Positions 1 through 31,636 of a DNA stretch of 31,636 bases are shown piece after piece (the stretch's first letter is position 1; every line of letters starts with the position of its first letter). This DNA is from a virus. The translations under genes were made by a program, and so were the position numbers. Where the stretch lies: IMG/VR virus record IMGVR_UViG_3300042260_000866, positions 1 to 31,636 of that record; one strand, written 5' to 3'. Below the pieces are notes generated by a model. The model was not told the origin of the DNA, made no database searches, and saw only the letters and a program-made list of their open reading frames with translations.

Positions 1-74
1 CTAAAAAGAGACAACTCTCAATAAACGATCTCAAGAAACAAATCCCTTCCAAACATATCCCCGGAAGGCTCGGA

Positions 75-151
<77 letters not shown>

Positions 152-182
152 AAAAATGCAAAGATATCAGTGAGTTACATGG

Positions 183-202
183 CGTCCCTCGGGGCGTTTT
201 TT
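183..202 (+). terminator. Rho-independent terminator after tRNA-fMet
   Basis: A short GC hairpin (CGTCC paired with GGGCG through one G-T pair, loop about four bases) is followed directly by six T residues, 30 bp downstream of the tRNA. It would end the tRNA transcript before the cargo region. Confidence 0.65.
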
Positions 203-217
203 GCGTTCCGAAATTTG

Positions 218-235
218 AGTCACCACCTAGTCACC
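218..235. repeat. Tandem AGTCACC repeat, possible integrase arm sites
   Basis: AGTCACC occurs at 218-224 and again at 229-235, an 11-bp spacing, close to one DNA turn. Short direct repeats at helical spacing beside a tRNA 3' end resemble the arm-type sites of tyrosine integrases. No integrase is present in the window to support this, so the assignment is inference from position and pattern. Confidence 0.35.
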
Positions 236-570
236 AAAATCAGTCGCGATGAATTTGGCGAACGGAAAAGTGGGCGGAAAGCGGTCGGAAACCAGCGCAG
301 CTTCGCGACCGCAGCAATTTGGAAAAGGGGACGTTCGTGCGCGCCGCAGTGAGGTAGTTGCCTTGGGCGCTCAAGCTCGGGGAGAGACGTTGTGTTCCTG
401 GCTGCTGAGGTGCTTGCTTAGTCTGTTTATCGCAACCTATGCCCAATGGATCATGCGTTGCTGCGCTTGAAACTTGAGCCAAAGGAGCCAAGGAGCTATC
501 TTCTCGCTTGACGGCTAGCCGTATAGCCGTGAGCTGGTAGTCGAGCGGAATCTATTTAAAGGATTGACGA
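236..570. other. Intergenic stretch without a convincing gene
   Basis: Short open frames occur on both strands here but none has a ribosome binding site or recognisable content. A perfect 10-bp palindrome CGGCTAGCCG lies at 512-521, partly repeated just after it (TAGCCG twice), and overlaps a TTGAC-like -35 element upstream of the lipoprotein gene at 571. It may be a promoter/operator for that gene, but no good -10 was seen. Confidence 0.4.
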
Positions 571-1518
571 ATGAAGTGTCTTGTTCTGGCCGCTGTGCTG
601 AGTTCCGTGCTCTTGGTCGGGTGCAAGGAAGACCCAGAACAGGCCGCGAACAAGCTGTTCGTGGAAGCAGCAACTTTGTTTGAAGAGTACCAAGCGTTGC
701 GTCCCGATAATCCGGCCCAGTATGAATCGCGGCTCAAGCTTTTGACACAGGTCGCAACTAACCTCGATTCAATTTTGGGCGACTACGCCGGAAGCTCACT
801 TGCGGTAGATCTGGCTTCAACTGGAAAAGCGAGGCAGCTAGTCAAGACAGAAATAGATGAGGACATTTTGCGCCTTCAGCAGAGTATCCCGGCTTCTGTG
901 CTGATGGCAGAAACGCTTCCGCTGTGGGAACAGTATAAAGCCCTGCCAGCAGAAGACCCTGCACAGTACGCAGCGCAGCTCAAGCTGTTAACGCAAGTCG
1001 ACGCCAATTTGGACCGGCTCCTGCATGAGTTTCCCGACAGCTATCAGGCCACGGGCCTCAGCATCAACGCCCAGCAGATCAAGGACGAGCTTCCGCGCCT
1101 TCAGCAGAGCATCCCGGCTTCTGTGCTGATGGCAGAAACGCTTCCGCTCTGGGAACAGTATAAAGCCCTGCCGACCTATGACCCTGCACAGTACGCAGCG
1201 CAGCTCAAGCTGTTGACGCAAGTCGACGCCAATTTGGACCGGCTCCTGCATGAGTTTCCCGACAGCTATCAGGCCATGAATCTCAGCATCAACCCCCAGT
1301 TCATTGAGCACGAGCTACCTCTTCTTCAGGGCCATGTAGGGATCGATAAAGCTATCTCTCTTGTAAATAGAGCGGAGGCTCAGTCATCGGCCGGCGATGT
1401 TGAAGGCGCGCGCTCTACGCTTTCAGAAGCGCTGAAAATCGCTCGTAGCGTTTCAGATTCTGATTTGCGCAGGCGCACTTTATCAGAAATATTAACGGCC
1501 TCCGCAAAGCTGAAATAG
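571..1518 (+). CDS. Repeat-containing putative lipoprotein, function unknown
   Basis: 315 residues. The N-terminus is a lipoprotein signal peptide: a short basic start, a hydrophobic stretch and a lipobox LVGC with the modified cysteine at residue 18. The mature part has three tandem units of about 75 residues (26-100, 101-175, 176-250); the last two are nearly identical at DNA level and the first is diverged. Each has a core like LWEQYKALPxxDPAQYAAQLKLLTQVDANLDRLL, given here only in outline, likely to form helical hairpins. A helical tail follows. A ribosome binding site AAAGGA at 558-563 supports the start. It is divergent from the phage genes and sits next to the attachment site, so it is probably prophage cargo that could alter the cell surface. 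No enzymatic motif is seen and the family was not recognised. Confidence 0.8.
   Translation: MKCLVLAAVLSSVLLVGCKEDPEQAANKLFVEAATLFEEYQALRPDNPAQYESRLKLLTQVATNLDSILGDYAGSSLAVDLASTGKARQLVKTEIDEDILRLQQSIPASVLMAETLPLWEQYKALPAEDPAQYAAQLKLLTQVDANLDRLLHEFPDSYQATGLSINAQQIKDELPRLQQSIPASVLMAETLPLWEQYKALPTYDPAQYAAQLKLLTQVDANLDRLLHEFPDSYQAMNLSINPQFIEHELPLLQGHVGIDKAISLVNRAEAQSSAGDVEGARSTLSEALKIARSVSDSDLRRRTLSEILTASAKLK
871..1320 (+). repeat. 225-bp tandem duplication inside the lipoprotein gene
   Basis: The unit 871-1095 recurs at 1096-1320 with a period of exactly 225 bp (75 codons), so the reading frame is kept. The first 170 or so bases of the two copies differ at only a few positions and the last part is more diverged. 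This indicates recent in-frame duplication and a site where copy number could change by slippage or recombination. Confidence 0.85.
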
Positions 1519-1752
1519 CAGGGATAGACTTGTCCCTTATTTGCGCCGCCCCAAGTGCTCGTTAGGCCACGTTCCGAGACGGATAGCCGAAAGCTTCGGT
1601 TAGCTAAGGCAATAGCGAAGGGCCGCGTTAGGGGGGGCGTCAACCGGGTCCGGATGACCGGTAACGGCCTAGCACGTCGTTGGCGGGACCGCGAGGAGCA
1701 AAGAGCCGGGGCAGCGGAGACAGCGGGAGAGCGGTCCCCCAAAGGTGGCAGG

Positions 1753-2733
1753 CTAAGTCGATCGTGGGGCCGTAGACAGAAAGAGAATGGGGGTTTCCGC
1801 CTCTTCATCGGCAATTTTGAGGAAAGCGCTCGGCTGCATGCCCTCGGATGAAAGATGCGCCACAAGATGCGGCACGCTCGCTGATTGAAGGCGGGCCTCC
1901 GAGAATATCGCTGAAACCTGCTTCGCGACTTCCAGTGGGTTCTTTGCCGCGCCAAGCCTTGAAACCAAAGCATCTGACGGCATTGCGATGCTCAACTCAC
2001 CGAATACTTTGACCTGATGAGCCGCCACATTCTTGGCTTCGTCGCCTTCGTCAAGCAGAAGCAGTGCCTTAACGCGGGTTGCGCCTGAGATCATCAATCC
2101 GTCAATGATGATCTGCAGGGCATCGAGCGGAATTTTCTCCATCCTAAGCAATGCCTTACCTCGCGACACGGAAGCCGTGAAGACATCATGAAGCACGGTT
2201 TCTGCTTCCTGCAAAACGCTACGTTGGTCGTTTCGGTTTCGTATACTGCCGACACGTTCTACGCGCGTCATGGCCTTGTCGAGAAGATCTTGCAGCTGCG
2301 TCGTGCGCCATTCCTCGCGAAATTCAGCTACCTCTTTGCCCAGTTTCTTGACGTCGTCTCGGAGCAAGTTGATACGGTGGCACACAATAGCGGCGCTGGC
2401 GGCTGAAATGCCAATCCCAACGACCGATGTTGCCAAGGTCGCCACTTGGAGGCCCTCGATCACACCAAGCATTTCCTGCATGGTGGCGAGGCGCTTTTTC
2501 ATCTGTTCAAGTTGAAAGGTATTTATCGTGCCCATACCAAACTCGGCGACCTTCAGGGCCGCCGACACCGGGTTTGCCATGCCGCTAACAGTTTGAGCAA
2601 ATCGAGCAGTTTCCTGGAGATGGCCAACAATTCGTCCGGCATTCGGGTCAATGATCAAGGCTCCACGCCTGACCAGTTTGCCCGCAGCAAGGAGCGCCTG
2701 ATATTTCGCGGGGATCATAAATTCATATGTCAC
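1753..2733 (-). CDS. Hypothetical protein with central hydrophobic segment (second of a two-gene unit)
   Basis: 326 residues starting at a GTG whose first bases overlap the stop of the preceding gene (GTGA); a GGAG lies 8 nt upstream. Residues about 95-120 form a small-residue hydrophobic stretch (LATSVVGIGISAASAAIV) that could insert in a membrane, flanked by charged helical segments with heptad character (MKKRLATMQEML before, LLRDDVKKLGKEVAEFREEW after). The rest is mainly helical, with no catalytic motif recognised. It is translationally coupled to the upstream gene and lies between the phage lysis genes and the tRNA. It is a candidate moron, superinfection-exclusion or defence protein, but that rests on location only. 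Confidence 0.75.
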   Translation of the reverse strand: MTYEFMIPAKYQALLAAGKLVRRGALIIDPNAGRIVGHLQETARFAQTVSGMANPVSAALKVAEFGMGTINTFQLEQMKKRLATMQEMLGVIEGLQVATLATSVVGIGISAASAAIVCHRINLLRDDVKKLGKEVAEFREEWRTTQLQDLLDKAMTRVERVGSIRNRNDQRSVLQEAETVLHDVFTASVSRGKALLRMEKIPLDALQIIIDGLMISGATRVKALLLLDEGDEAKNVAAHQVKVFGELSIAMPSDALVSRLGAAKNPLEVAKQVSAIFSEARLQSASVPHLVAHLSSEGMQPSAFLKIADEEAETPILFLSTAPRST

Positions 2734-3533
2734 AAAAATGACTCCAGACGGATATCACGCAGGGCGTCAAGCCGTGCAAGCTGACGAGATAAAACGGATT
2801 TTTCAGGATCATCGATTGCAGTCAACTTTTGCGAAATCCCGGCATTCAGAGCCTGCAGATACTCTGAGCGTTTTTGCCCTGAAACAGAATACGCCGACCA
2901 CGCCAAGCCTGCCACTCCGGCCGCGATTGTGATTGGTGCAGCCAATACACCAAGCCCGACTGCAGCCAAAGCTGCCGGAGCCACTCTGCTTCCAGCGATT
3001 GCTGCGCTTCCTGCAGATCCGCCGCCAACAATGAGCTTGCCAATGTCCCAGAAAGACCACCCAGCGTATTGGCTGACATTTGCGCCTTGACCGGATGGCA
3101 CGGTGTCTTGGCCTGTGCCTTTGACGGTTGCCATCAGGAACTTTTGGTCGAGTTTGTGGATCTCCTTGAAAATAGAGGCTTCAAGACTTTTCCGTTCGTC
3201 CGAGTCTTCCATCAGCAGATGGTGATGGGAAACATTTGCGGTCTCTTGCTTGGCGCGCTCGAACAACGTCTCTTGGAGGCCAAAACATGCTTGCGATGCT
3301 GCCAGTCGTTCGGCTTCCCACCAGTCAATAACCTCACTGTATCCGAACAGGCTGTCATTCATGGAAACATTGCTCGCATCGATTTTCCACATCCCGCTCA
3401 GAATTAGCTGAGAATACCCTTGCAGAACTTCATAACCCCAACAATACCCTTCCCGCCTTTGCCACACCAGGGGACCAAGATCGGTCCAAGCCACGCTCGA
3501 CGGCGGGTCAAATCGTCCAGTCAGGCTCGCCAC
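2730..3533 (-). CDS. Hypothetical protein with glycine/alanine-rich hydrophobic region (first of a two-gene unit)
   Basis: 267 residues if begun at the GTG at 3531-3533. The N-terminal half is rich in Trp and aromatic residues (WQRREGYCWGYEVLQGYSQ). A helical charged middle follows, then a long Gly/Ala-rich hydrophobic region around residues 165-215 (GGGSAGSAAIAGS, ALAAVGLGVLAAPITIAAGVAGLAW) suggesting one or two membrane-spanning hairpins, and a short helical C-terminus. Its stop overlaps the GTG of the next gene, so the two are probably made together. The frame stays open and protein-like upstream to about 3755 without a usable start, so the true gene probably began near 3715; see the next entry. 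Function not recognised. Confidence 0.65.
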   Translation of the reverse strand: MASLTGRFDPPSSVAWTDLGPLVWQRREGYCWGYEVLQGYSQLILSGMWKIDASNVSMNDSLFGYSEVIDWWEAERLAASQACFGLQETLFERAKQETANVSHHHLLMEDSDERKSLEASIFKEIHKLDQKFLMATVKGTGQDTVPSGQGANVSQYAGWSFWDIGKLIVGGGSAGSAAIAGSRVAPAALAAVGLGVLAAPITIAAGVAGLAWSAYSVSGQKRSEYLQALNAGISQKLTAIDDPEKSVLSRQLARLDALRDIRLESFL

Positions 3534-3715
3534 GGCCGCCTTGGCGGAGCGGACCGAAAATTCGACTGTGAAAACGCAGTCTCGGGACTTTTCAACAAAC
3601 TGCCCAAGAAAAGCAAAATTCTCCGCGCCATGGGGCCGGACATCTGGCCCGTCGCCGGGCCTTCTGGAAGCGAACTTGCTGGTGATCGAGGCCAGGCGAA
3701 CCTGGGCTTCGTCAT
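3534..3715 (-). other. Probable 5' coding extension of the 2730-3533 gene, separated by a frame break
   Basis: Reading upstream of 3533 in the same frame gives about 60 more protein-like residues (e.g. RPHGAENFAFLGQFVEKSRD, then VFTVEFSVRSAKAAVASLTG) but no ATG, GTG or TTG before the stop at 3756-3758. A good start, ATG at 3713-3715 preceded by AGGGGG at 7 nt, lies one base out of frame with this sequence. One inserted base within the first few codons (ATG ACG AAN GCC CAG) would join them into one protein of about 327 residues. I infer a single-base deletion or sequence error near 3708. Confidence 0.55.
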
Positions 3716-4016
3716 CTACGCACCCCCTGTTGCGTTCAGTCGTGTTCGTTAGGCATCAATCTCGCAAAGGCCCTGTTTGCTCTGCCACCTACGAAAGCGT
3801 CACGAAGCCAAGGTGCGGCTCCAGCGATCGCTTTCTTCGCCCCGCACCACTCAGATGATGTGGCAAATATGGATGTCAGCTGTGGAGAGGCTATACGGCT
3901 GCTCGAGACGGCAGCCGACCGGCAGCTTTGGGCCGAACGCGTCGATCGTCGGCGCGATTGCGATGTCCGGCCTGGATTCATGCAGGTCCGATACGCCTGC
4001 TCGACCAAGTTGTGCG
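3716..4016. other. Intergenic/decayed stretch between lysis genes and cargo unit
   Basis: No intact gene was recognised. On the minus strand, short protein-like stretches appear in different frames (PTIDAFGPKLPVGCRLEQP near 3900-3970, and KKAIAGAAPWLRDAFVGGR near 3770-3830), as a frameshifted remnant would give. They resemble no family I know. It marks the boundary between the phage late operon, which ends with Rz1 at 4017, and the cargo genes. Confidence 0.4.
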
Positions 4017-4229
4017 TCAATTCGTGCGACACCCTGCGTCCAAAATGGCAATCAGTGCTCGGCCCGATGTCACTGACTGGACCCCGCCATCGGCAGCTAG
4101 GGCGGCCGCATGCTGAGTCCTCGGCCCACTTGTCGCATCGCAGATCGCGTCACTTTGATGGAGGCCAGCGTCCTCGGGCGCGCAGCCACTCGCGGTCATC
4201 GTCAATATCATGATGGCCAATATCCGCAT
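4017..4229 (-). CDS. Rz1-like outer-membrane spanin lipoprotein
   Basis: 70 residues. The start MRILAIMILTMTASGCAPE has a lipoprotein signal with lipobox ending at Cys16, so the mature protein should be a small outer-membrane-anchored lipoprotein. The gene begins inside the 3' part of the Rz-like gene in another frame (80-bp overlap), the arrangement typical of Rz/Rz1 spanin pairs that fuse inner and outer membranes at the last step of lysis. The mature sequence (AICDATSGPR ... GRALIAILDAGC) resembles small lysis lipoproteins of Rhodobacteraceae phages, from memory. It is the last gene of the late operon. Confidence 0.7.
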   Translation of the reverse strand: MRILAIMILTMTASGCAPEDAGLHQSDAICDATSGPRTQHAAALAADGGVQSVTSGRALIAILDAGCRTN

Positions 4230-4419
4230 GGTCCATTCTCCTTCTTGCTTCGGCGGCCTGCCGCAAGTCCTTTATCGCCTGCTTGTCTCGTTCACGCCGT
4301 GCAGAGGCACGCCCTATCCCCATCAGGACAACCAAGATCCCTGCGATCATTGCCAAGGTCCCGAGCAGCGCCCGTCCGACCGTGCTCGCGCCAAGCCATC
4401 CCGCCAAAATGTTCATCAT
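4150..4419 (-). CDS. Rz-like inner-membrane spanin
   Basis: 89 residues with one membrane segment at about 15-36 (ALLGTLAMIAGILVVLMGIG), followed by a highly charged helical region (ARRERDKQAIKDLRQAAEAR) and a short tail ending near WLRARGR. This N-in, C-out layout with a periplasmic helix fits an i-spanin. The start codon overlaps the endolysin stop (TGATG), so the two are translationally coupled, and the Rz1-like gene starts within it. Confidence 0.7.
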   Translation of the reverse strand: MMNILAGWLGASTVGRALLGTLAMIAGILVVLMGIGRASARRERDKQAIKDLRQAAEARRRMDHADIGHHDIDDDREWLRARGRWPPSK

Positions 4420-5396
4420 CAGCGACCTATGTGTTTTCCTGAGCGGGCGTCATCGACACGAGCGTGTTTGATTTCGTTCAACAAATACCAGACCGATAGG
4501 CCGATGCCGGCGATGGCAAGGACCGGCCAAAGGGCACCAAACACACCCGTCGCACGGTCGAACAGATCACCTGCCTTTTCCATGGCGGCGATTGCGCCAT
4601 CTGCGCGTTCGAGGGCGATTGTGCCCCCGCCAAGCAACATGGCCGCGGTGGTTCCGGCCTGCGCGGTATCCGCGTTGCGGATCGTGCTGCTGCCGCGCGC
4701 GCGCAAAGTTGCCGCGTCGATGTCGCGCATCACGCGTGGCACCGCGGCCTGCAAAGCATCCCAGGTCTGGCCGCCAACAATGGCATCGCAGGGCAGGTTG
4801 TTATCCGCTTGGAACGCCAGCACGGCTTCGCGTGTTCTGGAACCGAACTGGGCGTCGATTGCACCTGCCGGATAGCCCAGCGCAGACAGTTGGTCTTGCA
4901 GATCGCGGACCGCGGCACCGTGTTGTCCCATGCGCAGGATCGGCCGGCCCGTTCCAGATGCCGAAACCGCCCTGCGGATCCCCAAGATCCGCGATGCAGG
5001 GTAGGGAGCGTCGCTCACACGGTTGCCCTGATTGCCACCGCGCAGGATTACCGCGTCGCCTTCAAACCCAAGAAGGAACGCAACATGGCCTTGCCAACCT
5101 TGGGGGCCGCCGCGCCATAAAATCACGACGTCGCCTGGTTTAGCCTCCGCCATGCCGACGGGTACACCCCATTCAAGGTATGACCGGGCATTCAAACGGC
5201 CGGTGTTGGGCAAGCCGAGTTCGGCCAAAACGGCTCCGACGAATGCCGCGCACCAAGAAGTTTCATCATCATGGATCTGCGGGTTGTCGGTTTTTCGGAA
5301 AAACTCGAGGACTGCAGGGTTTTGGCGCGCGCCTGGCCATTCCTCGATGCCAAGGTAGCGGCCGGCCGCCTCCAGAAGCGCTGGATTGTATTTCAT
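4419..5396 (-). CDS. Endolysin: CHAP/NlpC-P60-like peptidase with peptidoglycan-binding domain and C-terminal membrane anchor
   Basis: 325 residues. Residues 1-145 are a cysteine peptidase of the TIGR02594 kind, with Cys49 in SWCAAFV and His104 in WQGHVAF as likely catalytic pair, and the GGNQGN motif at 120-125. Residues about 151-215 match peptidoglycan-binding domain 1 (LRMGQHGAAVRDLQDQL ... FGSRTREAVLAFQ). A transmembrane helix lies at about 287-306 (ALWPVLAIAGIGLSVWYLL). It should cleave peptide bonds in peptidoglycan at lysis. The AAGGGA upstream of ATG supports the start. The C-terminal anchor is unusual compared with soluble lambda-type endolysins and may link it to holin or pinholin-style release. 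It is coupled to Rz downstream. Confidence 0.85.
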   Translation of the reverse strand: MKYNPALLEAAGRYLGIEEWPGARQNPAVLEFFRKTDNPQIHDDETSWCAAFVGAVLAELGLPNTGRLNARSYLEWGVPVGMAEAKPGDVVILWRGGPQGWQGHVAFLLGFEGDAVILRGGNQGNRVSDAPYPASRILGIRRAVSASGTGRPILRMGQHGAAVRDLQDQLSALGYPAGAIDAQFGSRTREAVLAFQADNNLPCDAIVGGQTWDALQAAVPRVMRDIDAATLRARGSSTIRNADTAQAGTTAAMLLGGGTIALERADGAIAAMEKAGDLFDRATGVFGALWPVLAIAGIGLSVWYLLNEIKHARVDDARSGKHIGR

Positions 5397-5418
5397 ATGG
5401 ATGTTCCCTTTTCACATG

Positions 5419-5440
5419 AAAAAGCCGCCACGGGGGCGGC
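5419..5440 (-). terminator. Rho-independent terminator upstream of endolysin
   Basis: On the minus strand GCCGCC, a five-base loop and GGCGGC are followed by TTTTT. It lies between the small membrane protein gene (stop 5467) and the endolysin start (5396). Efficient termination would stop the long tail/fibre transcript here, so lysis genes would need read-through, antitermination or their own promoter. Confidence 0.75.
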
Positions 5441-5466
5441 GTCGGATGGGGTGACTTTGGCAGGCT

Positions 5467-5733
5467 TCAATTGCCGGGGATTTTGCGATCCATCCGCTCC
5501 AAGGTGCGGCCGATGCCCACGATCGATTCCTCGATGCGCCCAAGCTGAATTGCCTGGGCCTGCGTGGCAGCGGCTTGATCTTCGACTTTGCGTTCGAGTT
5601 TGGCGATCTCCCTCTCGTTCAACTTGCTTTGATCCCGGGTTCTCGACAAAGCCACTTCAAGCCTCCCCCAAAGCCCCGCCAACCCCAGAAGCAGCGGCCA
5701 TACCGCCTGTATCGTTTCCCAGTCCGGCACCAT
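5467..5733 (-). CDS. Small membrane protein with coiled coil, possible holin-like or lysis accessory
   Basis: 88 residues. A hydrophobic segment lies at about 10-23 (AVWPLLLGLAGLWG), then a long charged helix with heptad-like spacing (LNEREIAKLERKVEDQ ... GIGRTLERMDRK). It resembles small DUF2730-like phage proteins with one N-terminal membrane helix and a coiled coil. Its start lies inside the 3' end of the radical SAM gene, with AAAGGGG 7 nt before the ATG. It precedes the endolysin and could be the holin or a tail-assembly accessory. No classical two- or three-TM holin is visible nearby. Confidence 0.65.
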   Translation of the reverse strand: MVPDWETIQAVWPLLLGLAGLWGRLEVALSRTRDQSKLNEREIAKLERKVEDQAAATQAQAIQLGRIEESIVGIGRTLERMDRKIPGN

Positions 5734-7000
5734 GAACTGCCCCTTTCTTGTTTACTTTGATGGGTTCCGCCTTGAGAGCGACGGCCGTTACGCCGATCAC
5801 CACCGCCCCGGTTAGATGGAAAATGGCCGCCATAAATATCCCGAAGTTAAACGCAAACTCATTCGCACAACTCTGCTTAAAGAACTCACCCTCAAGGAAC
5901 ATGCAGGCCCCCTTGCAGAGTTGAACAACGGGACAGGACATACACTCGGCACGGAAGGCAAAATGCGTGGCCGTATTGAGCGCAATCTCGTCAAACTCAG
6001 CCACATGGCCAATTTTGTGCATGCCCTTGGCCCCGGTGTTCTGACAGGTCATGACATTGCCCTGAAGATCGACAGCGAGGTGCTCGGGCCGGTCCATGGC
6101 GCATTTCTGGCTGAGGGCAGAGATCGGCCGCCGGGTTTTCAGGGAGGTGATAAAGTCACGAAGGCGGGTGTCGAGCCCGAAGCCCTGGGGGTCGGTGACG
6201 AGGCTTTCAAACACCACGCGACGCAAAGCATGGAGATCTGCCGCTTCAAACCGCCCTGGCCCCAAAAGGGTTGCGGTATCATAGATATCCACCACGCCTT
6301 CAACCGAAAGCGGCACATCTGGCCCCAACCGTTCTTGGAACCATGCCCTGATCGCGCCAAGGTCATAGTTCTGAACGGTCAGAACGGTGTTGATGCCAAC
6401 GTGACCTTTTCGCTCAGAAAGCAGCGCCTCGATCCAGCGCCGCTGCTCGGGGTTCTCGAGCGGGTCTGGCCCGCGCTGATCTTGGCCGGGCCCATCATGA
6501 CTGAGACCAATGTCGATGCCATAGCGGTGAATGAGATCGAGCTTCTCACGATCAAGAAGCGAGCCATTGGTGATGATCAGGAACCGTGCCGACGGGAACC
6601 GGTCTGCCAGCGCCGGGATCAGGCGCTTCAACTTGGCCCAATAGACAAAGGGCTCGCCTCCCCAAATCTCGATCCGCTCCGGCGCGCCCTGAAGCCAACT
6701 GTCAAGGTTTGCCAGAAACTCGTCGACGTCACTGAGCCTGGAGAGCGTCGCATCCCCAATCTGGCTGGCCTGGCTGCAATAGGAACAGCTGTAATTGCAG
6801 GACAGGCCCAACTGGATTTTGAGAACCTTTGGGGCGCGGGATTTACCCAAGGGCGCGGCCTTCGAGACGCGGGGAGCATCCTGCCAATCCCGCTCCGTAA
6901 TGGGGCCAATGTCGATCCCTTCGATCTTTGAGGTATGCGGGTCGTAACGGATCTCGCGACGGCTGCCGTCGCGCGCTTCAAGGGTCAGGATAAATCCCAT
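5657..7000 (-). CDS. Radical SAM/SPASM peptide-modifying enzyme
   Basis: 447 residues. The radical SAM CxxxCxxC motif is C68-NYS-C72-SY-C75, with the SAM-binding GGEP at 114-117. A complete SPASM domain follows: C300, then GxxxxC ending at C319, then C353xxC356 x5 C362 x3 C366, and C378, enough for two auxiliary [4Fe-4S] clusters. SPASM proteins include sulfatase-maturing enzymes and RiPP maturases that form thioether, C-C or epimerised residues on peptides. The start overlaps the upstream oxygenase stop (TGATG). The last 25 or so residues overlap the next gene and are Gly/Ala-rich, possibly a dispensable tail. The substrate is inferred to be the Cys-tailed protein at 7625-7885. The protein is cytoplasmic. 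The family is near certain, the substrate uncertain. Confidence 0.93.
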   Translation of the reverse strand: MGFILTLEARDGSRREIRYDPHTSKIEGIDIGPITERDWQDAPRVSKAAPLGKSRAPKVLKIQLGLSCNYSCSYCSQASQIGDATLSRLSDVDEFLANLDSWLQGAPERIEIWGGEPFVYWAKLKRLIPALADRFPSARFLIITNGSLLDREKLDLIHRYGIDIGLSHDGPGQDQRGPDPLENPEQRRWIEALLSERKGHVGINTVLTVQNYDLGAIRAWFQERLGPDVPLSVEGVVDIYDTATLLGPGRFEAADLHALRRVVFESLVTDPQGFGLDTRLRDFITSLKTRRPISALSQKCAMDRPEHLAVDLQGNVMTCQNTGAKGMHKIGHVAEFDEIALNTATHFAFRAECMSCPVVQLCKGACMFLEGEFFKQSCANEFAFNFGIFMAAIFHLTGAVVIGVTAVALKAEPIKVNKKGAVHGAGLGNDTGGMAAASGVGGALGEA

Positions 7001-7614
7001 CAGTCAAACCATTCTTCTTGGAGATGCTCCGGGATCGTGACCCGGAAGTTCATGACGATCTGGATATGTGTGGCCTCGCCCCGATAGGGATGCTGGTTAT
7101 GCGGGATCCAGGAGGGGAAGATCACCAGAAGCCCCGGTCGGGGGTTCACGCTAAAGGCCGACCGGCTTTCAAATGGAAGCCGCGGCTGATCGGCATAGCG
7201 GCTCGGGTCTTCAAGGCAAAAGCGCGGATTGCCTACCGAATTGATTGGCTGACCCGCCCCGCTCCCTGAGAGGAACAAGACCGCCGTCACATCGCCTTCG
7301 CGACTGTCGGCATGTGTGTTGATGAAGGCGCGATCCTCAATGAGAAGCGCGCGGTTCTCGCAGTAGGTGGGATCAAGGAAGGCGGCCCCCGGCCCAAGAT
7401 AATCGCCCACGCAATCGCGCACGGTCGCCAAAAGCCCCGGCGCCTCCGCCATAATACCCCGGACCCGCCGTTCCGCCGCACTCCGCCCCACCTGTGGCGG
7501 CCGCCACGCGCGGTCATAAAGCGCCTGAAGCTGCCCGGCGGCCTCGTCTGCCTCAAGCTGGTAAAAGCCAACCCGCGTGGGCCAAAGCTCAGCAATCTGC
7601 CGTTGAACCTGCAT
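7000..7614 (-). CDS. Putative 2OG-Fe(II) oxygenase B
   Basis: 204 residues. The double-stranded beta-helix signature of Fe(II)/2-oxoglutarate oxygenases is present: H101-A-D103 as the first two iron ligands, and H172 in the FPSWIPHNQHP motif as the third, like phage 2OG-FeII_Oxy_5-type proteins. The position where 2-oxoglutarate-binding Arg is expected, about 11 residues after the distal His, is His183, with Arg178 nearby; activity or cosubstrate use may differ. A GAGGG lies before the ATG, 10 bp after the Cys-tail gene, and the stop is coupled to the radical SAM gene. Likely a hydroxylase of a peptide or protein side chain in the same pathway; the target is inferred only from neighbourhood. 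Confidence 0.8.
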   Translation of the reverse strand: MQVQRQIAELWPTRVGFYQLEADEAAGQLQALYDRAWRPPQVGRSAAERRVRGIMAEAPGLLATVRDCVGDYLGPGAAFLDPTYCENRALLIEDRAFINTHADSREGDVTAVLFLSGSGAGQPINSVGNPRFCLEDPSRYADQPRLPFESRSAFSVNPRPGLLVIFPSWIPHNQHPYRGEATHIQIVMNFRVTIPEHLQEEWFD

Positions 7615-7624
7615 GCGCGCGCCC

Positions 7625-7885
7625 TCAGCAATAGCACTGACAGTTGCAGTTCGTGGCAGGCTGATATGTGCGCAGGTAAATATCGTGATACGTCATATCA
7701 CTTTGGAACTCGAGGCCGATGAAGGTGGTCGAGACGAGGTTCCCACTTCCGCTAACCTTATACTCGGTCGCCGTCTTGGAATATTCGCCAGCCGCCAAGC
7801 CGGCCGCCGGCGCCCCAGAGATCCGCGCCCAAGGCACAGAGCCCGTATCATCAATGACGATGGTGGTTCCGACCTTATAGGCCAT
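7625..7885 (-). CDS. Small fibre-like protein with C-terminal C-x-C-x-C-x-C, candidate modification substrate
   Basis: 86 residues. The start MAYKVGTTIVIDDTGSVPWA resembles N-termini and repeats of phage tail-fibre proteins (TTVIDDxxxxxWxxISG). The middle is beta-prone and Gly/Ser/Thr-rich. The only cysteines are C80, C82, C84 and C86, alternating with N, Q and Y, so the protein ends on Cys. Its ribosome binding site (GGAGGAG, 6 nt before ATG) is the strongest in the cassette, as expected for a substrate or structural protein needed in more copies than the enzymes. It lies between two oxygenase genes (11-bp overlap upstream, 10-bp gap downstream) and before a SPASM enzyme. Inference: a virion tip peptide whose Cys tail is modified. 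Unmodified metal or Fe-S binding is the main alternative. Confidence 0.8.
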   Translation of the reverse strand: MAYKVGTTIVIDDTGSVPWARISGAPAAGLAAGEYSKTATEYKVSGSGNLVSTTFIGLEFQSDMTYHDIYLRTYQPATNCNCQCYC

Positions 7886-8570
7886 GGTGCTCTCCTCCGA
7901 TGTCTAAAGGGGTTTGGGCATTGGGAAGCCGCAAGGTGACCTGCAGCGGCAGGCAAACGCGGCGGTGCCCCTCAAAGGGCGCGGAATCATGGGGGACATG
8001 CCCCTCGAAGATGACCATTGTCCCGGTGCGGGGCCGCACATCGAACCAACTGCCGGTGAAGATCGCGGTGTTTCTATTCGGCCAAAGCCGATGGCCACGC
8101 CCCCCCGGGTCGTAAAACCGCAAGGCCCCCTCGCGATAGGGCTGCGGCCCGGCGGGGCCGAAGGTGACCTCCGGGTAATAAGTCACCACAAAATCCGCGC
8201 GCGGATGGCTATGGGTAAAGATGCCGATTGTCTCCCCACCACTGTCGCCTTGCACGAAGGGTTCGGCGATGGCGTCGATCCTTTCCGGCAGATCCGCGCC
8301 ATATGCCCGTTGCAGATATTCGGCGAGACCCGTGCGCGCGGCAGAAAGCCAGGCCTCAACGACAGACTCCCCGCGATACTCGGCCAGAAGATTATGCCGG
8401 ATATGGCCAAAGGGGCTGTCGGCCGTTCCCAGATTGCGCGGATCCGCATCATCGACCACGCGGTGGCCTGCGGCATCCGCAACGGCGATCTCGGCCAAAC
8501 GCTGGTTAAGATCTGCGCTGAGAAGGCCATGCTTCACCAGCACAAAGCTCGGATAAAGGGCGGTGAACAT
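7875..8570 (-). CDS. Putative 2OG-Fe(II) oxygenase A
   Basis: 231 residues. The motif FTHSHPRADFVVTYYP (H120, H122, D126) matches the NxHxHPxxxxSGVYYV-type region of phage 2OG-Fe(II) oxygenases. The distal motif FEGHVPHDSAPFEGHRRVCL supplies H191/H194 and Arg203 or Arg204 for 2-oxoglutarate. A loop GRGHRLWPNRN between them fits the family's substrate-side region. It shares only motif-level similarity with oxygenase B. Its last 11 bases overlap the start of the Cys-tail protein gene, so both are probably translated together. Expected cytoplasmic hydroxylase acting on a peptide/protein; substrate unknown. Confidence 0.8.
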   Translation of the reverse strand: MFTALYPSFVLVKHGLLSADLNQRLAEIAVADAAGHRVVDDADPRNLGTADSPFGHIRHNLLAEYRGESVVEAWLSAARTGLAEYLQRAYGADLPERIDAIAEPFVQGDSGGETIGIFTHSHPRADFVVTYYPEVTFGPAGPQPYREGALRFYDPGGRGHRLWPNRNTAIFTGSWFDVRPRTGTMVIFEGHVPHDSAPFEGHRRVCLPLQVTLRLPNAQTPLDIGGEHHGL

Positions 8571-8581
8571 CAGACCGCCTC

Positions 8582-9469
8582 TCAGACCACAGCCACATCA
8601 ACGCGCCCGACGGCGGTGTAATGGTCGGTGTTGATCTTGATGGAGAGAGTATCGCCCGCGCGAAGGCCTAAAGCGCAAGCCCGGATCACGGCCCGCCCTT
8701 CGGCATCGGTCACCACGCGGGTCTGCGCAACATAACCGGACAGGGCCTCGAGTTTCAGGTGAGTGCTGTGGGCAAGCGGCGTGCCGTCGGCGTTTTCGGC
8801 GAGGTGGAGGGGGATTTCGATCCAAGCTTCGGGGGAGACGGTGAGATCTTCTGGCAACCGCACCGACCAATAGAACCTGAGATAGCCACGCCCATCGCTT
8901 GTTGCCTCCTCGGGACCGAGGAGGACAGGATCAGCCGTGCCGCCAAAGCCAAAGACCTGCAAATTGGGCAGGATGATGCGGCAGTCATGGAAACTGCCCG
9001 TGGCAATCGGCATCCAGACATAGCACGCAATCTGACTGCCACGCTTGGCCCGGTTGCGCTGACCAAATTCGTTTTTGTCCCAACGCGAGGTGATCAGCCG
9101 ATTGTCCCAAGTGGCGAGCATCCCCGCCCTATCCACCGGCACCTCAAACCGGCTGAAGTCGACCACCTCATCGGCCCCCTTCAGATCCGCAAGGTCGAAG
9201 ATCACATGGCTGCAATAGGCCAATAGCGTTCCCGGGGCACTCGGATCTTCAATCGCATGGGCCTCATAGAAGACCTCAGGCGTGCCTGCCCGAGAGGGGC
9301 GGTCCAGAAGTGTCGCCGCCAAAGCATCAAGGGCCAAGATGACGGGACGCTCCAGCCGATCGATCGGCTTGAAGGCAACAAGCGTCAGCCGGGTGGCGCT
9401 GAGATTGACCCCAATGGTGAGAGGGCTTGCATGCCCCAAGTGATAAAGCCCTGTGTCAGCCGCGCGCAT
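8582..9469 (-). CDS. Putative tail-fibre-associated protein with C-terminal Ig-like domain
   Basis: 295 residues, no enzyme motif. The N-terminal 200 residues are beta-rich and aromatic (AYCSHVIFDLADL, TWDNRLITSRWDKNEFGQ, CRIILPNLQVFGFGG), as in phage tip or adhesin proteins. Residues about 205-295 look like a bacterial Ig-like domain (IEIPLHLAENADGTPL ... GYVAQTRVVTDAEGRAVIR ... GDTLSIKINTDHYT). The gene overlaps the end of the S74 fibre gene by 14 bp and ends 11 bp before oxygenase A, so it belongs to the fibre/modification cassette. It may be the structural partner or carrier of the Cys-tailed peptide. The family was not recognised. Confidence 0.7.
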   Translation of the reverse strand: MRAADTGLYHLGHASPLTIGVNLSATRLTLVAFKPIDRLERPVILALDALAATLLDRPSRAGTPEVFYEAHAIEDPSAPGTLLAYCSHVIFDLADLKGADEVVDFSRFEVPVDRAGMLATWDNRLITSRWDKNEFGQRNRAKRGSQIACYVWMPIATGSFHDCRIILPNLQVFGFGGTADPVLLGPEEATSDGRGYLRFYWSVRLPEDLTVSPEAWIEIPLHLAENADGTPLAHSTHLKLEALSGYVAQTRVVTDAEGRAVIRACALGLRAGDTLSIKINTDHYTAVGRVDVAVV

Positions 9470-10058
9470 GCGGGCCCTCCTTTAGCTGATTGACCTGGAG
9501 GCTCAGGTCCTTGAAGGCCTCGACGAGGAGGCCAATGAGATTGCCATAGGCGAGGCGCAGCACCCCCTCGGTTTCGACCACGGCCTCCGGCGCCACGGCC
9601 TGAACTTCCTGGGCGATGAGACCCATTTGCCGCGTCTCGCTGCCTGCCATAGTGAAGGTGACACCGGTGAGGGCTTGGACCTTGGCCAGCGCATCCGCGA
9701 TGGGCGCGATGTCGGATTTGAGCCGCGCGTCGGACGAGGAGACGAAGTTCGGCGCCGTGACCGTGCCTGTGAATGTCGCCCCGGACAGCAAGGCAAAGGC
9801 GCTGGCATGGTTGCCATCAAGAAGATCGGCATCAAGACCTGAGCCCGGCCCATCTTGCGCGGTGATCTTGGCAAAGATCTGCGCGTCCGTCAGCGCAGCC
9901 GAGGTGACATCGACAATGCTTTCGACGCCGCTCGCGCTTTTCTTAAGGTAGAGCTTGCCGTCGGTGACATTCACCGCAAGTTCGCCGGCCGCGAGCTGCG
10001 CGGTTGTCGGCACCCGGCCGGCGACGGTTGTGCGTTTGACAAGAAGCGTATTGGCCAT
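9456..10058 (-). CDS. Tail fibre with C-terminal S74 intramolecular chaperone
   Basis: 200 residues. The N-terminus is a fibre-type start (ANTLLVKRTTVAGRVPTTAQ, then LAAGELAVNVTDGKLYLK), followed by linker sequence with LDADLLDGNHAS. From about residue 108 comes the peptidase S74/endosialidase-chaperone domain: SSDARLKSDI with the self-cleavage serine region, then QMGLIAQEVQAVAPEAV and RLAYGNLIGLLVEAFK ending in a coiled coil. This domain drives trimerisation and then cuts itself off. It is paralogous to the C-terminus of the protein at 11878-12534. Confidence 0.85.
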   Translation of the reverse strand: MANTLLVKRTTVAGRVPTTAQLAAGELAVNVTDGKLYLKKSASGVESIVDVTSAALTDAQIFAKITAQDGPGSGLDADLLDGNHASAFALLSGATFTGTVTAPNFVSSSDARLKSDIAPIADALAKVQALTGVTFTMAGSETRQMGLIAQEVQAVAPEAVVETEGVLRLAYGNLIGLLVEAFKDLSLQVNQLKEGPHARG

Positions 10059-10061
10059 GGC

Positions 10062-11306
10062 TCAGAACGTGCCCCCATCAAGGGCAATGCCATCAATCGT
10101 GCCCCCGGTGATCGCGACGCTGTTCGCGGCTTGCGTGGCGATCGAGCCAAGCCCGAGATTTGTGCGCGCGGTCGCCTTGTTCGGCAGATCAGCAAGGTTT
10201 GAGGCGGCGACAAGCTTGCCTGCCAGTGCATTGGTGACGGTGGTCGCAAAACTCGGGTCATCGCCAAGGGCGGCCGCCAATTCGTTCAGCGTGTCGAGCG
10301 CACCCGGGGCCGCATCAATCAGCGCCCCGATGGCCGTAGCCACAAAACCCGTGGTTGCCACTTGCGTGGAGTTGGTGCCCGCAACTGCCGTGGGGGCCGT
10401 CGGTGTGCCGGTCAGCGCCGGCGAAGCAAGCGGCGCCTTGGCATCGAGTGCAGCTTGCAGCCCCGTCACATCACTCACGGTATGCGCGTGCACCGAGGGT
10501 GGAAAGCTCGTGGGTTTGCCAGTGATCCCCGCCCAAGGTGCTGCATCCGCCACCTCTGCCGCATCGACCTTGCCATCATTGTCGGCATCATAGCTGGATT
10601 TGAGCATATCGCCGGGGCCAAAGGCGACGATCGCGGCTTGCACAAAGGCCGTCGTCGCCACTTGGGTCGTGTTCGTGCCTGCGATTGCGGTCGGCGCAGA
10701 GGGCGTTCCGGTCATCGCGGGCGAGGCCAGCGGCGCCTTGGCATCAAGCGCTGCCTGCAAGCCATCGACGTTGGCAATCACATGGGCATGGCTGTCGTCG
10801 ACGACAGCGGCGGTGATCGTCACATTGGCAGAGCCGTCAAAACTGACCGAGCCTGTGAGGTCGCCCGCCAGGGTGATGCTGCGCGCCGTGGCCAGCTTGC
10901 TTGCCGAAACCGCCGTGGCCGTTGCGCCAAGCTTTCCATCAAGCGCCGTCTGCAGCCCCGTCACATCGGCGATCGCATGGGTATGGGCAAGTGCAGCTTT
11001 GGTGGCGAGTCCCGCATCCATCTGCGATTTGCGCACGAGATCGTTGGCAGCACTCGCGTCCTGCGAAGATTTTGGGACAAGCGTGAAGGTCTTGGCGCCG
11101 GCAATGGTCTGCGCACCCGCCAGATCAACCAAGGCCCCCTTGCCGGCTAGCGGAACAATCGAGGTGGCATTGCCGCCGCCATCATCACCCTTGCCGACGT
11201 AAAGCGTGTCATCGACTTCATTATGGGCAAGTTCGCCCGACTTGAGGGCGGCCGGCGCCCCGGCCACCCCTGAGACGCGGCGTTTAAGCTGGATCGTATT
11301 CGCCAT
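10062..11306 (-). CDS. Repeat tail-fibre protein
   Basis: 414 residues from ATG at 11304-11306; GGAGG lies 9 nt upstream and the start overlaps the preceding stop (TGATG). An out-of-frame-looking upstream extension was discarded because it reads antisense-like Arg/Pro-rich sequence. The N-terminus (ANTIQLKRRVSGVAGAPAAL) matches fibre starts. The body has phage fibre repeats with HAHxxxDVxGLQAALDAKAP LASPxxTGTP-type units, two copies 300 bp apart and a third partial copy. Residues around 220-232 form a calcium-loop-like DADNDGKVDAAE. The C-terminal part (NLADLPNKATARTNLGLG) is a known fibre-type motif. Expected trimeric receptor-contacting fibre; no chaperone domain of its own. Confidence 0.88.
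   Translation of the reverse strand: MANTIQLKRRVSGVAGAPAALKSGELAHNEVDDTLYVGKGDDGGGNATSIVPLAGKGALVDLAGAQTIAGAKTFTLVPKSSQDASAANDLVRKSQMDAGLATKAALAHTHAIADVTGLQTALDGKLGATATAVSASKLATARSITLAGDLTGSVSFDGSANVTITAAVVDDSHAHVIANVDGLQAALDAKAPLASPAMTGTPSAPTAIAGTNTTQVATTAFVQAAIVAFGPGDMLKSSYDADNDGKVDAAEVADAAPWAGITGKPTSFPPSVHAHTVSDVTGLQAALDAKAPLASPALTGTPTAPTAVAGTNSTQVATTGFVATAIGALIDAAPGALDTLNELAAALGDDPSFATTVTNALAGKLVAASNLADLPNKATARTNLGLGSIATQAANSVAITGGTIDGIALDGGTF
10330..10790 (-). repeat. Two 160-bp fibre repeats with 300-bp period
   Basis: 10330-10490 and 10630-10790 align base for base at an offset of exactly 300 bp. They encode the same fibre unit (GLQAALDAKAPLASP followed by TGTP and GTNxTQVATTxFV). In-frame duplication within the fibre gene; such repeats allow recombination between fibre genes. 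Confidence 0.8.
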
Positions 11307-11533
11307 CAGAAAAATCCTCCATTGATCGGCGCGTCGGTGGGCAGGATCGTGACACCGGGCACGCCTTGATCGCCCTTGTCGCCCTGCGGGCCTTGTTTTC
11401 CGCCTGGTCCAGGGCTGCCATGGATGCGGACCGTCATCGGCCCGTTCCGCACTCTGGTGATGACCGGATAAGACGCGGTGACCCAAATTCTGATCGGGCC
11501 GGTTCGCACCTTGGCCGCGAGCACTGTCGGCAT
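11306..11533 (-). CDS. Short collagen-like tail-fibre protein
   Basis: 75 residues. The middle to C-terminal part carries about seven Gly-X-Y triplets (GSPGPGGKQGPQGDKGDQ, continuing to GVPG), a collagen-like stretch as found in phage fibre proteins that trimerise. The N-terminal 40 residues are beta-prone (IRIWVTASYPVITRVRNGPM). It begins 3 bp after the preceding gene and its stop overlaps the start of the repeat fibre (TGATG), so it may be assembled with that fibre. Confidence 0.75.
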   Translation of the reverse strand: MPTVLAAKVRTGPIRIWVTASYPVITRVRNGPMTVRIHGSPGPGGKQGPQGDKGDQGVPGVTILPTDAPINGGFF

Positions 11534-11536
11534 GGA

Positions 11537-11881
11537 TCAAAGCCCTCGTGTGACAGGCTGCTGAACCGGGATTTCGACGATGAACCCAAGATGGCGATCA
11601 GGCGCAAGATCTGTGCGAACGACATCGATCACCACACTTCCGACCGAAAGTGCACCCGTGATCTCAGGTCCCAAGACGATCTCAAGTGTTCGGTCATCTT
11701 CGCGGACCAGGGTTCCGGTCTCCGTCGAAAGGCTGGCCAACAAACGCTCGGACCCGACGGAGGCGCGGATTTGCGCGACCAGCCGGCAGCCTGTCGGAAA
11801 CTGTGGGGAGTCCGTTCCAAGCCGCAGCCGGTATTCGTAGCCAATCAATATAATCGGCCCTTCAGAAACCATGGTGGTCAT
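11537..11881 (-). CDS. Tail/baseplate protein with BppU-N-like beta domain
   Basis: 114 residues, mostly beta strands. The pattern (GYEYRLRLGTDSPQFPTGCR, then LVAQIRASVGSERLL, and GSVVIDVVRTDL) resembles the N-terminal Ig-like domain of phage baseplate/upper-fin proteins that describe a polar property with lower and upper limits. It overlaps the end of the S74 fibre gene by four bases and precedes the collagen-like gene. Likely structural component at the tail tip; assignment by pattern only. Confidence 0.6.
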   Translation of the reverse strand: MTTMVSEGPIILIGYEYRLRLGTDSPQFPTGCRLVAQIRASVGSERLLASLSTETGTLVREDDRTLEIVLGPEITGALSVGSVVIDVVRTDLAPDRHLGFIVEIPVQQPVTRGL

Positions 11882-12534
11882 GCCCGTTCCTCTTCAAGCC
11901 GGGCGATCCGGGCGCTCAGCTCTTTCACCGCCTCGATCAGAACGCCGGCAATGTTGCCGTAGGCGATCGACAGCATACCGCTGTCATCGGCGCGTACGAT
12001 TTCAGGCAAAACTTCCAGAACCTCTTGAGCGACAAGGCCAAGTTGTTGATGGCCGTTCATGGTGAAACGGACGCCGCGCAGGGCGCAAACAAGGTCGACG
12101 GCACCAGCGATGGTCTCAATGTCCGACTTTAGCCGGCGGTCTGAGCTCGACACGAAGTCGGTCGCAGAAACCAAGCCGGTGAAGGCAGCCCCGCTCAGGT
12201 TGGCTTTTGCCGCAAGTGTGCTGTCATAGGCCGCTGCGGATTGCGTCGCCATTGTGCCGAGCCCGAGATTTGCCCTGGCGACGGCATTATTTGCCAGGCC
12301 GGACAGGTTACCAGCGCTATCGAGCAAAGCATCCCAGCCGGTATTGTTCACATTTCTGCGGCGCAGTGCCGGCGGCGAAACCGAAGTGTCCATCCACAAC
12401 ATGCCCGCCACCGTTGGGTTTGGCGCGCTGCCTCCAGCATTCATCGATTGCAGGGCGGCAAACACCTCGTTGATCCGCGCACGCACGGCCGCACCGGCGC
12501 CATTTGCTATGACAAAATTTGACGTCTGAGCCAT
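11878..12534 (-). CDS. Tail fibre with C-terminal S74 intramolecular chaperone
   Basis: 218 residues. The N-terminal half is fibre-like (RINEVFAALQSMNAGGSAPN, then WMDTSVSPPALRRRN, and NAVARANLGLGTMATQSA). From about 125 an S74 domain begins: SSDRRLKSDIETIAGAVD, then QLGLVAQEVLEVLPEIV and SIAYGNIAGVLIEAVKELS, ending in a short coiled coil. Self-cleaving trimerisation chaperone. Its start overlaps the stop of the J-like gene (TGATG), placing it as the first fibre gene after the tip. Confidence 0.85.
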   Translation of the reverse strand: MAQTSNFVIANGAGAAVRARINEVFAALQSMNAGGSAPNPTVAGMLWMDTSVSPPALRRRNVNNTGWDALLDSAGNLSGLANNAVARANLGLGTMATQSAAAYDSTLAAKANLSGAAFTGLVSATDFVSSSDRRLKSDIETIAGAVDLVCALRGVRFTMNGHQQLGLVAQEVLEVLPEIVRADDSGMLSIAYGNIAGVLIEAVKELSARIARLEEERA

Positions 12535-15083
12535 CAGGCAACCTCATCGGCATAGATACGAAGCTGGGTGACGATCGGCGTGTAAGAGGCGTCCTTCGTG
12601 GTCAGATAGGCCCGTGCCTGAACGCCCCGCGCCTCGATTTCATGTGTGTCCAACCGCCCCCAGGGGCCCCAATTCGGCGCGCCGTTTGGATCGTCATCGG
12701 TCTCGCGCATCTCGAACAGCACATCGATTTCTGCACCGACCGAGCCGTCGAAATCCTCCCAGGCGTCGATAAGGGCCGTGCGGGCATCCACGCTGTCATT
12801 CAGGGCCAATGCCGCGACGCCAATGTCAGAACGCAGACGCACGCGTTTGACGGCACCAAGATCGAGCCCAGCGCCAAACTCGTAGAGGCCCTGCAAGGCG
12901 GTGACTTGTGTCACGCCGGCCCCATTCGTGGCCGTCGGCAGTTGAAGGTTTCCACTGGAAACCACCAAGTTAGTCTTGGTGCCGGGGAAGGTAGAATCCG
13001 CCTGCAAAAATCCCAGCAATGAGAAGGCGATGACCTGCGCGCCTTTGGTCGATACGCGGGTTTCTGGCCCAGCGCGGCCCCCACTGTCCTCGGCGCGCAA
13101 CAAGTAGGTACCAGGTTTCAGCGGAACGACGGCAATCGCCTCGCTGCCGGAAACGCGATCCATCGAATAGCTATCAGCCCAAGTCGCCTCGGCTTCTTTG
13201 GAATGGCGGATAACAATGTTGCCGCCCACACGCACATCCGGATCGGCCGCACGGGTCCACTTCAAGATGGCCAGGCCACCCGCCGTTTGCACGGTTACGC
13301 CCTGCAATTGCGCCGGTGGGGCGGTCAACCCTACCACCTCCACTGAGGATTGACGCCAAGCAGATGAGACGCCCAGCACCGATACCGCTTTCACCCGGAA
13401 ATCCCAATTGCCGGGGGCGATGTCGCGGATCTCAAAGGTGGTGCCGTCAGTGCGCCCGTAGTCCTTCCAGGTGGCATCGGTTGCGAGTTTTGCCTCCAAC
13501 CGATAGTCGGCGATGAAGCCGGAAGGGGCAGCGGCCCAATTCACCCGTGCCAAAACTTTCAGGCCGCCGCCATCGCGGGTCACATAAAGGTCTTCAGTAA
13601 CTTCAGGTTCGCCAGGTGGTGGAACATCGAAGGCAGACGGCAACATGGTGCGCGGGGCTGCCGCATAGATTTGTTCTTCAGAAGCGGCCCAGTCGTAGAT
13701 CAGCGGTGAGGTTTCGCGCAGCAACAACTCAGGAAGCAGCAATGCACCATCCCCGGCGGCTGCGATGTCCAAGCTTACCCCATGAACCTCAAACGGCTTT
13801 TCGGCAAAACCCCAGCGGTCATATGATAGGGTGATGGTGTCACCAACCGTGGCGCGCCAGGCGGCCAGTTTGCCAGAAAGACGCACCGACATTTGCCGAC
13901 GCACCCGTTCCAGTTCAATCTTGGCAAGCCTTTGCGCCATGGTCGCAGAAATCGTAAAGGGTAGCGATATGTCGCTCCATTTGCGTTCGCCCCCATCCTC
14001 GGCAAGATAGACATCACTGGCGACAGCGGGAAAATCGTCGGGTTGCCAGTCATTGTCCGGGCTGACGAACTGGCCGCGAACGCCGTTGAAATTCGATGAC
14101 ATTGTCACCCGCGTGGCGAGCGTCATGCCGCCCACACGAACATCGTCAGAGGTAAGCGACACGGTGGCCGCGCGCCAAGCCCCGGCATGGATGCGCCAGG
14201 TCCCGGCTGAGTAGGCGCAGCGCCCGGCAAAAGCCGATAGCATCCCCTCGATAATGGTCTTGGGGGCCTCCGAGAGCGAGATCACGCCATTGCAGCTATA
14301 GCGCGGTTCGGTTCCGCCTGTGCGGAGGTTGACGGTTTCGTCACAAATGTTGGCTGCCTCAACCAGGCTGAGGCTGTCGATCCCATCGATACCGCCGGTG
14401 CTGGCACCGACACCCCAAAGCGGGTTTGCCATGAAATCAGCAAGGCAAAGGGCTGCGTTTTCTGAGTAGCCAAAGGTTGCCGTGCGTGGGTCATAGATGT
14501 CGTTCTTGCCCTCGATGTCGACGGTGATATTGGGGATACCGCCTGGAAACGCATCCTGGTCGTAGGTCAGCCGTAGCCTAATTGCCGCACATCCGCGTAA
14601 CCGATGAGCCTCTGTCCATTTATCCGGTAGAGCCGAGCGAAGTCCGGGAAAGGGCGTTTGGCTGGGGCTGCCCAAGGCCTTCTCGATGGTGACCTTTCCT
14701 GCCCATCGTCCTTGCGCTACGCCGACCGCATTCACCGCCACCTCGGACTCAAAGTATATAGCCCCGATGGATTTCACCTGATGCGCGGCCAGCACCACGA
14801 CCAAATCCAGATCTCGGTTATCTGCCCCCGATGAGTGTAAGAATACGATCACGCCGCCTTTGCGCGCCCGGCCATAGACCAGATCGCGGGGCATGACAGG
14901 CTCGCGCACCGTGACGTTTCTGGCCTGCATTTGCACTTTCGGCTTCGGCATTAATGCGGAAGCTGCTGCCGAAATCAAAAGCGTTCCGCCAATCCGCAGA
15001 AGGGCTGCCCCAATGCCACCCGCTGCCAATGTCGCACCTACCCATCCCGCAACTGCGGTGACGGCTGTGACAATGAACGGCAT
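12534..15083 (-). CDS. Tail tip/host specificity protein (lambda gpJ-like)
   Basis: 849 residues. The N-terminal 45 residues are hydrophobic and Gly/Ala-rich. A conserved tip region follows (VREPVMPRDLVYGRARKGG, ENAALCLADFMANPLWGVGA, GVRGQFVSPDNDWQPDDFP), the putative phage tail (PF13550-like) core, then two fibronectin-III-like stretches (about 490-670: VKAVSVLGVSSAW, LRAEDSGGRAGPETRV), and a beta-rich C-terminus (WEDFDGSVGAEIDVLFEMR). The protein forms the tail tip that contacts the receptor and carries the fibres. Position after the K-like gene and before the fibres is as in lambda. Shorter than lambda J (about 1130 residues). Confidence 0.9.
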   Translation of the reverse strand: MPFIVTAVTAVAGWVGATLAAGGIGAALLRIGGTLLISAAASALMPKPKVQMQARNVTVREPVMPRDLVYGRARKGGVIVFLHSSGADNRDLDLVVVLAAHQVKSIGAIYFESEVAVNAVGVAQGRWAGKVTIEKALGSPSQTPFPGLRSALPDKWTEAHRLRGCAAIRLRLTYDQDAFPGGIPNITVDIEGKNDIYDPRTATFGYSENAALCLADFMANPLWGVGASTGGIDGIDSLSLVEAANICDETVNLRTGGTEPRYSCNGVISLSEAPKTIIEGMLSAFAGRCAYSAGTWRIHAGAWRAATVSLTSDDVRVGGMTLATRVTMSSNFNGVRGQFVSPDNDWQPDDFPAVASDVYLAEDGGERKWSDISLPFTISATMAQRLAKIELERVRRQMSVRLSGKLAAWRATVGDTITLSYDRWGFAEKPFEVHGVSLDIAAAGDGALLLPELLLRETSPLIYDWAASEEQIYAAAPRTMLPSAFDVPPPGEPEVTEDLYVTRDGGGLKVLARVNWAAAPSGFIADYRLEAKLATDATWKDYGRTDGTTFEIRDIAPGNWDFRVKAVSVLGVSSAWRQSSVEVVGLTAPPAQLQGVTVQTAGGLAILKWTRAADPDVRVGGNIVIRHSKEAEATWADSYSMDRVSGSEAIAVVPLKPGTYLLRAEDSGGRAGPETRVSTKGAQVIAFSLLGFLQADSTFPGTKTNLVVSSGNLQLPTATNGAGVTQVTALQGLYEFGAGLDLGAVKRVRLRSDIGVAALALNDSVDARTALIDAWEDFDGSVGAEIDVLFEMRETDDDPNGAPNWGPWGRLDTHEIEARGVQARAYLTTKDASYTPIVTQLRIYADEVA

Positions 15084-15100
15084 TTGATTTCAGCTCCGGT

Positions 15101-15508
15101 TCAAATCGCCCAGGCAAGGCGGCAAGAGGTTAGAGGGGCAGACACAAGACCGATCGGCGCCATGCCAACAGCGTGCGCGCCACCGCAGATGCCAAACCCC
15201 AGCCCCGTATTGGTAAGAACAATGTCCCCGCGCTTTGCGCGCAGGACGTTTTCAAGGGGGACACCAAGCAGGGCGTGGCCCATGCTTTCCAGCGAGGACC
15301 ACCCCAGTTTGCGCATGATCCGTGTGCCACCCAGCGCCGTCGTATACCGACCCCGCCAGAGCGCAGCGATGTCCTCACCCGCGGTCAAAAGTGTGCGGGT
15401 TTCAAACGCAAAGGTTGGGCAATCGCGCTGTCCCCATGCGAACGCAGAATGTCGCGCGCCCTCAAGCGCCTCCGCGAGGAGACGTTCCCATCCTTCAATT
15501 CTTGACAT
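15101..15508 (-). CDS. NlpC/P60-like tail assembly protein (lambda gpK position, DUF6950-like)
   Basis: 135 residues from the ATG at 15506-15508, one base after the preceding stop; a longer frame upstream lies inside the preceding gene and was discarded. Features of the DUF6950/NlpC-like phage family are visible: WGQRDCPTFAFE with Cys30, AKRGDIVLTN and GLGFGICGGAHAVG, with His112 as possible partner. In phages of this group such proteins sit at the tail tip and may open peptidoglycan locally during entry. Confidence 0.75.
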   Translation of the reverse strand: MSRIEGWERLLAEALEGARHSAFAWGQRDCPTFAFETRTLLTAGEDIAALWRGRYTTALGGTRIMRKLGWSSLESMGHALLGVPLENVLRAKRGDIVLTNTGLGFGICGGAHAVGMAPIGLVSAPLTSCRLAWAI

Positions 15509-15509
15509 C

Positions 15510-16067
15510 TTAGCCGCGGCCCCACGGAATTTCGCGATCCTGGATCGCGGTGACATATTCAAAAGCAAGATCACCTGGATAAAGCACCTGCTGACTTTCA
15601 TGCGTGTAGCGCCAGGTGCGCGGTACGGTCAGATCGATCAGGCGGCTTTCATAACTGATGGTGATGGTGCAGGTGTCGGCATCCTCGGTGATTTCCGGCA
15701 CATCAAGGCGACCAGAAAACGCCTGCACCGGATCTGCGATGAGGGCGCCCGCCTCTGACATGAGCCCGATCCAAATCCGCCCCGGCATGCCCTGGCGCGC
15801 CTCATCGATGGCGACTTGCACCAGATCAAGCGGCACACCAGAGAGTGAAAGTGTTGTGCCGCCGGCCACGACCTCGCGGGTTTCGTCAATTGCGCCCATG
15901 CCGAGAAGGGCGCCGGCACCCGCCCAAATTCGCTCATTCCAAACCAAATCGCCCAGACCTGACCAGATACGCACCATGCCGGTGGCAAATTGCCCCTCGA
16001 ACAAGATGACGGGCTGCAAGTTCTGCTCGGCCAGGGCATTTGCGAAAGCGGTGGAAAAGTCTCGCAT
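15510..16067 (-). CDS. Minor tail protein (lambda gpL position, DUF2163-like)
   Basis: 185 residues. Tail-hub type features: an N-terminal FANALAEQNLQPVILFEGQF segment, an interior WIGLMSEAGALIADPVQAFSGR and ITISYESRLIDLTVPRTWRY near the C-terminus, as in DUF2163 hub proteins of GTA and related phages. The start overlaps the stop of the M-position gene (TGATG), and the K-like gene follows immediately. Confidence 0.7.
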   Translation of the reverse strand: MRDFSTAFANALAEQNLQPVILFEGQFATGMVRIWSGLGDLVWNERIWAGAGALLGMGAIDETREVVAGGTTLSLSGVPLDLVQVAIDEARQGMPGRIWIGLMSEAGALIADPVQAFSGRLDVPEITEDADTCTITISYESRLIDLTVPRTWRYTHESQQVLYPGDLAFEYVTAIQDREIPWGRG

Positions 16068-16648
16068 CAGAGGGCCTCGCGGGCAGAAATCGTGAAGCGG
16101 TGCAGATCGGCGCCGCTAATCACCGTCGGCACCGGCGCGGTGAGGCGCAAGAGGGCCGCGGGGCGATCCAACCCAATCAGCGTTCCGATTTGAACGGCAC
16201 TCCGCAAGGCCGGAACAAATCGCAGGACGGCTTCGCTGCCGACCGGTGTGACGTCCTCGGTGATTTGGTAGAGCCGGGTGTTTGCATCGTTGCCCAGTTG
16301 AAAGAACTCGCCCGCGCGCAGTCCGAGATCCCACCCGGCGGTGGCCAGGCTGTTGCCCAATATGCTGGCTTGGGTAACATAGGGATTGCCAACGCTAGGC
16401 GGGATCTCGATCGAAGGGTCGCGAAACAAAAAACGACCGCGCGCGCCGCCGAGTGCGGCAAAGAATGCCGAGAGCTTGCGGGCATTGGCCCCTTGGGTGA
16501 CGGCCATTTCAAACTGAAACTCCCACCACTCGGCCCCCCAATACTGGACTTGCTGGGTTCCGGTAAACGGAGATGTCGAAACGGCGGTCGAGGTCATCAA
16601 ACGACGTTCAACAGAACGTACCAGATTGACCGGGAGTTCAGCGATCAT
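16067..16648 (-). CDS. Minor tail protein (lambda gpM position, distal tail-like)
   Basis: 193 residues, beta-rich, with WWEFQFEMAVTQGANARKLS and FFAALGGARGRFLFRDPS, which read like distal tail or DUF2460-type tail proteins linking the tube to the tip. The start overlaps the tape measure stop (ATGA). Identified by position and pattern rather than by a strong motif. Confidence 0.65.
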   Translation of the reverse strand: MIAELPVNLVRSVERRLMTSTAVSTSPFTGTQQVQYWGAEWWEFQFEMAVTQGANARKLSAFFAALGGARGRFLFRDPSIEIPPSVGNPYVTQASILGNSLATAGWDLGLRAGEFFQLGNDANTRLYQITEDVTPVGSEAVLRFVPALRSAVQIGTLIGLDRPAALLRLTAPVPTVISGADLHRFTISAREAL

Positions 16649-19122
16649 AGGGCATGACCTCGGCGCCGCCCATCTGCGACGGCCTGTTTTGCAATGCGCT
16701 CGATTTGTGGGATGGCGGCGCGCAACTTTGCATCAATTTGCTCCGCCACGCCCATCTGCGCGCCCCGCGCATCGATCGCAATGCTTACGCCGGGCGCCCC
16801 CTTGGTGTCATCCCCCTGTGCCACGTGGCGGCGCGAAAGCACCCGCTCGCCCCGTTGCAAGATGGCGGGCACCTCATCAGGTTTCAGTCCGGCCCAACCG
16901 CCGGCATGCATGCGCGGCGCATCTGCAAAGGCCAAAGTTGGGACTGCGCGACTGGGCCCGCCCGCCCCGACAAGACCGCCTGCGTGCAAAATACTGGCCG
17001 TGCTGCCTGGGGCGGGTCCCATAAACAGCGACAATGCGTTCGCAATCGGCCCGAGAACGGCGCGCTTGAACGATAGCACCGCAAGATCGGCCAACATCGA
17101 CGAGACCAGCGACTTAAAGTCAAACTTGCCGGTGGTTACGAACTGCCGAAAGGCGCTTTCGGCCGAATTGAAGGCGTCGACCAAGGTGCTGCCCAAACCC
17201 TTGCCCCAGTTCATCGCCTCCTTGCTGTAATCTGCCAATGTCTGTGCAACGGCCGCCCAACCGGCTTTGGCCTCATCAGCGGCAGCTTTGGTCTTTGCAC
17301 CTGCGCCCTTGGCCGCGGCTCCTGCCGTATTAAGGCCATTCGCCAAATTGGCTGCCGCATCGCTGGCATCGGCAAGCGCTTCTTCACCGGTCGCGCCTGC
17401 CCCCGTTATTGCGGCCTTCAGCGCTTCCCAGGCTGTCATTGGGCGCGATGCCGCATCTGATAACATTCCCGCAGCTTCACCATATGCGCCGGATCGGGAT
17501 CGCGCCTCCGCGGCCATGCCCCCAAAAAGGTTTGGGGGCTCGATGTAGGTTTTCCCCAAGGCGTCGTTAAAGGCTTTTCCCGCGGCTGCGCCAGCCTCTG
17601 CTGCAGCGCCTTGGAATGGATTGTCGATCCCGCCGAGATTCACCCCCTGCAAAGACCCAATACTGATCCCGCCTTCCCCGGTTGCCCATTCTGGAAGGAG
17701 GGCAAGCGCAGCGTTAAGGCCCTCGATGAAGATGTTGATCCGGGAAACAACGGCGTTCAGCATCGACTCTACGCCATCAATCAAGCCGTTTGCCGCTTGA
17801 TATGCAAAGTCGCCGATGGCTTGTGGCAGGGCCCCCCAGATGGCCTTCACCGCATCAAATGCTCCTTGGAAGATACCAACCGCGCTATTTCCCCAGTTGA
17901 CCACCGCAACCGTGGCGCCTTGCAATCCCTCATAAATGACGGCTTGTGCTGTGGCCCATCCCGCCTCAATCCGCGACCAGGCGGCGGAAGCCGCCAATGA
18001 AATGCGGTTCCAGGCCTCACCAGCCGCATCTTTCAAAAGGGCGAAGGCGGCACCAAAACCACCAGCGCCCTCGACCAGTTTTGAGAATTGGTATGCCAGC
18101 TCGCCTGCGCCAACGATCAAGGCGCCGATCCCCGTGCGGATCAACGCCGCCCGCAGGAGGACCAAGGCCGTGGCCAGGCCTTGCACTGAAAGTGCCGCTG
18201 CAGCCAATCCCACCACCCAGCGTCCAGCCATGAACGCGGCAAATGTGCCGGCATAAATGGCAAGCCGCTCCATGTTGCCGAGTAGCAGGGATAAGGCACG
18301 ATTGATAACGCCTCCGGCGGAGGCGGCCGCCACGAAAGCATTTGCCAGCGCTTCAATCGAAGGCGCTAGGGCCGCGGCAATCTGGTTGCGCATACCCTCA
18401 AACACTTGCTCGACACCAACCAATGCCACCTGTGTTCGCCGCATCGCTGCGATGGCTTTCTGGTCCAAAACCGCCCCCAGCCCTGTCGCGCGGTCACCAA
18501 GCGCCTGCATCGCAACCCCATTGTTGCGCAACAATGGCAGCAAAAGCGTGGCATCAGAGGCCATCGCCTCCATGTAAAACGTCATATCCTGCTGACTGGC
18601 GCCTGCTTTTTCCAAGGAACTGACGTAGAGCTGCAGCGCCTCGGGGCCGGAAAGCTGTGCGAACTGAGCGGCGGTGACCCCCACGCGGGGGGCAATGTTT
18701 TCAAAGAAGTCCTTCATTGGGCCGCCGCCGGTCTGGATGAAATCACCAACCCGATCGTTCACGTCCTTCAGGATATCGGCCAGCTTTTCTTGCTCGATCC
18801 CAACGGTTTTTGCCCCTGCCGCCCAGCGCTGCAGGGCCTGCGGCGTCGCGTTTGAGACCTGGGCAAGATAAGTGATTTCATTGGCCGACCGAACGGTTGC
18901 CGCGGTAATCGCAGCCCCCGCGGCAACCATTGTCGAAGCGATTGCCCCCGCGGCAATTCCAGCCTTTCGTGCAAAGCCTGACAGCCTGGCATTGGCAAGT
19001 TCCACCTCGCGCGAAAGTCGCCCCAAGCCGCGGTTTCCTGCCTCCCCGATACCCTCAAGCTCCGCCTTGACTTGTTTTCCCCCAACGGCCGCGAGCCGTA
19101 CAAAAACACGCTTAGTCGTCAT
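16645..19122 (-). CDS. Tape measure protein (lambda gpH-like)
   Basis: 825 residues from ATG at 19120-19122 with GGAGGG 5 nt upstream; a 32-residue upstream extension lies over the chaperone gene and was discarded. N-terminal helical region (MTTKRVFVRLAAVGGKQVKA), Gly/Ala-rich hydrophobic segments in the middle (MAGRWVVGLAAAALSVQGLA, GALIVGAGELAY), long helical stretches and a C-terminal segment with DGRRRGHAL. At roughly 0.15 nm per residue the tail would be about 120 nm. It sits directly after the chaperone gene, overlapping its frameshift product by 11 bp. Confidence 0.92.
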   Translation of the reverse strand: MTTKRVFVRLAAVGGKQVKAELEGIGEAGNRGLGRLSREVELANARLSGFARKAGIAAGAIASTMVAAGAAITAATVRSANEITYLAQVSNATPQALQRWAAGAKTVGIEQEKLADILKDVNDRVGDFIQTGGGPMKDFFENIAPRVGVTAAQFAQLSGPEALQLYVSSLEKAGASQQDMTFYMEAMASDATLLLPLLRNNGVAMQALGDRATGLGAVLDQKAIAAMRRTQVALVGVEQVFEGMRNQIAAALAPSIEALANAFVAAASAGGVINRALSLLLGNMERLAIYAGTFAAFMAGRWVVGLAAAALSVQGLATALVLLRAALIRTGIGALIVGAGELAYQFSKLVEGAGGFGAAFALLKDAAGEAWNRISLAASAAWSRIEAGWATAQAVIYEGLQGATVAVVNWGNSAVGIFQGAFDAVKAIWGALPQAIGDFAYQAANGLIDGVESMLNAVVSRINIFIEGLNAALALLPEWATGEGGISIGSLQGVNLGGIDNPFQGAAAEAGAAAGKAFNDALGKTYIEPPNLFGGMAAEARSRSGAYGEAAGMLSDAASRPMTAWEALKAAITGAGATGEEALADASDAAANLANGLNTAGAAAKGAGAKTKAAADEAKAGWAAVAQTLADYSKEAMNWGKGLGSTLVDAFNSAESAFRQFVTTGKFDFKSLVSSMLADLAVLSFKRAVLGPIANALSLFMGPAPGSTASILHAGGLVGAGGPSRAVPTLAFADAPRMHAGGWAGLKPDEVPAILQRGERVLSRRHVAQGDDTKGAPGVSIAIDARGAQMGVAEQIDAKLRAAIPQIERIAKQAVADGRRRGHAL

Positions 19123-19779
19123 ACTGCCCTCCAATCCGATCGTTGATTTTCCTGACCATGATGGCCTCGATTTCTGGCAAAAGCTCTGCAGCAACCAGGG
19201 CATCGATCCCCAATGCAACTGCCATCGTTATTGCCGCGCCCATGTCCCAGCCGATGATGGCTTTGCCCGAGACCCTCATCTGCCCGCCCAAGCGGCCGAC
19301 CAGATCCCAGATCTGCACACCTTCATAGCTGGCAGGCCAATGGATCCGGGATGGACATTCTGGGCAGCGACCAATGCAGGCGGCGCAATAGGTATCGCCC
19401 CCGCTGAAATGCCATTCGGCGAGGGCGGTCAGGCGTTTTTTTCCTGTTCCAAAACCAGCGCCTTCGCGACGTAAGCCGTCTGGAAGGCTTCAAAGATGGG
19501 CCAGATATCGAGGAGCGCATGTACCCCGTCTGGGCTCACCTCAATGGGCGTACCATCCGCGTCCCCGACACCTTCCCAAGCAAGGATGGCGCGGCAGCCC
19601 AGTGCTTTGGCAAAGATGAGCGCGCGATCCTCATCCGGCATGTCGCTGGCCAGTGCCACCACCTCAGGGTCATTGCGTGTGGCGACCATAAGGGCGGTTG
19701 TCAGTGGACGCAGGTGAAGCCGCACGCCAGGCGCTACATCGATCCAGCGCGCGGTTTGGGCGAGGTCAAGCTTCAGCAT
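19112..19779 (-). CDS. Tail assembly chaperone GT-type fusion made by -1 frameshift
   Basis: After the slippery A AAA AAC at 19435-19441 a -1 shift leads into a frame open to 19112, without any stop, giving about 222 residues: about 115 from the G-like part plus 107 more. The added part starts RLTALAEWHFSGGDTYCAAC, contains Cys at C-x2-C-x3-C-x2-C, then the T-like part (QIWDLVGRLGGQMR, IIGWDMGAAITMAV, ALGIDALVAAELLPEIEA). In lambda gpG and gpGT are needed in a fixed ratio to assemble the tail around the tape measure. A separate GTG start at 19316-19318 for the last part alone is possible but has no good binding site. Confidence 0.75.
19429..19779 (-). CDS. Tail assembly chaperone, G-like
   Basis: 116 residues from ATG at 19777-19779 (a TTG two codons earlier is less likely). 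The sequence LKLDLAQTARWIDVAPGVRL and AILAWEGVGDADGTPIEV is typical of small helical tail chaperones in Rhodobacterales phages. It lies between the tail tube and tape measure genes, the lambda G position. The unshifted product ends at KNA directly after the slippery site. Confidence 0.8.
   Translation of the reverse strand: MLKLDLAQTARWIDVAPGVRLHLRPLTTALMVATRNDPEVVALASDMPDEDRALIFAKALGCRAILAWEGVGDADGTPIEVSPDGVHALLDIWPIFEAFQTAYVAKALVLEQEKNA
19435..19441 (-). promoter_or_regulatory. -1 programmed frameshift slippery site A AAA AAC
   Basis: Seven minus-strand bases read gaA AAA AAC in the zero frame, an X XXY YYZ heptamer, two codons before the G-like stop. Slippage by one base joins the G frame to the T-like frame. 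A slippery site just before the stop of the gene preceding the tape measure is a conserved feature of long-tailed phages. Confidence 0.8.
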
Positions 19780-19781
19780 GA

Positions 19782-20720
19782 TCAATACCCCGCCACATCA
19801 TTGATCAACTCGACCGTGCACATCCGGCCAAGCGTTGCGTCCTTGGCTGCTTGCCAATCAAAAGTTGCCTGCACGCCCTGGGGCCCCGCGATTTCAATAC
19901 GTGGGCGCGGCAGATAAACCGAATGCGCCGTGATCGTGAGGCTTTGCCCCGAAGCAAGAGCATAGGAAAACTCCAAGGCGCAGGCCGCCCCGTTGATCGC
20001 TTGGCTCATCAGCGTGGTGTCGGCAAAGCGCACCTCGATATTGCCGGTCAATGCCGCCATGCCGGGATCAACGCCGTCGATCTTGCCATCACTACGGATC
20101 GTTTCCACCCGGTCCAGCGTGTTTGAATAAGTGATCTGGCTTGAGACGATGTTTGCGAGCGCGGCGCCATCGCGCTTGATTGCGCCGTTGAAATGGCCAA
20201 AGCGCAGCAAATCCATGACGCTTGGCGTGCCAGCGGCCGTAACGCTGGCGGGCGTTTCACCTTGGGCGATCATGCTGATCGTCGCTGTCAGCAAGCCAGA
20301 GCGCTGCATGCTGAAGGAAAACTTATCGACGACGCAGCCCGTATACATCGCAAAGCGTGGCAATTCCGGCATGCCGACCTCGACGGCAAGGCTGGGCAAG
20401 GTCCACCCTCCCGATCGGAACTCATGGGTGTAGGGGCCGCTGCCGCTTGAAATCGGTTCGCCAAATGCGCCCTTGAGCCAATAGCCAAACGCCTGGGCAT
20501 CAATCGGAACCACAACATCGCCGTCTGCCGTCAGTGCGTCTTTGATCGGGGCCAGCGGATCGCGGCCATAGCCCAGCAATTCAGAGTTCAAAAGTGGCTG
20601 TTCAGCCCCAAGCGAAGAGGTGGCAAAGGGCATCTTATGATAGCCCGTCGCCGGGGCCATGCCGTATGTGGTCTCAAAGGCGAGCGCCAGTTGCGCCCGC
20701 GCGCCTTGTGCGCGTGCCAT
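19782..20720 (-). CDS. Major tail tube protein (lambda gpV position)
   Basis: 312 residues, beta-rich. N-terminus ARAQGARAQLALAFETTYGM, internal FGYWLKGAFGEPISSGSG and TLTAD-type tube segments match the phage tail tube family (PF18906-like). C-terminal part SLTITAHSVYLPRPRIEIAG and FDWQAAKD. AAGGAT lies before the ATG. Forms the hexameric tube stacked around the tape measure; the chaperone gene starts two bases after its stop. Confidence 0.88.
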   Translation of the reverse strand: MARAQGARAQLALAFETTYGMAPATGYHKMPFATSSLGAEQPLLNSELLGYGRDPLAPIKDALTADGDVVVPIDAQAFGYWLKGAFGEPISSGSGPYTHEFRSGGWTLPSLAVEVGMPELPRFAMYTGCVVDKFSFSMQRSGLLTATISMIAQGETPASVTAAGTPSVMDLLRFGHFNGAIKRDGAALANIVSSQITYSNTLDRVETIRSDGKIDGVDPGMAALTGNIEVRFADTTLMSQAINGAACALEFSYALASGQSLTITAHSVYLPRPRIEIAGPQGVQATFDWQAAKDATLGRMCTVELINDVAGY

Positions 20721-20738
20721 GTTCGTCGATCCTTTCCA

Positions 20739-21173
20739 TCAAAGCAGCGGGTCGGAGGACCCGTAGATCAGCACCACCGGCAAGGTGGCGGCTTTCAAAC
20801 TGTCGGCGCCATCAATGGGCACCAAGAGCGGGGCAGGCGCTTCACCCAAAACGTAATCGCAAAGCCCGCCCAGTGTTCTGTCTGCCGCAATTGCAGCCCC
20901 CACAGCCGTCTTCAACACGTCGAAGGCTGCATCGCGTGACACCGGAGGGCGATCAACAACAATGTCGATCTCGGCCCGATGCTCAAAATGGTAGCTCGGC
21001 GGCGAGAGCAGCACCTCAGGTTCGCCAGGGGTGCCATCGCGCAAAATGATCAGGCCTCCTTGCGGAATACGCTCGGGCAACGTCTCGTTGCGCAGCACGC
21101 GGGCGTTTTCTGGCCGAGCGGCTTCGAGGGCCGCAAAGAGTGCCAGCAGCACGGTTTCGCTCTTGCTTGTCAT
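20739..21173 (-). CDS. Tail terminator-like protein (lambda gpU position)
   Basis: 144 residues from ATG at 21171-21173 with GAGGGG 3-8 nt upstream; a nine-residue extension lies over the preceding gene. Helical N-terminus (SKSETVLLALFAALEAARPE), strands around RAEIDIVVDRPP and helical FDVLKTAVGAAIAADRTLGG. Size and order between the Z- and V-like genes match the terminator that caps the tail tube. Confidence 0.72.
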   Translation of the reverse strand: MTSKSETVLLALFAALEAARPENARVLRNETLPERIPQGGLIILRDGTPGEPEVLLSPPSYHFEHRAEIDIVVDRPPVSRDAAFDVLKTAVGAAIAADRTLGGLCDYVLGEAPAPLLVPIDGADSLKAATLPVVLIYGSSDPLL

Positions 21174-21180
21174 GATCCCC

Positions 21181-21801
21181 TCAGCGCCAGTTTGACACAA
21201 TCAGGCCTTGTACCCGACCAGCCCAGACCTCGGCGTCGCGCGCCAGTTCAAGACGTTTTTTCAGCGACACCTGTGCCACCAGCAGGAAAATGGGCACCGT
21301 CGCGACCCCACGACCAGTTTTTGATCTGGAGGCTACGGCGCGCCCCTTGGTATTCAGCCGCGCCTCGGCCACCAGGAAACTTGGGCCGCGCCGACGGTAG
21401 ATGAACTGCAGACGCAGGCCGGTGCGTTGCTCCCAGCCGCGTGGGGTGATGCGCTTGCGCCCTATGCCCTGACTTCCGGCAGCCTCTGTCGGGATTGCCA
21501 AGTAAAAGCCGTTTTGCGATTTGATCAGCACCCCGCTGTCGAAAGCGCTGATCGGCTCGGGAGCATTGGCCCAGACCAGTGCTGCGGCATTTAAGGAATC
21601 TTGCGCAATCGGGTATTTGCGTGATTGGATTGTGCGCGCCATCTTTGGCCCAAGCCCCGCGCCGAGGATTTGCAGCCGCCAGTCGGTCTTGAGGCCCGTC
21701 GCCGCCGACGCCATCGACTGCGACACAGCCTTTTCCCCGGCAAGTACCTCTTCATGCATCTGGGCAAGCACATCGCCTGCCACCGCCACATCGATCCTCA
21801 T
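21181..21801 (-). CDS. Minor tail/neck protein (lambda gpZ position, DUF6441-like)
   Basis: 206 residues. The N-terminal half is helical (VLAQMHEEVLAGEKAVSQSM), the C-terminal half basic (GIGRKRITPRGWEQRTGLRL, FIYRRRGPSFLVAEARLNTK, VPIFLLVAQVSLKKRLE). This resembles DUF6441-type tail completion proteins; assignment rests on pattern and on the lambda gene order. The start overlaps the stop of the FII-like gene (ATGA). Confidence 0.7.
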   Translation of the reverse strand: MRIDVAVAGDVLAQMHEEVLAGEKAVSQSMASAATGLKTDWRLQILGAGLGPKMARTIQSRKYPIAQDSLNAAALVWANAPEPISAFDSGVLIKSQNGFYLAIPTEAAGSQGIGRKRITPRGWEQRTGLRLQFIYRRRGPSFLVAEARLNTKGRAVASRSKTGRGVATVPIFLLVAQVSLKKRLELARDAEVWAGRVQGLIVSNWR

Positions 21802-22109
21802 CGCAACCGCGCCTCGCAGCGCAAAATCATACGCTGGGCGTCGCGCCGCGGCTCAGAGCGAATTTCATAGATGTCACCATCGATGTGAACGGTATCACCA
21901 GGGGCCAGGTTTTGGATTTCAGAAAGCCGCACCTCAATGATGGTCGTATCCGTGACAAAACGGCCATCATTGAAGATGCCGACCTCGTCGGGGTTTCTCA
22001 GGATGACCCGAACACGGGTAAAGTTGCCGTCACCGTCGCGATGCCAGCCGTCCAAGGCCATATTGGGGTCGTCGAAAATCGCATCAAGCGCCGCGGCAAA
22101 GACGCTCAT
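21798..22109 (-). CDS. Head-tail joining protein (lambda gpFII-like)
   Basis: 103 residues. N-terminal helix (FAAALDAIFDDPNMALDGW) then a small beta barrel (VRVILRNPDEVGIFNDGRF, IIEVRLSEIQNLAPGDTVHI, IRSEPRRDAQRMILRCEARL), matching the FII/attachment family in size and layout. It lies directly after the cement protein gene, as in lambda. Confidence 0.78.
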   Translation of the reverse strand: MSVFAAALDAIFDDPNMALDGWHRDGDGNFTRVRVILRNPDEVGIFNDGRFVTDTTIIEVRLSEIQNLAPGDTVHIDGDIYEIRSEPRRDAQRMILRCEARLR

Positions 22110-22111
22110 TG

Positions 22112-22474
22112 TTAGGGTGCCGCGTTGATGACAGGTACGCCAAAACAGTCATTCAGGCGCACGCGGCCCGTGGTTTCGCCGGCGCCGCTGCCAACCGCCT
22201 GAACTGCAATGCCAAGAAGTGCATTATCCTCGGCCTGGGTTGTTGCTCGCGCCTGGGGGCCATCCCAGTAAACGGCAGCCCCAACCGTCCAAGCCTGGCT
22301 GGGCGCCTTTGGAATGTCAAAAACCCCCTCCAAGAGGAGGGTTCCCTCTGCGCCGCTTGCGATATCCGCGGTAGCGATGCCAATGGCTGCGCCTACGACG
22401 ACGACTGATCCAGAGGGGAAGTCCGCACCGGCAGTGATGGTCAGCGTGTTGCCGGCCGAGATGAAGTTTTTCAT
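22112..22474 (-). CDS. Capsid cement/decoration protein (DUF2190-like)
   Basis: 120 residues with the DUF2190 pattern: start KNFISAGNTLTITAGADFPS, then VVVGAAIGIATADIASGAEG, VYWDGPQARATTQAEDNALL, and C-terminal GETTGRVRLND. Such proteins bind and stabilise the mature capsid shell. The gene precedes the joining genes and follows the capsid gene. Confidence 0.85.
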   Translation of the reverse strand: MKNFISAGNTLTITAGADFPSGSVVVVGAAIGIATADIASGAEGTLLLEGVFDIPKAPSQAWTVGAAVYWDGPQARATTQAEDNALLGIAVQAVGSGAGETTGRVRLNDCFGVPVINAAP

Positions 22475-22504
22475 GGGGTCTCTCCCGCTAAAGGTGAAGC
22501 AAGG

Positions 22505-22526
22505 CCGGGCTTATTCCTGAGCCCGG
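22505..22526 (-). other. Hairpin between capsid and cement genes
   Basis: CCGGGCT and AGCCCGG form a perfect 7-bp stem with an 8-base loop in the 65-bp gap after the capsid stop. No T-tract follows, so it is more likely an mRNA-stabilising or attenuating structure than a terminator. Confidence 0.45.
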
Positions 22527-22539
22527 TGTTAGGTCAGGA

Positions 22540-24597
22540 TCAGGCCGCGGCGGCGCCGGCATTTTTGTACATGCCGCGCCAGTCGATCGCCTTGGCGGCA
22601 AAGTCGTGCCGCGCCTTGATTTCCATACCGTCGACTTCGAAACCCATGCGCGTTTCGGTGAAAACGCCTTCCTGCCCGTCAAGATAGGCGTATTCCAGCG
22701 TGTCGATCCGTGCAGGGTCGGCGGCAAGAAACCACGGATCTTGCCCCGAGGCGGGGATAAGGCGGGGCTCTTCAATAACCTGCATGCGGCCTGCGTAGGG
22801 GTTCACATCTGCGGTGCTGACCGGCGTGGTGGCGGTGATTTGTTTGCGGGCTTCAACGGAGCGCTGACCCGGTGGAACAATGATGTATTGCGGCAAGATG
22901 CTGATCTTGCGTCCCTCGATGCCGGTTTGCAGGGCAAACTTGCGATAGGCCTCTGACAGCGACGCTTCCCCGATCACCGCCGCGGTGCCAAGGTTGCCAT
23001 GATCGGCGTGAAACAGCGCTTTTCCGTCCGCCATCACCGGATTTTGCATCAAAATCGCATAGCAGATATCGCTCTCCAGATCGGCTGCCGATGCGCCGAA
23101 GGCGGCCGGGATGCGCGTGAACGCATCAAGATCGTCATTGATCAGGGTCTGCCGGGTGATGCCGATGATGCGGCCATAGGTGGCCAGCGCATAGACCTCC
23201 TTGGCCTCGCCGATCGTGCCATATTGGAACTCACCCGACTCAAGCACTTTTTCAAGGTCAGGTGCGCCCCCAAGCTGAGTGCGCTGCACCGGCTTGAAAT
23301 CCGTGATCGTCGCGCGCCGCGCCCAGGCCCCAAAGGTCCGCGGGGTGCTGTCGTAGCTCGCGCGTAGGGTTTTGCCCGCAACATTTGCCAGAATGGCCGG
23401 AAAGTCAGAGGTCGAATGATAGCCCGCGCGCACCTGAAACGCGGCACCTGCCAGCTCCATCTTCGACATGCCCCGGGTCGAGACCCCGCTGCGCTCCAGG
23501 GCTTGCCGCGCCATTTCCAGCAGGCTCAACCCACGGAAGTCGCGCGCATCGGCACTCAACGGATGTGCCGCGGGATTATGACGGTGCATCAGCGCCGTCG
23601 TCATGGCATCGCGGTATTGGTCGTCGCGCCCGTCACCGCTGCGGGCCTGGGCAGGTGCAGGTTCCGCGGTGCGTCCAGCCGGATCGGTGGCTACCAACTT
23701 ATCAAGGATCTGCGCGCGCGCTTCGTCAAGCGAAACGCCGTCCCGGATCAACTGATCGCGAAACCCCGCCTCAAGCCCATGCCGCGCGCAAAGTGCGCCA
23801 ATTTCTGCGGCGCGCGCGCGTTCATCGGCGCGAATAGCCTCCGCGTCGACGCTTGGCGCTTGCGTGGGGGAAGGCGCCTGGGTGGGGTTGGATGCGCGGG
23901 CTTGCGGGGGCGCATCGTGGCGCGCAGCCGTTTTGTCACCACCGGCCGCATTTTGGTCTTTATCAGGCATGTTTGCCTCCTCATCAGAAGCCGCCACCGC
24001 GGCAGGGGTGTCGCGCCTTACAAGGACGCAAGGGGTGCGCTGCACTGGATCAGAGTTCTCTGACCGGATGCTGGCACCGGGATCAGCGGGCATTGCGACC
24101 GCGGAAATCTCAAACGGTTCCCAATCGACGGCACGCCATTGTTCACGCTGGCCGATTTTCTCAGGCTTGGTGATCTCGTAGCGATGAACCTTGTAGCCGA
24201 CTGAGACCTTGTTGATTGTGCGCTCAAGAATGCGGTGAATGGCCGGGGCCGCATCTGGCGCACTCGTGAGCCTGATTTTGGCGGTGCCTTGGCCGTTTTC
24301 GACGCGCACCGAACCGGGCACGACCGATCCCAATACGGTGCGCACGCCGCCCCAAGTGGCATGGCTGTCCAAAAACGGCGCGCCATCGTTCAAACGACCC
24401 AGCCGGATTGCCTGCGCATTCACCGCGAGCTCTTCGTCATATTCGATCCGGGTGTCCCATCCTTCCCAGCGCGCGCGTTGAACCGTCGCGCCTGTGGTCC
24501 AGATGATGTCGACCGTGCGCGCGGCCTCGTCGATGGTGTCGGCGCGCACGACCGCATCCCGCCCGATGAGGGGCAGGTTTAATATATTCTGTGGCAT
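22540..24597 (-). CDS. Fused prohead protease-major capsid protein
   Basis: 685 residues from ATG at 24595-24597 with GAGGAG at good spacing. Residues 1-210 are an S78-type prohead protease: His79 in FLDSHATWGG and Ser132 in INKVSVGYKV, with IRLGRLNDGAP. A Pro/Ala/Gln-rich and helical scaffold-like linker (about 220-340, VSLDEARAQILDKLVA) follows, and the capsid from about 370 (FRGLSLLEMARQALERSGVS, FGAWARRATITDFKPVQRTQ, SLSEAYRKFALQTGIEGRK, and IDWRGMYKNAG at the end), similar to Mu gpT-like major heads. Protease, scaffold and shell are thus made as one chain that must cut itself. Confidence 0.88.
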   Translation of the reverse strand: MPQNILNLPLIGRDAVVRADTIDEAARTVDIIWTTGATVQRARWEGWDTRIEYDEELAVNAQAIRLGRLNDGAPFLDSHATWGGVRTVLGSVVPGSVRVENGQGTAKIRLTSAPDAAPAIHRILERTINKVSVGYKVHRYEITKPEKIGQREQWRAVDWEPFEISAVAMPADPGASIRSENSDPVQRTPCVLVRRDTPAAVAASDEEANMPDKDQNAAGGDKTAARHDAPPQARASNPTQAPSPTQAPSVDAEAIRADERARAAEIGALCARHGLEAGFRDQLIRDGVSLDEARAQILDKLVATDPAGRTAEPAPAQARSGDGRDDQYRDAMTTALMHRHNPAAHPLSADARDFRGLSLLEMARQALERSGVSTRGMSKMELAGAAFQVRAGYHSTSDFPAILANVAGKTLRASYDSTPRTFGAWARRATITDFKPVQRTQLGGAPDLEKVLESGEFQYGTIGEAKEVYALATYGRIIGITRQTLINDDLDAFTRIPAAFGASAADLESDICYAILMQNPVMADGKALFHADHGNLGTAAVIGEASLSEAYRKFALQTGIEGRKISILPQYIIVPPGQRSVEARKQITATTPVSTADVNPYAGRMQVIEEPRLIPASGQDPWFLAADPARIDTLEYAYLDGQEGVFTETRMGFEVDGMEIKARHDFAAKAIDWRGMYKNAGAAAA

Positions 24598-24607
24598 GAT
24601 CGTCTCC

Positions 24608-26131
24608 TCAGCCTTGCTCGGAGGGCTGCGTGCTGTTTGGGTCAGAAGATTGCGCAAGGCCTGCCTTGGTCACTTTGCGCGGGTCGGCATCAAAGACGAG
24701 CCCGAGCGCATCGAGTTTTTCGTTGAACGCGGCCGCCTCTTGCAGCACCTCGTCCGGGTCATAACCGCGGCGCGCGATCTGCTGCGCCAAGGTGCTAAAA
24801 CCAGAGCGCACTTCCAACAGATCAGCCTGAACATCTTGCAGCGGATTGACGCTTTCAAACTTGGGTGGGGCCCATTCGGCCGCAATTGTCTCTCCGCGTG
24901 GCAAAAGTCCGGCGTCTTGGGCATAGGCGATAAACCAGCCCCAAATCGGCTCGCAAAGCATCGGGATGACCGTCTGCCATTGGAGCTGTTCGACCATGCG
25001 GCGAAACTCATTCAGTCCAACCCGCGAGGATGAGAAATTGGCCTGGCTGAGATCGCCGGTCATCAACGCGTAAGGCACCCGGAACCCCGCGGCGATCATA
25101 TGTTGCTGCGCGCGCAACCACTCGCTGATGCCGCCGGCATGCGAGGGATTGTTGAATTCAATGGTTTTGCCATTGCGGGCATAAGCGATCAGGCCCGGCT
25201 CAAACTGCTCAATGCGATTGCCATCCGCATCCTCGACCGCAGGGGCGATGCCTTGGTCGACTTCCTCGGCCCCAAAGACAATGCCGACCAGACAAGCTTC
25301 GGTTTTCTTGCGCACCAATTCGGCGTGCTGCCAATCATCGAGGTCGCGGATGTGGCGCATGGCAGGCGCTCCCCAAGGCACACCGCGCGATTGCAAACGC
25401 TGACGCTCGAAGAGATGCGCCACCCGCTCTGCCGGCAGTCGGCTCGACACAAACCTGCGGCCGAAAACTGAACTCGTACCGCCAGGATGATCGTCAAACA
25501 TCCAATAGGCCAGCCTGCGACCGTTGCGGTCATATTCGATCCCTTGGTCAATTCGCACGCCGTTCTCGCGATGATCCATCCGACTGGCATCGAGATGATC
25601 GGCCTCTCGCAACTCGATCTGCAGCGGCACGGCACTTGCTTGGCGCATCGACGTCGGGCGTGCCACGGCGAAAACCTCGCCACCCTCGATCATTTCGCGC
25701 ACCGCCAGCGCCAATAGTCCGTGAAAATCCGTATGCCCGTGCCGATCGCAAACCCGCGACCAGGTGTTCCAAAGCGCGTCAATGCGGGCGTTGAGCCCGT
25801 CATCCGGCGTTGCCGCGCGCGGGCGAATGCCGGGGCCCACGATATTGTTGACCAAGACCTGCACCGATTGGCCTGCCATCGGATTGTTGCGCACCAAATC
25901 ACGCATCCGGTCGCGCAATATGGGCCCCGCGGCAGCGATTTCTTTGTCCGCAGAATTGCCAGAGCTGCGCCAGCCTTCGGTTCCGCGCCCCTTCGTGGCA
26001 GCGCTATAGCCCCGCTTGCGTAAAATAGCCTCCTTTGCATTCAGCCGTCGCAGCGCGGCCTCAGGCGAGAGCGCTGCGACGGCCCGGTCGATGAGGCCAA
26101 AACGGATGGGAGAAGGGATCCGATTTGACAT
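24608..26131 (-). CDS. Portal protein (lambda gpB-like)
   Basis: 507 residues of the phage portal 2 family (PF05136): NPMAGQSVQVLVNNIVGPGI, TWSRVCDRHGHTDFHGLLAL, IEGGEVFAVARPTSM, NFSSSRVGLNEFRRMVEQLQ and WAPPKFESVNPLQDVQADLL are characteristic. Twelve copies form the DNA channel at the head vertex. GGAGG lies 6 nt before the ATG, which overlaps the gpW stop (TAATG). No separate ClpP-like gpC protease follows because the protease is fused to the capsid. Confidence 0.93.
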   Translation of the reverse strand: MSNRIPSPIRFGLIDRAVAALSPEAALRRLNAKEAILRKRGYSAATKGRGTEGWRSSGNSADKEIAAAGPILRDRMRDLVRNNPMAGQSVQVLVNNIVGPGIRPRAATPDDGLNARIDALWNTWSRVCDRHGHTDFHGLLALAVREMIEGGEVFAVARPTSMRQASAVPLQIELREADHLDASRMDHRENGVRIDQGIEYDRNGRRLAYWMFDDHPGGTSSVFGRRFVSSRLPAERVAHLFERQRLQSRGVPWGAPAMRHIRDLDDWQHAELVRKKTEACLVGIVFGAEEVDQGIAPAVEDADGNRIEQFEPGLIAYARNGKTIEFNNPSHAGGISEWLRAQQHMIAAGFRVPYALMTGDLSQANFSSSRVGLNEFRRMVEQLQWQTVIPMLCEPIWGWFIAYAQDAGLLPRGETIAAEWAPPKFESVNPLQDVQADLLEVRSGFSTLAQQIARRGYDPDEVLQEAAAFNEKLDALGLVFDADPRKVTKAGLAQSSDPNSTQPSEQG

Positions 26132-26337
26132 TACGACCTCCGAAAACCGGCATAGCCGGCGATGGGACGTTTGCGCCCCGTCTGGACCGCGAGATCCGCC
26201 TCGATCGTGGCGATGATCTGGCGCATTTCTGCAAGGGAGCGGTATTCGGTATTGGCACCATTATAGCTGACCCGGGTCACGCCCGAGGCATAGGCCCGCT
26301 TGATTGCGTCGAGCTGCCCTTGGGTAAATCCAGCCAT
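26131..26337 (-). CDS. gpW-like head-tail joining protein
   Basis: 68 residues from ATG at 26335-26337, overlapping the terminase stop (TGATG). The pattern AGFTQGQLDAIKRAYASGVT, SYNGANTEYRSLAEMRQII and a basic C-terminus is that of gpW family (PF02831), which binds the portal and completes the head. Located between terminase and portal as in lambda. Confidence 0.85.
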   Translation of the reverse strand: MAGFTQGQLDAIKRAYASGVTRVSYNGANTEYRSLAEMRQIIATIEADLAVQTGRKRPIAGYAGFRRS

Positions 26338-28340
26338 CAGAACCAATTTCCTCTCTTTTCACCGCCGCTTATCCAATCTGAACTGCGCTTGCGGCCTTGT
26401 GGCTTTGCACGCCGGCTGGGATCCCCCGCCGGGGCCGGTGCTTCCAGCGTCGGGCTGACCTGCGCCTCCAATTCATCCCAGCGCGTGTCGTCCCAGCGAT
26501 CCACGCCCATCAGCCACGCCACCGCGCGGGCATAGACGCGACAATCCAGCGCCTCGTTGCGATCGCGAGATTTCACCCATTCAGCCTTCGAAAAGCCGGT
26601 GCGCTTGTTTTTGCGGGTCACCAACTGTTCGGAGGTGAACTGCTTGAACCACTCGGCCGTGGCGCCTTGGCCGATATGAATGAAGCCCGTGGGCCAGCCG
26701 CGCCCGATGGCACGGTCCTCGTCGGTGGGCACAGGCAGGCGCAAAAAACGATAGGTTTCCAGCTTGAAGACCGACACCGAGACATTCCACAGCGCCACGC
26801 CGCGCCGGATTTTCTGCCCCCCTTCGGAGACATCGACAAAACTCGGCCCATCCACCGGTGAAACCGTCGACAATCCGCCCCGGCCCTTGAGCGCCACAAC
26901 CTGACCGCGCCCCATCCGGCGGCACCAGGCGTAGACAGAATCCGTGGTCATTCCGTCACCGGTATCAATGCCAACCCGCGCCAGCGTCATGGCAATGCCG
27001 TCGGCCGTCGACCAAGTTGCGCCACAAAGCTTGGTCAATTGGTCCCAGATTCCAGGCTGGGCGACATCGCCAGGGATGTGCTGGTGATCCACCAACCAGC
27101 TCTCGCCGTTTCTGCCCCAAGCCCAGACATGGCAGTCGAGCCAGCCATTGCCGGCCGGCCCGCGTTGCACATCGACACCCATGGTTAAAATCAGTCCACC
27201 GCGGGGCACCCGGCCAAGCGGCCATTGTTCGCGCCGCTCATAGAGTTTTTCCCAGTCCGGGGCCTCCCCCTTTTCCTCCCAGCTTTCGCCAAGCGTGGTG
27301 TTCTTAAAGGCTTTCAGCAGTGCTTCTTTGCCCTGCGCATCCTCCCAGTCGCGTGCGATCTGCTCCCAGGAGAGCCAGCCGATAGGGGAATAAAGCCCCG
27401 AAATATGGAACCCGATTACATGCGCCTCATGGGCGCGTGCGATGACATCGGGCTCTGCCGTTGGCCGCCACTCCGCGCCGTTTTCGGGATCAAGCATCCA
27501 GGTTTTGTGGCGTTCTTCTATCGGCGTATCGCAGGCCTCGCAGAGATATCGCACACTGCGCGGCTTGCCCCAGTCCCATTTTAACCGTTCGAACTTCAAC
27601 CACTGTGGCTCAAGGCAATGCGGGCAGGGGACAAAGTAGCGGTTTTGATCCGTCAACTCGAACTCTGCCTCTACGCGGGACGCGCCCTTGATCGTGGGCG
27701 TCGACGAGATGAAGATCTTCTTCCGGCGCCCAAATGTGTTTGTACGCACCTCTGCCAGCGTGACTGGATCGCCTTCCTCGTCCAGATCGTCCTTGTAAGC
27801 GTCCACCTCATCGAGGTGGACATAGCGGATCGGCATCGACCGCAACCCCGCCGCGCTATTGCCGCCAGCGATAATCAAATGCCCGCCCTTGAAACTCTTC
27901 TCGAGCATGGTGTTGCCACTGTCGCGCGATTTTGCCGGCGAGATGATCTCTTGCAGCGTGGGGGTCACCTCGACCATCGGGTCAATGCGCTGCTTGGAAA
28001 ACCGCTTGGCGGTGGTTTCGTTGGCCTGCACCGCCAGAAACGGCCCTGGTGCGACGTCCATCACATAGCCGATCCAGTTGATCCCCGCCTCAGTCGCACC
28101 GACCTGTGCGGACTTCGGAAAGACAATCTTCTGGGCCGGATGGCTGGGTGAAAGCGCGTCCATGATGGCACGCAAGAACGGCGTGCGATCCGAGCGGTAT
28201 TTTCCAGGCTCCGCGGCCCCCTTGGATGACAGGTACCGATGCTTGTCGGCCCATTCCGTCACTGTCATGGCAGGGTCGGGCGCCATCCCAGAACGCCAGG
28301 CTTGCACAATTTCAGCCGCGCCGTCGTAGTCAGGAAGCAT
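26337..28340 (-). CDS. terL: Terminase large subunit (lambda gpA-like)
   Basis: 667 residues from ATG at 28338-28340, with a TTG three codons earlier as alternative; both lie in the end of the small subunit gene and neither has a clear binding site. The ATPase has a Walker A-like KSAQVGAT at 76-83, Walker B VHLDE at 174-178 and the coupling motif FISSTPT. Two CxxC pairs (CPHC and CEAC, about residues 225-260) suggest a small zinc knuckle. The C-terminal half holds the nuclease domain (TMGVDVQRGPAGNGWLDCHV). It packages DNA into the prohead using ATP and cuts the concatemer. Confidence 0.95.
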   Translation of the reverse strand: MLPDYDGAAEIVQAWRSGMAPDPAMTVTEWADKHRYLSSKGAAEPGKYRSDRTPFLRAIMDALSPSHPAQKIVFPKSAQVGATEAGINWIGYVMDVAPGPFLAVQANETTAKRFSKQRIDPMVEVTPTLQEIISPAKSRDSGNTMLEKSFKGGHLIIAGGNSAAGLRSMPIRYVHLDEVDAYKDDLDEEGDPVTLAEVRTNTFGRRKKIFISSTPTIKGASRVEAEFELTDQNRYFVPCPHCLEPQWLKFERLKWDWGKPRSVRYLCEACDTPIEERHKTWMLDPENGAEWRPTAEPDVIARAHEAHVIGFHISGLYSPIGWLSWEQIARDWEDAQGKEALLKAFKNTTLGESWEEKGEAPDWEKLYERREQWPLGRVPRGGLILTMGVDVQRGPAGNGWLDCHVWAWGRNGESWLVDHQHIPGDVAQPGIWDQLTKLCGATWSTADGIAMTLARVGIDTGDGMTTDSVYAWCRRMGRGQVVALKGRGGLSTVSPVDGPSFVDVSEGGQKIRRGVALWNVSVSVFKLETYRFLRLPVPTDEDRAIGRGWPTGFIHIGQGATAEWFKQFTSEQLVTRKNKRTGFSKAEWVKSRDRNEALDCRVYARAVAWLMGVDRWDDTRWDELEAQVSPTLEAPAPAGDPSRRAKPQGRKRSSDWISGGEKRGNWF

Positions 28341-28953
28341 TGAGGTCAATCTTGATCTCGGCCAATTCCGCCAGATGATCGCGCAGATAGCGATCCAGCG
28401 TTTGCTCCATCACATGCGCATCAATCCCAAGTTCGGCTGCCATATTTGCGGCCTTTCGCGCCGGAAGTTGCAGCCAGGAATCGCGCTCTTTGCGCGCCAG
28501 ATCGAAGACATGCGCCACGACCTGCTTGCGATTGACCAACTCGCCTTTCAACTGCAGGAGCCGCAGGCGCTTAATCTGGGCCGAATAGGCCTTATCGGCA
28601 GCGGCCGCCTTTGCCATTGTCATGCCGCCGGCCTCGGATGGCTCCATCCGTTCTGCCGCCGCCACGCCCTCGTTCACCGCCTGGACATGGGCCTGTGTGA
28701 CAGGCTTGCGCTCATCCGCGGCCACCGTGTCGCGGGTCTTGGCAACGCCTTGCGCGACAGCTTCCTCGGCACGCACCTTGTTTTTATCGGTCGATACGGC
28801 CCATTGCGCATCGGCGCGAGTTGGATCGATTGTGCCATCGCTCAGCACATCGATGCGGCCCGCGGCAATCGCCTTTCGAACGGCAGCTTCCGTGCCGCCG
28901 CTCAGCCCGCGATCCTTGCGGTGGGTCGCATATGCCCGGCGCGACAGACCCAT
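28330..28953 (-). CDS. Terminase small subunit-like DNA-binding protein
   Basis: 207 residues. The N-terminus GLSRRAYATHRKDRGLSGG and AAVRKAIAAGRIDVLSDGTI is a winged-helix or helix-turn-helix fold of the kind used by small terminase (Nu1-like). A long Ala-rich helical middle and a C-terminal helical region (QVVAHVFDLARKERDSWLQL, then ELGIDAHVMEQTLDRYLRDH) follow. Expected to recognise the packaging site and recruit the large subunit, whose start overlaps its stop by 11 bp. Confidence 0.82.
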   Translation of the reverse strand: MGLSRRAYATHRKDRGLSGGTEAAVRKAIAAGRIDVLSDGTIDPTRADAQWAVSTDKNKVRAEEAVAQGVAKTRDTVAADERKPVTQAHVQAVNEGVAAAERMEPSEAGGMTMAKAAAADKAYSAQIKRLRLLQLKGELVNRKQVVAHVFDLARKERDSWLQLPARKAANMAAELGIDAHVMEQTLDRYLRDHLAELAEIKIDLNAS

Positions 28954-29006
28954 TTAGAGCCGTGCCCGGCGCACGCTCCACCGTTGGGACAGGTGCCGCG
29001 ATTGCC

Positions 29007-29699
29007 TTAAAGCCCCCAATTCTCAATCTCCGACAGGTCGAAGGTTTCGTCTTCGACCAAGCGACCGACCGGCGCGCGCTTGGCGTTTTCTTCGTCTGGG
29101 TTTTCCAGATAGCGGTCAAAAACCGCTTTGATGATTGCACGATTGTCCTGGCTGCGCCCTGATTGATCCCAAAGCGCGTCAAACCAACCGCGATAGAAGG
29201 CGGCCATCTCATCGCAGACATCGAGATCAAACTGCTCGGTGCGCAGGTTCTTGTTCAGGTTCATCGAGGATCGCCAAACCGCCGCGCCGTGCTCGCCGAT
29301 CACGATCGTGACCTTCGCGTGAACCGACAGGCAGCGAAAGGCATCCACGCCCAGCTTTTCGATCAGGGGACCTGCATATTTTGGCGATTTTTCAAAGGTG
29401 CCGCGATCCAAGAGAAACCGTATTTCCTTTATCCGCCCTTCAACCTGGATTTGGCGCGTACGTTCGACATCGTAAATGCCCGTGGTCCAGGTTGAGACGA
29501 ATACATCGGCAGGTCCCAACTCTGCCACCATATGCTCAAGCGCATCGATTGCCGAAAATTGCCCCGCTGTGAGGCCGGTCACGCGGACACCTGGCGAAAG
29601 GGCGCCGATCACGGCGGCCGCGGTGCCGGTGCGATGCGCCACAAAGCGTGTGCGCTGTGACGAATAGCGCAGTGCGCGGGGGCGGCCGCCCTTGCTCAT
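29007..29699 (-). CDS. Phospholipase D-like (HKD) domain protein
   Basis: 230 residues from ATG at 29697-29699, overlapping the methyltransferase stop (TGATG). One HKD-type half is visible: H127-A-K129 in HAKVTIVI, then SSMNLNKNLRTEQFD at 144-158, as in PLD-family nucleases. A single HKD motif requires a dimer for a full active site. An N-terminal basic region (SKGGRPRALRYSSQRTR) could bind DNA. Similar genes sit between methylase and terminase genes in related prophages from memory; the role may be DNA cutting, but this is not shown. Confidence 0.75.
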   Translation of the reverse strand: MSKGGRPRALRYSSQRTRFVAHRTGTAAAVIGALSPGVRVTGLTAGQFSAIDALEHMVAELGPADVFVSTWTTGIYDVERTRQIQVEGRIKEIRFLLDRGTFEKSPKYAGPLIEKLGVDAFRCLSVHAKVTIVIGEHGAAVWRSSMNLNKNLRTEQFDLDVCDEMAAFYRGWFDALWDQSGRSQDNRAIIKAVFDRYLENPDEENAKRAPVGRLVEDETFDLSEIENWGL

Positions 29700-31057
29700 C
29701 ACACAGCCCGTCCTTTGGCGCCAACCGCTTCAAAGCCGCGCCCGTCGCCTTCAAGGATCGCCTGACGCCCCGTGAACTCCTGCCAACGGCGGATGATCAC
29801 ATCACAGAACTTCTCATCAAGCTCCATCAGGCGCGCGCGGCGTCCCATCTTTTCGCAGGCAATCAGCGTCGAGCCCGAGCCGCCGAAGAGATCAAGCACC
29901 ACCGATCCGGTCTGGGTGCTGTTTTCCAGCATGCCGCAGATCAAATCGACCGGCTTCATGGTGGGGTGATCGCCGTTTTTTGCCGGTTTACTGTGCCGGA
30001 TGATGCTGGAATCGACCGAACGCATCGACATTTTCTCGCCTTCGATGATCACCACCTGACCCGCCACATCAATCTGAATACTGCCGTCAGGCATGATGCG
30101 CAGGCTTTCGCCCTTGTGCTCGATCACCGTGGTATTGGCGCGCCCGCCAAACCAGGCGTGCGGTGCGCCTGGTTTCCAGCCGTAGAGGATGGGCTCATGC
30201 CGCCATTGGTAATCAGACCGCCCGAGCACCAGGGAAGGCTTCACCCAAACCAGGCAGCCCGAGAGTTTGAACCCCGCATCTGCAAAGGCGCGCCGGAAAT
30301 TCAGCCCTTCGGTGTCGGCATGCGCGACATAGATCGGCGCCCCTGCGCGCATATTGCTGGCCGCGGCCGAGAAGGCGTCGATCAAGAACCGGCGAAACGC
30401 ACCGGCGTCCATGTTGTCGTTTTGGATTTTGCCTGCCGAGCCTTCATAGTTCACGTTGTAGGGCGGGTCGGTCCAGCAGGCATCGACCAGGTCTCCTTTG
30501 CAGAGCAGAGAAACCACACCCATGTCTGTGCTGTCGCCGCACATCAGCCGATGATCGCCGAGGATCCAGATGTCCCCCGCCTGGCTTACATAACGTGCCT
30601 CGATGTCCGGGAGGTGATCGGGATCGCCCGGCGCTGGTGGCGCAACATCCTCATCGGGCGCAAAGTCCATCAGATCGCCCAGTTCTTCGTCGGAAAAGCC
30701 CAGAAGATCGAGGTCAAAATGCTCTGCATGCAGTTCGCCGACCAACTCGCGCAGCAGGTCCATATCCCACTGTGCGTTCTCGGCGATCTTGTTGTCGGCA
30801 ATCACCAGGGCGCGGCGCTGTTCGGAATTCAGATGACCAAGCCGGATTACCGGCACGACCTCAAGTCCGATCAGCCGCGCAGCCTCAAAGCGGCCGTGGC
30901 CGGCGATGATGATCCCATCTGCGCCAAGCAAGATGGGGTTCACAAAGCCAAACTCTTCGATGGAGGCGGCAATCTGCGTGATCTGCCAGGCCGGGTGCGT
31001 GCGTGGATTGCGATCGAAGGGCACGATCTGATCCAGGGGCAGTAACTCGATCTGCAA
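29699..31057 (-). CDS. ParB-like nuclease domain fused to DNA (adenine/cytosine-N4) methyltransferase
   Basis: About 452 residues if begun at the TTG 31055-31057, preceded by GGAG at 6 nt; a TTG four codons earlier (31069) is the longest alternative. Residues 1-95 are a ParB/sulfiredoxin-like domain with GHGRFEAA at 53-60. The methyltransferase has DPPY at 197-200 and SAM-binding DLFGGSGST at 389-397, a beta-class order, plus HPTMKP at 364-369. About 310-350 holds an insertion (IMPDGSIQIDVAGQVVIIEG) between the halves. It modifies phage DNA, probably against host restriction. First gene of the late operon, directly after a terminator-like hairpin. Confidence 0.88.
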   Translation of the reverse strand: MQIELLPLDQIVPFDRNPRTHPAWQITQIAASIEEFGFVNPILLGADGIIIAGHGRFEAARLIGLEVVPVIRLGHLNSEQRRALVIADNKIAENAQWDMDLLRELVGELHAEHFDLDLLGFSDEELGDLMDFAPDEDVAPPAPGDPDHLPDIEARYVSQAGDIWILGDHRLMCGDSTDMGVVSLLCKGDLVDACWTDPPYNVNYEGSAGKIQNDNMDAGAFRRFLIDAFSAAASNMRAGAPIYVAHADTEGLNFRRAFADAGFKLSGCLVWVKPSLVLGRSDYQWRHEPILYGWKPGAPHAWFGGRANTTVIEHKGESLRIMPDGSIQIDVAGQVVIIEGEKMSMRSVDSSIIRHSKPAKNGDHPTMKPVDLICGMLENSTQTGSVVLDLFGGSGSTLIACEKMGRRARLMELDEKFCDVIIRRWQEFTGRQAILEGDGRGFEAVGAKGRAV

Positions 31058-31080
31058 GCGTGACTCCAAGCGATGGCCAA

Positions 31081-31107
31081 AGAAAAAGGCCGGGAATTCC
31101 CGGCCTT
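31081..31107 (-). terminator. Palindromic terminator just upstream of the late operon
   Basis: 31086-31107 is a perfect 22-nt palindrome (AAGGCCGGGAA/TTCCCGGCCTT). On the minus strand it is followed by a run of five T. It would stop transcripts coming from the right before the first late gene, so the phage would need antitermination, or a promoter between it and the gene. It might instead be the end signal of an unseen gene. Confidence 0.6.
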
Positions 31108-31120
31108 CAGCGTAGAGGGG

Positions 31121-31150
31121 TGCGCACCTGCGAACCCTAAGTGCGAACCC
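31121..31150. repeat. Short direct repeats TGCGAACCC
   Basis: TGCGAACCC occurs at 31129-31137 and 31142-31150 (13-bp spacing), preceded by a related TGCGCACC at 31121. The repeats resemble integrase arm sites or iterons but no partner gene is visible. Confidence 0.35.
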
Positions 31151-31529
31151 AAAAAAATCGTTTCAAACTGGCGATCTAATGCGCAACGCACCACCGCATA
31201 CGTTTGTGACTGGGGAGGACCCAAGGCAGGGGGAGGGGCCGATCGGCATCCTCGCACTCCTCGCCAGCATATCCATAAACTGCCCGAAGTTGCCCCATTC
31301 TGTCGCGCCTAAAGTTCAACGGGTTTTGTCATACAGACCGCATCTCACCTACAGGTGAGAGTGGTCGAACGCCATGTCATGCGGCGTGTCGGTTTTTCTG
31401 ACTAGAGCGCGAACTGGTCAAGGCATTGTTTCGGCGTGAAAGTTTGCCATCATCGCTATCGGGCAAGACCCATGCAACTGCGATCGAAAAGTCTCATGAT
31501 AGCAGAACAATTTGGTTTTGGATTATGAG
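31151..31529. other. Stretch without a convincing gene, right of the late operon
   Basis: Short frames on both strands have no start site or recognisable content. The stretch includes the operator-like palindrome at 31343-31360. It may be the intergenic part before the early region or a boundary of the phage segment. Confidence 0.45.
31343..31360. promoter_or_regulatory. Operator-like palindrome TCTCACCT-AC-AGGTGAGA
   Basis: Perfect 8-bp arms with a 2-bp spacer. A TTGTCA hexamer lies at 31325-31330, 12 bp to the left, and TACAGG overlaps the palindrome's centre, so a repressor bound here could cover a rightward promoter. The pairing with a promoter is weak and the regulator is not in view. 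Confidence 0.4.
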
Positions 31530-31636
31530 CTAGGCTATGAAGCCCTGGCCATGGATGAGGCCGCAATCGGTCTCTTTGGCCGGTAGCACAATGCCCGAGA
31601 TATCGGTAACATGCTTCATGACTTTATCTTCCCGGT
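31530..31636 (-). other. Possible C-terminal end of a gene entering from the right
   Basis: A minus-strand frame is open from the window edge to a TAG at 31530-31532 and encodes about 34 residues, including KHVTDISGIVLPAKETDCG. It is too short to recognise and could be chance; the rest would lie outside the window. Confidence 0.2.

Follow-up and report, generated by a model that had tools for sequence, protein, structure and literature searches.

Radical SAM genes of phages have been treated as metabolic genes (PMC7150976), and pelagimyophage host-recognition islands are known to hold radical SAM cassettes (PMC7029224). As in the locus described here, the pelagimyophage radical SAM genes adjoin tail-fibre genes; however, these cassettes were reported only as variable, and neither a substrate nor a Cys tail was described there. 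The closest described enzymes are CteB and the maturases of SCIFF peptides and ranthipeptides (PapB, NxxcB type), with which the phage enzyme shares the SPASM radical SAM fold and the set of seven Cys residues. Their substrates are Cys-rich, as is the proposed phage substrate, with Asn or Asp as possible acceptors (PMC8326336). One auxiliary cluster of CteB has an open site able to bind a substrate Cys, and in the ranthipeptide NxxcA the link connects Cys23 with Asn20 (PMC8326336). In contrast to these systems, the present one is encoded by a phage, is proposed to act on the C-terminus of a tail protein, has strictly alternating Cys residues and comes with no leader, exporter or protease; furthermore, no RiPP recognition domain was identified. 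QhpD and the anaerobic sulfatase maturases are likewise radical SAM/SPASM enzymes that modify residues in a large protein instead of a short peptide, but they act on cellular enzymes, whereas the substrate proposed here is part of the virion.

The locus lies in a linear IMG/VR virus record (IMGVR_UViG_3300042260_000866), of which positions 1 to 31,636 were analysed as one stretch of 31,636 nucleotides (the window). Most genes are located on the minus strand. The gene order is portal, head protein with protease, tape measure, tail proteins, TipJ-like fibre and S74 fibres, followed by a 295-aa protein, a first 2OG-Fe(II) oxygenase (2OG-A), an 86-aa Cys-tailed protein, a second oxygenase (2OG-B), the radical SAM/SPASM enzyme, an 88-aa protein and the endolysin. 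S74 and tail-repeat fibre genes are situated upstream of a four-gene locus and a CHAP/PG-binding endolysin downstream of it. The coordinates and motifs that a sequence-only reading had given for these four genes were borne out, all four being encoded on the minus strand and either overlapping or separated by about 10 bp. The features are as follows:

4419..5396, minus strand: endolysin with CHAP and PG-binding domains, context (PF01471, PF05257)
5657..7000, minus strand: radical SAM/SPASM enzyme, 447 aa, proposed tail-modifying enzyme (PF04055, TIGR04085, phrog_1802; invariant cluster Cys; CteB-like model)
7000..7614, minus strand: 2OG-Fe(II) oxygenase B, 204 aa, optional tailoring enzyme (PF13759 above cut-off)
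7625..7885, minus strand: Cys-tailed tail-tip protein, 86 aa, proposed substrate (scaffold and tail conserved in three close loci, L001 to L003)
7628..7651, minus strand: C-terminal tail NCNCQCYC, proposed modification site (sequence; Cys invariant in the scaffold clade)
7875..8570, minus strand: 2OG-Fe(II) oxygenase A, 231 aa, optional tailoring enzyme (PF13759 below cut-off; phrog_81, E 3e-10)
8582..9469, minus strand: 295-aa partner with a C-terminal Ig/invasin-like domain (family in 42 of 74 enzyme clusters; model)
9456..10058, minus strand: S74-type tail fibre gene, upstream context (PF13884, E 4e-16)

The assignment of the enzyme to the radical SAM and SPASM families, proposed before from its motifs, held in profile searches, in which it scored above the cut-offs of both PF04055 (E 2e-11, 44.7 bits, cut-off 29.5) and the SPASM model TIGR04085; phrog_1802 was matched with an E-value of 3e-53. 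Among 62 relatives, the first two Cys residues of the CxxxCxxC radical SAM motif are invariant and the third is conserved in at least 90%, and the seven SPASM Cys residues (C300, C319, C353, C356, C362, C366 and C378) are invariant throughout. The AlphaFold model (pLDDT 92) found its best structural match in CteB (Z 23.7 over 358 residues), followed by ChlB, anSME, TigE and SkfB. In profile alignments, anSME has one extra cluster Cys in the aligned SPASM region compared to the phage enzyme, which CteB does not have either. The enzyme stays below the cut-offs of the curated ranthipeptide maturase models, scoring 48.5 bits against the PapB model (cut-off 340) and 28.7 bits against the SCIFF maturase model (cut-off 425).

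The 86-aa protein, whose ATG is preceded by GGAGGAG, ends in ATNCNCQCYC. It yielded no family match in Pfam, PHROG and TIGR profile searches. Searches against phage records gave weak N-terminal matches only (E 0.2 to 0.8); those in P-SSM2 sit within a large predicted protein adjoining baseplate genes and are suggestive at most. In three close loci (L001 to L003), the radical SAM enzyme is 60% to 66% identical to that of the window, and the order of the 295-aa protein, 2OG-A, the Cys-tailed protein, 2OG-B and the enzyme is the same. The scaffold MAYKVGxTIVI and the Cys tail are conserved between these loci and the window, the tails of the relatives ending in NCNCNCRC. By synteny with the fibre and lysis genes only, the 86-aa protein is presumably a tail protein.

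Alignment-based scans detected 129 relatives of the enzyme in bacterial genomes (Rhodobacteraceae, Comamonadaceae, Rhodospirillaceae and others) and at least 583 matching viral-contig stretches, of which the loci of the best 79 and the best 80, respectively, were read. The isolated Achromobacter phages JWF and 2-1 are among the more distant relatives. The enzymes were grouped at 80% identity, and 68 clusters had enough upstream DNA to be searched, on the same strand and up to 4 kb upstream of the enzyme gene, for ORFs containing four or more alternating Cys residues. Such an ORF was present in 48 of the 68 clusters, far more often than by chance, compared to 3/68 on the opposite strand, 2/66 downstream on the same strand, 0/66 downstream on the opposite strand and 1/745 in shuffled regions. 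When at least five Cys residues were demanded, 33 clusters remained as opposed to 1, 0 and 0 in the control regions. Of the clusters scored as lacking a tail, many are cut short by the end of the contig, or their tails are of a mixed Cys type (NCNCNCANCDCSTC or YCSYCSYCTCACSDCSC, for example). A few truly lack one, and several of these are bacterial peptide clusters; in addition, the weak enzyme matches in a faecal phage contig and in Campylobacter phage CP220 had no Cys tail in their vicinity. A general lack of Cys-tailed neighbours, the outcome that the sequence-only reading had named as speaking against it, did not occur.

The association was also examined in the opposite direction. The DNA pattern of NCNCNCxC was searched in viral contigs irrespective of the enzyme, which returned at least 120 matching stretches. 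Among the matches listed, a radical SAM enzyme was encoded close by on the same strand for all 43 ORFs in which the motif was C-terminal or led into a Hint domain and for which 3 kb or more of the DNA downstream was available. The other occurrences listed, most of them chance frames or members of a small metallothionein-like family, had the enzyme nearby in 2 of 27 cases. The p-value for this contrast among the matches listed (Fisher, 5e-17) describes the contrast and not a number of independent events, because the selection rule was chosen with knowledge of the list and some of the loci are related to one another. From this genomic association, the Cys tail is very probably the substrate of the radical SAM enzyme. 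Radical SAM and 2OG-Fe genes are listed as auxiliary metabolic genes in marine phage surveys (PMC7150976), and the enzymes could accordingly act on host metabolism, the Cys tail being unrelated to them; the tight two-way linkage to one kind of C-terminal Cys tail makes this hardly credible.

The Cys tails sit on several unrelated scaffolds, which are structural proteins of 60 to 700 residues. One of them (L145) combines the T7 tail-fibre N-terminal domain PF03906 with collagen repeats, which are also found in the scaffolds of L028 and L114. Six to seven of ten scanned Cys-tailed scaffolds, including most of the longer ones, matched tail-fibre PHROGs. Because of these domains and matches, the tail can be regarded as the C-terminal end of real fibres, and in T7-type fibres it is the C-terminal end that meets the receptor. 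Of 66 distinct tails from 46 clusters, 54 are located at the stop codon or at most 10 residues from it, whereas 12 continue into a Hint-like domain. In the JWF fibre protein, the alternating-Cys stretch NCNCDCNCNCSCFPAGTMV leads directly into the Hint domain; the same arrangement is present in phage 2-1 and others, and PF05203 scored above the cut-off in L006 and L114. With the Hom_end_hint proteins (PF05203) these 12 tails share a Hint domain, which follows the Cys tail directly and whose cleavage is putative, whereas the 86-aa protein of the window has none.

The nature of these scaffolds also bears on the question of whether the locus might make a secreted peptide, i.e., a prophage-borne bacteriocin or signal. 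Among the 62 enzymes placed in a tree, four that come from peptide clusters of bacteria branch at two positions within the phage enzymes; three of them are accompanied by YcaO and the fourth by a C39 exporter and HlyD. Because the bacterial enzymes nest among those of phages, a single enzyme family is in use for phage fibres and very likely for bacterial peptides too. For the phage loci, however, secretion is highly improbable: they are situated between fibre and lysis genes, the tail belongs to the structural proteins described above, and their neighbourhoods show no recurring exporter or peptidase family. Genes for export or leader removal were confined to bacterial relatives such as L061, which places the phage loci outside a strict definition of RiPP clusters. 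The missing exporter and leader protease pointed out earlier are hence a property of the phage versions, while the bacterial relatives do have RiPP partners. The proposal that the phage modifies its own tail-tip protein instead of secreting a bacteriocin is strongly supported by the co-occurrence in both directions, by the fibre scaffolds and by these missing genes.

In 74 enzyme clusters, the most frequent partner families were the 295-aa protein (42 clusters), 2OG-A (17) and 2OG-B (16), followed by a second radical SAM enzyme (9), a third, PF13640-like oxygenase (6) and a PP-loop-like protein (5). Constant across the loci were the radical SAM enzyme and the Cys tail only; no other protein is as constant as the tail. 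As the oxygenases are optional (17 and 16 of 74 clusters), the enzyme and the Cys tail form the core pair, and the four-gene cassette was rejected as the functional unit. Neither did the two oxygenases turn out to have distinct folds, as had been claimed: both belong to one family (PF13759/phrog_81) and align with each other at an E-value of 6e-7. In the HMM search proposed for PF13759, 2OG-B scored above the cut-off of 27 (29.5 bits), but 2OG-A fell below it (23.5 bits) and was assigned via phrog_81 (E 3e-10). Instead of the usual HxD...H motif, 2OG-A has HxH...H, which is invariant in 18 relatives; in 2OG-B, His101 and His172 are invariant in 16 relatives. The model of the 295-aa partner (pLDDT 85) contains an Ig/invasin-like domain at the C-terminus, to which all matches of the fold search were confined.

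The composition of the tails gives some indication of the chemistry. Each run comprises 4 to 10 Cys residues, and Asn (50%), Ala (20%) and Asp (17%) together make up 87% of the spacers in the 66 distinct tails. In the scaffold clade of the window (34 tails), the four Cys and the first two Asn residues are invariant, while spacers 3 and 4 vary. Since the linked residues in NxxcA are Asn at position i and Cys at i+3, each N-C-N-C repeat offers the NxxC geometry. The NxxC model predicts Asn or Asp before the first Cys and a free choice before the last. The share of Asn/Asp was 89% before the first Cys, 73% in the inner spacers and 47% before the last Cys (p 1e-4); in tails stopping exactly at the last Cys, the corresponding counts were 16/16 before the first and 5/16 before the last (p 7e-5). 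This register, read from the tail sequences, is consistent with NxxC links but is no proof of them, and relaxed ends have other causes. Ala spacers are poor thioether acceptors, which counts against thioether chemistry. That the tail carries a thioether of any kind is put at slightly below an even chance, and NxxC links in particular are proposed tentatively.

A different reaction on the tail, either epimerization of alternate residues in a PoyD-like 1,3 pattern or Cys oxidation, is just as tentative a proposal. PoyD produces patterns similar to the strict 1,3 periodicity of the tail (PMC8326336), and oxygenases often accompany the enzyme. PoyD-type epimerases, however, are without SPASM clusters (PMC8326336), the epimerase EpeE matched the model less well than CteB (Z 14 versus 23.7), and the invariant residue is Cys, which fits best to S-linked chemistry. 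The tail might also serve a trimeric fibre tip as a disulfide cap or as a needle that binds metal or Fe–S, the radical SAM enzyme then acting on a different protein or assisting in metal insertion. Metal-binding tips (HxH) are known in other phage fibres, alternating Cys residues on a strand would face one side and could line the three-fold axis, and collagen-type, hence trimeric, scaffolds bear the Cys tail. A needle would nevertheless leave the pairing with the enzyme in both directions in need of a separate reason. The spacers, moreover, are restricted to Asn, Ala and Asp and relaxed before the last Cys, and the enzyme has no partner as constant as the tail; this reading is considered distinctly unlikely.

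Taken as a whole, the locus probably represents a phage-encoded system for the maturation of tail-fibre tips. The radical SAM/SPASM enzyme would act in the infected cell while virions are being assembled, modifying the (Asn/Asp/Ala-Cys)n tail at the C-terminus of a fibre or tail-tip protein, and neither leader removal nor export would be involved. The finished tail would be located at the distal end of the fibre, either as the natural C-terminus, as in the protein of the window, or, in other phages, once the C-terminal Hint domain is cut off. The 2OG oxygenases, the second radical SAM enzyme and other enzymes may add phage-specific changes. The most likely chemistry would be a thioether from Cys to the Asn or Asp three residues earlier (NxxC, as in ranthipeptides), and such cross-links could staple the tail and make the tip rigid for contact with the host. 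A role of the modified tail in host contact is rather likely. It is conceivable, albeit improbable, that a thioether-stapled or macrocyclic tip is a general host-contact device, in which an overlapping NxxC ladder installed by the radical SAM enzyme is combined, in Hint-bearing versions, with a Hint-released thioester; if a tail Cys or a host-surface group captured the latter, the tip would become cyclic or covalently reactive.

No description of Cys-tailed fibres or of radical SAM maturation of virion proteins was found in the open-access papers searched. Enzymes of this class are known, but their employment at the tip of a virion, in combination with Hint domains and exchangeable tailoring enzymes, appears to be new; the novelty is the system and not the type of reaction. 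The isolated phages JWF and 2-1 make the modification of the fibre tip directly testable. If the proposal is true, it joins peptide enzymology to phage adsorption, explains the "auxiliary" radical SAM and 2OG genes adjoining fibre genes and matters whenever fibres are made without their modifying enzymes. A large set of tailed phages, judged by the at least 583 viral-contig stretches with a relative of the enzyme, would then finish their fibre tips by radical chemistry.

The Cys-tailed proteins of the three loci closest to the window (L001-L003) carry a further internal cysteine motif, NCNC..NC, which is absent from the window's own 86-residue protein. Nine of the 74 clusters of relatives of the radical SAM/SPASM enzyme have a second radical SAM gene, placed between that of the Cys-tailed fibre and that of the main enzyme; its product is shorter and has SPASM-like cysteines of its own. 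A PP-loop-like protein with the motif WSGGVDSTA is located near the main enzyme in five clusters; a Pfam scan of one member gave no match.

Neighbouring genes in related loci (examples for the first two types)
L022, 1140-2165: second radical SAM enzyme
L027, 7897-8985: second radical SAM enzyme
L018, 10077-11372: PP-loop-like protein
L085, 4244-5356: PP-loop-like protein
L288 (Thermus phage Cumys), 4997-6028 and 6037-7287: gene pair of radical SAM enzyme and H-x-D repeat protein

Members of the enzyme family also occur together with a YcaO protein in bacterial clusters of Ramlibacter (L017), Variovorax (L020) and a gammaproteobacterium (L033). In L020 and in L079, a small precursor-like ORF lies immediately upstream of the radical SAM gene, and the bacterial loci are candidate peptide clusters.

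Viral contigs lacking the enzyme (among others L174, L175, L182 and L208) encode an unrelated family of small Cys-rich proteins with KNCNCNCHC close to the N-terminus, which looks metallothionein-like.

In Thermus phage Cumys, H-x-D repeats make up most of a protein whose gene is immediately followed by that of a remoter radical SAM relative, with tail genes adjoining. The H-x-D repeat recurs at the end of this enzyme. The pair may represent the logic of radical SAM enzyme and Cys tail realised with another repeat.

Follow-up and report, generated by a model that had tools for sequence, protein, structure and literature searches.

The known substrates of radical-SAM maturases are small peptides and a few enzymes, and none of these maturases was found reported as dedicated to a structural protein of the virion. 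The described systems that come closest to the locus analysed here are the maturases of the CteB/SCIFF-ranthipeptide group, of which CteB forms thioethers, and anSME, a SPASM enzyme that acts on Cys of a full-length protein. On the phage side there is the family PHROG_1802, which includes proteins of the Achromobacter phages JWF and 2-1 and is annotated merely as "radical SAM domain-containing protein". With regard to fibres, the needle of T4 gp37 holds HxH iron sites, and because alternate side chains of such a trimer point inward, thiolate metal sites are also conceivable.

The window (the whole stretch of DNA that was analysed, a virus record of 31.6 kb) carries its tail module on the minus strand, and inside this module lies a small gene whose product ends in ...QPATNCNCQCYC*, with four Cys among its last seven residues. 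The reading favoured here, and held with reasonable though not high confidence, is that the gene belongs to a tail-tip cassette, in which the radical-SAM enzyme encoded alongside would modify the alternating Cys of a displayed fibre tip.

The Cys-tail gene and its cassette

The features of the cassette are listed in Table 1. In the order of transcription, the partner protein and oxygenase B lie upstream of the Cys-tail gene, and oxygenase A and the radical-SAM enzyme lie downstream of it. The window also encodes an S74 fibre, at 9456-10058.

Table 1. Position and supporting evidence of the cassette features, in window coordinates.
Feature	Position	Strand	Evidence
Radical-SAM/SPASM enzyme, 447 aa, presumed maturase	5657..7000	-	PF04055 2e-11; PHROG_1802 3e-53; AlphaFold model, pLDDT 90.3
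SPASM cysteines C300, C319, C353, C356, C362, C366, C378	5867..6103	-	alignment
CX3CX2C radical-SAM cluster motif (C68, C72, C75)	6776..6799	-	alignment
2OG-Fe(II) oxygenase A, HxD/E...H kept	7000..7614	-	PF13759 1e-6, above cutoff; alignment
Cys-tail fibre-like protein, presumed substrate	7625..7885	-	86 aa, ATG start
C-terminal tail NCNCQCYC, residues 79-86	7628..7651	-	sequence; terminal CxCxCxC kept in relatives
2OG-Fe(II) oxygenase B	7875..8570	-	PF13759 8e-5, below cutoff; PHROG_81 3e-10; alignment
Shine-Dalgarno GGAGGAG of the Cys-tail gene	7892..7898	-	within end of oxygenase gene
Partner protein, C-terminal Ig-like (intimin-type) domain	8582..9469	-	recurs beside tail gene in many cassettes

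As an earlier note on this DNA had pointed out, and as the translated reading frame confirms, Cys occurs in the small protein only at positions 80, 82, 84 and 86, the last of which is the C-terminal residue. The same note regarded its ribosome binding site as the best of the cassette; GGAGGAG is a good site, but the gene at 8582-9469, with AAAGGAGG, has one that is at least equal. The Cys-tail protein of the window has no match in Pfam or NCBIfam and a single one in PHROG (E 0.16), and tblastn of its sequence against phage isolates returned weak matches only, to Prochlorococcus and marine phages. Over the 74 codons that could be compared with the closest relative (L002), 24 differences are synonymous and 13 non-synonymous, with most codon changes in the third position; this bias rules out an artefact of the coding frame and indicates that the frame evolves under constraint as a coding sequence.

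In viral contigs, the protein as query retrieved 28 loci, of which 23 have the start MAYKVGTTIV and a readable end, two run off the contig edge and three are only partly related. The terminal C-x-C-x-C run is present in all 23, in the forms NCNC[N/A]CRC, NCNCNC[A/N]CRC or NCNCNCDCQCYC, and each of these proteins begins with the fibre-like MAYKVG[TS]TIVI. The middle of the protein varies in length and sequence; the Cys tail is thus kept while the rest of the protein changes, as had been anticipated. The gene order is kept as well (Ig-like protein, oxygenase, Cys protein, oxygenase, radical-SAM enzyme). Loci that retain the enzymes and lack the Cys tail were sought, and none were seen among the close relatives, whose tail-less radical-SAM genes are 5'-truncated or lie at contig ends; only in distant relatives of Ramlibacter/Variovorax type, apparently chromosomal ones, is the small peptide encoded upstream a different one.

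The fibre-like nature of the protein, another claim of the earlier note, gained support from two sides: the module MAYKVGTTxVxxD heads a Gly-rich protein of 296 aa, directly behind a fibre-type sequence of the S74 kind, in another virus (L029), and in other cassettes the same tail is carried by proteins of PHROG tail-fibre families. The view that the protein is a substrate rather than an enzyme was also counted as supported. The gene at 8582-9469, in turn, had been grouped with the fibre proteins at 8582-12534, and this has to be revised, given that its product, an Ig-like protein, accompanies the cassette repeatedly and cannot be called a simple fibre. The closest fold match of its C-terminal domain, to intimin Ig domains, is weak, and the other matches of the protein among PDB and viral folds are mostly unspecific. 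Both oxygenases retain the iron triad HxD/E...H when relatives are aligned (HAD/HKD/HTE...PHN in A, and THSHPRAD-type...PHD in B). Outside the tail module, positions 571-1518 of the window hold an open reading frame for a predicted lipoprotein-like protein of 315 aa, with a MKCLVLAAVLSSVLLVGC start and a repeated segment of about 70 aa.

The comparison of window positions 4419-15083 with a near-identical phage (L018/L158) shows how the cassette behaves as a unit. The tail genes are 92-98% identical and the two genes behind the cassette 94-100%, and the five cassette genes, taken in order, are identical at 28% (Ig-like protein), 42%, 36% (Cys protein), 53% and 68% (radical-SAM enzyme), so that all five have diverged together. 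Such an en bloc exchange of the five genes is what one sees when modules for receptor binding are swapped.

The radical-SAM/SPASM enzyme

The three Cys of the CX3CX2C motif are invariant in 50 sequences, and so is the complete SPASM pattern CX9-15GX4C...CX2CX5CX3C...C, in which C300, G314 and C319 form the first part, C353, C356, C362 and C366 the second, and C378 the last. The model of the enzyme has the fold of the peptide-modifying members of the superfamily, and its best matches among solved structures are CteB (Z 24.0, 358 residues aligned), ChlB (21.8), anSME (21.5) and TigE (18.4), which are or include peptide-modifying enzymes. The enzyme reaches the cutoff of no curated maturase family. 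With the CteB/SCIFF maturases it has in common the fold, the cluster architecture and the adjoining gene for a Cys-rich candidate substrate, but this candidate, instead of being a SCIFF peptide, is of phage-fibre type and has an xCxCxC run at its C-terminus, the score for TIGR03974 is 28.7 bits against a cutoff of 425, and the phage enzyme has no clear RRE. The first 50 residues of the model form three strands and no helices, which makes a classical recognition domain not evident in the predicted structure. At the other end, residues 411-447 (window 5657-5770) are a Gly/Ala-rich extension of about 37 residues, modelled with low confidence and absent from most relatives.

The enzyme belongs to the same family as the proteins of PHROG_1802, at whose loci the neighbouring fibre also bears an NCNC tail and a Hint domain, although no oxygenase was detected by profile at the loci of JWF and 2-1. 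The carrier in JWF, annotated as a Hint protein, was confirmed as such (PF05203 above cutoff) and has a segment of shufflon type; the fibre reads ...NCNCDCNCNCSCFPAGT..., and the radical-SAM gene (36% identity) is found two genes downstream. Radical-SAM matches in Campylobacter and Thermus phages were set aside, because their similarity is weak or extends over a small part of the query. Two loci in Magnetospirillum-type genomes (L133 and L136) have two tandem radical-SAM genes of the enzyme's family.

Linkage of the tail to the enzyme and the proteins that carry it

The association was evaluated with a query built from an alignment of ten radical-SAM proteins, never from the Cys protein, in genomes and viruses. 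The two scans gave 113 and 456 relatives, and the best 80 of each were used; clustering at 80% identity, with 3 kb of upstream sequence required, left 61 clusters, a few members of which came from the earlier tail-based searches. What was scored was a run of (xC)3+ close to the C-terminal end of a protein or immediately followed by a Hint domain, on the same strand and at most 3.6 kb upstream. Such a tail is present in 53 of the 61 clusters, as opposed to 3 of 44 control stretches downstream and 4 of 51 further upstream (Fisher p about 1e-17), which rules out a chance origin of the pairing. The opposite strand gave 12 of 61, and in these matches the motif itself is probably being read in antisense, because AACTGC repeats give SCSC in reverse. 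In 46 of the 53 the tail stands at the C-terminus or a few residues from it, and in the other 7 it runs into a Hint domain. Seen as RiPP clusters, 53 of the 61 have a putative precursor gene near the presumed maturase gene.

The number of Cys per tail varies in a repeat-like manner. The residues that alternate with them had been expected to vary, and this holds only in part: Asn accounts for 132 of the 249 residues counted in these clusters, Asp and Ala for 41 each and all others for 35, a strong bias. The tail-less enzyme loci are mainly of Ramlibacter/Variovorax type, together with L153, L155 and L184. In the former (L091, L093-L095, L097 and L108) a small peptide without an NCNC tail (..SDCGCFISPMPEPKKG..) lies just upstream of the enzyme gene, and from their sequences these loci look like a chromosomal sister system of RiPP-like character; distant relatives of the enzyme are located directly downstream of small peptides resembling RiPP precursors.

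The other genes of the cassette are less constant. By profile, oxygenases are absent from 35 of the 61 clusters, present once in 17 and twice in 9, which means that the central proposal does not depend on them, and relatives of the Ig-like partner occur in 36 of the 61, usually adjoining the tail gene. Since both counts vary, the constant core is the tail plus the radical-SAM enzyme. A prophage with the cassette is also present in a cultured marine lysogen, Thalassobacter stenotrophicus CECT 5294 (L083, L084 and L088).

The search from the opposite direction, with the DNA pattern for NCNC[NTDA]C, for the most part picked up short frames due to chance. Long open reading frames that end in the motif and have enough flanking DNA nearly always have a radical-SAM gene close by; the exceptions are two short fragments (L300 and L312) and L281, in which a tail gene and an Ig-like partner are present and no radical-SAM gene lies within 3.9 kb downstream. 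Recurrent frames of 16 aa reading ..TCGNCNCTCRC (L036, L037, L053, L067, L068 and L070) were set aside and not counted as tail genes, because they are open for 16 codons only and have no cassette gene nearby. In L281 (positions 1-4820), the fibre has an NCNCNCK tail, and the open reading frames that follow it have His-rich motifs that, by eye and with no Pfam match, resemble membrane desaturases.

Most carriers of the tail are tail fibres whose architectures are unrelated to one another. Nine of the ten that were tested match tail-fibre families of PHROG, and among the carriers there is one with collagen repeats and one with a Hint domain. Small carriers are sometimes clustered: in Rhodoplanes tepidamans (L092, 7182-7978) three tandem Cys-tail genes, with an N-terminus of the same kind as that of the window protein, directly precede the radical-SAM gene, and in a viral contig of 230 kb (L229, 5504-6425) three consecutive open reading frames of about 100 aa each have an NCNC-type end. 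A Hint domain (CFPAGT..) that follows the Cys run directly or almost directly is seen in L033, L034, L126, L139, L143, L147, L199, L210, L256 and L300. The way in which the run leads into this domain suggests self-cleavage, which would expose the tail.

What the alternating cysteines may be for

The presence of the tail beside a dedicated radical-SAM enzyme in many unrelated phages makes it probable, as far as gene content can tell, that phages with this pair alter their own tail-fibre tips chemically. The locus of the window would be a swappable cassette that produces a fibre-type protein whose alternating-Cys C-terminus serves as the substrate of the radical-SAM/SPASM enzyme. The enzyme would most likely add Cys-derived modifications to the fibre protein, either nascent or already folded, with thioether cross-links as the favoured chemistry, given that the nearest solved relative, CteB, makes thioethers and that it is Cys that stays constant; the outcome may also be a different one. 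Hydroxylation, in the tail itself or elsewhere in the fibre, is the probable task of the two 2OG-Fe(II) oxygenases, and the residues hit could be the Asn or Asp that alternate with Cys; side chains of Asn and Asp are typical targets of this oxygenase superfamily. The modified tail would then be on display where the fibre ends distally, and may stabilise the tip or contact the host surface.

The main rival to the modification of the tail is that the Cys remain unmodified and bind metal at a three-fold fibre tip, the enzymes acting on something else. The carriers are fibre proteins, the strict spacing of one residue suits a strand along the axis and the number of Cys varies like a repeat, all of which fit such a tip. 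The distal end of T4 gp37 offers a parallel, in that residues of metal-ligand type alternate there as well, but the residues are His and not Cys, the dedicated radical-SAM enzyme is a feature of the present system, and the likeness is put forward as a functional analogy. Metal binding does not need the bias towards Asn, Asp and Ala and leaves unexplained why a radical-SAM enzyme should stand beside the tail on unrelated fibres, and for these reasons it is considered improbable, though it is the best placed of the alternatives.

It could also be thought that the Cys protein is a RiPP-type peptide of the lysogen, a bacteriocin or a signal, and not part of the virion. The small size of the protein in the window's group, the three tandem copies in Rhodoplanes and the peptide-maturase neighbour agree with this, but in other cassettes fibres of about 180-615 aa have this tail at their end, the gene lies within the tail module and no gene of the cassette looks like one for a leader protease or an exporter, which makes this interpretation quite unlikely. 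A slightly smaller chance is given to the oxidation of the tail Cys to formylglycine in the manner of anSME, which would create a row of aldehydes able to react with the host surface. It is true that anSME is among the best matches in both sequence and structure and that its substrates can be Cys. The Asp beside a SPASM Cys of anSME (CDFY) has a catalytic role, and in the phage enzyme family it is replaced by a nearly invariant Gln (CQN), which speaks against the formation of formylglycine; moreover, no sulfatase accompanies the phage enzyme, a CxPxR-type sulfatase motif is absent and the score for TIGR03942 is 35.3 bits against a cutoff of 349.45. The least probable proposal, to which very little weight is given, is that the tail is an anchor or a handle for disulfide cross-links between fibre chains, with the enzymes modifying other fibre residues or the Ig-like partner: repeated Cys could form disulfides outside the cell and the partner does recur beside the tail gene, but the radical-SAM association and the Hint fusions directly after the Cys run are left unexplained.

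In the literature on Hint or radical-SAM proteins with tail fibres, alternating cysteine and phage RiPPs, nothing was found on the cassette, which is weak evidence of absence given that open-licence PMC papers were covered, and the papers on phiCbK and phage Lumi deal with other matters. As far as could be found in these papers, the chemical modification by a phage of its own tail-fibre tips is, provisionally, undescribed. Beyond the modification of the tail in this cassette, a wider proposal can be put forward tentatively, as one that could well turn out otherwise: in tailed phages of many bacteria, a virus-encoded radical-SAM system might turn (Asn/Asp/Ala-Cys)n tails on otherwise unrelated fibres into RiPP-like modified adsorption tips, a general class whose Hint-fused versions would expose the tail by self-cleavage. 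If a radical-SAM maturase is indeed dedicated to a virion protein, phages recognise their hosts with a chemistry wider than that of the 20 amino acids, many of their genomes carry ready-made pairs of enzyme and substrate in which the substrate is an unusually simple repeat, and the role of the large phage radical-SAM family PHROG_1802 becomes a testable question.
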